DNA of 64,000 nucleotides from Beijerinckiaceae bacterium (GTDB taxonomy: Bacteria; Pseudomonadota; Alphaproteobacteria; Rhizobiales; Beijerinckiaceae): NCBI GenBank assembly GCA_009773635.1, contig WSYC01000015.1, positions 1 through 64,000 on the forward strand, in the 5' to 3' direction. Under the pieces are notes generated by a model, which saw only the letters and a program-made list of their open reading frames with translations, was not told where the DNA came from and did not search any database. Each line of letters opens with the position of its first letter. Position 1 is the stretch's first letter. A program made the position numbers and the translations under genes. Positions 1 to 64,000 of the stretch are shown here, piece by piece.

Positions 1-1170
1 GGTGAAGCTGTCGCAGCGGCCTCGATCGCGCAGGTCCATCGCTGCGAGGTCGAGATCGACGGGGTTCGCCGCCCTGTCGCGGTGAAGGTGCTCAGGCCGG
101 GCATCGAGAAGATCTTCAACCGCGATATCGCAGCCCAACTCTATGTCGCCCGGCTGATCGAGCGCTTCGTGCCGTCCTCGCGCCGGCTGAAGCCGGTGGA
201 GGTCGTCGAGACGCTGGAGCGCACCGTCCTCTTGGAAATGGACCTTCGGTTTGAAGCCTCCGCGCTCTCGGAAATGGCGGAAAATATCGCTGGAGACCCC
301 GAATTTCGCGTGCCCTCGGTCGATTGGGAGCGCACCGCTCGCGATTGCATGACTCTCGAATGGATCGATGGCATCAAGCTCACCGATCTTCCGGCGCTCG
401 ATGCTGCCGGGATAGATCGGGTGGCGCTCGCCCGCGTCGCGATGCAGAGCTTCCTGCGGCACGCGCTGCGCGACGGGTTTTTCCACGCGGATATGCACCC
501 CGGCAATCTCTTCGCACTCCGGGATGGCACGCTGGTGGCGGTTGATCTCGGCATCATGGGCCGCCTCGGTTTCAAGGAGCGGCGGTTTCTGGCGGAAATC
601 CTGCTCGGGTTCATTACCCGCAACTACCGCCGGATCGCCGAAGTGCATTTCGAGGCGGGGTACGTTCCTGTCCGGCATTCGGTGGAGGATTTCGCGCAGG
701 CGCTGCGCGCGGTCGGCGAGAAAATCCATGGCCGCAACGCCGCAGAGATCTCGATGGCGCATCTTCTCGGTCTCCTGTTCGAAATCACCGCGCTCTTCGA
801 CATGGCGACGCGAACAGAACTCGTGCTCTTGCAAAAGACCATGGTCGTTGTTGAAGGCGTCTCGCGCACCCTCGATCCGACCTTCGACATGTGGCATTCA
901 GCGGAGCCGGTGATCCGCGAATGGATCGAGCGCAACCTCGGCCCCGTCGGCAAAATCGAGGAACTCGGGCGCGATGCGGCCTCGATGCTGCGGGCCATCG
1001 GCAAGATGCCCGATCTTGTCGCGCGCGGCGAGACGCTGCTCGGTGCGATCGAGGCGCGGGGGAACGAAAATACGGAGCCGCAGACTGGTCATGCCGCCTT
1101 TTCAGGCATACGTCTTGCGCTCTGGATCATCGCGCTGGTGCACGTGATCTTGCTGTTCCGAAGCTTCTAG
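1..1170 (+). CDS. ubiB: UbiB/ABC1 family protein (ubiquinone biosynthesis), 5' truncated by window
   Basis: Open frame from base 1 (GEAVAAASIAQVHRCEV..VAVKVLRPGI) with ABC1 kinase-like motifs (HADMHPGNLF, VAVDLGIMGRL) and C-terminal TM. Confidence 0.93.
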   Translation, partial: GEAVAAASIAQVHRCEVEIDGVRRPVAVKVLRPGIEKIFNRDIAAQLYVARLIERFVPSSRRLKPVEVVETLERTVLLEMDLRFEASALSEMAENIAGDPEFRVPSVDWERTARDCMTLEWIDGIKLTDLPALDAAGIDRVALARVAMQSFLRHALRDGFFHADMHPGNLFALRDGTLVAVDLGIMGRLGFKERRFLAEILLGFITRNYRRIAEVHFEAGYVPVRHSVEDFAQALRAVGEKIHGRNAAEISMAHLLGLLFEITALFDMATRTELVLLQKTMVVVEGVSRTLDPTFDMWHSAEPVIREWIERNLGPVGKIEELGRDAASMLRAIGKMPDLVARGETLLGAIEARGNENTEPQTGHAAFSGIRLALWIIALVHVILLFRSF

Positions 1171-1271
1171 AGCATTTTCAGTGAATTCACATTCACTTCA
1201 TTTGCTCTATCCTCTTGTTTTGTCGCATTTTCTTTACGCGAACCGATCCCCACTTCGCTCGAAAATGCTCT
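1169..1271. repeat. Rhizobiales-type intergenic palindromic element
   Basis: Terminal 11-bp inverted arms AGAGCATTTTC...GAAAATGCTCT; contains CGAAGTGGGGATCGGTTCGCGTAAAG core on minus strand. Confidence 0.75.
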
Positions 1272-1287
1272 AGCCGGGAGACCCGCC

Positions 1288-2547
1288 ATGCTGAAAGGAC
1301 GCTCCATCCTGCTCATCATCGGGGGCGGCATCGCTGCCTACAAATCCGCCGAACTCATCCGCCTGATCAAGAAGTCCGGCGGCGGCGTGCGCGTGATCCT
1401 GACGAAAGCGGGCAGCGAGTTCGTGACACCGCTGACGCTTGCCAGCCTCTCGGGTGAGAAGGTCTATGATCACCTCTTCTCGTTGACCGACGAGATCGAG
1501 ATGGGGCATATTGAGTTGTCGCGTGTCGCGGACCTTGTCGTGGTCGCGCCCGCAACCGCCGATCTCATGGCGAAAGCCGCGAATGGCCTCGCCAATGATC
1601 TCGCCTCCACCACGCTGCTCGCCACCGACAAACCCGTGTTGATGGCCCCGGCGATGAATGTCCGCATGTGGCTGCACGCCGCCACGCAGCGAAATCTCGC
1701 CACGCTTCGTGCCGATGGCGTCACTTTTGTCGGCCCCAATGAGGGCGACATGGCGTGCGGTGAATATGGCCCCGGCCGTATGGCTGAACCTGCTGAAATT
1801 CTCGCGGCCATCGACGAGATGTTCGGTTCCGGCGCGATCCCCATGCCGGCTCCACCGCCCGTGAAGGAGCTGGCGCCACCGCGCGGCCCGCTCGCCGGCA
1901 AGCACGTGCTGATCACCGCCGGGCCGACGCATGAGCCGATCGACCCCGTGCGCTACATCGCCAACCGGTCCTCGGGCAAGCAGGGTTATGCGCTGGCGGA
2001 AGCCGCGCGGGATTTGGGTGCGCGCGTCACGCTCGTCTCTGGCCCGGTCAGCCTTCCGCCGCCAGCGGGTGTGATGCTCGTCCGTGTCGAGACCGCGCGT
2101 GAGATGAACGAGGCGGTAGAAGCCGCGCTGCCGGCGGATATCGCGATTTTCGCTGCTGCGGTCGCCGACTGGCGCGTCAAGGCCGAGGCCGGGCAGAAGC
2201 TCAAGAAGGATGGCAAGGCCATTCCTCCGCTCGAATTGGCCGAAAATCCGGATATTCTCGCGCGCATCGCCCGCCACCCGAGCAAGCGCCCGGCGCTGGT
2301 GGTCGGCTTTGCGGCGGAGACCGAGAAGGTCGTCGAGCATGCGCAGGCCAAGCGCGCCCGCAAGGGCTGCGATATCATCGTCGCCAATGATGTTTCGCCG
2401 GGATCCGGCGTGATGGGCGGAGATCGCAACCGCGTGCATATTCTCGGCGATGCCGGCGCCGAAACACTTCCCGAGATGGACAAGGCCGCCGTTGCCCGCG
2501 CGCTGATCGCCCGCTTTGCCGTTACCCTCGCCCGAAAAGAAAGCTGA
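1288..2547 (+). CDS. coaBC: Bifunctional phosphopantothenoylcysteine decarboxylase/phosphopantothenate-cysteine ligase
   Basis: [21 protein letters not shown]-terminus, APAMNVRMW motif, C-terminal [34 protein letters not shown]. Confidence 0.96.
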
Positions 2548-2552
2548 TTGCC

Positions 2553-3011
2553 GTGACATCCCGCCCCCGCCTCAGCCTCAAGCGCCTGCCGCATGCCGAA
2601 GGCCTGCCCTTGCCCGCGTATCAGAGCACCGATGCTGCCGGCTTTGATCTTCCGGCCGCCATCGCTGAAGGCGAGCCGCTGGTGCTGGCACCCGGCGCGC
2701 GCATGCTGGTGCCGACGGGGTTCATCTTCGAGCTTCAGACCGGCTTCGAGGCGCAGGTGCGTCCGCGCTCTGGCCTCGCGTTGAAGAACGGTGTCACGGT
2801 ACTCAATGCCCCCGGCACCATCGACGCCGATTATCGCGGCGAGGTGCAGGTGATCCTCGTCAACCACGGGCGAACGAATTTTGCGATCACCCGCGGCATG
2901 CGGATCGCGCAATGCGTGATCGCGCCGGTGGTGCAGGCCGCTTTCGTCGAAATCGACACGCTGGCGGAAACCGCGCGTGGCGAGGGCGGGTTTGGATCGA
3001 CTGGAGTTTGA
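2553..3011 (+). CDS. dut: dUTP diphosphatase
   Basis: [34 protein letters not shown], and C-terminal GGFGSTG motif. Confidence 0.96.
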
Positions 3012-3066
3012 TTTTCTCTAGGACGATTGAAAACAAGAAAACTGTCCTGAATTTGCGCTGAAAAAC

Positions 3067-3087
3067 ACAAGTTGAGAGAACTTGTTT
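3067..3087. terminator. Possible intrinsic terminator/hairpin between dut and cysK
   Basis: ACAAGTT-GAGAG-AACTTGT stem-loop followed by only a short T run. Confidence 0.3.
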
Positions 3088-3142
3088 CCGGTGTTGCGCG
3101 CGCCTAGCTTTCCAGCATGTTCCTGCCGGGAGTTTTCGTGTC

Positions 3143-4132
3143 ATGACCGCCCATGCCTCCAAGAATGCCGAAGCCGCCGCCCGCAAGCCGGGTCGCGGGC
3201 GCGTTTATGGCTCCATCACCGAGACGATCGGGGATACGCCCATCGTGCGGCTGGACCGGCTGGCGCGCAGCGAAGGCGTGAAAGCGAACCTCTTTGCCAA
3301 GCTGGAGTTCTTCAATCCGATCTCCTCGGTGAAGGACCGCATCGGCGTCTCCATGATCGAGACCGCGGAAGCCGCCGGCCTGATCACGCCGGGTAAGACC
3401 GTGCTGGTCGAGCCGACCTCCGGCAACACCGGCATTGCGCTCGCCTTCGTGGCGGCTGCGAAGGGGTATCGGCTGATCCTCACCATGCCGGAGACCATGT
3501 CGATCGAGCGGCGCAAGATGCTCGCCTATCTCGGCGCAGAACTCGTGCTGACCGAAGGCCCGAAGGGTATGAAAGGCGCCATCGCCAAGGCCGAGGAGAT
3601 CGTCGCGGAAACCCCGCACGCCGTGATCCCGCAGCAGTTCAGGAACCCGGCGAACCCCGCGATCCACCGTGCGACGACCGCCGAGGAAATCTGGAACGAT
3701 ACCAATGGCACCGTCGATATCTTCATCGCCGGCGTCGGCACCGGCGGCACGATCACCGGCGTCGGGCAGGTGCTCAAAGCCCGCAAACCCGGTGTGAAAA
3801 TCATCGCGGTCGAGCCGACCGAAAGCCCGGTGCTGTCGGGTGGCGAACCCGGTCCTCACAAGATTCAGGGCATCGGCGCGGGGTTTGTGCCGGATATCCT
3901 CGATCGCGGCGTGATCGACGAGATCGTCAAGATCGACAGCGCGACCGCTATTTCGACCGCGCGCCTGCTTGCCCGCACGGAAGGCGTGCCGGGTGGCATC
4001 TCGTCGGGCGCGGCGACGGCGGCAGCGCTGGAGGTTGCGCGGCGGCCCGAGAATGCCGGCAAGAACATCGTGTTCATCGTGCCGTCCTTCGCCGAGCGCT
4101 ATATTTCGAGCCTGCTGTTCGAAGGGCTGTGA
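3143..4132 (+). CDS. cysK: Cysteine synthase A (PLP-dependent)
   Basis: [27 protein letters not shown] lysine motif, [19 protein letters not shown]. Confidence 0.95.
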
Positions 4133-4250
4133 GTGCCGCTTGCCGCGGGCGATCGAGGCGCACTTTGCGGTGAATCGCAATGTTTTTTGCCCGCGACGGG
4201 GCGAACCGCCGTTGCGGCGCTGGCGCTGATCGTCTAAACGGATCAGCGAA

Positions 4251-4327
4251 GCACCCATAGCTCAGCTGGATAGAGTGTTGGATTCCGAATCCAAAGGTCG
4301 CAGGTTCGAATCCTGCTGGGTGCGCCA
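4251..4327 (+). tRNA. tRNA-Arg (anticodon CCG)
   Basis: 77-nt cloverleaf GCACCCA...TGGGTGC-G-CCA, anticodon stem TTGGATTCCGAATCCAA, T-loop GGTTCGAATCC. Confidence 0.95.
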
Positions 4328-4364
4328 TCTTCCTTCAGTGCCAAGTCATCGTCGGATCGACCCA

Positions 4365-5063
4365 TCAGGCCAGAGGATCGTCGATCAGGTTGTCTGGCGA
4401 GGCGAGTTTGGTCAGGCTCGCGAGGTCCTCGATGTGGATGCGTCGTCCGGCCACGCGCACGCGGTAGGATTGCAGTGTGACGAAGGTTCGCGACAGGACT
4501 TCCGGTGCAATGCCAAGCCGCCCCGCCAGCACTTTCTTGTCGAAGGGAAGGTCGAACTGGTTCAGCCCGCCGGTTTCGGCGTTGAACCGAACGAGCCACG
4601 CCGCCGTGCGCTCGAGGCTGGAGCGAAGCTTCTGGTTCTTCAGCTCCTTGAGCACGCCGCGATAGGCTTGTGCCAATTCCCGCGTCAACGCCCGCGCGAA
4701 GCCGGCATCGATGTCGAAGATCGCGCGGATTGCCTCCGACGGCACCATCAGGATGCGGGCGGACGAGAGCACCCGCGCCGACTTGAGGTAGGGCTTGTCG
4801 AGCACCACTGCCGCAAGAATGAAACTGCTGCCCGGACCCAGCACCCCCACGGTCGTCTCGCGGTCGCGATAGCGCGAGAACAGCTCGACCTGCCCCTCGA
4901 CGACGATGTGGAGAAAGTCCGGCGGCTCGCCCTCCCGGATCAGTTCGACATGGGCCGGAAAGCGCTGGAGAAAGGCCCCGCGCAGGAGTTGCGGGCGGTG
5001 TTCTTCCGCTGCAGCCGCGATCAGGGACACCGAGCCGACCAGATCGAATTCCTCGGGTCTCAT
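4365..5063 (-). CDS. Crp/Fnr family transcriptional regulator (DNR/NarR-like, no cysteines)
   Basis: cNMP-binding fold plus C-terminal HTH (VLAGRLGIAPEVLSRTFVTLQSYRV); start chosen at MRPEEF; divergent from narK with FNR-type boxes between. Confidence 0.9.
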   Translation of the reverse strand: MRPEEFDLVGSVSLIAAAAEEHRPQLLRGAFLQRFPAHVELIREGEPPDFLHIVVEGQVELFSRYRDRETTVGVLGPGSSFILAAVVLDKPYLKSARVLSSARILMVPSEAIRAIFDIDAGFARALTRELAQAYRGVLKELKNQKLRSSLERTAAWLVRFNAETGGLNQFDLPFDKKVLAGRLGIAPEVLSRTFVTLQSYRVRVAGRRIHIEDLASLTKLASPDNLIDDPLA

Positions 5064-5108
5064 GGGTTGATCCTGTTCGTGCTCAAGAGTTGAGCGCCAA
5101 TTTATATC

Positions 5109-5122
5109 TTGATATTTATCAA
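5109..5122. promoter_or_regulatory. FNR/DNR-type box TTGATATTTATCAA
   Basis: Perfect match to TTGAT-N4-ATCAA in the divergent regulator/narK intergenic region. Confidence 0.85.
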
Positions 5123-5222
5123 ATTGCAAATTGCGCTTTGTTCCAGCCAAAAATGACGATTACTCAGCAAAAATTGTGCTTTTGCGGAGTCCGCCTTGAA
5201 TCGCTGTCGAGGCTGGTTCCGC

Positions 5223-5236
5223 TTGATCCACATCAA
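5223..5236. promoter_or_regulatory. FNR/DNR-type box TTGATCCACATCAA upstream of narK
   Basis: Perfect match to TTGAT-N4-ATCAA, centred ~76 bp upstream of the narK ATG. Confidence 0.88.
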
Positions 5237-5305
5237 GGGGAAACTGCGCGGCAGAGTCAACCGTCGCGCCCGACGCGGAAAGCGTTCCGCATTGGGGGGC
5301 ACGAC

Positions 5306-8053
5306 ATGGCCACAGTACCGATTTCAAAATCCGAACAGGGCGCCGCGCTCTGGATGTCTACCTTTGCCTTCACGGTCTGCTTTGCCGTCTGGACGATCTT
5401 CGCCATTATCGGCATCCAGATCAAAAAGGACCTAGGTCTTACCGAGACGCAATTCGGCCTGCTGATCGGCACGCCGATCCTGACCGGCTCGCTCATCCGC
5501 CTGATGCTCGGCATCTGGTCGGATCAATACGGCGGCCGCGTCGTCTATTTCTGGACGATGATCTCGGCGGCGCTCGCCACATTCCTTCTCACCTATGCCT
5601 ATGACTACACCACTTTCCTGATCGCCGCGCTCGGCGTCGGCATCGCGGGTGGCTCGTTCTCGGTCGGCATCGCCTATGTGTCCAAATGGTATCCCAAGGG
5701 CAAGCAGGGCACGGCGCTCGGCATTTTCGGTGCGGGCAATGTCGGCGCAGCCGTCACCAAGTTCGCGGCACCCGCAGTCATGGTGGCCTACAGCTGGAAG
5801 ATGGTGGCCATGGTCTGGGCCGCGGGCCTTCTGGTGACGGCCGTCCTGTTCCTCATGATGACCAAGGATGATCCCGATCTCGCCGAACGTCGTCGGACAG
5901 GCGCAAAGCCTGAGCCGCTCTCGGCCATGATGGAGCCCTTGAAGAACATTCAGGTCTGGCGCTTCGCGCTCTATTACTTCTTCGTTTTCGGTGCCTTCGT
6001 GGCGCTGGCGCTCTGGCTGCCGCGTTACCTGATCGGCGTCTACGGCTTCGATATCAAGACCGCCGGCATGATCGGCGCGGTCTACTCGATTCCGGCCTCG
6101 CTGTTCCGCGCCTATGGCGGCCATCTCTCCGACAAGCTTGGCGCCCGCAAGATCATGTACTGGACGTTCATCGTCTCGGTAATCTGCACCTTTCTGCTGT
6201 CCTACCCGCCCACGGACTACACCGTCCAGGGCGTGAGCGGGCCGATCACCTTCCGCATCGCGACAGGGGCAGGCGGGTTCATGGTCATGACCTTCGTGCT
6301 CGGCTTCTTCATGAGTTTGGGCAAGGCCGCCGTCTACAAGCACATCCCGGTCTACTACCCCGACCGCGTCGGCGCGGTCGGCGGCGTGGTTGGTCTTGTC
6401 GGCGGCCTCGGTGGTTTCGTGCTGCCGCTGGCCTTCGGCTGGCTCCTTGACCAGACCGGCATCTGGCAATCCTGCTTCATGCTGCTGTTCGCCATCGTCG
6501 CAGCCTCGCTGATCTGGATGCATATGGCGATCCGCCACATGGAGCAGGAAGCTGCCGGCCCTGCGCTGGCGAAGCTGCCGCAACTTCCTGAAATGCAGCC
6601 GATCCACGAGCCGCATCACGAGGGTGCGCTTTCCGGCCATGTCATCGAGGACTGGCGCCCGGAGGACCAGAAATTCTGGGACGAGAAAGGTCGCGCCATC
6701 GCGAAGCGCAACCTCTGGATCTCGATCCCGGCGCTGCTTCTGGCCTTCGCGGTGTGGATGGTGTGGTCGGTGGTCGTGGCCAAGCTGCCCCAGATCGGCT
6801 TCAAGTTCACGACCGGCGAACTCTTCTGGCTCGCCGCGCTGCCGGGGCTTTCCGGCGCGACCTTGCGCATTTTCTACTCCTTCATGGTGCCGGTCTTCGG
6901 CGGACGGCTCTGGACAACCTTGTCCACCTGGTCGCTGATCCTGCCGGCGCTCGGCATCGGCTTTGCGGTGCAAAATCCGCAGACCCCCTACCTGATCTTC
7001 GTCATTCTCGCGCTGCTCTGCGGGTTTGGCGGCGGCAACTTCGCCTCCTCCATGGCCAATATCTCGTTCTTCTTCCCCAAGAAGGAGAAGGGCAATGCGC
7101 TCGCGCTCAATGCCGGCCTTGGCAATCTCGGGGTGAGCGTGGTGCAGTTCGTGGTGCCGCTGATCATTACCGCCGGCGTCTTTGGTGCCATCGGTGGCGA
7201 GGGTGTGCCGCTCTCGAATGGCCAGAAGCTGTTCGTGCAGAACGCCGGCTTCATCTGGGTGCCGTTCATCATCGCCAGCGCGATTGCGGCCTGGTTCGGG
7301 ATGAATGATCTTGCCACGGCGAAAGCCAGCTTTGCCGACCAGGCAGTAATCTTCCGCCGGCAGGACAACTGGCTGATGAGCTGGCTCTATGTCGGCACCT
7401 TCGGCTCGTTCATCGGCTACTCTGCGGGTTTCCCGCTCCTGGCCAAGACGATGTTCCCGGCCGTGGACAGCCTGCAATACGTCTTCCTCGGCCCGTTCGT
7501 GGGTGCGGTCTCCCGCGCGGCAACCGGCTGGATCTCGGACAAGTGGGGCGGTGGCCGTGTCACCTTCTGGGTGTTCGTCGGCATGATCTTTGCGGTCGGC
7601 GGCGTGCTCTACTTCCTCGGCATCAAGGATCAGCCGGGCGCGTTCTGGGGCTTCTTTGCCTGCTTCCTCGCGCTGTTCTTCCTGACCGGCGTCGGCAATG
7701 CCTCCACCTTCCAGATGATCCCCGCGATCATGCGCAAGCAGATCGCGCGGCTGGAGCCGCAGATGAACCCGGCCGAAGCGCTCAAGCAATCCGAGAAGGA
7801 AAGCGCGGCGATCATCGGCTTCACCTCGGCGATCGCGGCCTATGGCGCCTTCTTCATCCCGAAGAGCTACGGCACCTCGATCGCGATGACCGGCGGGCCA
7901 CAGGCCGCGCTCTGGGGCTTCCTCGCCTTCTACGTGAGCTGCGTCCTCGTGACCTGGTTCTTCTATACCCGGCGCGGCGGCCTGCTGTTCGATGTCGAGC
8001 GCGGCGGGCCCTCAGCGCCGGTTGGCCCGGCAATTTCGGGAGCCGTGCGGTGA
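5306..8053 (+). CDS. narK: Fused nitrate/nitrite MFS transporter (NarK1-NarK2 tandem)
   Basis: About 915 aa with two consecutive MFS halves; second half begins near FWDEKGRAIAKRNLWISIPALLLAFAVWMVWSVV; directly upstream of narG. Confidence 0.92.
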   Translation: MATVPISKSEQGAALWMSTFAFTVCFAVWTIFAIIGIQIKKDLGLTETQFGLLIGTPILTGSLIRLMLGIWSDQYGGRVVYFWTMISAALATFLLTYAYDYTTFLIAALGVGIAGGSFSVGIAYVSKWYPKGKQGTALGIFGAGNVGAAVTKFAAPAVMVAYSWKMVAMVWAAGLLVTAVLFLMMTKDDPDLAERRRTGAKPEPLSAMMEPLKNIQVWRFALYYFFVFGAFVALALWLPRYLIGVYGFDIKTAGMIGAVYSIPASLFRAYGGHLSDKLGARKIMYWTFIVSVICTFLLSYPPTDYTVQGVSGPITFRIATGAGGFMVMTFVLGFFMSLGKAAVYKHIPVYYPDRVGAVGGVVGLVGGLGGFVLPLAFGWLLDQTGIWQSCFMLLFAIVAASLIWMHMAIRHMEQEAAGPALAKLPQLPEMQPIHEPHHEGALSGHVIEDWRPEDQKFWDEKGRAIAKRNLWISIPALLLAFAVWMVWSVVVAKLPQIGFKFTTGELFWLAALPGLSGATLRIFYSFMVPVFGGRLWTTLSTWSLILPALGIGFAVQNPQTPYLIFVILALLCGFGGGNFASSMANISFFFPKKEKGNALALNAGLGNLGVSVVQFVVPLIITAGVFGAIGGEGVPLSNGQKLFVQNAGFIWVPFIIASAIAAWFGMNDLATAKASFADQAVIFRRQDNWLMSWLYVGTFGSFIGYSAGFPLLAKTMFPAVDSLQYVFLGPFVGAVSRAATGWISDKWGGGRVTFWVFVGMIFAVGGVLYFLGIKDQPGAFWGFFACFLALFFLTGVGNASTFQMIPAIMRKQIARLEPQMNPAEALKQSEKESAAIIGFTSAIAAYGAFFIPKSYGTSIAMTGGPQAALWGFLAFYVSCVLVTWFFYTRRGGLLFDVERGGPSAPVGPAISGAVR

Positions 8054-8505
8054 GCAACGCGAACACACCCGAAGCGGGGGGGATGCCCTCCCCGCGCCCG
8101 GCTTGGGCGGTGCCACTCGGAGGCGTCGCGGTCGTTTTCGGCATCACAAGCCTCGTCTCCGGCGGCATGACCCTGTTTGGCAGCGCGGAGGCGCGCGCGG
8201 CAGCTGGCGCGGTCGTGCCTTTCATCCTCTGGTTCAACTTCTTCAGCGCGCCAGTCTATATCGCCGCGGGAATGGGACTGATGATGTGGCGGCGCTGGGG
8301 CGCGCAAACGTCACTTTTGATGCTGGTCATGCTGCTGGCTGCCTCGGTGGCCCTCCTGATCCATATCGCGGGCGGTGGAACCTACGAGTTGCGCACCGTG
8401 TTCGCGATGATGCTCCGGGTAGCGCTATGGGCGGGCATCGTCTTCCTCGCATGCAAATCACTTGGCTGCGCATTCCTCTGCCATCCCAGCACCGCTTCCC
8501 GATGA
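8050..8505 (+). CDS. Small multi-TM membrane protein between narK and narG
   Basis: GTG start overlaps the narK stop by 4 nt; several hydrophobic helices; same strand as the nar operon. Confidence 0.65.
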   Translation: MSNANTPEAGGMPSPRPAWAVPLGGVAVVFGITSLVSGGMTLFGSAEARAAAGAVVPFILWFNFFSAPVYIAAGMGLMMWRRWGAQTSLLMLVMLLAASVALLIHIAGGGTYELRTVFAMMLRVALWAGIVFLACKSLGCAFLCHPSTASR

Positions 8506-8538
8506 ACCGCTTGAATCCTTCCTGACCGGAGACTTGCC

Positions 8539-11500
8539 ATGAGCCACTTTCTTGATCGTCTGACCTTCTTCACCAAGGTCAAACAGCCCTTCTCGGATGG
8601 GCACGGCATCACCACCAGCGAGGATCGTCGCTGGGAGGATGGGTATCGCAAGCGCTGGCAGCACGACAAGATCGTGCGCTCCACGCATGGCGCGAACTGC
8701 ACGGGGTCGTGCAGCTGGAAGATCTACGTCAAGGGCGGCATCGTCACCTGGGAAACCCAGCAGACAGATTACCCCCGCACCCGGCCCGATCTGCCGAACC
8801 ACGAGCCGCGCGGCTGCTCGCGCGGGGCCTCCTACAGCTGGTATCTCTACTCGGGCAACCGGGTGAAATACCCGCTGATCCGTTCCCGCCTGCTGCGGCT
8901 CTGGCGCGAGGCGCGCACGGTGCGCACCCCGGTCGCGGCCTGGGCCTCGATCGTCGAGGACCCGGACAAGCGCGCGAGCTACACCAAGAAGCGCGGCCAC
9001 GGTGGTTTTGTCCGCGCGCATTGGGATGAGGTCAACGAGATCATCGCGGCGGCGAACGCCTATACCGCGAAGACCCACGGTCCGGACCGCATCTTCGGCT
9101 TCTCGCCGATCCCGGCGATGTCGATGGTGAGCTATGCGGCGGGCTCGCGCTATCTCAGCCTCATCGGCGGCGTCTGCATGTCGTTCTACGACTGGTATTG
9201 CGACCTGCCGCCCTCCTCGCCGCAGACCTGGGGCGAGCAGACGGACGTGCCGGAATCGGCGGACTGGTACAACGCCGGCTTCATCATTCTCTGGGGCTCG
9301 AACGTGCCGCAGACCCGCACGCCCGACGCGCATTTCTACACGGAAGCGCGCTATCGCGGCATGAAGTCCGCCGTCATCTGCCCGGATTACTCGGAAGCCT
9401 CGAAGTTCGGCGACATCTGGCTTTCGGTGAAGCAGGGCACGGATTCAGCCCTCGCGATGGCGATGGGGCACGTCATCCTGAAGGAATACCACGTCGACCG
9501 GCAGGCGACGTATTTCCGCGATTATGTCCGCCAGTACACGGACATGCCGATGCTGGTGCGGCTGGTCAAACAGGGCACCTCCTACGTGCCCGAGCGCTTC
9601 CTGCGCGCCTCCGATTTCGATGCTTCGCTCGACGAGAAGAACAACCCGGAATGGAAGACCGTCGCTTACGACGAGAATACCGGCGATATCGTGGTGCCCA
9701 AGGGCTCGGTCGGTTTCCGCTGGGGCGAACAGGGCAAGTGGAACCTCGAAGAGAAGGAATCCACAGGCAAGGACACAAAACTCAGGCTCTCGCTGGACGA
9801 TTTCCGGGACGAGCTGGCCGAGGTCGCCTTCCCGTATTTCGGCAACATCGAACACGAGCACTTCACCTCCGACAACAACCCCTCGGTGCTGACCCGCAAC
9901 GTGCCGGTACGCCGCATCCAGACGGCCGAAGGCGAAACGCTGGTTGCGACCGTGCACGACCTCTTCCTCGCCAACTATGGTGTCGATCGTGGCTATGGCG
10001 GGCTCTATGACGCCCGTTCCTACGACGAGGCGGTGCCCTATACCCCTGCCTGGGCCGAGAAGATCACCGGCGTCTCCCGCGACAAGATCATTCAGGTCGC
10101 GCGTGAATTCGCGACCAACGCCGAGAAGACCAAGGGGCGTTCCATGGTCATCATCGGGGCGGCGATGAACCACTGGTATCACTGCGACATGAACTATCGT
10201 GGCGTCATCAACATGCTGGTGATGTGCGGCTGCGTAGGTCAGTCCGGGGGCGGCTGGGCGCATTATGTCGGGCAGGAGAAGCTCCGCCCGCAGGCTGGTT
10301 GGGCGCCGCTCGCCTTCGCGCTGGATTGGGGCCGCCCGCCCCGCCAGCAGAACTCGACCTCGGCCTTCTATGCCCATTCCGACCAGTGGCGCTACGAGAC
10401 CGTGAATGTCGGCGATATCGTCTCCCCGACCGCACCGGCAGGACCTTGGGACGGCGCGATCATCGACTACAACATCCGCGCCGAACGGATGGGCTGGCTG
10501 CCCTCGGCGCCACAACTTGAGACCAATCCGTTGCAGGTCTCGAAAGATGCCGCAGCGGCCGGCATGGATCCGAAGGACTATGTTGTCAAAAGCCTCAAGG
10601 ATGGCTCGCTCAAGCTCTCCTGCGAGGACCCGGACAACCCCAAGAACTGGCCGCGCAACCTCTTTGTCTGGCGCTCGAACCTGCTGGGTTCTTCCGGCAA
10701 GGGGCATGAGTATTTCCTCAAGCACCTCCTTGGCACCACGCATGGCGTGCTCGGCAAGGATCTCGGTCAGGAAGGCAAGGCCAAGTCGAAAGAGGCCGTC
10801 TGGCACGAGAAGGCTCCGGAGGGGAAACTCGACCTCCTCGTCACACTCGATTTCCGCATGTCCACCACCTGCGTCTACTCGGACATCGTGCTCCCCACAG
10901 CGACCTGGTACGAAAAGAATGACCTCAACACCTCCGACATGCACCCGTTCATCCACCCGCTGACCAGCGCGGTGGACCCGGCCTGGGAGGCGCGTTCGGA
11001 TTGGGAAATCTACAAGGGGCTGGCGAAAACCTTTTCGAAGGTCGCGCCGGAGGTGCTCGGGGTCGAGAAGGATGTCGTGCTCAACCCGATCATGCACGAC
11101 AGCCCCAACGAGATCGCGCAGCCCTTCGACGTCAAGGACTGGAAGAAGGGCGAGTGCGATCCGATCCCCGGCAAGACCATGCCGACGATCACGGTTGTCG
11201 AACGGGATTACCCCAATACCTACGCCCGCTTCACCTCGCTGGGCCCGCTGATGGAGAAGGTCGGCAATGCCATCAAGGGGATCGCCTGGAAGACGGATCA
11301 CGAGGTCGAGCATCTCAAGGCGCTCAATGGCGTGCATACGGATGGCCCGACCAAGGGCATGGCGAAGATCGTCAGCGATATCGATGCCGCCGAAACCCTG
11401 CTGATGCTCGCACCGGAAACCAACGGCGAAGTGGCGGTGCGCTCGTGGCAATCGCTGGAGAAGACCACGGGTCTCGAACACGCCCATCTCGCGCTGCCCA

Positions 11501-12282
11501 AGGAAGACGAGAAGATCCGCTTCCGCGATGTCGTCGCCCAGCCGCGCAAGATCATCTCCGCGCCGACATGGTCGGGGCTGGAGAGCGAGAAGGTCTGCTA
11601 CAACGCCGGCTACACCAACGTGCACGAGTTGATCCCGTGGCGGACGCTGACCGGGCGTCAGCAGCTCTATCAGGATCACCTGTGGATGCGCGCCTTCGGC
11701 GAGGGCTTCTGCGTCTATCGCCCGCCGGTCGACCTGAAGACCACCGCCCATATCGCCGGGACAAAACCGAACGGCGAGAAGGAAGTGGTGCTGAACTTCA
11801 TCACCCCGCACCAGAAATGGGGCATCCACTCCACCTATACCGACAACCTGATGATGCTCACGCTCTCGCGTGGCGGGCCGATCGTCTGGCTCAGCGAGGT
11901 GGACGCCAGGAAGGCCGGCATTGTCGACAACGACTGGGTGGAAGCCTTCAACTCGAACGGCGCGCTGGTGGCGCGTGCGGTTGTCTCCCAGCGCATGAAG
12001 GAGGGCACGCTCTTCATGTATCACGCGCAGGAGAAGATCGTGAACGTGCCGGGCTCGGAAATGACCGGCAACCGCGGCGGCATCCATAACTCGGTGACCC
12101 GCGCCGTTCTCAAGCCGACGCATATGATCGGCGGCTACGCCCAGCTCTCCTACGGCTTCAACTACTACGGCACGATCGGCACCAACCGCGACGAGTTCGT
12201 CATCATCCGCAAGGTGAAGACGGTCGACTGGCTCGAACGTCCCGCCAAGGACGCCACCCCCACCCTGACGGCTGCCGAGTAA
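8539..12282 (+). CDS. narG: Respiratory nitrate reductase alpha subunit
   Basis: 1247 aa; N-terminal [30 protein letters not shown] typical of NarG; upstream of narHJI. Confidence 0.98.
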   Translation: [1247 protein letters not shown]

Positions 12283-12293
12283 GGAGAAAATCG

Positions 12294-13820
12294 ATGAAAA
12301 TCCGCGCTCAGATCGCGATGGTGCTCAACCTCGACAAGTGCATCGGGTGTCACACCTGCTCGGTGACCTGCAAGAACGTCTGGACGAGCCGTGAAGGCAT
12401 GGAATACGCCTGGTTCAACAACGTCGAGACGAAACCCGGCATCGGTTACCCCAAGGACTGGGAGAACCAGAACCGCTGGAAAGGCGGCTGGAAGCGTAAA
12501 AGCAATGGCCGGATCGAGCCGAAGATCGGCTCGAAATGGCGGGTGCTGGCGAATATCTTCGCCAACCCCGACCTGCCGGAAATCGACGATTACTACGAGC
12601 CCTTCACCTTCGATTACGAGCACCTCCAGAAGGCGCCCGAACTCGAGGCCTTCCCGACCGCGCGGCCGCGCTCGCTGATATCAGGCCAGCGGATGGAGAA
12701 GATCGAATGGGGGCCGAACTGGGAAGAGATTCTCGGTGGTGAATTTGCCAAGCGCTCCAAGGACGCCAACTTCGAGGGCGTCCAGAAGGAGATGTACGGC
12801 CAGTTCGAAAACACCTTCATGATGTATCTCCCGCGCCTGTGCGAGCATTGCCTCAACCCGGCCTGCGTGGCCTCCTGCCCCTCGGGCGCGATCTACAAGC
12901 GCGAGGAAGACGGCATTGTCCTGATCGATCAGGACAAGTGCCGGGGCTGGCGCATGTGCGTCTCCGGCTGCCCCTACAAGAAGATCTATTACAACTGGTC
13001 CTCGGGCAAGAGCGAGAAGTGCATCATGTGCTATCCGCGCCTTGAGGTCGGCCAGCCGACGGTGTGTTCGGAAACCTGCGTCGGGCGTATCCGCTACCTC
13101 GGGGTGATGCTCTATGACGCCGACGAGATCGAGAACGCGGCGAGCGCGCCCGATGACAAGGATCTCTATGAGGCCCAGCTCAAGGTCTTCAAGGATCCGA
13201 ACGACCCAGCCGTGATCGCACAGGCGCGGCTCGACGGCGTGCCGGAAGCCTGGCTCGAAGCGGCGCGCCAGTCGCCGGTGTGGAAGATGGCGATGGAGTG
13301 GAAGGTCGCCTTCCCGCTCCATCCCGAATACCGCACGCTGCCGATGGTCTGGTACGTGCCGCCGCTCTCGCCGATCACGGCTGCGGCGGAAGCCGGCAAG
13401 ATGGGCACGGATGGCGGCATGCCGGATGTGAAAAGCCTGCGCATCCCGCTGCGCTATCTCGCCAATCTCCTCACCGCCGGAGACGAGAAGCCGGTGGCAA
13501 CCGCGCTCGAACGGATGCTCGCCATGCGTGGCTACATGCGCTCGAAAACGGTCGATGGCGTCATCGATGAGGTCATCGCCAACAAGGTCGGCCTCACCGC
13601 GCTCCAGATCGAGGAGATGTATCGCTATATGGCGATCGCCAACTACGAGGATCGCTTCGTGATCCCGACGACGCATCGCGAAACCACCGAAGATGCCTAT
13701 GACCTCCGGGGCGGCTGCGGCTTCTCCTTCGGCAATGGCTGCTCCTCCGCCGAAACCAACCTGTTCGGCGCGAAAACCATCACCGGCAAGCCGGCGAAAA
13801 CCCCGATGGAGATTGCGTGA
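12294..13820 (+). CDS. narH: Respiratory nitrate reductase beta subunit
   Basis: KIRAQIAMVLNLDKCIGCHTCSVTCKNVWTSR plus further Fe-S cysteine clusters (CEHCLNPACVASCPSGA, CRGWRMCVSGCPYKK). Confidence 0.98.
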   Translation: MKIRAQIAMVLNLDKCIGCHTCSVTCKNVWTSREGMEYAWFNNVETKPGIGYPKDWENQNRWKGGWKRKSNGRIEPKIGSKWRVLANIFANPDLPEIDDYYEPFTFDYEHLQKAPELEAFPTARPRSLISGQRMEKIEWGPNWEEILGGEFAKRSKDANFEGVQKEMYGQFENTFMMYLPRLCEHCLNPACVASCPSGAIYKREEDGIVLIDQDKCRGWRMCVSGCPYKKIYYNWSSGKSEKCIMCYPRLEVGQPTVCSETCVGRIRYLGVMLYDADEIENAASAPDDKDLYEAQLKVFKDPNDPAVIAQARLDGVPEAWLEAARQSPVWKMAMEWKVAFPLHPEYRTLPMVWYVPPLSPITAAAEAGKMGTDGGMPDVKSLRIPLRYLANLLTAGDEKPVATALERMLAMRGYMRSKTVDGVIDEVIANKVGLTALQIEEMYRYMAIANYEDRFVIPTTHRETTEDAYDLRGGCGFSFGNGCSSAETNLFGAKTITGKPAKTPMEIA

Positions 13821-14563
13821 TGCGCACCCTCAAGGCGCTTTCCGCGCTCCTCACCTACCCGTCAGCCGGGTTGATCGCCGCGTTGCCCGAAATCGCCGCA
13901 GTGATCGAGGTTGACACGCTTCTGGGCAAGGCCGACCGCGCGGGGCTTCTCGCGCTCATCGGTCACCTCCGGGATGGCGATCTCTTCGATCGGCAGGAGG
14001 CGTTCGGCCTCCTGTTTGACCGCACGCGCTCGCTCTCGCTCCATCTCTTCGAGCATGTTCACGGCGAAAGCCGGGATCGCGGACAGGCGATGGTCGACCT
14101 CATCAAGGTCTACGAGGAAGGCGGGTTCACGCCGACCACCGAGGAACTGCCGGATTTCCTGCCGCTGTTCCTCGAATATGCCTCGACGCGTTCACCGCAG
14201 GAGGCGATCGACCTGATCGCCCAGCCGGCGCATGTTCTCACCGCGCTCGCCGAGCGGCTGGCCAAGCGCAAGTCGCCTTATGAGGCGATTTTCCGCGGGC
14301 TGCTCAGCCTCGCCAAAGCCAAGCCCGACAAGGCCGCACTGGCTGCCTTGATGGCCGAGCCGGACCCCGAGCCGGATGACCTTGAAGCGCTCGATGCCGC
14401 CTGGGAGGAAGAGGAAGTGCTCTTCGGCCCCGGCGCGGCATCTGCTTGCGGCAAGGAAGGGCTTGGCGCGAAACTCCGGCAGGCGAACCGCCCCGCACCG
14501 GGCATGGAGGTTCCGGCCTCCCAGCCCCGCACCACGATCCATCATTCCGGTTCCCGGCAATAA
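13820..14563 (+). CDS. narJ: Nitrate reductase molybdenum cofactor assembly chaperone
   Basis: MRTLKALSALLTYPSAGLI..., position between narH and narI. Confidence 0.95.
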   Translation: MRTLKALSALLTYPSAGLIAALPEIAAVIEVDTLLGKADRAGLLALIGHLRDGDLFDRQEAFGLLFDRTRSLSLHLFEHVHGESRDRGQAMVDLIKVYEEGGFTPTTEELPDFLPLFLEYASTRSPQEAIDLIAQPAHVLTALAERLAKRKSPYEAIFRGLLSLAKAKPDKAALAALMAEPDPEPDDLEALDAAWEEEEVLFGPGAASACGKEGLGAKLRQANRPAPGMEVPASQPRTTIHHSGSRQ

Positions 14564-14581
14564 TCCGAGGGAGAAACAGTC

Positions 14582-15286
14582 ATGGCTAGCTACATCCATC
14601 ACGCCCTGTTCGGCTGGTATCCCTACCTCGCGCTGACAGTGTTCGTGCTCGGCTCGATCATCCGGTTCGATCGCGAGCAATACACCTGGAAGACCGGCTC
14701 CTCGCAGATGCTGCGCCAGAAACAGCTCCGCATGGGCTCGAACCTGTTCCATGTCGGCATCCTCGTCATCTTCTTCGGCCATCTCGCCGGGCTTCTGACG
14801 CCGATCTGGATCTTTGATGCGCTCGGCGTTTCCCACGGCTTCAAGCAGGGCCTCGCCATCGTGGTCGGGGGCCTTGCCGGGTTGATGTGCCTCGTGGGCA
14901 TCGCGATGCTCACGCATCGCCGCCTGTTCGATCCGCGCATCCGCGCGACGTCGAGCTTTTCGGATACCGCGATCCTGCTGATCCTCTTCGCGCAGTTGCT
15001 GCTCGGCCTCGCCACCATCCCGGTGTCGCTTGGCCATATGGACGGGCACGAAATGGTGAAATTCATGACCTGGGCGCAGGGTGTTCTCACCCTTCAGGCT
15101 GATGCCTGGAAGCAGGTTCAGGATGTGAACATCATCTTCAAGGCGCATCTGGTGCTGGGCATGACGATCTTCCTCGTCTTCCCGTTCACCCGGCTCGTCC
15201 ATGTCTGGTCAGCGCCGATCTGGTATCTCGGGCGGCGCGGCTACCAGATCGTGCGCACCCGGCGCAATCTGACCCCGGCGGAGTGA
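14582..15286 (+). CDS. narI: Respiratory nitrate reductase gamma subunit
   Basis: HHALFGWYPYLALTVFVLGSIIRFDREQYTWKTGSSQML, five-TM cytochrome b subunit pattern. Confidence 0.97.
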   Translation: MASYIHHALFGWYPYLALTVFVLGSIIRFDREQYTWKTGSSQMLRQKQLRMGSNLFHVGILVIFFGHLAGLLTPIWIFDALGVSHGFKQGLAIVVGGLAGLMCLVGIAMLTHRRLFDPRIRATSSFSDTAILLILFAQLLLGLATIPVSLGHMDGHEMVKFMTWAQGVLTLQADAWKQVQDVNIIFKAHLVLGMTIFLVFPFTRLVHVWSAPIWYLGRRGYQIVRTRRNLTPAE

Positions 15287-15290
15287 GGCG

Positions 15291-16145
15291 ATGAGCACGC
15301 CTGCCACCTCTTCCGCCGGTTGCGACCTCAAGTCTCCGGCGATCGACGCCAGACCGCGCACGGTCAGCGTCAACGGCATCACCATCCCGCGTGGCGATAT
15401 CGCGCGGGAGACCCAGAACCATCAGGCACAAACGCCGGTCGCGGCCTGGAAAAAGGCTGCTGCGGCACTGGTTGTCCGCGAATTACTGCGCCAGCGGGCG
15501 GCAGCATTGAAGATCGAGGCCGTGCCGATGACGGATGAGGAGGGCCGCCGGGAAACCGAGGACGAAGCCGCGATGCGGGCGCTCGTCGAGCGGGAAGTGC
15601 AAGTGCCGACCGCCGACAGCGACACCTGCCGCCGCTACTACGACAGCAATCAGGCGAGGTTCCGCTCGGCGCCGCTTTTCGCGGCCAGGCACATCCTCCT
15701 ACCCGCCGCGCCCGGCGATGTCGAGGCCCGCGATGCTGCGCGGGCGCAGGCCGAGGTCTTGTGCGCGGGTCTGCGTACCGCCCCGGAGTCCTTCGCAGGC
15801 CTTGCGATGGTGCATTCGGCGTGTCCCTCCGCGAAGGTGGGCGGCAATCTCGGCCAGATCGGTCCGGGGCAGACTGTGCCGGAGTTTGAAAAGGCGCTCG
15901 CGATGATGGTGCCGGGGGACGCGCCGGGCATCGTCGAGACGCGGTATGGTCTTCACATTGTCGCGCTCGATCAGCGGGTCGATGGCGAGACCATTCCCTT
16001 CGACATCGTGCAGGACCGGATCGCCGCCTATCTCGATGACACCGTGCGCCGCCGGGCCCAGCAGCACTATGTCGAGCTGCTGGCGAGCGAGGCCACGATC
16101 ATCGGCGTCGACCTTGTCCCGCCCGGACAATCCCGCGACCAGTGA
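15291..16145 (+). CDS. Parvulin-type peptidylprolyl isomerase associated with nar operon
   Basis: AARHILLPA...AEVLCAGL...GGNLGQIGPGQTVPEFEKAL...VETRYGLHIVALDQR rotamase motif. Confidence 0.92.
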   Translation: MSTPATSSAGCDLKSPAIDARPRTVSVNGITIPRGDIARETQNHQAQTPVAAWKKAAAALVVRELLRQRAAALKIEAVPMTDEEGRRETEDEAAMRALVEREVQVPTADSDTCRRYYDSNQARFRSAPLFAARHILLPAAPGDVEARDAARAQAEVLCAGLRTAPESFAGLAMVHSACPSAKVGGNLGQIGPGQTVPEFEKALAMMVPGDAPGIVETRYGLHIVALDQRVDGETIPFDIVQDRIAAYLDDTVRRRAQQHYVELLASEATIIGVDLVPPGQSRDQ

Positions 16146-16153
16146 GGCCTGAC

Positions 16154-16516
16154 ATGCTGCTCGGAACGCTTCTGGCGAAACTGGAGACCGCGGCGTATTC
16201 CGAGGTGCTGCTCGGCGAGATCGGCGATCTCGTCCTGCTGACACGGATCGAGGCTGCCGGCCGGCATCATGGCGAGACCCCCGGCGACTATGCTTCCGCC
16301 TCGGTTGCGCGGTTCAGCCAGGGCGCCAGCGATGAAGACTGGCTTGCTGTCATGACAGCGCTCGAACGGTCTCAGGAGCCCGCTGCCACGTGTCTGCGCC
16401 ACATGGCCGAATGGGCGCTGGCCCGGGACGAGCAGGAGCTGGCATCTCCTGAGGCACCCCATTCCCCGAAGAGCTGTTCATGCGGAGGGACGGGAGGCTG
16501 TCATGACGGGTCCTGA
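16154..16516 (+). CDS. Small protein with C-terminal Cys/His tail, function unknown
   Basis: In-operon ORF; C-terminus SCSCGGTGGCHDGS; overlaps start of next gene. Confidence 0.6.
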   Translation: MLLGTLLAKLETAAYSEVLLGEIGDLVLLTRIEAAGRHHGETPGDYASASVARFSQGASDEDWLAVMTALERSQEPAATCLRHMAEWALARDEQELASPEAPHSPKSCSCGGTGGCHDGS

Positions 16517-17048
16517 AAGCGGACGGTTTTCGGTTCCGGCATTGCCGCCGGAGCTACTCGACTTGCCGCTCGAGTATCTGATCGCCGATCATGACCGGCA
16601 CCGGGCGGTATGCGCCTACCTCAGGCAGGTGGCGCGGGACGAAAAGATCGACGGAACCAGTGCGCGCGAGATCGCGAGGTTCCTGCGGGGTGAGCTGAAG
16701 CAGCATTTCGAGGATGAGCGGCTGCTGCTCTACCCGACCTTGCGAGGCCGCTCGGCGGATGATCTCGATTTCATCCGGTCGCTTCAGGAGGTCGAGGCCT
16801 ATCACACAGACTCCGAAGCCTTCATCGATGATCTCGTCGACAGGTTCGGCAGCCTTCCGGCCCATGATCTGAGCCCGATTTCCCATGAGCTTTCCGAACG
16901 GCTGACGGCTTACGTCGAACGTGAGCACCAGAGCCTGATGTTCGAGAACGCAGTGATCATGGTCATCGCGGAAGTCCGGCTTCGGAAGAACGATATCGAA
17001 AAATTGCGCGTTGCCATGAAAGCCCGACGGGGATTTCCTGCTCAATGA
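16503..17048 (+). CDS. Hemerythrin-domain protein
   Basis: LIADHDRHRAVCAYL ... LKQHFEDERLLLYPTL ... EREHQSLMFENAVIM His/Glu ligand pattern. Confidence 0.82.
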   Translation: MTGPESGRFSVPALPPELLDLPLEYLIADHDRHRAVCAYLRQVARDEKIDGTSAREIARFLRGELKQHFEDERLLLYPTLRGRSADDLDFIRSLQEVEAYHTDSEAFIDDLVDRFGSLPAHDLSPISHELSERLTAYVEREHQSLMFENAVIMVIAEVRLRKNDIEKLRVAMKARRGFPAQ

Positions 17049-17815
17049 CACCGCTGGATGAACTCTTCGATCGCAATGTCGCGTGGGCGCAGGCCAAGAC
17101 GCGCGATGATCCCGATTACTTCCGGCGCATGGCGGAGAACCAGCGGCCGCAATACCTCTGGATCGGCTGCTCGGACAGCCGCGTGACGGCCAATGACGTG
17201 CTCGGGCTCGAACCCGGACAGGTCTTCGTCCACCGCAACATCGCGAATATCGTCCATACCAGCGATATGAATATTCTCGCGGTGCTGGAATTTGCGATCC
17301 AGCATCTCGAAATCCGGCACATCATCGTATGCGGCCATTACAGCTGCGGCGGCATCGAGCGGGCGCTGAGCGAGGAGAAGTCGGCGCTGGTCGACCATTG
17401 GCTGCAACCGATCGTGATGCTCTATCGCAAGCATCGTGCGCTGCTGGACGCCATCCCTGATCCCAGAACGCGGCTTGACCGCATGTGCGAAATCAACATC
17501 GAGCTGCAGGTGCGCCGGCTCGCCGCGACGCCGATCGTCGAGCAGGCCTGGCTGCGCGGGGTGCCGCTGGCCATCCATGGCTGGATTTACGGCGTGCATG
17601 ACGGCTTGATCCGCGCGCTCGGAGCGCCGGTGACCTCGCTCGCCGAGCGCGATTCCCTCGCGACCATCGACGCCCGGATCGTCAATCCGGTCGAGCCGGA
17701 AAGCATGCTCCGCCGGCATGCCATCGAAGCTTTTGCAGATTTGACTTCCTTCGAGCCGCAGGAAGGGTTTGATTGCTGCCCCGACCATGGCCTGAACCCC
17801 GGACCCGCATCATGA
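17045..17815 (+). CDS. can: Beta-class carbonic anhydrase
   Basis: YLWIGCSDSRVTANDVLGLEPGQVFVHRNIANIV and ICGHYSCGGIERAL zinc-site motifs. Confidence 0.95.
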   Translation: MTPLDELFDRNVAWAQAKTRDDPDYFRRMAENQRPQYLWIGCSDSRVTANDVLGLEPGQVFVHRNIANIVHTSDMNILAVLEFAIQHLEIRHIIVCGHYSCGGIERALSEEKSALVDHWLQPIVMLYRKHRALLDAIPDPRTRLDRMCEINIELQVRRLAATPIVEQAWLRGVPLAIHGWIYGVHDGLIRALGAPVTSLAERDSLATIDARIVNPVEPESMLRRHAIEAFADLTSFEPQEGFDCCPDHGLNPGPAS

Positions 17816-18360
17816 CCACTGCCTTGCAGAAACAGACCGCCCGCATCGGAATCGTCACGATTTCGGACCGCGCCAGTCAGGGCATCTATGCCGACGAAAG
17901 CGGGCCGGCGATCCGGGCCGTGCTGGACGAATTTCTGGTCTCGCCCTGGGAGCCGGTCATCCGCGTCATCCCCGACGGTATCGCCGCCGTCTCGGAATGC
18001 CTCGTCAATCTGGCCGATACGGAGCGCTGCGATCTCATCCTGACGACTGGCGGCACCGGCCCGGCGCCGCGTGATCTCACACCCGAGGCGGTGCACGCCG
18101 TGATCGACCGGGAATTGCCCGGCTTTGGTGAGGTTATGCGCCGGATCAGCTTCGAGACGGTCCCGACCGCCATCCTCTCCCGCCAACTCGCGGGAACGCG
18201 GGGGGCATGCCTCATCGTCACGCTGCCCGGCAAACCCGGTTCGATCCGCACCTGCCTCAACGCGGTGTTCCCCGCGATTCCCTATGGACTTGATCTGATC
18301 GGGGCCGCGCGCCTCGAAACCGACCCGGCGCGCTGCCGCGCCTTTCGCCCGCCCGCCTGA
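17812..18360 (+). CDS. Molybdenum cofactor biosynthesis protein (MoaB/MogA family)
   Basis: RIGIVTISDRASQGIYADESGPAI, LILTTGGTGPAPRDLTPEAV, LPGKPGSIRTCL. Confidence 0.93.
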   Translation: MTTALQKQTARIGIVTISDRASQGIYADESGPAIRAVLDEFLVSPWEPVIRVIPDGIAAVSECLVNLADTERCDLILTTGGTGPAPRDLTPEAVHAVIDRELPGFGEVMRRISFETVPTAILSRQLAGTRGACLIVTLPGKPGSIRTCLNAVFPAIPYGLDLIGAARLETDPARCRAFRPPA

Positions 18361-18374
18361 TTTTTGAGGACACC

Positions 18375-19004
18375 ATGTCGCCTCCCGAACTGCTATTCCT
18401 GCAGGAGCCCTCCCGGCCGATGATCGCCACCCTCGCCTACGAGGAGGGCGCTTATCCGGATGTCGTGCTGGAAACCGTTGTCCGGCAAGCCCAGAACGCC
18501 GGATTGCGCCTTGCCGGCGTGATCCAGCACGATATCACGCGACGGGATCGCTCCCGCTGCGATATGGCGCTCGAAGACCTTGCGACCGGCACCCGCATCG
18601 GGTTGTCGGAGGACCGGGGCACGGCGGCACGCGGGTGCCGCATCGATCAGAGCGGGCTGGCGCACGCCGCCGTGCTCGCCAGCAAGGCACTGGAAGGCCC
18701 GATCGACCTTCTGGTCATCAATAAGTTCGGCAAGATCGAGAGCGAGGGCGGCGGGCTGCGCGATGTCATCGCCGAAGCCGTTTCATGCGGGGTCCCGGTG
18801 GTGGTCGGGGTGCCGATGCGCAACCTCGATGCCTGGCATGCCTTTGCAGGCTCCTTCCAGCAGCGGCTTGCACCCGATGTTCCCGCGCTCACCGCATGGA
18901 TCGCGGCGCGCCTCCAGCCGGCATCCTCCAATCCCGACAGGGCGGCGCGCGACGCCGGCCTCCCGATGCGGTTTCAAGATGACGTCGGCCCCAGCCTCGC
19001 CTGA
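18375..19004 (+). CDS. DUF2478 domain protein
   Basis: GLRLAGVIQHDI...LLVINKFGKIESEGGGLRDVIAEAVSCGVPVVVGVP, DUF2478-like; often near Mo/nar genes. Confidence 0.75.
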   Translation: MSPPELLFLQEPSRPMIATLAYEEGAYPDVVLETVVRQAQNAGLRLAGVIQHDITRRDRSRCDMALEDLATGTRIGLSEDRGTAARGCRIDQSGLAHAAVLASKALEGPIDLLVINKFGKIESEGGGLRDVIAEAVSCGVPVVVGVPMRNLDAWHAFAGSFQQRLAPDVPALTAWIAARLQPASSNPDRAARDAGLPMRFQDDVGPSLA

Positions 19005-19426
19005 CTGGAGCGGGGCGTTGCCAGCAGCAGATGCGTTTCGGAAGCCACGATGCCCGCAACCAGCCGGATGCGGTGCAGGAGGGTGTCGAGCGCCGTGAGG
19101 CTTTCGGTGCTCAGCTCGGTGACAAGATCCCATTTTCCGCTTGTCGTATGGATTGCCGTGACCTCGGCGAAGCCGCTGAGGGCATCGACGACCCTGTCCT
19201 TGGCGCGGCCTTCAACCTCGATCAGCGTGATGCCCCGGACCGGCGCGGAGACGACATCCGCCTTCAGGACGACCGTATAACCGACGACATCGCCTGTGTG
19301 TTCGAGGCGCTGCATTCGCGCGCGGACCGTCGCGCGCGACGCAGCGAGTTCGAGTGCGAGATCGGAGACGCTCCGCCGCCCGTCATGGCGCAGCAGCGTG
19401 ATCAACCGTTGATCGAAATCATCCAT
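18974..19426 (-). CDS. Lrp/AsnC family transcriptional regulator
   Basis: MDDFDQRLITLLRHDGRRSVSDLALELAASRATVRARMQRLE...; RAM-like C-terminal domain; divergent from arginase. Confidence 0.92.
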   Translation of the reverse strand: MDDFDQRLITLLRHDGRRSVSDLALELAASRATVRARMQRLEHTGDVVGYTVVLKADVVSAPVRGITLIEVEGRAKDRVVDALSGFAEVTAIHTTSGKWDLVTELSTESLTALDTLLHRIRLVAGIVASETHLLLATPRSSQARLGPTSS

Positions 19427-19548
19427 GATATGCCCATTATGATCGAAAATACTTCTCATATTGATAAATCAAATCGTACAAAAGAGCAATTTTGACTGTT
19501 CATCTCGCCATCTCCGGCCGCTATCTTTCTACAGGCTGGAGGAATGAC

Positions 19549-20478
19549 ATGAACCGCAAGACCTGTATCGTGATCGGAGCCCCTGTGCAGGATGGCACCG
19601 GGCGGCTGGGCTGTGACATGGGGCCGAGTGCTTTTCGTGCGGCCGGTATCGGGCCAGCCTTGCAGTCCCTGGGCTATCAGGTGCTCGACAGGGGCAATCT
19701 GAGTGCGACCGCGCGTCCGGCACGCTCGCACCCGAACCCGGCGATCCGGTCGCTCGCGGAGATCGCGGGCTGGACCGAAACGCTCGCAGCGGAAGTGCAC
19801 GAGGCCAGCACGCTCGGCATGCCGATCGTGCTCGGGGGCGATCACAGCCTCGCAGCCGGCACGCTCTCGGGCCATGCGCGCCATGCCGCCGAAGCCGGTC
19901 GCAAGCTTTTCGTGCTCTGGCTCGATGCCCACCCGGATCTGCATACGCTGGAGTCGACGGAAAGCGGCAATCTCCATGGCGTGCCGATGGCTTATGCGCT
20001 CGGCCTGCCGGGGTTCTCCGGGTATTTCCCGCCGCTTTCCACCCCGCTCGATCCGGCGCGGGTTTGCATGATGGGGCTCAGAAGTGTCGATCCCGCCGAG
20101 CGCCGGCGGCTTGTCGAGCTGGGTATTCGCGTGCACGACATGCGCGCCGTTGACGAGAATGGCGTCGGCACGCTGTTGCGCGATTTTCTCGATGAAGTGG
20201 CGCGGCAGGACGGCATTCTGCACGTCAGCCTCGATGTTGATTTTCTCGATCCGGATATCGCGCCGGGGGTCGGCACCACGGTGCCGGGCGGCGCGACCTT
20301 CCGTGAGGCGCATCTCATCATGGAGATGCTGCACGATTGCGGGCGCGTGACGAGCCTCGATCTCGTCGAACTCAACCCCTTCCTCGATGATCGCGGCCGC
20401 ACGGCGCGGCTCCTCGTCGATCTCACCGCCAGCCTGATGGGTCGCTCCGTGCTCGACCGCCCGACCCGGAGTTTCTGA
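19549..20478 (+). CDS. rocF: Arginase
   Basis: VLGGDHSLAAGTLSG, LWLDAHPDLHT, SLDVDFLDPDIAPGVGTTVPGG metal-site motifs. Confidence 0.95.
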   Translation: MNRKTCIVIGAPVQDGTGRLGCDMGPSAFRAAGIGPALQSLGYQVLDRGNLSATARPARSHPNPAIRSLAEIAGWTETLAAEVHEASTLGMPIVLGGDHSLAAGTLSGHARHAAEAGRKLFVLWLDAHPDLHTLESTESGNLHGVPMAYALGLPGFSGYFPPLSTPLDPARVCMMGLRSVDPAERRRLVELGIRVHDMRAVDENGVGTLLRDFLDEVARQDGILHVSLDVDFLDPDIAPGVGTTVPGGATFREAHLIMEMLHDCGRVTSLDLVELNPFLDDRGRTARLLVDLTASLMGRSVLDRPTRSF

Positions 20479-20481
20479 GCC

Positions 20482-21540
20482 ATGGATGGCAAGCTTATGG
20501 ACCGCAAGCTCAATGTCGTGCGCTTCGTCAGCGTCGACAGCATGATGAAGCTGGTGCTTCAGATCGGCGTCGAGCAGGTGCTGGCCGATCTCGCCGCCCG
20601 GATCGAGGCCGATTTCCGGCGCTGGCCGTGCTTCGACAAGACCGCACGCGTCGCCTCGCATAGCCCTGACGGGGTCATCGAGTTGATGCCGACGAGTGAT
20701 GGCGGGCAATACGCGTTCAAATACGTCAACGGACACCCGAAGAACACGCGCGATGGCCGCCAGACCGTCACCGCCTTCGGGGTGCTTGCGGATGTCGAGA
20801 CCGGCTATCCCTTGCTCCTGACCGAAATGACGATCCTGACTGCGCTGCGCACCGCCGCCACCTCCGCGATGGCCGCGCGGCATCTCGCACCGGCGGGGGC
20901 CGATACCATGGCGCTGATCGGCAATGGCGCGCAGTCCGAATTCCAGGCGCTTGCCTTCAAGGCCCTGCTCGGGGTCCGCAAGCTCCGGCTTTTTGACATC
21001 GATGCTAGCGCCAGCGCGCGATGCGCCCGCAATCTCCAGCGCTACGGCTTCGAGATCGAGATATGCCCTTCCGCCGAAGCTGCCGTGATGGGGGCCGAGA
21101 TCATCACCACCGTCACCGCCGACAAGGCGAATGCGACAATCCTGACCGACAACATGGTCGGCGCGGGCGTGCATATCAACGCTGTCGGCGGGGATTGTCC
21201 CGGCAAGACCGAGCTGCACGCCGATATCCTCCGCCGCGCCGGGATCTTTGTCGAATACCCGCCGCAGACCCGGATCGAGGGCGAGATCCAGCAGCTCGCA
21301 GCAGACCATCCGGTCACCGAGCTCTGGCAGGTTGTCGCGGGTCACGCGGTGGGCCGGTGCGATCCGCGTCAGATCACGCTGTTCGACTCCGTCGGGTTTG
21401 CGATCGAGGATTTCTCGGCGCTCAGCTGGCTCGCGGGTGAGTTGGACCGCAGCGGGATGTTTGCCGAACTTGATCTGCTGGCCGACCCGGATGATCCGCG
21501 CGATCTCTTCGGCATGCTGCTGCGCGCGGAAGCCGCCTGA
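20482..21540 (+). CDS. ocd: Ornithine cyclodeaminase
   Basis: FVSVDSMMKLVLQIG..., LTEMTILTALRTAATSAMAARHLAP, NAVGGDCPGKTELHADIL. Confidence 0.94.
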   Translation: MDGKLMDRKLNVVRFVSVDSMMKLVLQIGVEQVLADLAARIEADFRRWPCFDKTARVASHSPDGVIELMPTSDGGQYAFKYVNGHPKNTRDGRQTVTAFGVLADVETGYPLLLTEMTILTALRTAATSAMAARHLAPAGADTMALIGNGAQSEFQALAFKALLGVRKLRLFDIDASASARCARNLQRYGFEIEICPSAEAAVMGAEIITTVTADKANATILTDNMVGAGVHINAVGGDCPGKTELHADILRRAGIFVEYPPQTRIEGEIQQLAADHPVTELWQVVAGHAVGRCDPRQITLFDSVGFAIEDFSALSWLAGELDRSGMFAELDLLADPDDPRDLFGMLLRAEAA

Positions 21541-21545
21541 GCGCT

Positions 21546-21920
21546 TCACCGGCCTCTGGTCGGCTGCGCCACAAGATAGGCCGAGATCGTGTCTGTCAGG
21601 CGCGCGGCCTTCTCGACATTCGCGCCGTTCGAGATCATGAACGCCGTCACCGGCGCCTCGATCACCAGCGGTGCCGCGGCGTTGCTCGACGGCAGGACCG
21701 GGTGGGCCGGCTGCGCGATGATCAGCTCATGCGCCATGGGGGCGAGCGGCAGCGTCAATCCCTCGACAGGAGCCGTCACCTGCCGGGTCGCAGCGTCGAA
21801 TGACGGGGAAACGCTGGGGGTCGTGGCACCGGCACGCTGCGCCGCGATCAAAAAGGCAATGGCAAAATCAGGCTCGATGCCGGATGCGAGGGCAGTATGA
21901 AGTGGTGGCGGGAATGACAA
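21546..21920 (-). CDS. Hypothetical protein
   Basis: 124-aa ORF convergent with ocd; no recognised family. Confidence 0.35.
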   Translation of the reverse strand: MSFPPPLHTALASGIEPDFAIAFLIAAQRAGATTPSVSPSFDAATRQVTAPVEGLTLPLAPMAHELIIAQPAHPVLPSSNAAAPLVIEAPVTAFMISNGANVEKAARLTDTISAYLVAQPTRGR

Positions 21921-22041
21921 AAGGCAGCCATTGTGCCTTGTGCCCGTCAGTCACAATTGAACACAGGCCAGCGCGCGCCAGTTTGATCATCGCGCATTCC
22001 ATGATATATATTTTTGATGATACCAATTGGAGGCTATCGTC

Positions 22042-22311
22042 ATGGCGACGGCGCGCAAGGAACCGACCGGCAAGGTCTTCATGCATGGTCGCTCTCAGGC
22101 CGTACGGCTCCCCAAGGAGTTCCGGCTGCCAGGAACGGAAGTGAAAATCAGGCGCCTCGGGCACAAGCTTGTTCTTGAACCCATCGAACCGCCCGCCTTC
22201 GATGTGAAGGCATGGCGGACGAAGCTGCGCGCCTTGGGAGCCGCCGACTTTCTCCCCGAAGGTCGTCCTGAACAGCCGACAATGCCAGACGATGGCCTCT
22301 CCTTCGAGTAG
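22042..22311 (+). CDS. vapB: VapB-type antitoxin (AbrB/SpoVT-like)
   Basis: GKVFMHGRSQAVRLPKEFRLPGTEVKIRRLGHKLVLEP, typical VapB N-terminus; followed by PIN gene. Confidence 0.9.
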   Translation: MATARKEPTGKVFMHGRSQAVRLPKEFRLPGTEVKIRRLGHKLVLEPIEPPAFDVKAWRTKLRALGAADFLPEGRPEQPTMPDDGLSFE

Positions 22312-22320
22312 GGTCAGCCG

Positions 22321-22728
22321 ATGTTTCTTCTCGACACCAACGCCATCATCGCCGTTTTGACCGAGCGGGTTCCGGCCATCGCGCAGCGGCTCGACGCTGA
22401 AGTCGCGCGAGGCTCGACCATCCTTCTCTCGACCGTCGTGCTTCACGAGTTGCGTTATGGCGTCGCGAAAAGCGTCAAGCGCGCTCAGAGCGAGGCGCTC
22501 CTGCAAAGTTTTCTCGAATTACCGATTGAAATCGCGGCCTTTGAAGTTGAAGACGCCGATCATGCTGGCGACATCCGCGCCCATCTCGCCAGCCAAGGCA
22601 CACCCGCCGGCCCCTATGATGTGCTTGTCGCTGCCCAAGCCCGCAGCCGTGGCGCAGTCCTCATCTCAGCCAATCGCCGTGAATTTGATCGCGTGCCGGG
22701 GCTGATCGTGGCGGATTGGGGAGTGTAG
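22321..22728 (+). CDS. vapC: VapC-type PIN-domain ribonuclease toxin
   Basis: MFLLDTNAIIAVL..., HELRYGVAKS, AGPYDVLVAAQARSRGAVLISANRREFDRVPGL. Confidence 0.94.
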   Translation: MFLLDTNAIIAVLTERVPAIAQRLDAEVARGSTILLSTVVLHELRYGVAKSVKRAQSEALLQSFLELPIEIAAFEVEDADHAGDIRAHLASQGTPAGPYDVLVAAQARSRGAVLISANRREFDRVPGLIVADWGV

Positions 22729-23007
22729 CGCAACGGCCCTCCTAATGAGCAATAGTGCGTTTTTCTGCATCTGCACTATCGTGAATGGCTGAAATGGGGC
22801 CGGAAGCGGTCTGTCTGGTTCTGAGCTCTTGATGTGGAAGAGCCGACATTCTCGGGCTATGCTCTGGCAAGCCAAAGAAAAACAGACGCCTCTGGCATGG
22901 TTGATTGCGCCGGTTGAGGCGGATCATTGCCAAAAATGCTGCTTCTGTCCTTCTCCCAGCCGGCCTTGATATTCGAGACGCAAGCCAAGGCCGACTGGAG
23001 ATGCCGC

Positions 23008-23391
23008 ATGGCTCATGACACAATCGCAAGCTCTGCCCCGATCGGGAGAATCCGCGCCATCATTCGGACGGTCGATCTCGACTGCGAATGCCGTGACAAG
23101 CTGGACCTGGCGCTGGATCGCTTCGAACTGCTCGAACGGCGACGACATCTGCGAACCCTCATTCAGGATGCGCGGCATCAGGCGGAGCAGATTGCCTCCA
23201 TGCTCGACCTCCTGCGGGAGCTCGATGAAATTCGTGCCGACGAGAGCGATGGTTCGGTCTTCGAGGAGCTCGCGCTCCTCTTCGATGCGATCGCCGTCGC
23301 GGCGGCAACCGGAGCGCGGGACATGCGTCATTTTCGCACGTTGCACGCTGGTTTACCCGCCCCGGAAACACCGGATGGGACAGTCCCCTGA
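23008..23391 (+). CDS. Hypothetical protein
   Basis: Helical, charged ORF (MAHDTIASSAPIGRIRAIIRTVDLDCE...) convergent with ubiV; no clear family. Confidence 0.4.
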   Translation: MAHDTIASSAPIGRIRAIIRTVDLDCECRDKLDLALDRFELLERRRHLRTLIQDARHQAEQIASMLDLLRELDEIRADESDGSVFEELALLFDAIAVAAATGARDMRHFRTLHAGLPAPETPDGTVP

Positions 23392-23401
23392 CCGGCAGCT
23401 T

Positions 23402-24289
23402 CTATTCTGCGCCGGTCGCGCCGAACATGAAGCCGCGGGAGAAGGGCATCGGCGGGCCCAGCGCAGCAAGCTCGACATCCACGCCGGTGCCATCTGTCCT
23501 GCCTTCCAGAACCGAGCGAAACACCTTGGTCACCCTGACGAAATCACCGGAGTGCGGCGAAAGCCGCAATGAACTCACACCTGCACCGGCAAGCGAAGCA
23601 ATGTCGCCGGCAAGATTGACGCAATTGAAGGAGAGCGTCTGAACGCCGTTGACCGTCAGAAACGCCTGCCTGTCAAGCGTGTCGACTGTCAGCCCGTCCG
23701 GATCGCGGTCGCAGACGAACTGGCAGGAATCCTTGGCCAGACCATGCACCCGCGCGTGATAACAGCGCCCCGAGATCGCCAGCGGCACCCGTCCGAAGGC
23801 CCAGACCTCGCAGCCGACATTTTCCGCACGCGCCGCCTCGGCCAGTCCCGCGACCGAGGCGAAGGGAAGTTCGGGCGGCAGGCAGATCGAGCGTGCCCCC
23901 TTGTTCGCGAGAAAACGCAGCGTGCCCTCGTTGTAGACATTGACGAGCGGGCCGATCGAGAAAGGCCGGGTTTTGCCCGCCCAACGCATCAGCGTCAGAT
24001 CATTGATCTCGACTTCCGGCGCATCATCCTCGAACAGCGCGGCGGCGGCGCGGCGTTCGCGCGGCAGGGTGACGAGTGCCAGCGATGTCAACACGACTTG
24101 CTTGCCGCCCCGCTCCAGCCGCTCGATCGCATCGGGGATGCGGTCCGCGTAGAACGGTAGCCGTTTCGAGCACACGAGTTCGCCGAGCACCACCCGGTCG
24201 ACGGGTGCTTCATCCGCGATGCGCGCGTAGAAATCCGCCCATTGCTGTGCCGGCCAGTTGAACTGAAGCGGGCCGATTGTCAGGTCCAT
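23402..24289 (-). CDS. ubiV: O2-independent ubiquinone biosynthesis protein UbiV (U32 peptidase-like)
   Basis: MDLTIGPLQFNWPAQQWADFYARIADEAPVDRVVLGELVCSKR; U32-like; adjacent to UbiU. Confidence 0.92.
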   Translation of the reverse strand: MDLTIGPLQFNWPAQQWADFYARIADEAPVDRVVLGELVCSKRLPFYADRIPDAIERLERGGKQVVLTSLALVTLPRERRAAAALFEDDAPEVEINDLTLMRWAGKTRPFSIGPLVNVYNEGTLRFLANKGARSICLPPELPFASVAGLAEAARAENVGCEVWAFGRVPLAISGRCYHARVHGLAKDSCQFVCDRDPDGLTVDTLDRQAFLTVNGVQTLSFNCVNLAGDIASLAGAGVSSLRLSPHSGDFVRVTKVFRSVLEGRTDGTGVDVELAALGPPMPFSRGFMFGATGAE

Positions 24290-24317
24290 AGCGAATTTCC
24301 TCAGTTCCGGTGCTGTC

Positions 24318-25316
24318 TCACCGCCAGGTTTTGCGATAGGCACCGGCGGTGGATTGCTGCCCCTCGGTCAGGCGCGAGAGTTCGCTCGCGGGGATCGGCA
24401 GGCCGGCGGCCTGCGCCTCGGTCGCGCGGCGGAACGCGCGGACAACCGCCTCGACATAGGCTTTTGAACGCTGGCGACCCTCGATCTTGAGCGCCCGCAC
24501 GCCGGCCTTCGCCAGTTGCGGGATCAGCGCGACGGCATCGAGGCTGACCGGATCCTCGAAGACGTGGCCGCGATAGTCACCCGCGGCGAAGCAGCCCTTG
24601 CACAGGGTGGGGTAAGGCGCAGCCGCCGCCTTTTCGACCCGGTGGATCGTGAATCCGCCAAGCCGCGAGACGAGATCACCGCCCTCCTCGCGGTATTCGA
24701 CGTGGCTGGCCGGTGAGCAGACCCCGTTCATGTTCGGCGATTTTCCGGTGGCGTAGGAGGAGAGCGAACAGCGCCCCTCCGCCATCACGCAGAGCCCGCC
24801 GAAGATGAAGACCTCGGTTTCCACATCGATATCGCGGTTGATCGCCGCGATCTCCTGCACCGTCAGGATGCGCGGCAGCACCACGCGCTTCACGCCGAAA
24901 GCCTCGGCGTAGAAGTTGATCGCGTCGGCATTGGCGGCGGCGGCCTGAACCGAGAGGTGGAGTCGCCGGTCCGGGTGTTTTTCCGCCGCATGGGCGAGCA
25001 GGCCGAGATCGGCGAGGATCACCGCATGCGCACTGGCGGCAAATGCGTCGTCCACCGCCCTGTGCCAGAGGGCCTCCGAACCGGCGCGGGGAAAGGTGTT
25101 GATTGCGACCAGCACCTTCGCGCCGCGCGCTTTCGCGTAGGCGATGCCCTCGGCCATCTCGGCGCGCGAGAAATTGAGACCGGGAAAGTTGCGGGCATTG
25201 GTCTCGTCGTTGAAACCGCAGTAGATGGTATCCGCCCCCGCATCCACCGCGCCGCGCAGCGAAGCCGGCGTGCCTGCCGGGCAGACGAGTTCCAGCCGCT
25301 CCTGCCGGATTGGCAT
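24318..25316 (-). CDS. ubiU: O2-independent ubiquinone biosynthesis protein UbiU (U32 peptidase-like)
   Basis: ELVCPAGTPASLRGAVDAGADTIYCGFND.., FGGLCVMAEGRCSLSSYATGKSPNMNGVCSPAS; start placed at the internal MPIRQERLELVCPAG. Confidence 0.93.
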   Translation of the reverse strand: MPIRQERLELVCPAGTPASLRGAVDAGADTIYCGFNDETNARNFPGLNFSRAEMAEGIAYAKARGAKVLVAINTFPRAGSEALWHRAVDDAFAASAHAVILADLGLLAHAAEKHPDRRLHLSVQAAAANADAINFYAEAFGVKRVVLPRILTVQEIAAINRDIDVETEVFIFGGLCVMAEGRCSLSSYATGKSPNMNGVCSPASHVEYREEGGDLVSRLGGFTIHRVEKAAAAPYPTLCKGCFAAGDYRGHVFEDPVSLDAVALIPQLAKAGVRALKIEGRQRSKAYVEAVVRAFRRATEAQAAGLPIPASELSRLTEGQQSTAGAYRKTWR

Positions 25317-25324
25317 ACCCGGCA

Positions 25325-25882
25325 TCATCCGTTGGCCTGCCGGGTGGTGTTCCGGGCAAGGCTGACACCGCTGGCCCTTTCAGCAAAAGGCAGCAGGAGC
25401 CAGAACGGCTTCTCCGCCAGCGCACGCAGCACGCCGAGCATCGCCAGGACCTCTTCCGAAAGATCGATCTCGGCGTCATCAATCGCGTTACGTAACGCAA
25501 GAATGGCCTCCGTGTTGCCCTCAATCGTGAGATCACGCGAGAAGAACAGCGCGTCGCCGTCATAGGTGCCGTGAACAAGGCCGATCAGCGCCGCAAGCGG
25601 CCCGGCGATACGGGCATCCCAACCGGCGGAACGGTCCCGGCGGACAAGTTCGACCCGCTTTCCCGCGCGGGCCGGAACGAGAAGAAGCGCGAACGGCAGA
25701 TCAACGGGATCAATCAGGAACGTGGTCGCGGCATGGGCACCGAGCCGCGCGAAGAGCGAGGGGTGACGGTCGACCGCGCCCTCCGCCAGCCGCCTGATCG
25801 CATGGTCGAGAACCGGCAACGGCAGCCCGCGCAGCAGATCGACCGCGAAGAGGGGAAGCCGGGGGATCGGGGCATCGTTCAT
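25325..25882 (-). CDS. ubiT: SCP2-domain protein UbiT
   Basis: SCP2-like ORF in the ubiT-ubiU-ubiV order; FSRDLTIEGNTEAILALRNAIDDAEI motif. Confidence 0.88.
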   Translation of the reverse strand: MNDAPIPRLPLFAVDLLRGLPLPVLDHAIRRLAEGAVDRHPSLFARLGAHAATTFLIDPVDLPFALLLVPARAGKRVELVRRDRSAGWDARIAGPLAALIGLVHGTYDGDALFFSRDLTIEGNTEAILALRNAIDDAEIDLSEEVLAMLGVLRALAEKPFWLLLPFAERASGVSLARNTTRQANG

Positions 25883-26004
25883 AGGTGCCTCATAGGCCCT
25901 CTGATCGCTGACCTCCTTGCGCTATCTCAAAGCACAAAACGTCGGAGCGGCGCAGGCAGGTGCAAACCGCATGACGCGGCCGTTCATGGGAAAGCGCCGG
26001 CTTG

Positions 26005-27519
26005 ATGCGGGATATTCCGAAATTCCGGACCCTCAGGGATTTCCTCCGGCACCTCGAAGGCGAGGGTGACTTCGCGCGGGTCGCAACGCCGGCCAGCCTC
26101 GTGCATGAGATGACGGAGATCCATCGCCGCGTTCTAAAGGCGGGCGGTCCGGCGCTCGAATTCTCGGCGGCGCATGGCCCGCGTGGCCGGGCCGAGATGC
26201 CGGTGATCACCAATCTTTTCGGCACCGAGGCGCGCGTCGCGGCCGGCCTCGGCGTCAAGCGCGAGCGGGTCGGGGAATTGGGCGAAATCCTCGCCGCCTT
26301 GCGCGAACCAGCGCCGGTGGATGGCTTTCGGGATGCGCTGTCGCGCTGGCCGATGGTGCGTGCCGCGCTGGCGACCCGCCCGAATATCGTCTCCGCGCCG
26401 CATTGCCAGGCCGAACGGCGGCTCGGGGCGGATGTCGATCTCGGGCGATTGCCCGTCCAGACCTGCTGGCCGGACGAACCCGCACCGCTGATCACCTGGC
26501 CGCTCGTCATCACCCGCCCGCCCGACGCGGGCATGGAGGAAACCGGCTGCTACAACACGGGCATCTACCGGATGCAGGTTCTCGGGAAAGACAAGGCGAT
26601 CCTGCGCTGGCTCGCGCACCGCGGCGGCGCAAAGCACCACCGGAACTGGGCACAGCGCGGCGAGAACATGCCGGTCGCCGTTGCCATCGGTGCCGATCCG
26701 GCAACGATCCTCTCCGCCGCGCTGCCGTTGCCGGAAACGGTTTCGGAATTGCGCTTCTCCGGCGTGCTGCGCGGCGAGCGGCCACGGCTCGCGCCCGCGC
26801 TTACAGTGCCGCTGATGGTGCCGGCCGATGCGGAGATCATCCTTGAAGGCTGGGTGTCGCCGGACGAGACCGCACCGGAGGGGCCTTACGGCGACCATAC
26901 CGGCTATTACAATGCGGTGGAGCCCTTCCCGCTGATGCAGGTCACCGCGATCACGCTTGCGGCTGATCCGCTCTATCTCTCCACCTTCACCGGCCGGCCG
27001 CCGGATGAACCCTCGGTGATCGGGGCGGTGTTCAACGATCTCGCGCTGCCGATGATCCGCCGGCAGATCCCCGAAATCCGCGATCTCTGGCTGCCGCCGG
27101 AAGCCTGTTCCTACCGCATGGCGATCATCGCGATCGACAAGCGCTACCCCGGTCAGGCGCGCCGGGTGATGATGGCGCTCTGGGGCCTCTTGCCGCAGTT
27201 CAGCTACACGAAAACGATCATCGTCGTCGATGACGACATCGATGTGCGCGACTGGAAGGATGTCGCCTGGGCGCTCGCGACGCGGATGGACCCCTCGCGC
27301 GACCTGATGCAGATCGACCGCACGCCGATCGATTATCTCGATTTTGCTTCGCCGGAGCCGGGCCTCGGTGGCAAGCTCGGCATCGATGCCACCAACAAGA
27401 TCGGCGCGGAAACATCCCGCGAATGGGGCCGCGTACTCGCCATGTCGGACGCAGTAAAAGCGGATGTGGATCGCCTCTGGCCCGCTGTTCTCAACGAGAT
27501 CGGGGGCATGCGACCATGA
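26005..27519 (+). CDS. ubiD: UbiD family (hydroxy-polyprenylbenzoate) decarboxylase
   Basis: LRDFLRHLEGEGDFARVATP, EGPYGDHTGYYN, ETGCYNTGIYRMQVLG, prFMN-enzyme motifs. Confidence 0.94.
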   Translation: MRDIPKFRTLRDFLRHLEGEGDFARVATPASLVHEMTEIHRRVLKAGGPALEFSAAHGPRGRAEMPVITNLFGTEARVAAGLGVKRERVGELGEILAALREPAPVDGFRDALSRWPMVRAALATRPNIVSAPHCQAERRLGADVDLGRLPVQTCWPDEPAPLITWPLVITRPPDAGMEETGCYNTGIYRMQVLGKDKAILRWLAHRGGAKHHRNWAQRGENMPVAVAIGADPATILSAALPLPETVSELRFSGVLRGERPRLAPALTVPLMVPADAEIILEGWVSPDETAPEGPYGDHTGYYNAVEPFPLMQVTAITLAADPLYLSTFTGRPPDEPSVIGAVFNDLALPMIRRQIPEIRDLWLPPEACSYRMAIIAIDKRYPGQARRVMMALWGLLPQFSYTKTIIVVDDDIDVRDWKDVAWALATRMDPSRDLMQIDRTPIDYLDFASPEPGLGGKLGIDATNKIGAETSREWGRVLAMSDAVKADVDRLWPAVLNEIGGMRP

Positions 27520-28097
27520 AGGCAGGGAACGCGAAACCCCGGATCATTGTCGGCATCAGCGGGGCCTCCGGCGCGGCCATCGGCTGCGCGGTGGTGGCAC
27601 GCCTCGCCGAACTTGGTTCGGAAACACACCTCGTGGTCTCGGAAGCTGCGCGACGGACGCTGGCCGAAGAGGTCGGGCCGGATGCTTTTGCAACCCTCGT
27701 AACGCAGGTGGAGGAAGTGCACGACAACCGGAATATCGGCGCAAGCATCGCCTCCGGGTCGTTTCCGGTGGCCGGGATGATCGTGGCGCCGTGTTCGATG
27801 CGCTCGCTCGCCGCCATTACGCATTCGCTGTCGGATAACCTGCTGGTGCGCGCGGCGGACGTGCGCCTCAAAGAGCGCCAGCCGCTGGTGCTGGTCGCGC
27901 GCGAGGCGCCGCTGCATCTTGGCCATCTGCGCGCGATGACGGCGGTGACCGAAATGGGCGCCATCGTCATGCCGCCGGTGCCGGCCTTCTATCTCAAGCC
28001 TGAAAGCCTTGATGCCGTCATCGACCAGATCGCCTGCCGCGCGATCGATCTCACGCGCGTTTTCGAACCCGTCTCGCGCGCGTGGAACCCGGCCTGA
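27516..28097 (+). CDS. ubiX: Flavin prenyltransferase UbiX
   Basis: IIVGISGASGAAIGCAVVARL, ASIASGSFPVAGMIVAPCSMRSLAAI; overlaps ubiD stop. Confidence 0.95.
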   Translation: MKAGNAKPRIIVGISGASGAAIGCAVVARLAELGSETHLVVSEAARRTLAEEVGPDAFATLVTQVEEVHDNRNIGASIASGSFPVAGMIVAPCSMRSLAAITHSLSDNLLVRAADVRLKERQPLVLVAREAPLHLGHLRAMTAVTEMGAIVMPPVPAFYLKPESLDAVIDQIACRAIDLTRVFEPVSRAWNPA

Positions 28098-28190
28098 ACC
28101 TCATCACATCGGGTAGGTTTGATCTGGCGCACTTGCCGGAACGCCAAATTTGCGCTGATATTTGCGCGAGGCTTCACAAGAAAGCCCGTA

Positions 28191-28238
28191 AGCATCCGCC
28201 CGCCAAGTGGATACCGGTTGGCGGAGAAAGCGGATGCT
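28191..28238. repeat. Rhizobiales-type palindromic repeat/hairpin
   Basis: AGCATCCGC-CCGCCAA-GTGGATACCGG-TTGGCGG-AGAAA-GCGGATGCT two-segment stem. Confidence 0.75.
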
Positions 28239-28303
28239 GAAAATAATAAGATGAGAGCGGCAGCCGATCCTGTCAGGTCGACGGATGCTCCAAGGGAAAC
28301 GCG

Positions 28304-29269
28304 ATGGGTGCCGGGTTCGTCTCAGAACACGCGGGCAGGATCACGGCGGCAATCACCTCCGGGAAATCCGCACGCTCGCCGCTGATTGCCTCCTGGGAGC
28401 GCAGCGCCCGCCTGCATCGGCTGGACCCGGCAACGGCCTCCACGCCGGGGCGCATCTCCGACATCGAACTCGCGCAGGCCCGGCAGGCGATAGAACCCTT
28501 GCTTTTTGCCGCGCAGCCAAGCCTCGACAGGTTGTTTCAGGCTGTCGGCGGTGTCGGTTGCTCGGTGCTGCTCGCGGATCGCAACGGCGTTCCCGTCGAC
28601 CGGCGCGGCGCGAGGTCCGATGATGCGACCTTCGAGCAATGGGGGCTGTGGACCGGAACGGTCTGGAGCGAGGAACACGAGGGGACGAACGGCATCGGCA
28701 CCTGCCTCACCGAGAGCCGTGCGCTGACCATCCACCGCGACCAGCATTTTCACGCCCGGAATTCGGCCCTGAGCTGCACCACGGCGCCGATCTATGACGA
28801 GCATGGCGAACTTGCCGCCGCCCTTGATGTTTCATCCTGCCGTGCCGATCTGACCGAGGGGTTCGTGCATCTTATCGCGATGGCGGTGGCCGATGCTGCC
28901 CGCAAGATCGAGGCCGAGCATTTCGCGCAGGCTTTTGCGAATGCACGGATTGTTCTCGCTGCCGGGACTGAAAAGGGCGGAAGCGCCCTGCTGGCCGTCG
29001 ACCGCGATGATCTTGTCATTGGCGCGACCCGCGCGGCCCGGCTGGCGCTGGGGATCACCAACGCCACGCTGACGCGGCGTGTCCCCGCGATCGATGTGAT
29101 GACGCAAACGGGTGGTGGTCCCGAGACACTGGATCAGGCCGAACGCTCGGTCGTCCAGCGCGCGTTGGCACGCGCTTCCGGCAATGTCACGCAAGCCGCG
29201 CGCAGCCTCGGCATCTCGCGCGCGACCCTGCATCGCATGCTCAACCGGCTCGGATTGCGCTGCAATTGA
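28304..29269 (+). CDS. GAF-Fis HTH transcriptional regulator (AcoR-like, no AAA+ domain)
   Basis: TVWSEEHEGTNGIGTCL GAF segment and C-terminal Fis helix NVTQAARSLGISRATLHRML; too short for AAA+. Confidence 0.85.
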   Translation: MGAGFVSEHAGRITAAITSGKSARSPLIASWERSARLHRLDPATASTPGRISDIELAQARQAIEPLLFAAQPSLDRLFQAVGGVGCSVLLADRNGVPVDRRGARSDDATFEQWGLWTGTVWSEEHEGTNGIGTCLTESRALTIHRDQHFHARNSALSCTTAPIYDEHGELAAALDVSSCRADLTEGFVHLIAMAVADAARKIEAEHFAQAFANARIVLAAGTEKGGSALLAVDRDDLVIGATRAARLALGITNATLTRRVPAIDVMTQTGGGPETLDQAERSVVQRALARASGNVTQAARSLGISRATLHRMLNRLGLRCN

Positions 29270-29296
29270 GGGCCATTGCCCATAATCCCACCCGGA

Positions 29297-29318
29297 ACTG
29301 TCGCAGGGTTGCGACAGT
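29297..29318. promoter_or_regulatory. Upstream activator site ACTGTCGCA-GGGT-TGCGACAGT
   Basis: Perfect 9-bp-arm palindrome ~104 bp upstream of the aldehyde dehydrogenase ATG, resembling TGTCGCA-N4-TGCGACA sites. Confidence 0.8.
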
Positions 29319-29421
29319 CGGCCGCGCCCGGATCGCCCACCCCTCTGCCGTCGAAATCCATTCACGTCGATAGATCTTCCCGAACGCCGCATTCCGATGG
29401 CGTTGCTCAGGGAGAGAAGCC

Positions 29422-30939
<1,518 letters not shown>

Positions 30940-31129
30940 GCGCCGGGTGCTGAAATATCGGGGGGCGGCGCATGGAGCGTCGCCTCTTCTTTCGGAGACA
31001 GTGTGACTGAGTTGACGGTGAATTTGATATCCCGCAAGGCCGTGAAAGCGGGTGCGCGATAGTCAGACCTGAGACGTCAATTCTAGAATTGCTCCCGATG
31101 GGGCGACAACGCTCACGGTATCAGTGATC

Positions 31130-32335
31130 ATGGCAACCACGATGCAGCAGCTCCGGGCATGGCGTGGGCCTGTTTTCCTGAGCTATGGATTTCGACCGTT
31201 CTTCTTTTCCGCCGGCGTACTCGCAACCCTGCTGATCGCGCTCTGGACGCCATGGTTTCTTGGTTTTCTTGTGCTTCCAAGTGCATTTTCGCCGGTAAAC
31301 TGGCATGTTCATGAATTGCTGTTCGGCTATGTTCCGGCGGTTATCGCGGGATTTCTGCTGACCGCGGTGCCGAACTGGACAGGACGATTGCCGGTTGTCG
31401 GCTGGCCGCTGGCAGGTCTGTTTGCACTCTGGCTACTGGCGCGGGGAACCGTCTTGGTATCACCCGGCCTCTCGCCCCTGGCACTGGCTGCGGGCACGCT
31501 CCTCTTTCCGTTCGCGCTTCTGGGGGTGACGGCCCGCGAGATCATCGCCGGTCGCAACTGGCGTAACCTCAAGATTCTCGTGCCGCTATTCCTGATTATC
31601 CTCGCACAGATCGGCTTTCACTATGAGGCCGCGCGGTTTGGCCGCAGCGAAATCGCAACGCGACTTGGCATCGCGGCGACGATAATGCTGATCATGATTG
31701 TCGGCGGCAGGATTGTCCCCAGTTTCACCCGAAACTGGATCAAGCGCGCAAATCCCGGTCGGGAACCGAAGGAATTTGGCCGCTTTGATATCCTTTCGAT
31801 GGGCTTCGGCGGCATCGCGCTCGCAGGCTGGGTGATCACGCCACTGATTGGCTGGGGTATCATTCCGCTGGGCATAGCCTTGCTGGCAGCCGGTTGCATT
31901 CAGGCCATCCGGCTTGCGCGCTGGGCACCGGATCGCACTCTGGCCGAACCGCTGGTCGCGGTGCTGCACGCGGCCTATGCTTTCATTCCGATTGGGTTTG
32001 TCCTTTCCGGTATCGCAAGCCTCACAGGGGAACACGGCTGGCATCAGGCTGCGATCCATGCCTGGACCGCAGGTGCAATCGGGCTGATGACCCTCGCCGT
32101 CATGACGCGCGCGAGCCGCGGGCACTCCGGCAGACCCCTGACCGCGCCACTGGGCACGACGCTGATCTACCTCGCCATCGGCCTTTCGGCTTTGACGCGG
32201 ATCGGAGTCGCGCTCCTGCCGGCGACAACGATGTGGCTTCTCCCGCTATCGGGTTTGCTCTGGTGCCTCGGGTTTCTCGGCTTTGCCGTTCTGTATGCGC
32301 CAATTCTTTTGTTGCCGGCGATGCGAGCCCCGTGA
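31130..32335 (+). CDS. nnrS: NnrS family protein (NO-related multi-TM heme protein)
   Basis: FLSYGFRPFFFSAGVLATLLIALW, WHVHELLFGYVPAVIAGFLLTAVPNWTGR, GGRIVPSFTRNW motifs. Confidence 0.95.
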   Translation: MATTMQQLRAWRGPVFLSYGFRPFFFSAGVLATLLIALWTPWFLGFLVLPSAFSPVNWHVHELLFGYVPAVIAGFLLTAVPNWTGRLPVVGWPLAGLFALWLLARGTVLVSPGLSPLALAAGTLLFPFALLGVTAREIIAGRNWRNLKILVPLFLIILAQIGFHYEAARFGRSEIATRLGIAATIMLIMIVGGRIVPSFTRNWIKRANPGREPKEFGRFDILSMGFGGIALAGWVITPLIGWGIIPLGIALLAAGCIQAIRLARWAPDRTLAEPLVAVLHAAYAFIPIGFVLSGIASLTGEHGWHQAAIHAWTAGAIGLMTLAVMTRASRGHSGRPLTAPLGTTLIYLAIGLSALTRIGVALLPATTMWLLPLSGLLWCLGFLGFAVLYAPILLLPAMRAP

Positions 32336-32489
32336 GGGTATGTAGCGGCCGCCAGGCGCTTATATGCTGCGGATGTCGACCGGGAGGCAGAGGAGCGACC
32401 GAGGCGGAAGATATCCGCAAAAGGGCAACTTGCAAAACGCGCGGCATCCACGCCCGCCCGGCGTTGCTGAGGGCAAAAACGTTCTATGC

Positions 32490-32505
32490 TAGGGTCTGGA
32501 CCCTA
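32490..32505. repeat. Near-perfect palindrome TAGGGTCTGGACCCTA at the 3' end of the MCP gene
   Basis: 7-bp arms TAGGGTC/GACCCTA directly downstream of MCP stop (minus strand). Confidence 0.5.
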
Positions 32506-32522
32506 ACGCCCTCGATGGGGCG

Positions 32523-34511
32523 CTATGCGGCACGAGCCGAGGCGAGGAAGCGATCCATTTCGCTGCGCAAGACCTCGGACTGATGCGCAAGCTCCGAGGC
32601 AGCGCCCAGTACCTGCGAAGCGGCCGCGCCGGAGGTTGTCGCCGCAGTCGTCACATGCGTGATCGCCGAAGAGACCTCGCCGGTGCCAATAGCGGCCTGC
32701 TGGACGTTTTGCGCGATTTCGGCAGTCGCGCGCTCCTGCTCGGCCATGGACCGGCTGATAGCGTCGGAAATCTCGCTCATATCGCTGATCGTCAGGGTGA
32801 TCTGCCGGATCGTCTCAACCGATTCTGTTGTCACGGCCTGAATCGCTGCAATGGCACCGGCAATCTCATTGGTCGCGCGGCTTGTTTGCCCAGCCAGTTC
32901 CTTCACCTCGGAGGCGACCACGGCGAAGCCCTTGCCGGCATCCCCGGCACGAGCCGCTTCAATCGTGGCATTGAGTGCGAGAAGGTTGGTCTGGCCAGCG
33001 ATGCCGCGGATCAATTCGATGACCCGGCCGATCTGGTCCGCCGCGACCAGCAGCTCGCGTACCTTCGCATTCGTCTGTTCGGTATCAGCCACGGCTTTCC
33101 CTGCGATACCGCTTGAGCGCTGCGCCTCTTCGAGGATTGCGTGCGTGGAGGCAGAGAGTTGTTCCCCGGCTGCCGCGACGCCCTGCACGCTGGTGGACGC
33201 TTGCTCCGCCGCACTGGCAACGCTTGTGCTTTGCATCAGCGTCTCCTCAGCAACATCCGACATGCTGGCGGCTGCGGCCTGAAGTTCGGTCGAGGCCGAG
33301 GCAACCGTGGCCATCACCGTGGTCGCACTCGATTCGAAGGCTTCAATGGCCGCTTCAAGCGCGGCCTGCCGGCGCGCACGTGCTTCCTGCTCGCGCTCGG
33401 TCTCCGCCTTCAGTGTTTCGCGCTCGATGCCGTTCATGCGGAAAACGTCAAGCGCCTCGGCCATGGCGCCGAGTTCATCCCGCCGGTTGCGACCGGGAAT
33501 CTCGATGGAGAACTGCCCCCCCGCGATCTCACGCATCGCCGAGGTAATGCGCGCGATCGGTGAGGCGATTGCACGGGTGACGGCGAGAGCAAGGAGGGTG
33601 ATGAGTGCAAGGATACCGCCGACGAGGACGAGGGTCGTCCGATCCTGTTCAAGGCGCTGCCGGGCAATCTCTGCGCGCGCTTGCTCTGTCAGTTCGTCGA
33701 TCCGTTTTTCGAGCGCGGCGAGCAATGGCTCGACCTGTGCGTAGGCACTCGAAAGGTCCGCCGCCCGCTTCCTGGCCTCGAGCTTCTCGGCGACATAGGC
33801 ATCAAACGAGGTCTTGTAGACTGCAACCTTCTCCGTGAGTGTCTTCGCCTTCGCGGGGTCGGAAATCGAGGTCACAGCGCGCCGGAACTCCTCGACCCGC
33901 TTGGCAAGATCGTCGCGGTAGCGCGGGTCATCACGCAGCATGAAATCTTTCTCGTGCCGCCGCATCATGAGGATCAACACCGTCAGTTGCGCGTTGTCGG
34001 CTTCGCGAACAATGGCTTCCGCATCCTGCACGGCCTTGCGCAACGTGCCCTGAAGACCGCTGTTGTGATCCAGCCCAAGCTTGATCTCAGCACTGGCAAG
34101 CCCTTCAAACGCCTTTCGGTAGGCGCCGAGCTGGGGCTCGATCCGGTCGATGGTCTCCACGAGCGCCGGATCGAGCACCACCACCTCTTTCCGCATTGAG
34201 GTGAAGATTGCTGTCGCCTGCTCCAGCGCCTTCGTATTGGCTGTCACATATCGGGTATCGCGCCGGATGATGAAATCCTTCTCGGCGCGGCGCGCGAGCA
34301 GAAGCTGTGTGCCGAGCCTTGCCACGTCTTCCTCGACGGCGGCGTTGAGGGTTGCGCGGGTCTGAAGGATATCAATGGCTTGTGTGGCGCGATAGCCGAC
34401 GACCGCGATGGCAAGCGCCGCTGCCACCCCCAGCAAGCCCAGTCCGATGATCATGGCTCTGAGGGTTGCGCGCTGCACGAGGAAGGCAGGGAGGGAGGAG
34501 AGCTTTGACAT
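32523..34511 (-). CDS. Methyl-accepting chemotaxis protein
   Basis: N-terminal TM, helical sensor region, HAMP ([17 protein letters not shown]), signalling hairpin [37 protein letters not shown]. Confidence 0.95.
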
Positions 34512-34689
34512 CGATCCTCGACGTTTTTTTATTAGTGGATGCTGATTTAATCAGTAAAGAGATTCCCTTAAGAATGCCTAAAATTCAGGCAGATGACAGT
34601 GACGACCGAATCGCCCCGGGTTTGCCGAAGGCTCCGGATGTCCGATTGCGGGCAAAGGCTCAAGGCTATCGATCGACCGCAACCAGTGA

Positions 34690-35330
34690 AGGGTTTCGGG
34701 TGCCGGAGGCGTACGAAAGCCCCCATGCAGGAACCCGCGGCCCGCCTCTTCGCGTTATGGGGATTTGACGATTTCGGTCTGATCTGCGTCTCCCGGGCCG
34801 ACAGCCGGTTGGCGCATTTTGCGCCCAAACCGCTGGATTGTCTGCCCTCGGCGCGCCATAAAGCGATCTTTATCGGTGCTGATGCCGCCACTTTCTGCTC
34901 GCTCGGCAGAATGGGCGACATGAGCCTCACGTGGCCAACAGCATGGCGCTTTGGCGTATCGTTCTTTCAATCCATGCCGGGTCATGGGGGTGCCTCCCGG
35001 GGGGATGGTTCCGGCGCCGGTGGTCCGCGCGATCGGTAGGAACGGGCGACGCTCTCGATGATGCTCATGCGACCGCCGCAACCGGGGCAAGGCGGGCGAC
35101 CTCTTCAACGCTGAGGTCGTCGGGGAGCTTGCGGTGGAAGCGGGTCACCACAAGGCTGCGCGCGGGATCACGCCGGCCGAGCGTGACCGCAAACAGGAAG
35201 CGCAAGGCCGAGACCGCAGAGTTGATGGCGGCAACCTCGCCACCAGCGCCCATCCCGCGAAGCGAGTTCGTGCATGGGGCGCGAAGCCGCCATCCACCCG
35301 ATAGTTCCTTTCATGGCAAATGCACTATGG
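34690..35330 (-). mobile_element. Decayed IS91-type element (tyrosine integrase fragment fused out of frame to transposase C-terminus)
   Basis: Minus strand: INSAVSALRFLFAVTLGRRDPARSLVVTRFHRKLPDDLSVEEVARL followed by CPGCGGRMSIIESVARSYRSRG..; central part missing. Outer limits approximate. Confidence 0.65.
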
Positions 35331-35714
35331 GCTGGGAAACGGCCTGTCGTCGTCAAGCCCTGTGAATGGCGAGGGCGCGATCATTCAACCGTATCCTGTG
35401 CAGTTTGAAAATCGCAGCGCCGATTTGCTTGTAGGCCATTTTGTGGTTCTAAAAACATCTATTTTGAAAATATGAACAAAATCAATTCATTAGAAGAATT
35501 TATGGCGGAGGAAAAGGGATACGGGCCAAATCGTCTCAGCGGGACGCTTGTTACAGAGAAATAATGCTGAGAACACCGACATAAAAGGCCGCACGCGCAG
35601 TTGTTCGCTGATGCCGTGAACTCGGCGGAAGCGTTCAACGAATGCCTTGATAGTATTTTTTCGTCGAGCCTACGTCCTATCGCAGTCAGTCCAAAACTTG
35701 CGAAAGGAAACGAA

Positions 35715-35942
35715 ATGGCATCCATGCATCTGAACCAAATCCAGCTCGCTGCCCGCTGGAACATCAGTCACCGCACTCTCGAACGTTGGCGATGGTCCGG
35801 CGATGGGCCGCTGTTCATAAAGATCGGCGGGCGGGTGGTCTATCGCTTGGCCGACGTCGAGGCTTACGAGCTCATGCAGATCCGTAGGAGCACGTCAGAG
35901 GTGCCTCACCACCAGCAGGCCGCCGGTCAGCCCAATGCCTGA
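35715..35942 (+). CDS. AlpA/excisionase-like helix-turn-helix protein
   Basis: HLNQIQLAARWNISHRTLERWRWSGDGPLFIKIGGRVVYRLADVEAYE. Confidence 0.8.
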   Translation: MASMHLNQIQLAARWNISHRTLERWRWSGDGPLFIKIGGRVVYRLADVEAYELMQIRRSTSEVPHHQQAAGQPNA

Positions 35943-36021
35943 TGTCCTTCCGCGCAGCGAGAATTGAACATCTCCCTCCGCCCCGACCTTCGAGATGCGC
36001 TGGGATCCAGAGCATCTCTTC

Positions 36022-36402
36022 CTACTCCAAGCCGCCACTCAGGCTTCGGACGGCTTGCAGCAAGTCTGATATGGCCTGCTCAGCCCCGGCGAGCTTCGTC
36101 GCAGCGATCAGATCCTGACGCGCTGCCATCATCAGGAACGCATTCATCACTTCGTCCGAGTTTCTGGCAAGTGCCACGAGGTGCGCCCCGCTCGGACCAT
36201 AACGTCCTGAAAACCAGTTCTTCGCAGTGCGTTCATTCGCGCCGGTCCATCCGGCCGCCGTCTTGATGCCAGCATGAGTCGAGCCCAGTGACCGATTCAG
36301 AGCGGCCGCAATTTCTGCCGCGAAAAATCCGTCATCGGAATGCCCGCCACCATTACACCCGTTTTGACCCGGAAAGAACTTGCCCTTTTTCGGAAACGAC
36401 AT
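36022..36402 (-). CDS. Putative DNA-binding/regulatory protein of mobile elements
   Basis: AGWTGANERTAKNWFSGRYGPSGAHLVALARNSDEVMNAFL HTH-like segment; divergent from the recombinase. Confidence 0.6.
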   Translation of the reverse strand: MSFPKKGKFFPGQNGCNGGGHSDDGFFAAEIAAALNRSLGSTHAGIKTAAGWTGANERTAKNWFSGRYGPSGAHLVALARNSDEVMNAFLMMAARQDLIAATKLAGAEQAISDLLQAVRSLSGGLE

Positions 36403-38071
36403 TCCACCCTCCTTGGCGTTAAATCACCGAGGAGAATTGAGCCGGGCCGTTGTAAGGGACATCGCGTTACGAACGGATTTGCGTGAGGGTAAATTGGTGA
36501 GGAGGCTGCACTCGAGTATTCCGCGATCGCGCGACGACGAAACGAGTGCAGAGACACCCGCAGTTGCTTACGTCCGCATGTCCACGGACCACCAGAAGTA
36601 CTCGACTGAGAATCAGCTGGATGTCATTCGACATTATGCAACAACGAGAGGACTGAAAATCCTCCGGGTGTTTGAAGACTCAGGCCGAAGCGGGTTGCGA
36701 CTCGATGGGCGCGAGGCGTTGCAGAAGTTGATGGCCGAAGTTGAATCCAAGATCGCGGATTTCTCGGCGATCCTGGTCTACGACGTGAGCCGCTGGGGTC
36801 GATTTCAGGATGCTGACGAAGGAGCCTACCACGAGCATGTCTGCTCTCGTGCCGGAATTCGCGTTCACTACTGCGGCGAGCAGTTCGAGAATGATGGCAG
36901 CATTGGCTCAAATCTGCTGAAAACCGTCAAGCGAGTAATGGCCGGCGAGTATAGCCGCGAACTGTCGGTGAAGGTGTTCGCGGGACAGTGCAGGCTGGTT
37001 GAACTGGGTTTCCGCCAAGGCGGCGCGCCAGGCTACGGGCTTCGTCGCGTGCTGATCGACGAGCATCGCAACATAAAGGGCGAACTGACGCGCGGCGAGC
37101 GAAAGAGCCTGCAAACCGACCGGGTAGTCCTTGTGGGAGGCCCGCCGCAGGAGGCAGATGTCGTTCGGCAAATGTATCGCATGTTCGTCGATGAAGGCCG
37201 ATCTGAACGCGAGATCGCATCGACGCTGAACGGACGAGGATTGTTGACAGATCTGGAGCGCCCGTGGACGCGAGCGTCGGTTCATCAGGTCCTGACCAAC
37301 GAAAAATACATCGGCAACAATGTCTTCAACAAGGTGTCCTTCAAGCTGAAGCAGCGACGGATCGTGAACCCACGTGACATGTGGGTTCGCGCAGAAGGGA
37401 TTTATCCGTCAATTGTAGATCAGGCATTGTTTGATCGTGCACGCGCAATCGTCGATGCACGATCTCGTCACTTTTCCGATGACGAGCTTCTTTCGATGCT
37501 CCGCGCTCTGCTGGAACAACAGGGCATACTGTCCGGGCTGATCATAGATGAGCGCGACGAGATGCCGTCTTCGAGCATCTATCGGCACCGGTTCGGGAGC
37601 TTGCTGCGCGCCTATGAGCTGATCGGTTACGATACAGAGCGTGACTACAGGTACATCGAAATCAATCGCGCGCTGCGCCGCGAACATCCGCGCATTGTCG
37701 CCGACGTCGTTTCTGGCGTTCAGCGCGCTGGTGGCGTGGCGACCCAGAACCCTGTCACCGATCTCCTATCGATCAATGGGGAATTCACGGCGTCGATCGT
37801 GATCTCGCGATCATTTCAAACGCGGAGTGGTGCTTTGCGCTGGCGGTTGCGCCTCGACACCGGATTGGTCCCGGACATCACGATCGCAATCCGGATGGAC
37901 GAGCTGAACGAGGCACCCCTCGACTACTACCTGCTGCCGACGATCGACATGAGTACCATGCGTTTGAAGCTCGCTGAACAGAACGGCCTGTCGCTCGACG
38001 CCTACCGGTTCGACAATCTCGATTTCTTCTTTGCGCTCGCCGGGCGGGCCAAGTTTTCGGAGGCAGCGTAA
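36380..38071 (+). CDS. Large serine recombinase (true start may be downstream, before AVAYVRMSTD)
   Basis: Catalytic YVRMSTDHQKYSTENQ, resolvase domain, recombinase domain (GAPGYGLRR...EREIASTLNGRGL...WTRASVHQVLTNEKYIGNNVFNK). Confidence 0.93.
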   Translation: MPFFGNDIPPSLALNHRGELSRAVVRDIALRTDLREGKLVRRLHSSIPRSRDDETSAETPAVAYVRMSTDHQKYSTENQLDVIRHYATTRGLKILRVFEDSGRSGLRLDGREALQKLMAEVESKIADFSAILVYDVSRWGRFQDADEGAYHEHVCSRAGIRVHYCGEQFENDGSIGSNLLKTVKRVMAGEYSRELSVKVFAGQCRLVELGFRQGGAPGYGLRRVLIDEHRNIKGELTRGERKSLQTDRVVLVGGPPQEADVVRQMYRMFVDEGRSEREIASTLNGRGLLTDLERPWTRASVHQVLTNEKYIGNNVFNKVSFKLKQRRIVNPRDMWVRAEGIYPSIVDQALFDRARAIVDARSRHFSDDELLSMLRALLEQQGILSGLIIDERDEMPSSSIYRHRFGSLLRAYELIGYDTERDYRYIEINRALRREHPRIVADVVSGVQRAGGVATQNPVTDLLSINGEFTASIVISRSFQTRSGALRWRLRLDTGLVPDITIAIRMDELNEAPLDYYLLPTIDMSTMRLKLAEQNGLSLDAYRFDNLDFFFALAGRAKFSEAA

Positions 38072-38982
38072 TGGCGGACGAAACCCTGATCGGCGGGCAG
38101 AAGCAGATCAAGTTGATTGCGACGGAACAGATCCGGGTCTTGAACCCGCGCGTTCGCAATAGGCGAAACTTCGAGGAGATCGTCGACAACATCGCGCGGA
38201 TCGGGCTGAAGCGGCCGATTACCGTCGCCAAGCGTCCGGGAAGCGACCCGGTGGAATATGATCTTGTGTGCGGCCAAGGACGCCTTGCAGCGTTCATCGA
38301 GCTCAAGCAGACCGCCATTCCCGCGATTGTCATTGATGCCGATGAAAGTGATTGTCTGGTGATGAGCCTCGTCGAAAACTGTGCCCGTCGGCAGCACAGG
38401 GCGATTGATCTGATGCAGGAAGTCGGGGCGCTTCGGAAGCGTGGCTACAGTGATCGGCAGATCGCGGAGAAGATCGGGGTCAGCCCAGAATACGTGAACA
38501 TGATCGCTGGTCTACTGGAACGTGGCGAAGAGCGACTTGTATCGGCTGTGGAGACGGGTCTGTTGCCGCTAAGCCTAGCGATCGAGATTGCGCGTACCGA
38601 TGATGAGGGTGCCCAGCGCGCACTGACGCAGGCCTATACAGAGAAAAAGCTGCGAGGAAAGAAGCTCGCCGCCGTTCGTCGATTGTTGCAACAACGACAG
38701 CGGCGTGGGCCGCAGGTGCCAGAAAGCCGCTTCGGTCGACACGATCCTTCCCATCGTCCGTTGACGAGCGAAGCGCTCGTTCGCGTCTATCGTCAGGAGG
38801 CAGACCGCCAGAAATTGATGATCAAGAAGGCCGATGTCACCCAGAGCCGGCTCTTGTTTGTCGTCGAGGCAATCCGCACGCTGCGTGCCGACGAGCATTT
38901 CGTCACACTCTTGCGCGCCGAAGGTCTGGAAACGATGCCATCCTATCTGGAACAGAGCATGGCAGCGAGGTCGACGTCATGA
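38071..38982 (+). CDS. ParB/RepB/Spo0J-like nuclease-domain protein
   Basis: IRVLNPRVRNRRNFEEIVDNIARIGLKRPITVAKR..YDLVCGQGRLAAF, HTH RKRGYSDRQIAEKIGVSPEYVN. Confidence 0.9.
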   Translation: MADETLIGGQKQIKLIATEQIRVLNPRVRNRRNFEEIVDNIARIGLKRPITVAKRPGSDPVEYDLVCGQGRLAAFIELKQTAIPAIVIDADESDCLVMSLVENCARRQHRAIDLMQEVGALRKRGYSDRQIAEKIGVSPEYVNMIAGLLERGEERLVSAVETGLLPLSLAIEIARTDDEGAQRALTQAYTEKKLRGKKLAAVRRLLQQRQRRGPQVPESRFGRHDPSHRPLTSEALVRVYRQEADRQKLMIKKADVTQSRLLFVVEAIRTLRADEHFVTLLRAEGLETMPSYLEQSMAARSTS

Positions 38983-39896
38983 AACCCGATCCGCGTCGCC
39001 GCCCCGATGCCGTCACTCTCGGATTTGAGGATGGCTGCGTGTTGTTACCTGTGAACTCGATCCTGCCGGTGCATGCATTGCGCAAGACCGTGAAAGCGAG
39101 CCAGAAGTACCGACAGATCGCCGCCTCGATCAAGGAAGTCGGGTTGGTCGAGCCGCCGGTCGTGGCGCGCGATCCGAAGCAGCCCGGCGTTTATCTTCTG
39201 CTCGATGGGCATCTGAGGATAGAGATCTTGAAGGAAATGGGACGCAATGAGGTTGAGTGTCTTGTTTCCACCGACGATGAGGCCTTCACCTACAACAAGC
39301 GGGTGAGCAGGCTGGCCGCCGTCCAGGAACACAAGATGATCCTGCGTGCGATCGAACGTGGCGTCCCAGAGGAGAAGATAGCGAAAGCTCTGTCAATCAA
39401 CGTGCATAGCGTCCAGCGCAAGGTCCGCATGCTTGACGGCATTTGCGAGGAGGCAATCGCCTTTCTAAAGGACAAGCCGTGCCCGATGGCCGTGTTCGAG
39501 GTATTGCGCAAGATGAAGGCGCTTCGTCAGATCGAGGCGGCTGAGCTGCTGGTCAATGCGAACAATTATTCCGTCAGCTATGCCTCTGCCATCCTGGCCG
39601 GGACGCCGCAGTCGCAATTGGTTGATGCTGAAAAGCCGAAGCTGTTGAAGGGCATCACACCCGAAGCCATGGCGCGGATGGAGCGCGAGCTCGGCCGGTT
39701 GCAAGAGGTGATCACGTCGATCCAGGATTCTTATGGCAAAGACCATCTGCAACTTACCGTGATAAAAGGCTATCTCACGCGACTGTTGGGAAATGGTCGG
39801 ATCGTTCGATATCTGATGCAGCACCGGCCGGAATTCATGGCCGAGTTTCAGGCGATCGCCGAGATGAGTTCAACGCTGCCGTCCGAAGCGACCTGA
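38979..39896 (+). CDS. ParB-like protein with RepB-type C-terminus
   Basis: SQKYRQIAASIKEVGLVEPPVVARDPKQPGVYLLLDGHLRIEILKEMG; ATGA overlap with upstream ParB. Confidence 0.88.
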   Translation: MKPDPRRRPDAVTLGFEDGCVLLPVNSILPVHALRKTVKASQKYRQIAASIKEVGLVEPPVVARDPKQPGVYLLLDGHLRIEILKEMGRNEVECLVSTDDEAFTYNKRVSRLAAVQEHKMILRAIERGVPEEKIAKALSINVHSVQRKVRMLDGICEEAIAFLKDKPCPMAVFEVLRKMKALRQIEAAELLVNANNYSVSYASAILAGTPQSQLVDAEKPKLLKGITPEAMARMERELGRLQEVITSIQDSYGKDHLQLTVIKGYLTRLLGNGRIVRYLMQHRPEFMAEFQAIAEMSSTLPSEAT

Positions 39897-40034
39897 CAGG
39901 TTGAGTCAGTGAAATGATGGGGACCCGGACCCGAAAAGCGCGGGGACCGCAGGAGACGCCGCACTGTGGGGCGGATCGAGTGCGGCGGTGGGGATGGCGG
40001 CGGACCCGCCCGGAGCCCACCAGGCCGGTCGATG

Positions 40035-40118
40035 TTTCGCCGGCCGCGTGACCTGTCACGGCTGGTCACGCGACGAAACGGGCGTGCCGGTCGAGCGCAT
40101 TTGGTTCCCGGCACGCCC
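40035..40118. other. Tandem strong inverted repeats in noncoding region between ParB pair and BREX operon
   Basis: CGCGTGACC-N10-GGTCACGCG with outer GTTTCG/CGAAAC arms, then GGGCGTGCCGG-N17-CCGGCACGCCC (11-bp perfect arms). Confidence 0.75.
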
Positions 40119-40252
40119 AAATCGCGCCCTGCGGAAGACGCATCTAAACAGCCCGAAGGCATCTCTGATCCAAGATATCGGTCGGAGTGCTCAGGCATTC
40201 GCCCCTTTTCGATTGAAAGCGCGGAACTCTTCCGATAGTTTCCCGAGTGAAA

Positions 40253-40263
40253 CCAGTAACTGG
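40253..40263. promoter_or_regulatory. Candidate operator CCAGT-A-ACTGG upstream of WYL regulator
   Basis: Perfect 5-bp-arm palindrome ~41 bp before the start codon at 40304; preceded by GTTTC/GAAAC arms at 40238-40253. Confidence 0.4.
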
Positions 40264-40303
40264 GTGCGCCTAGTTTTGGTGTGGGTCGTGTCACTGGGAG
40301 TGA

Positions 40304-41197
40304 ATGGTGGCGATGGACAAGGCGGACCTGCGATGGGGCGTCGAGCGACGACTCGAGTTCATCGAGTTCCGTTTGTTTTGGGAGGGGCAAGTGAATCGAG
40401 GGGATTTGATGGAAGCGTTCGGCGTGTCGGTGAACCAGTCGTCCACCGACCTGAACCGTTACATCGCCCTCGCACCGACCAATATGGCCTACGACAAGAG
40501 CGCCCGGACCTACGTCAGAGGAGACGGATTTTCTCCGCTTTTCCTCAAGCCGGATGCAAGTCGATACCTGGCCCAGCTGCGCTCTGTCGCGGACGGCATC
40601 CTGGACCGATCCGATTGCTGGATTGGTGCAATTCCGCAGTTCGATGCCGCTCCCACGCCGGTCCGAGGCGTGGTCGCAGCCACTCTTCGCTCCATCGTTT
40701 CGGCAATACGCCGGTCAGAAGCAATCGAGATTCGGTACCAGTCGCTTTCCAGGCCGGAGCCGCTTTGGCGATGGATTGCTCCGCATGCCATTGGGTTCGA
40801 TGGCTTCCGTTGGCATGTCAGGGCGTTCTGTCTGACGGATCAAGCATTCAAGGATTTCCTTCTCTCCCGCATGTTGGAGACGCGTGCGACACGCTCAAGT
40901 GAGATCAGCGCTGACTCGGACTCGGACTGGAATGAGCAGGTGACGTTGGAAGTCGGGCCTCACCCAGCCCTTTCTGAAACGCAGCAGAAGGTTATCGCTC
41001 TCGATTATGGGATGCACAGCGGAAGGGCCAAGATCCCTGTCCGAAAGGCACTTTTGTACTACGCGCTCAAACGGCTTGGTCTCGACACCGATCCTGCAGC
41101 TCGGCGACCGCAAGACCAGCAGATCGTTCTGCTCAATGGCCTTGAACTCGGCATGGGATCGCATGCTCAGACAGCCTCGTCCAGAATGGAGGGCTGA
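40304..41197 (+). CDS. WYL-domain regulator (BrxR/CapW-like)
   Basis: N-terminal wHTH RRLEFIEFRLFWEGQVNRGDLMEAFGVSVNQSSTDLNRYI and WYL-like core IEIRYQSLSRPEPLWRWIAPHAIGFDGFRWHVRAFC. Confidence 0.9.
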   Translation: MVAMDKADLRWGVERRLEFIEFRLFWEGQVNRGDLMEAFGVSVNQSSTDLNRYIALAPTNMAYDKSARTYVRGDGFSPLFLKPDASRYLAQLRSVADGILDRSDCWIGAIPQFDAAPTPVRGVVAATLRSIVSAIRRSEAIEIRYQSLSRPEPLWRWIAPHAIGFDGFRWHVRAFCLTDQAFKDFLLSRMLETRATRSSEISADSDSDWNEQVTLEVGPHPALSETQQKVIALDYGMHSGRAKIPVRKALLYYALKRLGLDTDPAARRPQDQQIVLLNGLELGMGSHAQTASSRMEG

Positions 41198-41199
41198 CG

Positions 41200-41658
41200 A
41201 TGATCGAAGCGTTGGATCGTCTCGTTGAGGATGTTTCGGGCCTGAACAGCAAGTTGGTTCTCCTGATTGGCCACCCTCGTACAGGAAAGAGCAGTCTGCT
41301 GGGTCGACTGGCTGAAAATAGGCAGATGCGCTTGTTGAATGTCGGAATGGAGTTAGGTCGTAAATTGCTGTTGGTTTCCAGTACACGAAGACATTTGCAA
41401 GCGACGGACATGTTGAAAGAGCTTGCGGATGATTCTTCCCACAACGGCCTGCTGATAATGGACAATATCGAGATCTTATTCGACCAGACGCTAAAGTTAA
41501 GCCCGCTCGAGTTGTTGAAGCGGCATGCTCACGCGCGTCGCGTCGTTGCGGCGTGGCCAGGAGAACTTCGGGAAGGCCGACTTTCCTACGCCACAACAGG
41601 ACATCCAGAACATCAGGACTACGGCATCGACGGCCTGGTCCCGTTCAAGATTCATTGA
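41200..41658 (+). CDS. brxF: BREX-3 P-loop protein BrxF
   Basis: Walker A GHPRTGKSS, LLIMDNIEILFDQTLKLSPLELLKRHAHARRVVAAWPG; directly upstream of brxC. Confidence 0.9.
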   Translation: MIEALDRLVEDVSGLNSKLVLLIGHPRTGKSSLLGRLAENRQMRLLNVGMELGRKLLLVSSTRRHLQATDMLKELADDSSHNGLLIMDNIEILFDQTLKLSPLELLKRHAHARRVVAAWPGELREGRLSYATTGHPEHQDYGIDGLVPFKIH

Positions 41659-41672
41659 AGGGGGAATGCGGG

Positions 41673-44600
41673 ATGCCGATGCACTATGGCGATCTCATTC
41701 AGTTTGAGCCGATTGAGTCGGTTATTCAGCTTCTGGACGCTAACCGCCCGGACGAGGCGAAGAAGCTTGTCTCGACCTACGTCATCTCCGACGACATGGC
41801 AGAGCGCATCTCAAAGCTCATAATACCACAGCTCTCATTCGACGAAGCAGTGGACCATAAGGGCGTGCTGGTCGTCGGAAACTACGGAACTGGTAAGTCA
41901 CACCTTATGTCGGTGCTCTCGCTGGTGGCAGAGGACGCCGCATATGTCTCGATGATCCGTCATCCTAAAGTTGCTGAATCTGCTGGCGCAATTGCAGGGA
42001 AGTTCAAAGTTCACCGGATCGAGGTCTCAAGCCAGATGTCTCTCCGGGACATCATCACGCAGCAGCTTGAGGTTTTCCTCGAAAAGCATGGCGTGAGCTT
42101 CGCCTTTCCGCCCGCCGACAAGGTCATAAACAACAAGTCCGCGTTCGAAGAAATGATGGCGGCATTTGCAGAAGTGCACCCGAACCAGGGCGTCCTTCTC
42201 GTGGTGGATGAATTCCTTGAGTATCTTCGGTCCCGAAAAGACCACGATCTTGTCCTTGACCTCTCTTTCCTGCGTGAGATTGGTGAGGTCACCAAGCATC
42301 TTCGCTTCCGCTTTGTTGCTGGTGTTCAGGAAGCGATCTTCGACAGCAGCCGCTTCCAGCACGTCGCCGACAGCCTGCGTCGCGTAAAGGACCGCTTCTC
42401 CCAAGTCCTGCTTGCTCGCCAGGACGTAAGCTTTGTCGTGGCCGAGCGCCTTTTGAAAAAGACGGCCGCTCAGCAAGACAAGATCCGTACATATCTGACG
42501 CCATTCGCGAAATTCTATGGCTCCATGAATGAGCGTATGGACGAGTATGTCCGGCTCTTTCCGGTTCATCCCGACTACATCGGCACATTCGAACGCTTGG
42601 TGTTCACGGAGAAGCGCGGTGCGCTGGTTACGCTGCGGGACCAAATCCAAGCGATCTTGAATGAAGAAGTGCCGAACGACCGCCCGGGGCTGATCGGCTA
42701 TGACAAATTCTGGGATACGGTGACTTCGAACTCTGTCCTCCGCGCAGATCCGAATATCGGGCCTGTGCTCAAGATCTCTGAAGTGTTGTCAGAGCGGGTC
42801 CGGAAAGCCTTCACACGCCCGGCATACAAACCCATGGCGCTGCGGATCATCGATGGGCTGGCGGTGCATCGCCTGACTACCGGCGGCGACATCTATGTCC
42901 CGGTTGGCCCAACGGCCGAGGAACTTCGCGACACGCTTTGCCTGTTTCAGCCCGGCATCGGAGATATGGGCGGTGAGCCCGAGGCTGACCTCCTCTCGCT
43001 TGTCCAAACTGTCCTTCGAGAGACGCTGAAGACCGTGAACGGTCAGTTCATTTCGAAGGCGCCCGACACCGAGCAGTACTATCTCGATCTGAAGAAGGAT
43101 ATCGACTACGACGCCCAGATAGACAAACGGGCTGAAGCGCTCTCCGACGACACGCTTGATCGCGCTTACTACAGTGCCATTCGGCAACTCATGGAGCGCA
43201 CAGACGAAACAACATACGTCACCGGCCATCAAATCTGGCAGTATCAAATCGAATGGCAGGATCGCCGGGTAGAGCGCAATGGCTATCTATTCTTCGGCGC
43301 ACCCAACGACCGTCCGACGGCCCAACCTGAGCGAGACTTCTATATCTATTTCATTCAGCCGTTCGAGCCACCGCGCTTCCGGGATGAACACAAGGCCGAC
43401 GAGGTCTTCTTCCGGCTGAAGGGGCTCGATGATGCGATCAGGCGTCACCTGTCCGTCTATGCGGCGGCACAGGACCTCGCGTCGACAGCCAGTGGCGGGG
43501 CGAAATCAATTTACCTCGACAAGGCCAAAGACGCGCTGCGCGATATGAGCAAGTGGCTCCAGGAAAAGCAGATGACCGCCTATGAGGTCACTTTCCAGGG
43601 CAAAACGAAGACACTGCAGGAATGGGCCAAGGGTATCTCCCTGCGAGACAAGGCGCGGCTCGGTGCGGACGAGCGCATCAACTTCCGCGACGTCGTGAAC
43701 ATCATCTCCGGCTTGGCACTGAACAACCGATTTGCCGAGGTGGCGCCGGAATATCCGACCTTCTCGGCATTGGTGACCGAGACCAACAGGAAGCAGCTCG
43801 TTGCAAATGCTCTTCGCACCTTGGCAGGCGGAACGCGCACGAAAGATGCCGTGGTCATCCTTGACGGCCTTGAGATGCTTGATGGTGAGCGTATCGACCC
43901 TGCTCGGTCGCGATTTGCACAAGAGGTACTTGCCCGGCTCAATGCGAAGGGTCACGGCCAGGTGCTCAACCGCAGCGAACTACTCAGCGGAGTCACAGAC
44001 GTCGAGCATTTCGCTCCGGTCAAATTCCGCCTTGAGCCTGACCTGTTGGTTGCCGTGTTGGGCGGACTGGTCTATGCGGGCGACATCGTCCTGGCGATCA
44101 CCGGCGACAAAATCGACTCCGGCAAGATCACGCTGTTGGCTGAACGACCGCTCGACGAACTGAAGCAGTTCAAACACGTCGAGGCTCCGAAGGAGATCAA
44201 TGTCGCCATCCTTCGAGCGCTGTTCGAGTTGCTTGCGCTGCCGCCAGGGCTTGCACAGCAGGCGACCCAAGGCTCGGACGAGCCTGTCAAGTTTCTTCAG
44301 GAAGAAGTCGGTAAACTGACGCGGCGCGTGCTCAGTGCTTCCACAGACATGGCTGGAAGGCTGAGCTTCTGGGGTCAGTCGCTCCTTCGAGATGAAGAGA
44401 TCCGCGATTGGCGCTCGAAGCTCGATGCATTGAAAAGCTTCTCCGAAAGCCTGTCACCCTACAACACCGTGGGCAAGCTGAAGAACCTGAGGATCAGCGC
44501 CGACGACATCGCAGCCCAGAAAAAGAACCTCGAAATCCTGGATGCGATCGAGCGGATGCTGGATCTCGTCGCAGAATTGGGGACGACCGCCAGTTACCTG

Positions 44601-45404
44601 TCTCAGGCCGAGATGGTCTTGTCTCCAGATCATGCATGGGTGAAGCAGGCGCAAGCCACCCGAAAGCAGGTTCTCGACAAGCTCGCCGCTGACCGGACGG
44701 CGGAGCACGCAGCTGAATACAGGCAGACGCTCGGCCAGTTGAAGAGGGACTACCTCACAGCTTATGTCGGGCAGCACAGCAAGGCCCGTCTGGGCGTCGC
44801 GGAGGACAAGACCAAGTCCGTTCTGCGCAAGGATCCGCGCCTTGTGTCGATGCGCGCTCTGGCGGGCATTTCCCTGATGCCGACCAGTCAGCTGTCGAAT
44901 TTCGAGGAGAAACTCGACAAGCTGAAGAGTTGCGCCGCGCTCGTTGACTCCGAGCTTGCAGCGAGCCCGGTCTGTCCGCACTGCGGCTTCCGCCCGGCGA
45001 ACGAGCAAGGGGATATGCTGCCTGCGGCCAACGTCCTCAAGTTGCTCGATGATGAGTTGGACCGGCTGCTGGGCGGCTGGCAGCAGACGCTCCTCGACAA
45101 CCTCGAAGACCCGATTATCCAGTCGAACTTCGACCTCTTGCGCCCTGCGGCCAGGACGCTGGTCGATGGTTTCGTGAAATCGAAATCGCTGCCCGATCCC
45201 GTGCCGCCGGACTTCGTTTCCGCGGTTCAGGAGGCGCTGTCAGGGCTGGAGAAAATCGGGATTTCCAGCGACGACATCAGACAAGCGCTGCTTCAGGGAG
45301 GATCGCCGGCATCGCCGGACGAGTTGCGTAAGCGGTTCGAGAGCCTCCTCAACGACCGCTGCAAGGGCAAGGACACGACCAAACTCCGCTTCGTGGTGGA
45401 GTGA
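41673..45404 (+). CDS. brxC: BREX-3 ATPase BrxC (DUF6079-like)
   Basis: MHYGDLIQFEPIESVIQL.., Walker A VVGNYGTGKSHLMSVLS, VLLVVDEFLEYL; ~1240 aa. Confidence 0.93.
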   Translation: MPMHYGDLIQFEPIESVIQLLDANRPDEAKKLVSTYVISDDMAERISKLIIPQLSFDEAVDHKGVLVVGNYGTGKSHLMSVLSLVAEDAAYVSMIRHPKVAESAGAIAGKFKVHRIEVSSQMSLRDIITQQLEVFLEKHGVSFAFPPADKVINNKSAFEEMMAAFAEVHPNQGVLLVVDEFLEYLRSRKDHDLVLDLSFLREIGEVTKHLRFRFVAGVQEAIFDSSRFQHVADSLRRVKDRFSQVLLARQDVSFVVAERLLKKTAAQQDKIRTYLTPFAKFYGSMNERMDEYVRLFPVHPDYIGTFERLVFTEKRGALVTLRDQIQAILNEEVPNDRPGLIGYDKFWDTVTSNSVLRADPNIGPVLKISEVLSERVRKAFTRPAYKPMALRIIDGLAVHRLTTGGDIYVPVGPTAEELRDTLCLFQPGIGDMGGEPEADLLSLVQTVLRETLKTVNGQFISKAPDTEQYYLDLKKDIDYDAQIDKRAEALSDDTLDRAYYSAIRQLMERTDETTYVTGHQIWQYQIEWQDRRVERNGYLFFGAPNDRPTAQPERDFYIYFIQPFEPPRFRDEHKADEVFFRLKGLDDAIRRHLSVYAAAQDLASTASGGAKSIYLDKAKDALRDMSKWLQEKQMTAYEVTFQGKTKTLQEWAKGISLRDKARLGADERINFRDVVNIISGLALNNRFAEVAPEYPTFSALVTETNRKQLVANALRTLAGGTRTKDAVVILDGLEMLDGERIDPARSRFAQEVLARLNAKGHGQVLNRSELLSGVTDVEHFAPVKFRLEPDLLVAVLGGLVYAGDIVLAITGDKIDSGKITLLAERPLDELKQFKHVEAPKEINVAILRALFELLALPPGLAQQATQGSDEPVKFLQEEVGKLTRRVLSASTDMAGRLSFWGQSLLRDEEIRDWRSKLDALKSFSESLSPYNTVGKLKNLRISADDIAAQKKNLEILDAIERMLDLVAELGTTASYLSQAEMVLSPDHAWVKQAQATRKQVLDKLAADRTAEHAAEYRQTLGQLKRDYLTAYVGQHSKARLGVAEDKTKSVLRKDPRLVSMRALAGISLMPTSQLSNFEEKLDKLKSCAALVDSELAASPVCPHCGFRPANEQGDMLPAANVLKLLDDELDRLLGGWQQTLLDNLEDPIIQSNFDLLRPAARTLVDGFVKSKSLPDPVPPDFVSAVQEALSGLEKIGISSDDIRQALLQGGSPASPDELRKRFESLLNDRCKGKDTTKLRFVVE

Positions 45405-46759
45405 CGCACATGTCGATTCAAGCAGTTACCGACATAGACGTCCTTTCCCTTTCGGTCCGTGATCGGGAGTCTCGTCGACTGGTCGAGGAAGCGATTACGG
45501 CATATCGCGGAGGAGCTCTTCGCTCGGCAATCATGTCGGTCTGGATCGCAGTCGTGCACGACGTCTTCTCCAAGGCTCGAGAACTGGCTGGCCAAGGAGA
45601 TGCAGCCTCCATCGCGTTCATTGAGAGACTGGACAATGCGATCGAGCACAAGAGCATTGTGCAGATGCAGGCACTGGAGCGAGAGCTGCTGGATACGGCT
45701 AAGGACGCTCTGCAGCTCGTCACGCCTCACGAGTACGAGACGCTCAGGAGGATCCAGGAGGACCGCCACCAGTGCGCGCACCCGGCTTTCATCACGGAGG
45801 ACGAACTATTTCAACCGTCTCCGGACCTCGTCAGATCGCATCTCGTTCACGCTCTGAAGTGCCTGCTAATTCATGCCCCGCTTCAGGGAAAGAGTGCACT
45901 TAACCGCTTCAAGGCAGACGTTCTCAGTCCTTCTTTTCCGTCAACCGAGGAAGGCATCAGGACCTTCGTCTCGGCCAAATATCTGAATCGCTCCAAAGAC
46001 GCCTTGGTAGCAAACCTGATCAAGGTTCTGCTCAAGGCACCGTTCTTAGAAGGTGAAGAGGAGCTGCTCAGAAAGAAGCGCCAACTTGCATGGACACTTA
46101 GCGAGGTCGCCGCGAAGAAGACGCGGATATTTGAGGAGATCGCCCGTCCCTTCGTCGGTCAGTTCTTTGATGGCGTGGGCGACGATCGATTACTGAACAT
46201 CTGTACCTATATCGGTGCAGAACAGCAACTGTGGGGTTGGCTTACTGAACCAGTCAAGTTGCGTCTAGTACGCCTGATCGAGGAGTGTACGATCGAGGAC
46301 TTGAAAGACCATCTCGTCTTCGATGCGTTTGCTATTCCTGAATTGGCTGACACCTTATTAGCGAAGTTCACGAGCTTCGCAGCGCCCGAGCGCGTACAGC
46401 TCTTATCTGACAATCCCTGCAGAGAGTTCGTGCCATTCGGCATCGACATCTATTCTGCCTCAGGAAGTTATCGGGATGCGGAGAAGCTGGGACTGACTGT
46501 CGTAATTCCTCTCGCTCGGCATTTCGCGGCTGATGACATCCGCAGAATCCTCGATGCCGTGCTCGGAAACAGCCAAATTTCGTACGCGTCGGGGACAGCA
46601 GACGTTCTGCTGGAAGTTTTCAAGCTGACTTCAGCGGCTCTGCCTGCATCGCGCGACCATTGGCAACGATTTGTCGACGAGATGACCGCCCAGCACGGCG
46701 GCAAGCCTGACACGCCGTACTCCTATCCCAGCATCCGCGCAAAACTAGACGCCGTCTAA
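45401..46759 (+). CDS. Unknown protein in BREX-3 operon with HEPN-like R-X4-H motif
   Basis: Starts GTG 45401 or ATG 45410, overlapping brxC stop; helical N-terminus with EDRHQCAHPAF (R-H-x3-H). Confidence 0.85.
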   Translation: MTHMSIQAVTDIDVLSLSVRDRESRRLVEEAITAYRGGALRSAIMSVWIAVVHDVFSKARELAGQGDAASIAFIERLDNAIEHKSIVQMQALERELLDTAKDALQLVTPHEYETLRRIQEDRHQCAHPAFITEDELFQPSPDLVRSHLVHALKCLLIHAPLQGKSALNRFKADVLSPSFPSTEEGIRTFVSAKYLNRSKDALVANLIKVLLKAPFLEGEEELLRKKRQLAWTLSEVAAKKTRIFEEIARPFVGQFFDGVGDDRLLNICTYIGAEQQLWGWLTEPVKLRLVRLIEECTIEDLKDHLVFDAFAIPELADTLLAKFTSFAAPERVQLLSDNPCREFVPFGIDIYSASGSYRDAEKLGLTVVIPLARHFAADDIRRILDAVLGNSQISYASGTADVLLEVFKLTSAALPASRDHWQRFVDEMTAQHGGKPDTPYSYPSIRAKLDAV

Positions 46760-46771
46760 AGGTGTGGCCCC

Positions 46772-49564
46772 ATGAATGACCTCTTGAAACAATCACCTCA
46801 GACCGGCCCTGTTGAATGCCTCGGGAAGACCTTCCCAAGCGATCAGGCGCGGCGGGAACATTTTCTGACGCTGTTGGCGGCGAAGCTGAAGGATGCCGAG
46901 TTCCGCAAGCAGGAAGGGTTTCCGAAAGGAACGGATGAGGCGATCCTCGCGATGTCGGATCCACCCTACTATACCGCTTGCCCGAACCCTTGGCTCACGG
47001 ATTTCGTTGCCTACAATGGTACCCTTTATGGACAGCACGACGGTCATCGTGAAAAGGAGCCGTTTGCGAGCGACGTGAGCGAAGGGAAAAACGACGTAAT
47101 CTATAACGCGCACGGATATCACACGAAAGTCCCGTACAAAGCTATTGTGCGCTACATCCTTCACTACACCCTACCTGGCGACGTCATATTCGACGGGTTC
47201 TGTGGAACCGGGATGACTGGTGTAGCAGCCCAGTTGTGCGACGATTCGTCTGTCGTTAATTCACTGGGTTATCGAGTTGAGAAGGATGGGTCTATTCTTG
47301 AGTCCTACCAAGAAGGCGCCAAATTGAATTGGCGAAAAATATCTAAAATTGGTCGAAGGAACGCAATCCTGAATGATCTTGCACCTGCGGCGACCTTTAT
47401 TTCAAAAAATTATAACAACAACTTCAAAATTGACTTGTATGAAAATCGTGCGGAAGGCGCTCTGCGTGAAGTCGAAAATGCGATCGGATGGATTTACGAG
47501 ACAACTCACGGAGGCGGCAAGTCCAAGGGACGCATAAACTACACCGTTTGGTCTGATGTGTTTTCGTGCCCGGAGTGCGCCGGAGAGATCGTGTTTTGGG
47601 ATGTGGCCGTTGACACAAAGCAGAAGAAAGTCCTTGACGAGTTTCACTGTCCACACTGCTCATTTCAAATTAGTAAGAACAGCATGGAGCGTGCGTATTC
47701 ATCCGAATACGATACTGCAATCTCGCAAAATGTGAGAAGCGCAAAGCAGGTTCCTGTAATGATAAATTACAGCTCCGGATCAGCCCGCTTCGAGAAAAAG
47801 CCGGACGCTCATGATCTAGAGATAATTGCAGAGCTGCAAAAAATTCGCATTCCGTTCGCCTATCCTGCCGATCGGATGATGGAAGGGCGTGAATCTCGTA
47901 GAAACGACCCAATCGGAATGACGCATACACATCATTATTTCACACACAGAAATCTTTACGCCATATCTGCTTTAATCAATTCATTTGGTGATGACGAAGT
48001 TGCATCCATATTAAAGATGACTGTCTTGGATTGCTTTTCTGTACTCACAAAAATGTCGAGATTTAGAGCTCCCGCTTGGTTCGACAAGTCGACTGGACCT
48101 ATGAAAGGGTGGACGGCAGGAACGCTTTATGTGCCGTCCCTTCAGGGGGAGCAGAATGTATTTAATGCATTTCTTGAAAAATCTAAAATGATAGTGCGTG
48201 CGCACAATCCTAAAATTTCACGCCAGTGTATTTCAACGGGTCACAGCGGAAGAATGCTATTGGCTGATAACAGCATTGATTACATATTTCTCGACCCGCC
48301 GTTTGGGGCGAACATTAGCTACTCAGAACTAAATTACATATGGGAGAGCTGGCTGGGTGTTTCCACAAATATCGCAGATGAAGCAGTAGAGAACACTTCT
48401 CACGGAAAAACATTGCACGATTATCGTGCTTTGATGTCGGCATGTTTTCGAGAGGCCTATCGAATATTGAAGCCAGGCCGCTGGATGACTGTGGAATTTT
48501 CGAATACTAAGGCATCAGTCTGGAATGCAATTCAGATTGCATTGCAGGAGGCGGGATTCGTTGTCGCTAATATTTCTGCGCTCGATAAGAAGCAAGGCAG
48601 CTTCAAGGCAGTTACGACGACAACCGCCGTAAAGCAAGATCTTGTCATTTCGGCCTATAAGCCTAACGGAGGCCTAGAGGAGAGATTTGCTAGCTCAGGA
48701 GGGAATGAGCAGTCTGTTTGGGATTTTGTGAGAACGCATCTTTCCTATCTCCCATCGGTAAAGATGAAGTCCGGCGTCTTAGAGTTCATCGCAGAAAGAG
48801 ATCCAAGAATTATCTTCGACAGGATGATTGCGTGGTTCGTTAGGCACAACGTTGCTGTGCCAATCTCCAGCCAGGAATTCCAAGATGGGTTACGCAGTCG
48901 CTTTCCTGGCCGCGATGGCATGGTGTTCCTGCCCGAACAGGTTACCGAGTACGACCGCAAGCGCGCGCAAGTTGCTCAGGCGCCGCAGATGGAGATGTTC
49001 GTCGCCGACGAGCGCAGCGCCATCGACTGGCTGACCGATTTCCTGCGCAAGCGCCCCTCGACCTATCAGGAACTGCACCCTGACTTTATGACGCAGCTTG
49101 GGGCGGGCTGGAAGAAGCATGAAACCCGCCCCGAACTCTCTGAGCTGCTGGAGGATAATTTCCTGCGCTATGACGCATCCGGCGACGTGCCGAGCCAGAT
49201 CCACAACTACCTGTCGACGAACTTCCACGATCTTCGGAACCTCGAAAAATCCGACCCACGATTGAAGGCGAAGGCCAAGGATCGCTGGTTCGTGCCCGAT
49301 CCGAACAAGGCACAGGATCTGGAGAAGAAGCGTGAAAAAGCGCTGCTGAAGGAATTTGAAGCCTACCGCGATGCGCCGGGACGACGCCTGAAAGAGTTCC
49401 GGCTCGAAGTGTTGCGTGCGGGCTTCCGATCCGCGTGGGCCGCGAAAGACTTCAAGACGATCATCTCGATTGCCCAGAAGGTGCCGGAAGAGGCGCTGCA
49501 GGAAGATGAGAAGCTGCTGTTCTGGTACGACAGCGCGCTCACACGCATGGAGGCCAATGCGTGA
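46772..49564 (+). CDS. pglX: BREX adenine-specific DNA methyltransferase PglX (type 3)
   Basis: SDPPYYTACPNPW, IFDGFCGTGMTGVAAQ, FLDPPFGANISYSELNYIWE; zinc-finger-like CPECA..CPHC. Confidence 0.93.
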   Translation: MNDLLKQSPQTGPVECLGKTFPSDQARREHFLTLLAAKLKDAEFRKQEGFPKGTDEAILAMSDPPYYTACPNPWLTDFVAYNGTLYGQHDGHREKEPFASDVSEGKNDVIYNAHGYHTKVPYKAIVRYILHYTLPGDVIFDGFCGTGMTGVAAQLCDDSSVVNSLGYRVEKDGSILESYQEGAKLNWRKISKIGRRNAILNDLAPAATFISKNYNNNFKIDLYENRAEGALREVENAIGWIYETTHGGGKSKGRINYTVWSDVFSCPECAGEIVFWDVAVDTKQKKVLDEFHCPHCSFQISKNSMERAYSSEYDTAISQNVRSAKQVPVMINYSSGSARFEKKPDAHDLEIIAELQKIRIPFAYPADRMMEGRESRRNDPIGMTHTHHYFTHRNLYAISALINSFGDDEVASILKMTVLDCFSVLTKMSRFRAPAWFDKSTGPMKGWTAGTLYVPSLQGEQNVFNAFLEKSKMIVRAHNPKISRQCISTGHSGRMLLADNSIDYIFLDPPFGANISYSELNYIWESWLGVSTNIADEAVENTSHGKTLHDYRALMSACFREAYRILKPGRWMTVEFSNTKASVWNAIQIALQEAGFVVANISALDKKQGSFKAVTTTTAVKQDLVISAYKPNGGLEERFASSGGNEQSVWDFVRTHLSYLPSVKMKSGVLEFIAERDPRIIFDRMIAWFVRHNVAVPISSQEFQDGLRSRFPGRDGMVFLPEQVTEYDRKRAQVAQAPQMEMFVADERSAIDWLTDFLRKRPSTYQELHPDFMTQLGAGWKKHETRPELSELLEDNFLRYDASGDVPSQIHNYLSTNFHDLRNLEKSDPRLKAKAKDRWFVPDPNKAQDLEKKREKALLKEFEAYRDAPGRRLKEFRLEVLRAGFRSAWAAKDFKTIISIAQKVPEEALQEDEKLLFWYDSALTRMEANA

Positions 49565-52374
49565 CACAGGCGGGCGGTGGATATGGCATCGGCGAGTGGT
49601 GCTGGCATGCACGGCATGCCGCGCCTTGCCGTGTCGTGGACCGTCAGGATGTCTGGGGCGAGACCGCCTATCGCGTCTGGCTGCCTGCCAAGGATGCCGT
49701 CGTGCGGGCGCGAGGGAAGGACCTTTCACCGTTGGACGAGGTTCGGCCCACGGTCGATCAGATCCTGCATACGGCGGCGGCGGCGAAGCTGCTCGACGCG
49801 CTCGAAGACAATCTGTTGCTGGCGCCGATCCAATCGAGCGTCGTGCCGCTGCCGCATCAGCTCTATGCGCTGAACCGGGCGATGAGCCGCGACCGGATCC
49901 GCTACCTGCTGGCGGATGAGGTCGGGCTCGGCAAGACCATCGAAGCCGGTCTCATCCTGCGCGAACTCAAGCTGCGCGGCATGGCCAAGCGGATCCTCGT
50001 GGTCGCACCAAAGGGGCTCGTGCGACAGTGGCAGGCCGAGATGCGGCTCCATTTCGGAGAGACGCTGCAGTACATCGAGCCGGCAGAGCTTTCCGCCTTC
50101 CGCCAGTGGCGGAATGACGAGGAAAACCTCTGGCGGCTGCATGATCAAGTGATCTGCTCGCTCGATTCCGTGAAGCCGATGGAGGCGCGTCGGGGCTGGA
50201 GCTTGGAGCAGCTCAGCACCTACAATCGAGAACGCTTCGAGGATCTGATTTCGGCATCCTGGGATCTCGTCATCATCGACGAGGCACACCGCATGGGCGG
50301 GAGCACGGACCAGGTCGCGCGCTACAAGCTGGGCGCGGCGCTTGCTGAAGCAGCACCCTACCTGCTTCTGCTGTCAGCAACGCCCCATCAGGGGAAGACC
50401 GACCAATTCATGCGGCTGATGCAGTTGGTCGACCGGGATTCCTTTCCCGATGAAAGCAGCGTGACCAGCGAGCGCGTGCGCCCCTTCGTCGTCAGAACCG
50501 AGAAGCGTGTCGCGATCGACGCCGAAGGCAAGCCTCTCTTCAAGCCCCGCATGACGCGCCTTCATCCGGTCGCCTGGCTCGATCGTCACGCGGCTCAGCA
50601 GCAGCTTTACGAGGCGGTCACCGACTATGTGCGCCACGGCTACAATCAGGCCATGGCCGCGAAGCAGCGGCATATCGGGTTCCTCATGATCCTGATGCAG
50701 CGGCTGGTGACATCCAGTACGGCCGCCATTCGTGTCACGCTCGAAAAACGCCAGGCTCTGCTGGACAAGCCGCCGGCCCAGCCATCGCTGTTCGACACCG
50801 CCGATGTCGACGAATGGGCGGATCTCGACGGCCAGACGCAGGTGGACATCGCCGTCCAGGCCAAAGGCTGGGAGATGGAGAAGGCGGAAGTCGACACGCT
50901 GCTGAGGCTCGCCCGGTCCACCGAAGCGCAGGGAACAGACGCGAAAGCCGAAGCGCTGCTGGAGCTGATCTACAAGCTCCAGCAGGAAGAGAACGATCCG
51001 GAGTTGAAGGTCCTCGTGTTCACCGAGTTCGTGCCGACACAGGCGATGCTTGTTGAATTCCTGGAGAGCCGGGGCTTCTCGATCGCGACACTCAACGGCA
51101 GCATGGATCTCGACGCCCGTAGCCGCGCCCAGAAGGCATTCGCGCAAACGGTGCGCATCCTGATTTCGACCGATGCCGGTGGCGAAGGTCTGAACCTTCA
51201 GTTCTGCCACGTCATCGTCAATTTCGACATGCCATGGAACCCGATGCGGGTCGAACAACGCATCGGCCGCGTCGACCGTATCGGGCAGCCTCATGTCGTC
51301 CGCGCGATCAACTTCGTGCTCGAAGATACGGTCGAGCACCGCGTTCGCGAGGTGCTGGAGACCAAGCTTGCGATCATCGCCGAGGAGTTCGGCGTCGACA
51401 AAGCCGCCGATGTGATGGATTCCGTCGAGGCGGAGCCGCTGTTCGACGAACTGTTCGTCCAGGGATTGCAGAATCCCGACGCCATCGAAGCCAAATGCGA
51501 TGCCGTGGTATCGCAGCTTCGGTCAACGATCGCGGAAAGCCGCAAGAGCAGCGATCTCCTTGCTGATGGTCACGACCTTGATGCCGACGATGCGCGGAAA
51601 TGGCGGGATCATCCAGCGCAATTCTGGCTTGAGCGGGCGATCACGACCGGACTGCCATCGAGGGGCGGTGAAGCGACCAAGGATGGCCATGCATGGCGGG
51701 TTCGCTGGGGCGATGGTAGCGAGACGGCCTCGGTTTGCTTTGACGCGCGCACCGCCGAAGGCAATCCGGCGATCGAGTGGGTAACCCTTGAGGATCCCCG
51801 AGCTCGCGCACTGATCAGCGACCTGCCGCGCTGCGTGGCAGGCCAGCCCATGCCGATCGTTCGGATCGCCGGACTGCCTGAAAGCGTCCGTGGGGTCTGG
51901 TCGTTATGGGAGGTCAGCTTGTCTGCAGACGATTTCAGTCGGCGACGCTTCATGCCCGTGTTCATAAACGATGAGGGGCGCACGTTTTTGCCGACAGCCA
52001 AGCGCATCTGGGATCTGCTGCTCACCGAACAGGTGACGTTGGTCGGACCGCCAGCGATCTCGGATGTGGCGGCTTGGTTCGAAAAATCGAGCAGCGCTGC
52101 CATGGTCCAAGGCGAGCGCATATTCTCCGATCTGGCCGGAGCGCACAAAACCCGCATTCAGGAAGAACGCGAGCGCGCCCAATACGCTTATGAAGCCCGG
52201 CATCAAGCCGTTGGCCGCATCGGCCTTCAGAATGTGAGAGAGCATCGTCGAAAGCGCCTTCAGTTGGACCACGACATCCGCATGGCGCAGCTTGATGCCT
52301 CCGAGGCCTACGCTCCCGATCTCAATGCCATCCTGGTATTGCGCATCGGGGAGATTTCGGCAGGTGCATCATGA
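49561..52374 (+). CDS. brxHII: BREX-3 SNF2/DEAD-like helicase BrxHII
   Basis: LLADEVGLGKTIEAGLIL, DEAH (VIIDEAHRMGG), LLLSATPHQGKTDQF, MRVEQRIGRVDRIGQ. Confidence 0.94.
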   Translation: MTQAGGGYGIGEWCWHARHAAPCRVVDRQDVWGETAYRVWLPAKDAVVRARGKDLSPLDEVRPTVDQILHTAAAAKLLDALEDNLLLAPIQSSVVPLPHQLYALNRAMSRDRIRYLLADEVGLGKTIEAGLILRELKLRGMAKRILVVAPKGLVRQWQAEMRLHFGETLQYIEPAELSAFRQWRNDEENLWRLHDQVICSLDSVKPMEARRGWSLEQLSTYNRERFEDLISASWDLVIIDEAHRMGGSTDQVARYKLGAALAEAAPYLLLLSATPHQGKTDQFMRLMQLVDRDSFPDESSVTSERVRPFVVRTEKRVAIDAEGKPLFKPRMTRLHPVAWLDRHAAQQQLYEAVTDYVRHGYNQAMAAKQRHIGFLMILMQRLVTSSTAAIRVTLEKRQALLDKPPAQPSLFDTADVDEWADLDGQTQVDIAVQAKGWEMEKAEVDTLLRLARSTEAQGTDAKAEALLELIYKLQQEENDPELKVLVFTEFVPTQAMLVEFLESRGFSIATLNGSMDLDARSRAQKAFAQTVRILISTDAGGEGLNLQFCHVIVNFDMPWNPMRVEQRIGRVDRIGQPHVVRAINFVLEDTVEHRVREVLETKLAIIAEEFGVDKAADVMDSVEAEPLFDELFVQGLQNPDAIEAKCDAVVSQLRSTIAESRKSSDLLADGHDLDADDARKWRDHPAQFWLERAITTGLPSRGGEATKDGHAWRVRWGDGSETASVCFDARTAEGNPAIEWVTLEDPRARALISDLPRCVAGQPMPIVRIAGLPESVRGVWSLWEVSLSADDFSRRRFMPVFINDEGRTFLPTAKRIWDLLLTEQVTLVGPPAISDVAAWFEKSSSAAMVQGERIFSDLAGAHKTRIQEERERAQYAYEARHQAVGRIGLQNVREHRRKRLQLDHDIRMAQLDASEAYAPDLNAILVLRIGEISAGAS

Positions 52375-54365
52375 GCGCCTGGATTGATAGGATCGTGCAC
52401 GATTTTCCTGTCGACTTGTCCCACTTCTGGATTGCATGCGATCCGGACGATCTTCTCTTGGACGAACGGATGCTGCTGAGCCTTCGAGAGCGGGGCTTCG
52501 AAGTCATGCCTTTTGAGGATTCTATAGCCTTTCGAACAGAGTACGAAGAGCGCTATCGAGCAGCGTGGGACCGGGGAAAGGATGGATCTGCCAAAGCGCT
52601 GATCTTGCAGCTCCATGGCAGCGATGTGAACGTGTTACCTTGGGACTACATTCGCGATGGGCGACAGGTCCGTTTGGGCTTGGCAGACCTGTTTCCCAAG
52701 CTCAGTTATAGTGTGATCCGACGAATTGGCTCCGAATACCACGAGGCGCTGTTTGCAGCCCACAATCGGCATGGGACACACCCTTTAGGTGAGAGTGCCA
52801 CCAAAGATTTCATCCTTACGCACATCTTCCGCATCAGCCCATATTTGCTCAACCGCCCCGAAGATTTCTGGCGAGAAGTCTTACGCCTGCACTACCGCGG
52901 ATCTGGCCTGCCGGATCTCCTCGCGGATCATGTATCTGCAATTCTGAGCGAAACCACGCTTGTAGATCTTCCGGTTGCCGAGTTGCTCTCTTCGAAGAGC
53001 TACATGGTGCGTGTCGTGCAAGATGCCTGGGAGCGCTTTCTGGGGCAGTACGGCGTCCACAGCTCTCGAAGCTCGGATGCAGAGCCGACAGAGGCGTTTC
53101 GCGCAATTGCTATTCCGTTTGAGCATCCGGATGTCCGGATGATCGTGGACACGATGTTTCTTGAGGCAACACTCCAGCCGGTAACCATCAAAGGCTCTCC
53201 CATTGGCATCCCGGATTGGGCCAAGGTGGGGCTCATCAGTGATCCCAATGCGCTTGCCGATCTCGTCCGTGATGGCGTGACGAGGATTTCCGGGGAGCTG
53301 CCTGGCATAGATTCTTCGCATCGTGACTGGGGCGATCTCGCGCGCCGATTGGGCGAGGTGATCTTCAGGTTCCATAGCTTGAACGCGAGCCTCGCAGATA
53401 CCGTATTGAAACAAGTCCGGCAGTTGCAACATGAAGCAGATGAACGACTAAAAGCATGGATTTTGAAGCATTTCGCTGATCTGCCGTCCCTGCCTGCCGC
53501 GAAAGCGCCAGTCATGGTTCACCATGTGCCAAGGTTTCTCGCGCTACGCCGCAGCGCTGGCGAGGATCGCATTGCACTTCTTGTGTTCGATGGCCTCGCG
53601 ATGGATCAGTGGATCCAGATCCGTGAGTATCTCACGGAGCGCGTTCCGGGATTTGCAGTAGAAGACGGTGCTTGCTTCGCCTGGCTTCCAACTCTCACAT
53701 CGGTCTCCCGGCAGGCGCTTTTTTCCGGTTTGAAGCCACGAGAATTCGCGGGCTCCATCTCGACGACGTCTCAAGAGCCGTTGCTGTGGGAACGGTTCTG
53801 GCAGGAAAATGGTCTACGCAAGCCGGAGATCTACTATCAGAAGAGCCTCAAGCGGAATGCTCAACTGACTGAGTTGGAAGACGCTATTTCCCACCCGGCC
53901 ACGAAGGTCGCCGGAATAGTCGTCGATATGGTCGACGAAATCGTCCACGGCGCGATGTTGGGCAAGCGAGGTATTGCCGGGCAGATCAGCGCTTGGTGCG
54001 ACACCGGGTTCGTTGAGGAGCTATTCCTGATGCTCGCAAGGCACGGGTATCAGATCTACCTCACCGCTGACCACGGAAATGTCGAAGCGGAAGGGATTGG
54101 TCGGCTCAACCAAGGAGTTGTTTCGGAAGTAAGAGGTGAGAGGGTGCGGACATATCGCAGTGATGCCCTCGCTGAATCAGTGCCCGAGGGAATTGACGGC
54201 TTTCGTTTCGATATCGCTGGACTACCGTCCGACTTCTTGCCGCTATACGCCGGCACCCGGGGAGCATTCGTTCCGAAGGGAGACCAGATCGTCGCGCACG
54301 GTGGAATCTCCGTAGAGGAAGCGATCGTTCCATTCGTAAAAATAACAATCAAGAGATCTACTTGA
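52371..54365 (+). CDS. pglZ: BREX phosphatase-like protein PglZ
   Basis: RIALLVFDGLAMDQWIQI..., YLTADHGNVEAEGIG, alkaline-phosphatase-like metal motifs. Confidence 0.93.
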   Translation: MSAWIDRIVHDFPVDLSHFWIACDPDDLLLDERMLLSLRERGFEVMPFEDSIAFRTEYEERYRAAWDRGKDGSAKALILQLHGSDVNVLPWDYIRDGRQVRLGLADLFPKLSYSVIRRIGSEYHEALFAAHNRHGTHPLGESATKDFILTHIFRISPYLLNRPEDFWREVLRLHYRGSGLPDLLADHVSAILSETTLVDLPVAELLSSKSYMVRVVQDAWERFLGQYGVHSSRSSDAEPTEAFRAIAIPFEHPDVRMIVDTMFLEATLQPVTIKGSPIGIPDWAKVGLISDPNALADLVRDGVTRISGELPGIDSSHRDWGDLARRLGEVIFRFHSLNASLADTVLKQVRQLQHEADERLKAWILKHFADLPSLPAAKAPVMVHHVPRFLALRRSAGEDRIALLVFDGLAMDQWIQIREYLTERVPGFAVEDGACFAWLPTLTSVSRQALFSGLKPREFAGSISTTSQEPLLWERFWQENGLRKPEIYYQKSLKRNAQLTELEDAISHPATKVAGIVVDMVDEIVHGAMLGKRGIAGQISAWCDTGFVEELFLMLARHGYQIYLTADHGNVEAEGIGRLNQGVVSEVRGERVRTYRSDALAESVPEGIDGFRFDIAGLPSDFLPLYAGTRGAFVPKGDQIVAHGGISVEEAIVPFVKITIKRST

Positions 54366-55084
54366 TGAAGTCGCCTGCACCTCAGATCGGATTTGACCGT
54401 TTCATCAAACTGGAATGGGCGGAAGCTGCGCTTCGCGTGAGGGCTGGCGTTTCAAATCTTGATGATCTTGCCAAAATTCTAGACGCATCTCACCCCGGTA
54501 CTGCTGCGAAGAAAAAGACACGAACGGTGCTGAATCGGCTGTGGCTGGAGCCGCTGCGTTCAGACTTAGTCGAGTTCGCGGATCGCGGGGCCAAAATTTA
54601 TCGGGATGGGCCGGATATCTCTGTTCCTGCCATGACTTGGGGGATGGCGTTGGCCACTTATCCATTTTTTGGGAAAGTGGCAGAGATAGTTGGCAGGCTC
54701 ACCGCTCTGCAAGGCGAATGCACCTCCGCTGAAATCCACAGAAGAATGGCTGAAATCTATGGAGAACGCGAGGGAACGCGCCGCATGACGAACATGGTCC
54801 TTCAATCTCAAGCCAGTTGGGGTGCCATCGAGAGACTTGAGAATGGCAAAAGGATTATCCGCAAGAAATCAATCGATCTCCATGGCTCACCAGTCGCCGC
54901 TTGGCTGGCAGAAGCATGCTTGAGATACGCTGGTCGCAGCCTGCCAGTGGCAAGCCTCGACTCAAACCCAATGATATACCCGTTCGCGCTGGGAGGCTCC
55001 ATCTCGTACCTTCTCTCGAAATCGTCCACCGTCGAGATGCGCGTCGACGGCACAGGTAATCAGGTTATTGGTCTGTCGAGTTGA
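54365..55084 (+). CDS. brxA: BrxA-like BREX protein
   Basis: Last gene of operon; helical ORF with KIRTVLNRLW-like region and position expected of BrxA in type 3 BREX. Confidence 0.72.
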   Translation: MKSPAPQIGFDRFIKLEWAEAALRVRAGVSNLDDLAKILDASHPGTAAKKKTRTVLNRLWLEPLRSDLVEFADRGAKIYRDGPDISVPAMTWGMALATYPFFGKVAEIVGRLTALQGECTSAEIHRRMAEIYGEREGTRRMTNMVLQSQASWGAIERLENGKRIIRKKSIDLHGSPVAAWLAEACLRYAGRSLPVASLDSNPMIYPFALGGSISYLLSKSSTVEMRVDGTGNQVIGLSS

Positions 55085-55373
55085 CCTTTCTATCCGACAA
55101 CTTCTCATGCGAGTTCATTTTCGCGCTACGAGCCCGCGCCTGATCGCGCAGCCGGGCATAGTCCAGCATCGCCTGTTCCAGCGCCGCGCCGGGTGGCAGG
55201 CGCTGGATTTCATCGGCAAGCCGCGCCTGGAAGGCGCGGTCATAAGCCGCGACCGGCGGGCAGACGACGGACGGCCTAGAAGGTGCCGTCGCGCAGGCGG
55301 TCAGCGAGAGCGTCGCGATCACGAGGAGCGGAAGCGCCCGCTTCGAGCATCCGGTCCTTGGCATTGGAAGCAT
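55065..55373 (-). CDS. Rz1-like outer-membrane spanin lipoprotein
   Basis: Lipobox LSLTAC, Pro-rich PSRPSVVCPP; overlaps the Rz-like gene in a different frame; C-terminus probably altered at island junction. Confidence 0.7.
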   Translation of the reverse strand: MLPMPRTGCSKRALPLLVIATLSLTACATAPSRPSVVCPPVAAYDRAFQARLADEIQRLPPGAALEQAMLDYARLRDQARARSAKMNSHEKLSDRKVNSTDQ

Positions 55374-55509
55374 CCTTCTGGGATTTGAGTTCGGCCTCTC
55401 GGGCTTTCGCCGCCTCGGCGGCGGCGCCTGCCTTTCGGCCAGCGACGAAGATCGTCGCGGTGGCGACGACCACCGCGACGATGAGGGCCAGGGCGAACCA
55501 GCCGGTCAC
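55276..55509 (-). CDS. Rz-like inner-membrane spanin
   Basis: GTG start; N-terminal TM (GWFALALIVAVVVATATIFVAG) then coiled-coil; embeds Rz1 start. Confidence 0.65.
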   Translation of the reverse strand: MTGWFALALIVAVVVATATIFVAGRKAGAAAEAAKAREAELKSQKDASNAKDRMLEAGASAPRDRDALADRLRDGTF

Positions 55510-55703
55510 TTGTTCGCCCCGGTGATCCCGGCCCGCAGGGTGCCGAGGCCGAGCGCGGCAAGGATCTGGGTGAGCCAGTCGGAGCCGACATCGACGCCCG
55601 GTACATCGATGCCGACGCCCTTCTCGACGACGACCACCAGCACGAGCACGGCGGCGATGATGTAGGTGCGGTAGCCCGCACCGAACTGAAGAACGGCGTT
55701 CAT
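55506..55703 (-). CDS. Small membrane protein, holin-like
   Basis: 65 aa, single TM plus amphipathic tail, between endolysin and spanins. Confidence 0.6.
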   Translation of the reverse strand: MNAVLQFGAGYRTYIIAAVLVLVVVVEKGVGIDVPGVDVGSDWLTQILAALGLGTLRAGITGANK

Positions 55704-55727
55704 GGAAATCTCCTTGGTTGGGTTGGA

Positions 55728-56297
55728 TCAGGCCTCGTTGACGGAGAGGCTTCCGCTCGCAGCGAGAGGGATCGGGCGGACGTTCGCGGGCTGAGCGCGA
55801 TAGGCTGGGCGGCGCACTGCGACGAGCCGGTTGCGCGACAGCCGGGTGATCGAGACGCGATCGGATTGATTGCCGCCGAGAACGTGGAAGGCCGAGGCGT
55901 CGTTGCCGACATAGAGGCCGACATGCCCGCCGCCCTTGCGCTTGAAGACGAGCACATCGCCGAGTGCAGCCGCGCCCTTCGGAACCGAGACGCCGAAGGA
56001 GGCCCATTCGAGCGCTGCCAGATAGAGGCGCGGCGGATTGCGCTCGGGGCGGCGTTCGATGTTGGCGCGGTGGGCGACAATCGCCATGAACAGGCCGCAC
56101 CACGGGATCGCGTCGTGCCGATAGACGCCGGCATAGACGAGACCGAGACCGGCAGCTTCAAGTTCCTCTTGCCAGCCGATGATCTTCGGATTGTCGGCTT
56201 CGCCCGGCGCTTCGAGCGTGCCGTATTGCTTCAGCGCTTCGATGATCATGCGCGGACCAGACTCGGCTTCGAGCCATCGGTATTGGGCAGGCAGCAT
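55728..56297 (-). CDS. Phage endolysin-like TIGR02594/CHAP-type protein
   Basis: IPWCGLFMAIVAHRANIERR catalytic Cys segment and GDVLVFKRKGGGHVGLYVGND His segment. Confidence 0.88.
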   Translation of the reverse strand: MLPAQYRWLEAESGPRMIIEALKQYGTLEAPGEADNPKIIGWQEELEAAGLGLVYAGVYRHDAIPWCGLFMAIVAHRANIERRPERNPPRLYLAALEWASFGVSVPKGAAALGDVLVFKRKGGGHVGLYVGNDASAFHVLGGNQSDRVSITRLSRNRLVAVRRPAYRAQPANVRPIPLAASGSLSVNEA

Positions 56298-56375
56298 TGC
56301 GACCTCCTGAAACGACGAAGCCCGCCGGAGGGGCGGGCTTTCGGTCGGGTTACGGTTGGGGTTGATGGCGGCAGA

Positions 56376-56717
56376 TCAGGCGTGTTTGCGCCCGTCCTCG
56401 TTGGCTTCGATCCGGTCGATGCGTTCCCGAAACTCGATCAGCGTCGCCTTTATCTGCGCGATGTCTGTGCGGGCTTCAGCGACGACCTTGCGGCCGGCGA
56501 TGTCATTCGAGACATCCATCTTAATGGCCGTGATCTCCTTCGCATTGGCGGCAAGGGTTGCATCGATCAGCGTGAAACGCTGCGACAACCACCACGCGAC
56601 GCGCACGAGAAAGACGATCAGGATCAAGAGTTCAGCGATGATCCCGCCAGCGACAAGCCAGGTGATCGTCAGAGTTTCCGGCGCGACAGTGACCGCCGCC
56701 GCAGCTATTGCAGGCAT
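56376..56717 (-). CDS. Small phage membrane protein with coiled coil
   Basis: TM (ITWLVAGGIIAELLILIVFLVRVAWWL) then helical tail; start at MPAIAAAA. Confidence 0.6.
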   Translation of the reverse strand: MPAIAAAAVTVAPETLTITWLVAGGIIAELLILIVFLVRVAWWLSQRFTLIDATLAANAKEITAIKMDVSNDIAGRKVVAEARTDIAQIKATLIEFRERIDRIEANEDGRKHA

Positions 56718-56853
56718 GGATTCGTCCTTTGCTTTTGGGGTTGGCCATTGGTGGCCCACGGGGCGCGCTGTGTGGCGAATTCGAATGCGGCTATGCCATC
56801 CCATGCGGCGGTGTGGCTTTCGCGCCGTGTGCGCGCCTGTGGCGTAGGCTGCG

Positions 56854-58821
56854 TCAGGGAGCGGTGTAGCCCTGTGCATCGAGATAGATGCTGGCTCCGC
56901 TGGTGATGGCAGCTGCGTTTAGTGCCGCATTGGCGCTGGAGCGAAGAGGTGTGGGAAAGTCGATGTCCCACGGCGTTGTCATGTTTGCGGGCAGCCAGAT
57001 GCGCCAAATCACCGTGGAGCCGTCCTTGACGACAAACTCGGTGGCGACTGCGTTGGTGTTGATCAGCTGGATCGAAGTGATGTAGCGCCTGATCCCCGCA
57101 CCGGCGGCGGCGGCGATCACGATATCCGCCGTGTTGGCTATCGTGCCGGCTGGCGCATAGCTCCAATCTGCCTCGGGGATTGAAAACGGCTTGTTGACGA
57201 GCGCGCCGATCATCGTCGCCATTAGGTGCACGAGATCGCCGGTCGCGGACATCGCTGCCTGGTTGGCGTTGGCAGCACGTGCGCCGATACCGACCGGGTT
57301 GCCCGCTGCTGCATCCTGCGCCACACCGCCGGTCACGGTGACTGCCGAGACGGCGTTGGTGACCAGGACCGGTGCGGCGTCCATTTGGTCAACCCGTCCG
57401 AAACCACCGATGGACTCGGTGATGAGGCGCGTGAACTCCATCACGCGGATGAAGTGAAACCGGAAGTCGGTGCGAGGCAGAACCGCGCCGCCGCAGTTCG
57501 TCGTGCCGATATCGGCTCCACTCGGTGCCGCGCCGATAGGTTCGAGAACGAGCGCGGTCGATGCGACGTCTCGCACGCGATAGGACCCGTCGATCCCAAG
57601 ATCGGCGCCGGATACAGCGTCGCGCGCACCATGCAGATTGAGGTACTGGCCGATCTGCAGACCCGACCATGCTGCCGAGCCGGTGACGGTCAGCACATTT
57701 GCGCTTCGCGCAATGGATTGAGCGACCTGGCCGATGGGCGCGCCGAAGACGCCGCCATTCACCCGGATGACGACACCGCCATAGGAAGTCGCCGTCGCGG
57801 ACGCGCCCAGAACGATCGTGATCGTCATAGCGTTGGGAACGCTGGCGACGGCAGTCGGGGTTGCCAGATTGGTGAAGTTCACCTGATCGCGGATGCCATA
57901 GACCGTGACGAAATCGGCAACCGTCAATCCATGTGGTTGGTCGAACGTGATCGTCGCCGTTGCCGAACCAGCCTTGGCCGCCGAGACGATCTTGCCGACG
58001 GGGCGCGAAAGAGAACGGTGGTTCTTCGATCGCAGGCGAAGCTTGTAATCCCGGGCCGGATTGGGAACGACCTGCGAGCGTTTGAACATTGCCGAGATTG
58101 CGCCCGCACTGTCGATTGGCGAGCCGCTGAACGTCACCTTTTCGAGTTGCGGCATGATCTCGAAGAGGCCCTGTGGCGCGAAGGCATAAGCGCCGGCTGC
58201 GTTTACAAGCTGCGTCGCCGCGGTCGAGACCGAGAAGGCTGCCGCGTGATTGCCTGCGATCGTGCCGGAAGGCAGCGCATCGCCACCCTCCGAGCGGACA
58301 TAGTAGCTCTCGCTCGTCGCCGTCGTGCCCTCGAAGATGAGGCTCGATCCGTTGCGGGCATAGCCCAGCGGATCGGCCTTGCTGACCGAACCGCTGGTGA
58401 ACGGACCGGCCGTTACCGCGGGGATCGTGCCCTGCGGGCCGGCAATGGCGGTGAAGCTCGTCGGTGTCGGAGTTGTTGCGACCGTCAGGCAGGAATAGTT
58501 CAAACGGCTGTCGCTGACGCCGCCGATTGACACCTTCTCGCCGATCTTCAGAACATGCGGCGCAGTAGTCGTGACGGAGAGCGTCGTCGTTGCCTGGGAG
58601 ATCGAGGCGATGGCGACCGGGATTGCCGGCGTCAAGGGAATGGCGCCCGGCCAGTCATCGGTCGAGACCAGTTCGAAGGCGAATTCCTGACCGTTGATCC
58701 GCTGCGAAAGCGAGATGCCGGCGGCAACGCGCACCGGCACAACGAAGCGATCGAGCGTTTCGATGATGGTTTCGGTTGCCTCGGTGAGCGGATCCTTGGA
58801 GATCACGAGGTAGCTCTCCAT
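56854..58821 (-). CDS. Phage tail fibre/structural protein
   Basis: 655 aa, repetitive beta-rich sequence (THGLTVADFVTVYGIRDQVNF-type segments) in phage tail context. Confidence 0.65.
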   Translation of the reverse strand: MESYLVISKDPLTEATETIIETLDRFVVPVRVAAGISLSQRINGQEFAFELVSTDDWPGAIPLTPAIPVAIASISQATTTLSVTTTAPHVLKIGEKVSIGGVSDSRLNYSCLTVATTPTPTSFTAIAGPQGTIPAVTAGPFTSGSVSKADPLGYARNGSSLIFEGTTATSESYYVRSEGGDALPSGTIAGNHAAAFSVSTAATQLVNAAGAYAFAPQGLFEIMPQLEKVTFSGSPIDSAGAISAMFKRSQVVPNPARDYKLRLRSKNHRSLSRPVGKIVSAAKAGSATATITFDQPHGLTVADFVTVYGIRDQVNFTNLATPTAVASVPNAMTITIVLGASATATSYGGVVIRVNGGVFGAPIGQVAQSIARSANVLTVTGSAAWSGLQIGQYLNLHGARDAVSGADLGIDGSYRVRDVASTALVLEPIGAAPSGADIGTTNCGGAVLPRTDFRFHFIRVMEFTRLITESIGGFGRVDQMDAAPVLVTNAVSAVTVTGGVAQDAAAGNPVGIGARAANANQAAMSATGDLVHLMATMIGALVNKPFSIPEADWSYAPAGTIANTADIVIAAAAGAGIRRYITSIQLINTNAVATEFVVKDGSTVIWRIWLPANMTTPWDIDFPTPLRSSANAALNAAAITSGASIYLDAQGYTAP

Positions 58822-59006
58822 CTTGCGGTCGTGTCGAATGCCTCGAAGGCGTCACGAAACTTCGTTGGCGCGCCGAGAATGCTGACCATAGGTGCGAACC
58901 TGCCGTCTTGATCCTGCAAGGCAGCGCCTCGGACATGGCCCGCAATACCGCCAGGCACGTCTGCGACGCCGCCTGGCGCGCTCGGCCAAAGCAGATCCTT
59001 TTTCAT
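58803..59006 (-). CDS. Small phage protein of unknown function
   Basis: MKKDLLWPSAPGGVADVPGGIAGHVRG...; overlaps next gene start; upstream SD-like GGAG. Confidence 0.5.
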   Translation of the reverse strand: MKKDLLWPSAPGGVADVPGGIAGHVRGAALQDQDGRFAPMVSILGAPTKFRDAFEAFDTTARWRATS

Positions 59007-59035
59007 GGAATTCTCCTGGATGTTCGGAATTGGGG

Positions 59036-59734
59036 TCACGAGGTCGGGGCGGTGAAGGCGAGCGCGTAGAGCACGACGCGCACCTTGCCACCGGTGAAGT
59101 TGCCGCCAGCCGCGGTGACGCGGATCGGCGTGTTGGCGTAGAAGGCCGAAGGCCCAATCACGCCGATGTTGTTCGAGCCGAGCGCGATGCCGAGCGAACC
59201 GCCGAACTGGCTGGTGTTGCCGGCAACGCCGACGCCGTAGGAGGTCGCGCCGGTGATCGCCTGCGTGGTTCGCGAGGCGACCGCCAGCACGATCATGCGG
59301 TCGGCGATCACGGCGGTGGTGGCATCGACGAAGGCGCCGGTGAGCGTCAGTTCCTGTTCAAGCGCCACAAGCCGGATCGCGCCGCCGTTCGCGGTGCCGA
59401 CGATCCGGTCGCGCCATGCGCCATCGGTCCAGACGACGGTGAGGCGCTCGTCCTCGACTTGGGCGCGCCAGCCGACGACGGGCACAAAGAAGGCCCATGC
59501 GCCCTCGCGCCAGAAGGCGATCTTGTCGGTCTGGCCCGCCCAGACGCCGGTTGCGCCGGCTGGCACGATCCAGCGCTCGCCATTGGCCGGGCTTCCCGGC
59601 GGCGTCGCCAACGCCCGGCTCTTGACGCTGGTTTGCACCAGGGCGTCGAGGCGCAGCAGCGCATCGTTATGGGCAATCTCCTTCTGCGCCTGCCCTTGCG
59701 CAAGCGTGGGCAGGCCGAGGTTAGGCGTCGGCAT
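59036..59734 (-). CDS. DUF2793 domain phage protein
   Basis: PNLGLPTLAQGQAQKEIAHNDALLRLDALVQ, GERWIVPAGATGVWAGQTDKIAFW signature. Confidence 0.88.
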   Translation of the reverse strand: MPTPNLGLPTLAQGQAQKEIAHNDALLRLDALVQTSVKSRALATPPGSPANGERWIVPAGATGVWAGQTDKIAFWREGAWAFFVPVVGWRAQVEDERLTVVWTDGAWRDRIVGTANGGAIRLVALEQELTLTGAFVDATTAVIADRMIVLAVASRTTQAITGATSYGVGVAGNTSQFGGSLGIALGSNNIGVIGPSAFYANTPIRVTAAGGNFTGGKVRVVLYALAFTAPTS

Positions 59735-59746
59735 TGGCGTGTTCCT

Positions 59747-62700
59747 TCAGATGATGGCGGAGCCCGGCCAGCCGCGCCCGACGGAGGCGGAGAGCTGATA
59801 GACGCGAACCGAGACCGAGCTTTGCGCCGATCCGAAATCCGCAATCTGCTGGGCGGCGGAATAGCTGGCGGTCGGCGTGGTCGCGGGAAAGGTGCGGACG
59901 ACGATCGCGCTGTTCATCACATCGACCTCGTACCGCTCGCTTTCCTCGTTCAGCGGAACATCGACGCCATCAGCCCAGACGCCGCCGAAGCGGGTGCGCC
60001 GAACCCAAGTGATAGTGAGATCGCCGCCGCCATTGCGCGCGCCCGCGATCTGGACCGGAGACCACGGCATTCGGCCGACGGCCTTTGTGGCGAAGGTCGT
60101 CTGCTGCCAGGCGGGATCGGCGATATCGAGCGCCTGCGGTCCCCATCGATAGAAGCGGGCCGCGAGGCGTTCGGCGGGCTTGCCGTCGATCTTGGCGACA
60201 GCTTCGTTCAACAGAACCACAGGTGCGCCGAGGGCCAGCGGCGAGCGGATGGCATGTTCGGTGCCGAGGCGTCCGCGCAGCAGCTTCGTCAGCCGATAGG
60301 TCTGCGATCCGGTCAGGACCGCATCGGCGAACTGGACGATCTCCCAATCGCCGTCGGGCATGCCGAGCGCCAGGCTGTTCGTGCCACCGCTCAGGATTGT
60401 TTCGGGCGTGGCGCTTTCCAGTTCCCCGGCATAGAGTTTCACCTCGAGGACTGAGCCTTCGTCCCAATACTCCGTCGGCCCTGAGGAAAGTGGCTGGATG
60501 GTTTCGCCAACGGTGGCCCGAACGGCGAGCGTTGTATCGAGCACGAAATCGGACCCGGTGGCGCTGTCCATCACGACGACGCCGCCCCAAGGAGAAGCCG
60601 ATGCCGCGGCATAGGGCGAGAAGCCGTCGTCAGTGTCGCGCAGCAGCGGCAGGTCCATCAGCCGCAACACCGCTGCGCCATAGATCGGCGGCGGTGTCAG
60701 AGTCGGCGGGGCGATGCCGTTCAGCGGCGGCGCATAGATCGCCGCTTCGGCTCGCACCGCTTCGGCTTCGCGCGCGCCCTTGTCGAGCACGCGCGTCAGC
60801 CGGAACGACCGCGCCCTGCCGTTGATGACGAGATCGATCACGTCGCCTGGATCGAGCGCGATGCGCGAAGGCGGCAGCGTCAGTTGCGCGGTCTCGCGGG
60901 CAACCCAAGCCTCGACCAGCGCGCGATCGGCAATCGATTGCGCCTGAACCTGATCCATCACCAGCGCGAGCCGCAGATCGCTCTTGCGCTCGGAATACCC
61001 GGCAAGCCGCGTCGCCGAGACTGCACCGGATTTATATTCGTCCACGGCGTCGGTGAAGCCGACCGCGACCTCGTTCGGCAGTTCGGTTTCCTGGCCGCGC
61101 GTCAGCGTGATCTCTTCGCCCTGATCGGGAACAGCGAGTTCGGGCAAGGTCAGCGTTGCGACCGAAGACCGTCCGCGCGGCACGAAGCGGATCACGCCGT
61201 CGGTTTCGACCGCATCGAAGGAATAGGCGGACGCCAGCGCTTCGATCTCGGCGCGTGGGCTCATCGGCCGGTCGCGCAGATATCCGGTGACGACGCCGAC
61301 CAATGCCGACACATCGTAAGCGGTAAAGCCGACGCGCCGGCAGCGTTCGGCGACGAGCGCCGCCAGATCGGCGAGGCCGACCTTTCCGTTCAACCAATGG
61401 CCGAGCGGATAGAGATCACCATCCGACCAGAGATCGCCCCGGCCCGGCCAGGCGGGATAGGGCCGTGCGTCCCATGTCCAGATGCCGAAGGCCTCGATCA
61501 TACGGCCGCTATAGACGCCGGAAGTCGGGTTATTGGCACCTGAAGGCGCCCAATAGGCGAGAACCGCTTCAAGCGCGCGGCGTTGGATCAGATCGTCGCG
61601 CGTGCCCTTCGAGAAGTAGGGCAGGAAGCTCTCGGACGACTTCGGATCATAGAAGACGTTGGGCTGGTTCGCGCCCTTGTCGGCCGAGGGCACGCCGAGT
61701 TCGCAGAACCAGATCGGCTTCATCTGCGCCAGCCACGCCGTCGGCGATCCGCTTTCGACTCCGCCCGGGCGGTCGTAATGCCGGTTCAGCCACCAGTTCC
61801 GCAGATCCTTTGAGCGGAACACCCATGGCTTGCCATAGGCGCCGTCGGTGATTGTGGTGCGGGTCTGATTGTTGCGGGCGGTGTCGCTGGCATAGAACCA
61901 GCTGAAGAACTCGCCGCCTTCGATGTTCGATTGCAGATAGGCGCGATCATAGATCGAGGGCGCGCCTGAGATGCGGTCGAGGTGGCCGGTGCCGTCGCGC
62001 CAGTCGGCGAGCGGCGCATACCAGTCGATCCCGACGAAATCGATATTGCTGTCGGCCCAGAGCGGATCGAGATGGAAAAAGACATCATTCGATCCGTCGG
62101 CGGGCCGATAGCCGTTGTAGTCCGACCAGTCGGCGGCGTAGCTCACTTTCACACCGCCCCCGAGAATGCCCTTCACATCGGCGGCGAGGGTCTTCAGCCG
62201 GGCGACGGCAGGGAAGTTCGTGGCGCTGTCGCGCACCGAACAGAGCGCGCGGAATTCCGATCCGATCAGGAAGGCGTCGATGGTTCCAGCATCGATCGCG
62301 TTCACCGCCGCGCAGAGCTTGGCATAGTGAAGGATAAACCGGCGCAAGCCCCATTCGACCGGGCCGGAATAGCTGGTCGTCACCGCATCGGTGCTGGCGT
62401 TGACCGAGACCGAAACGTGTGACGCGAGGCAGGCGCCGAAGAAGGCCGCAACCTGCGTTCCCGCCGCCGCCGTCTTGTCCACCGTGCCGGATTGGCCAGC
62501 GGCGGGATGGCAAGTGATCCGCCCGCGCCAGGGATAGACGGGCTGGCCGGTGCCGCCATAGGGGTTCGGGAGCGCGTTCCCGGCGGGCACGTCCATGAAC
62601 ACGAACGGATAGAAGACGACGGCATAACCGCGGGCTTTCAGATCGCGAACGGCACGAACGACGGTATCGTCCGACGGCGTGCCGCCATAGGCGGGCTTAC

Positions 62701-63697
62701 CCGCGCTGAGCGACATCACGAGCGCGCCGGAGCGGGCTAGGCCGTGAACCATCCAGGCGTCGGGCGTCGTTGCTTTGTTGGCGACCTCGACTTTCGGGCG
62801 GATCGTGCAGGAGCCGCAGCGCAGATCGTCGCCGAACCAGCCGACCACCAGAAACACCGTATCGACGTTCGGCAGAGAGGCTTTCAAATCATCGAGCGCC
62901 ACCGACCAGTCTGAGGTCGAGCGCCCGGCGCTGTCGTTCTCGGGTGTCGTTGAGCCGCCGCCGAGATCGCGCTTCTGGACCTTCGTGTCATAGGCACGCT
63001 CGCCCGCGCCCGGGATCATGGTCACCGCGCGCGCGATGGTCTCAAGGCTGTCGCCCGCCGTGGAAGACACGCGCCGGAACACCTCGAAGGTCAGCTGCGG
63101 CAGGCGGTTGCCGAACTTTTCCAGCGCGAGATTGTCGAAGACCACATAGGCGGTGCCGCGATAGGCGGGCGCATTACCGGTGCCTTCGACGCCTTCGATC
63201 AGCGGATCGGGCGACTGGCTCGTGGTGCCGCGATACACCCGCATGGTGATGCCCGCGAGCGAGAGCGGCTTGCCGTCGGCCCAGATGCGGCCGATCCGGT
63301 CGATCGGCCCCTCGCAGAGCCCGACAGCGAAGTTCGCGAAGTAGGAATAGGTGGTGGACGTGACTGATCCGCCGCCGCCACCGCCACCCTTGCCGCCGCC
63401 GGAGCGCTGCGTCGTCGTGGTCGCTACTTCCTTGAACTTCGTCGCCCAGATGATCTGGCCCGCGATCCGCACCCGCCCAGCAATCTCGGGGATCGCCGCG
63501 CCCTCGGTTGAGGCCTGAACCTGCAAGCTGTCGAGGCGCGGCCCTTCCTGCGTCGTGTTGCCCATCGACGGGCCGAACAAGCGGTTGTCGATGAAGCTAC
63601 CGACAGCGGTTGCCGCCGCTGCTGCCGCGATCTGGACAAACGCCGAGGCGCCCGCCGTCAGCGCGGAGGCTGCGGCAGTGAGGAGAAGGACGGCCAT
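59747..63697 (-). CDS. Phage/GTA-like tail hub protein with TIM-barrel-like domain
   Basis: ~1316 aa; DFVGIDWYAPLADWRDG, IEAFGIWTWDARPYPAWPGR, GTA g15-like megatron architecture. Confidence 0.92.
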   Translation of the reverse strand: MAVLLLTAAASALTAGASAFVQIAAAAAATAVGSFIDNRLFGPSMGNTTQEGPRLDSLQVQASTEGAAIPEIAGRVRIAGQIIWATKFKEVATTTTQRSGGGKGGGGGGGSVTSTTYSYFANFAVGLCEGPIDRIGRIWADGKPLSLAGITMRVYRGTTSQSPDPLIEGVEGTGNAPAYRGTAYVVFDNLALEKFGNRLPQLTFEVFRRVSSTAGDSLETIARAVTMIPGAGERAYDTKVQKRDLGGGSTTPENDSAGRSTSDWSVALDDLKASLPNVDTVFLVVGWFGDDLRCGSCTIRPKVEVANKATTPDAWMVHGLARSGALVMSLSAGKPAYGGTPSDDTVVRAVRDLKARGYAVVFYPFVFMDVPAGNALPNPYGGTGQPVYPWRGRITCHPAAGQSGTVDKTAAAGTQVAAFFGACLASHVSVSVNASTDAVTTSYSGPVEWGLRRFILHYAKLCAAVNAIDAGTIDAFLIGSEFRALCSVRDSATNFPAVARLKTLAADVKGILGGGVKVSYAADWSDYNGYRPADGSNDVFFHLDPLWADSNIDFVGIDWYAPLADWRDGTGHLDRISGAPSIYDRAYLQSNIEGGEFFSWFYASDTARNNQTRTTITDGAYGKPWVFRSKDLRNWWLNRHYDRPGGVESGSPTAWLAQMKPIWFCELGVPSADKGANQPNVFYDPKSSESFLPYFSKGTRDDLIQRRALEAVLAYWAPSGANNPTSGVYSGRMIEAFGIWTWDARPYPAWPGRGDLWSDGDLYPLGHWLNGKVGLADLAALVAERCRRVGFTAYDVSALVGVVTGYLRDRPMSPRAEIEALASAYSFDAVETDGVIRFVPRGRSSVATLTLPELAVPDQGEEITLTRGQETELPNEVAVGFTDAVDEYKSGAVSATRLAGYSERKSDLRLALVMDQVQAQSIADRALVEAWVARETAQLTLPPSRIALDPGDVIDLVINGRARSFRLTRVLDKGAREAEAVRAEAAIYAPPLNGIAPPTLTPPPIYGAAVLRLMDLPLLRDTDDGFSPYAAASASPWGGVVVMDSATGSDFVLDTTLAVRATVGETIQPLSSGPTEYWDEGSVLEVKLYAGELESATPETILSGGTNSLALGMPDGDWEIVQFADAVLTGSQTYRLTKLLRGRLGTEHAIRSPLALGAPVVLLNEAVAKIDGKPAERLAARFYRWGPQALDIADPAWQQTTFATKAVGRMPWSPVQIAGARNGGGDLTITWVRRTRFGGVWADGVDVPLNEESERYEVDVMNSAIVVRTFPATTPTASYSAAQQIADFGSAQSSVSVRVYQLSASVGRGWPGSAII

Positions 63698-63756
63698 GGG
63701 GCTAGCTTTTCCGGGAGAGGGCGTGTATATAGAAACGCAATACAAGGAGTTGCGAC

Positions 63757-64000
63757 ATGGTTGATCTGGCCCAAAAGCGGGATGTGGCGGTTTCGATGCG
63801 ATTCCGGGACGACGACCTCGGCATCATCGACCGCGGCGCGGAACTGAGCGGACTTTCCCGAACGGAGTTCATGCGCCGGGCGGCGCTGCACGACGCCCAG
63901 ATCGCCATTCTCAACGAGACCGTGGTGCGGCTGGCACCGGAGGCTTATCTGCAGTTCGTCGCCGCCATTGACGCGCCGGTTGCCGCGATCCCTGCCAAGA
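63757..64000 (+). CDS. DUF1778/TacA-like RHH antitoxin, truncated by window end
   Basis: MRFRDDDLGIIDRGAELSGLSRTEFMRRAALHDAQ...LAPEAYLQFVAAIDAPV pattern. Confidence 0.85.
   Translation, partial: MVDLAQKRDVAVSMRFRDDDLGIIDRGAELSGLSRTEFMRRAALHDAQIAILNETVVRLAPEAYLQFVAAIDAPVAAIPAK

Follow-up and report, generated by a model that had tools for sequence, protein, structure and literature searches.

An accessory HEPN-family gene at the brxC–pglX junction of a type 3 BREX operon

A stretch of 64,000 nucleotides from a Beijerinckiaceae bacterium (hereafter the window) carries a complete type 3 BREX operon in which a further gene (45401–46759, forward strand) sits between brxC and pglX. Sequence comparisons identify its product as a member of the PD-T7-3/BxaP/Dandelion family, with a predicted N-terminal HEPN-type domain and a helical-repeat C-terminus. 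We consider it likely that the protein is an RNase which infection activates to arrest the cell, and that its co-expression with BREX provides a second line of defence. The advance is a modest one: a clade of this family bound to BREX-3, a new position within the operon, and a junction that serves as a swap slot.

Results

The operon contains the whole set of brxF, brxC, pglXI, brxHII, pglZ and brxA on the forward strand. The preliminary description of the locus as type 3 BREX, with a gene inserted between brxC and pglX, was borne out by matches over the cut-off for BrxF (41200–41658; NF033453, E = 1.5e-53) and for a PglZ of the BREX-3 type, PglZ_3 (52371–54365; NF033449, E = 9.5e-210). The listed brxC (41553–45404) matches PF19557 (DUF6079) with 1925 bits as well as PDLC02482; because DUF6079 begins at residue 43, the true start probably lies near 41679. 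Downstream of the inserted gene follow the pglXI methyltransferase (46772–49564; PDLC02541, 1360 bits), the brxHII helicase (49561–52374; PDLC02500, 1432 bits), pglZ and finally brxA (54362–55084; PDLC02444, E = 4.5e-61). Directly 5′ of brxF, and on the same strand, is a gene for a WYL-domain protein (40304–41197; PF13280, E = 1.2e-11), a probable regulator; a WYL neighbour of BREX-3 is common to loci L004, L006, L042 and L044.

Just upstream of BREX-3, at 36380–39896 of the window, a large serine recombinase (Resolvase and Recombinase domains) is followed by two tandem ParB/RepB-like genes, and these may mark the BREX-3 island as an integrative element. On the reverse strand, 59747–63745 encodes a protein of a gene transfer agent or phage tail (GTA_TIM, Rcc01698-like), so the island probably borders on a gene transfer agent cluster.

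The ORF of the inserted gene is open throughout and, from its listed GTG start, encodes 452 amino acids, the start sharing 4 nt (GTGA) with the brxC stop. An in-frame ATG at 45410 is preceded 8 nt upstream by GGAG, and the Thauera homologue (L006) begins at the equivalent methionine, so the true start is probably this ATG, giving 449 amino acids and a start 5 nt past the brxC stop. The overlap with brxC noted earlier thus holds for the ORF as listed but not for the gene read from the likelier start, while 12 nt do separate its stop codon from the pglX ATG (46772), as had been reported. Comparison with three homologues gave dN of ~0.04 against dS of 0.8–1.0 (dN/dS ~0.05), indicating strong purifying selection on the gene.

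Searches of Pfam and NCBIfam with the window protein returned no family. The PADLOC profile for PD-T7-3 (PDLC04108), by comparison, matches it with E = 5e-37, aligning residues 11–395 to positions 5–397 of 432. Single-sequence searches found homology to the solved protein Dandelion (PDB 9wxf; E = 2e-20, residues 17–292) and to the entry for its N-terminal domain, 9wx2, which the depositors named 'Dandelion-hepn' (E = 2e-14). The family profile, which already includes the Dandelion sequence as L094, covers Dandelion over its whole length, with hits to 9wxf, to 9wx2 and to 9wwz, the entry for the C-terminal part. This sequence is apparently identical to the Z-region ORF of P2-EC30 and to IMG/VR contig L094. 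In entry 9wxf a single sequence makes up all 12 chains, a hint of an oligomer. Literature searches found no relevant paper on Dandelion as a defence system, and no published RNase assay for any member of the PD-T7-3/BxaP/Dandelion family. One relative matches PF13643 (DUF4145) below the cut-off (E = 0.0024), and comparison of the N-terminal profile by hhalign with a small set of 12 DUF4145 proteins was not significant (E = 0.03, a value that a control segment also reached).

The HEPN superfamily is defined by an R-x4-6-H motif with a polar residue after the arginine, and by an upstream Ex3[KR] motif (PMC3710099). The N-terminal domain of the window protein (approximately residues 10–165; 45428–45895) contains D54-x3-K58, E93 and R122-x4-H127-P128. 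In the preliminary description, EDRHQCAHPAF had been read as the HEPN motif; this segment corresponds to residues 120–130, and R122 and H127 do not vary among the 24 members of a divergent alignment (A6), in which identity to the window protein falls to 17%. Only nine columns of A6 are invariant (Y35, R41, D54, K58, E93, R122, H127, P128 and P139). In a second alignment of 25 N-terminal domains (A7), R122, H127 and P128 are again invariant and D54-x3-K58 nearly so, meaning that the codons of the R-x4-H-P motif (R122-H-Q-C-A-H127-P128; 45764–45784) specify residues conserved in both alignments. The family therefore carries the HEPN signature, R122-x4-H127 with N or H after the arginine, and D54-x3-K58 resembles the upstream motif with D replacing E. 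In several relatives (L018, L050, L099, L108 and others) the proline after the HEPN histidine is residue 121. A chance motif was rejected, since R-x4-H-P is invariant across the family. The putative HEPN assignment, which agrees with the earlier call, rests on homology to a solved domain named as such by its depositors and on the two conserved motifs, R-x4-H and D-x3-K.

An AlphaFold2 model built from 24 sequences (mean pLDDT 89, pTM 0.73; an earlier run on 5 close sequences had reached pLDDT 55) consists almost entirely of helices, and places the R-x4-H motif at the end of helix 109–126. The C-terminal region (approximately residues 166–452; 45896–46756) is confidently predicted to be all-helical, as had been anticipated, and is solenoid-like in the model; it also shows a profile match to PDB 9wwz; the suggestion that it acts as a sensor is a guess. 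A whole-chain Foldseek search against PDB and BFVD gave no HEPN match, and the Dandelion entries were absent too, an outcome that speaks neither for nor against a HEPN fold. The matches obtained were weak, to HEAT/ARM/PUF-like helical-repeat or unrelated proteins, and the former fit the description of the BxaP C-terminus as HEAT-like.

A contig search using the window protein alone and blind to context, a method that reaches close relatives only, found five homologous loci, in Devosia, Gemmobacter, Camelimonas, Paeniroseomonas (L005) and Thauera (L006). All five homologues occupy the brxC–pglX position of BREX-3, a linkage that the preliminary description had proposed to check; including the window, six alpha- and betaproteobacterial genomes share the arrangement. 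In a quick-method tree of 37 members, from which L005 was omitted owing to a frameshift, the window protein, the other four homologues and a relic (L041) form one clade (SH-aLRT 99). The frameshift splits the Paeniroseomonas gene (L005, 5295–6654) near residue 80 and may be a sequencing error or mark a broken gene. The relic is a frameshifted homologue beside a pglX fragment (L041, G344:C193, 2978–4331); a C-terminal fragment of brxC lies on a different contig of that genome (L086, G344:C20, 3584–3718), and the two are remains of a HEPN-bearing BREX-3. Other family members whose surroundings were examined stand alone on plasmids, lie in prophages or adjoin other systems such as Wadjet. IMG/VR searches found none with the window protein alone, and found relatives with the family alignments.

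Across the window interval 41553–52374, identity to L002–L006 is 47–62% for PglX, 82–90% for BrxC, 67–93% for the HEPN protein and 77–87% for BrxHII. PglX is thus far more diverged than the other three proteins, as expected if methylation specificity is exchanged.

BREX-3 loci were also gathered through BrxF, DUF6079 or PglX, leaving the HEPN gene unused, which yielded 16 intact brxC–pglX junctions besides that of the window. Half of these contain a Schlafen AlbA_2 protein (L034, L035, L036, L043, L044, L082, L083 and L159), accompanied by an Mrr-like REase in L036 and by a GHKL ATPase in L082. Single junctions hold Septu PtuAB (L163), PDC-M07AB (L038), a PIN protein (L162) or a DUF1828 protein (L037), and four are empty (L042, L045, L084 and L085). 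The HEPN gene was found in none of the 16; it is therefore one of the rarer occupants. In a BrxC tree, an empty junction (L042) and a Schlafen-bearing one (L044) are sisters (100/100), as are the HEPN-bearing L005 and the Schlafen-bearing L043 (95/97). The brxC–pglX junction behaves as a swap slot, its contents changing between close BrxC relatives.

The pglX–brxH junction is a second variable slot, holding HEC-02 in L082, a similar ATPase pair in L162 and other ATPase pairs in L084 and L085. In L159 this slot contains a distant member of the HEPN family (G800, 11685–13181; PDLC04108, E = 6e-7; hhalign probability 97) that keeps R-x4-H-P. L159 represents the BxaP arrangement in a Pseudomonadota genome, with the Schlafen gene present in its brxC–pglX slot as well. 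Two further loci have unusual layouts: L036 (G441:C27) is a BREX-3 that has pglX twice, with one copy lying between brxF and brxC, and the Aeromonas BREX-3 of L046 (NZ_AP026896.1, 4.9 Mb, labelled plasmid) has a transposase-like insert near the 3′ end of brxC and a pglX match in pieces kilobases apart.

Discussion

We propose that the HEPN gene would be kept as an accessory effector at the brxC–pglX junction and co-expressed with BREX-3. By analogy with relatives that have been tested, the protein would be inactive before infection, probably restrained as an oligomer; on infection a trigger would set it to cut RNA through the R122/H127 site, and the resulting stop in growth would keep phages that survive BREX from spreading. 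A self-contained trigger is favoured both by the independence of BxaP from BREX and by the abundance of stand-alone relatives; the slot-bound distribution of the clade argues for some benefit of position. The RNase chemistry, the oligomeric restraint, the trigger and any tie of the gene to BREX past co-expression are inferred.

A rival reading, which we think somewhat more likely than not, is a stand-alone defence gene that has settled at a tolerated BREX junction with its own trigger, gaining only co-transcription. Such a gene would share the RNase mechanism proposed above and differ solely in coupling, BREX taking no part in its activation. Most family members stand alone on plasmids, lie in prophages or adjoin other systems, unrelated systems (Septu, PDC-M07) occupy the same slot, and BxaP is protective in a strain that has neither BREX nor type I R-M, so that the operon position may be mere carriage; however, the five close homologues all lie in exactly the brxC–pglX slot and those placed in the tree fall in one clade, which suggests a lasting positional benefit. 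Coupling could instead be tight, with the junction acting as a dedicated effector socket whose occupant (HEPN, Schlafen, Septu or PIN) is linked to the BrxC–PglX complex, physically or by regulation, and fires when the complex is blocked or meets unmodified DNA; that the HEPN clade is a BREX-gated RNase of this kind appears distinctly improbable.

The chemistry might also differ from our proposal, in that a non-catalytic HEPN-type domain could accompany a helical-repeat part that binds RNA or ribosomes and blocks translation without cleavage. The helical-repeat character of the C-terminus fits this idea, as does the weak HEAT-domain match of BxaP to ribosome-binding Gcn1 reported by its authors (PMC10799925), but the catalytic-type R, H and D-x3-K are invariant and a purely structural domain would not need them, making it unlikely. 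A structural subunit of one BREX-3 branch, required for methylation or exclusion, would account for the location inside the operon, the tight spacing and the recurrence in six genomes. Loci whose BrxC is 82–84% identical to that of the window nevertheless do without the gene, having an empty slot (L042) or Schlafen (L043, L044 and L083), and the empty L042 and filled L044 are themselves close BrxC relatives, so we regard this role as most improbable. A core BREX subunit was rejected, the gene being absent from most BREX-3 loci; the earlier statement that no HEPN RNase belongs to the BREX-3 core accords with a gene that is accessory.

If an infection-activated second line is indeed its role, a proven one-gene anti-phage family would constitute a recurrent, swappable second line inside BREX-3. 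Close BREX-3 backbones with HEPN, Schlafen or nothing offer a ready comparison for asking if such inserts are functionally tied to BREX or just travel with it.

An association of HEPN genes with BREX has already been published. The nearest precedent, compared here by its description, is BxaP (2024), a protein of the DUF4145/HEPN type that resembles PD-T7-3 and is encoded within type 3 BREX between pglXI and brxHII; it gave Abi-like protection independent of BREX, in a strain lacking BREX and type I R-M (PMC10799925). Among tested relatives of the window protein, others have shown protection against phages and Abi-like growth curves. The window protein likewise combines a putative HEPN-type N-terminus with a HEAT-like helical C-terminus and an insertion in type 3 BREX, but its gene lies between brxC and pglX instead of between pglXI and brxHII. 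Mutation of P121 weakened defence by BxaP (PMC10799925), and this residue shares its number with the proline after the HEPN histidine in several relatives, a match by numbering only. The same paper reports R-M linkage (PMC10799925); no type I R-M genes were seen in L098 and L099, two viral contigs that were inspected closely.

PD-T7-3, tested as a single-gene anti-phage system (Vassallo et al. 2022, PMC9519451), and Dandelion (9wxf, 9wx2, 9wwz; the P2-EC30 Z-region ORF) belong to the same family over nearly the full length, but are ~20% identical and stand alone in P2-like prophages, with no BREX. HEPN genes in Pgl operons were noted earlier (PMC3710099), and a 2026 survey, covering 919 taxa with BREX-3, lists genes for HEPN, Schlafen, PIN and REase proteins among the auxiliary or backup effectors found in BREX loci (PMC12839542). 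Its HEPN and Schlafen effectors resemble the present case in that a gene of RNase type lies within the core locus; PD-T7-3 and BxaP are not mentioned in the accessible part of its text, which also does not go through the brxC–pglX junction position by position. Finally, the preliminary description had proposed an abortive-infection effector that acts when the first line is inhibited, and this is the logic of PARIS (AriA/AriB), an Abi effector located beside BREX or R-M, although its domains differ from those of the HEPN gene.
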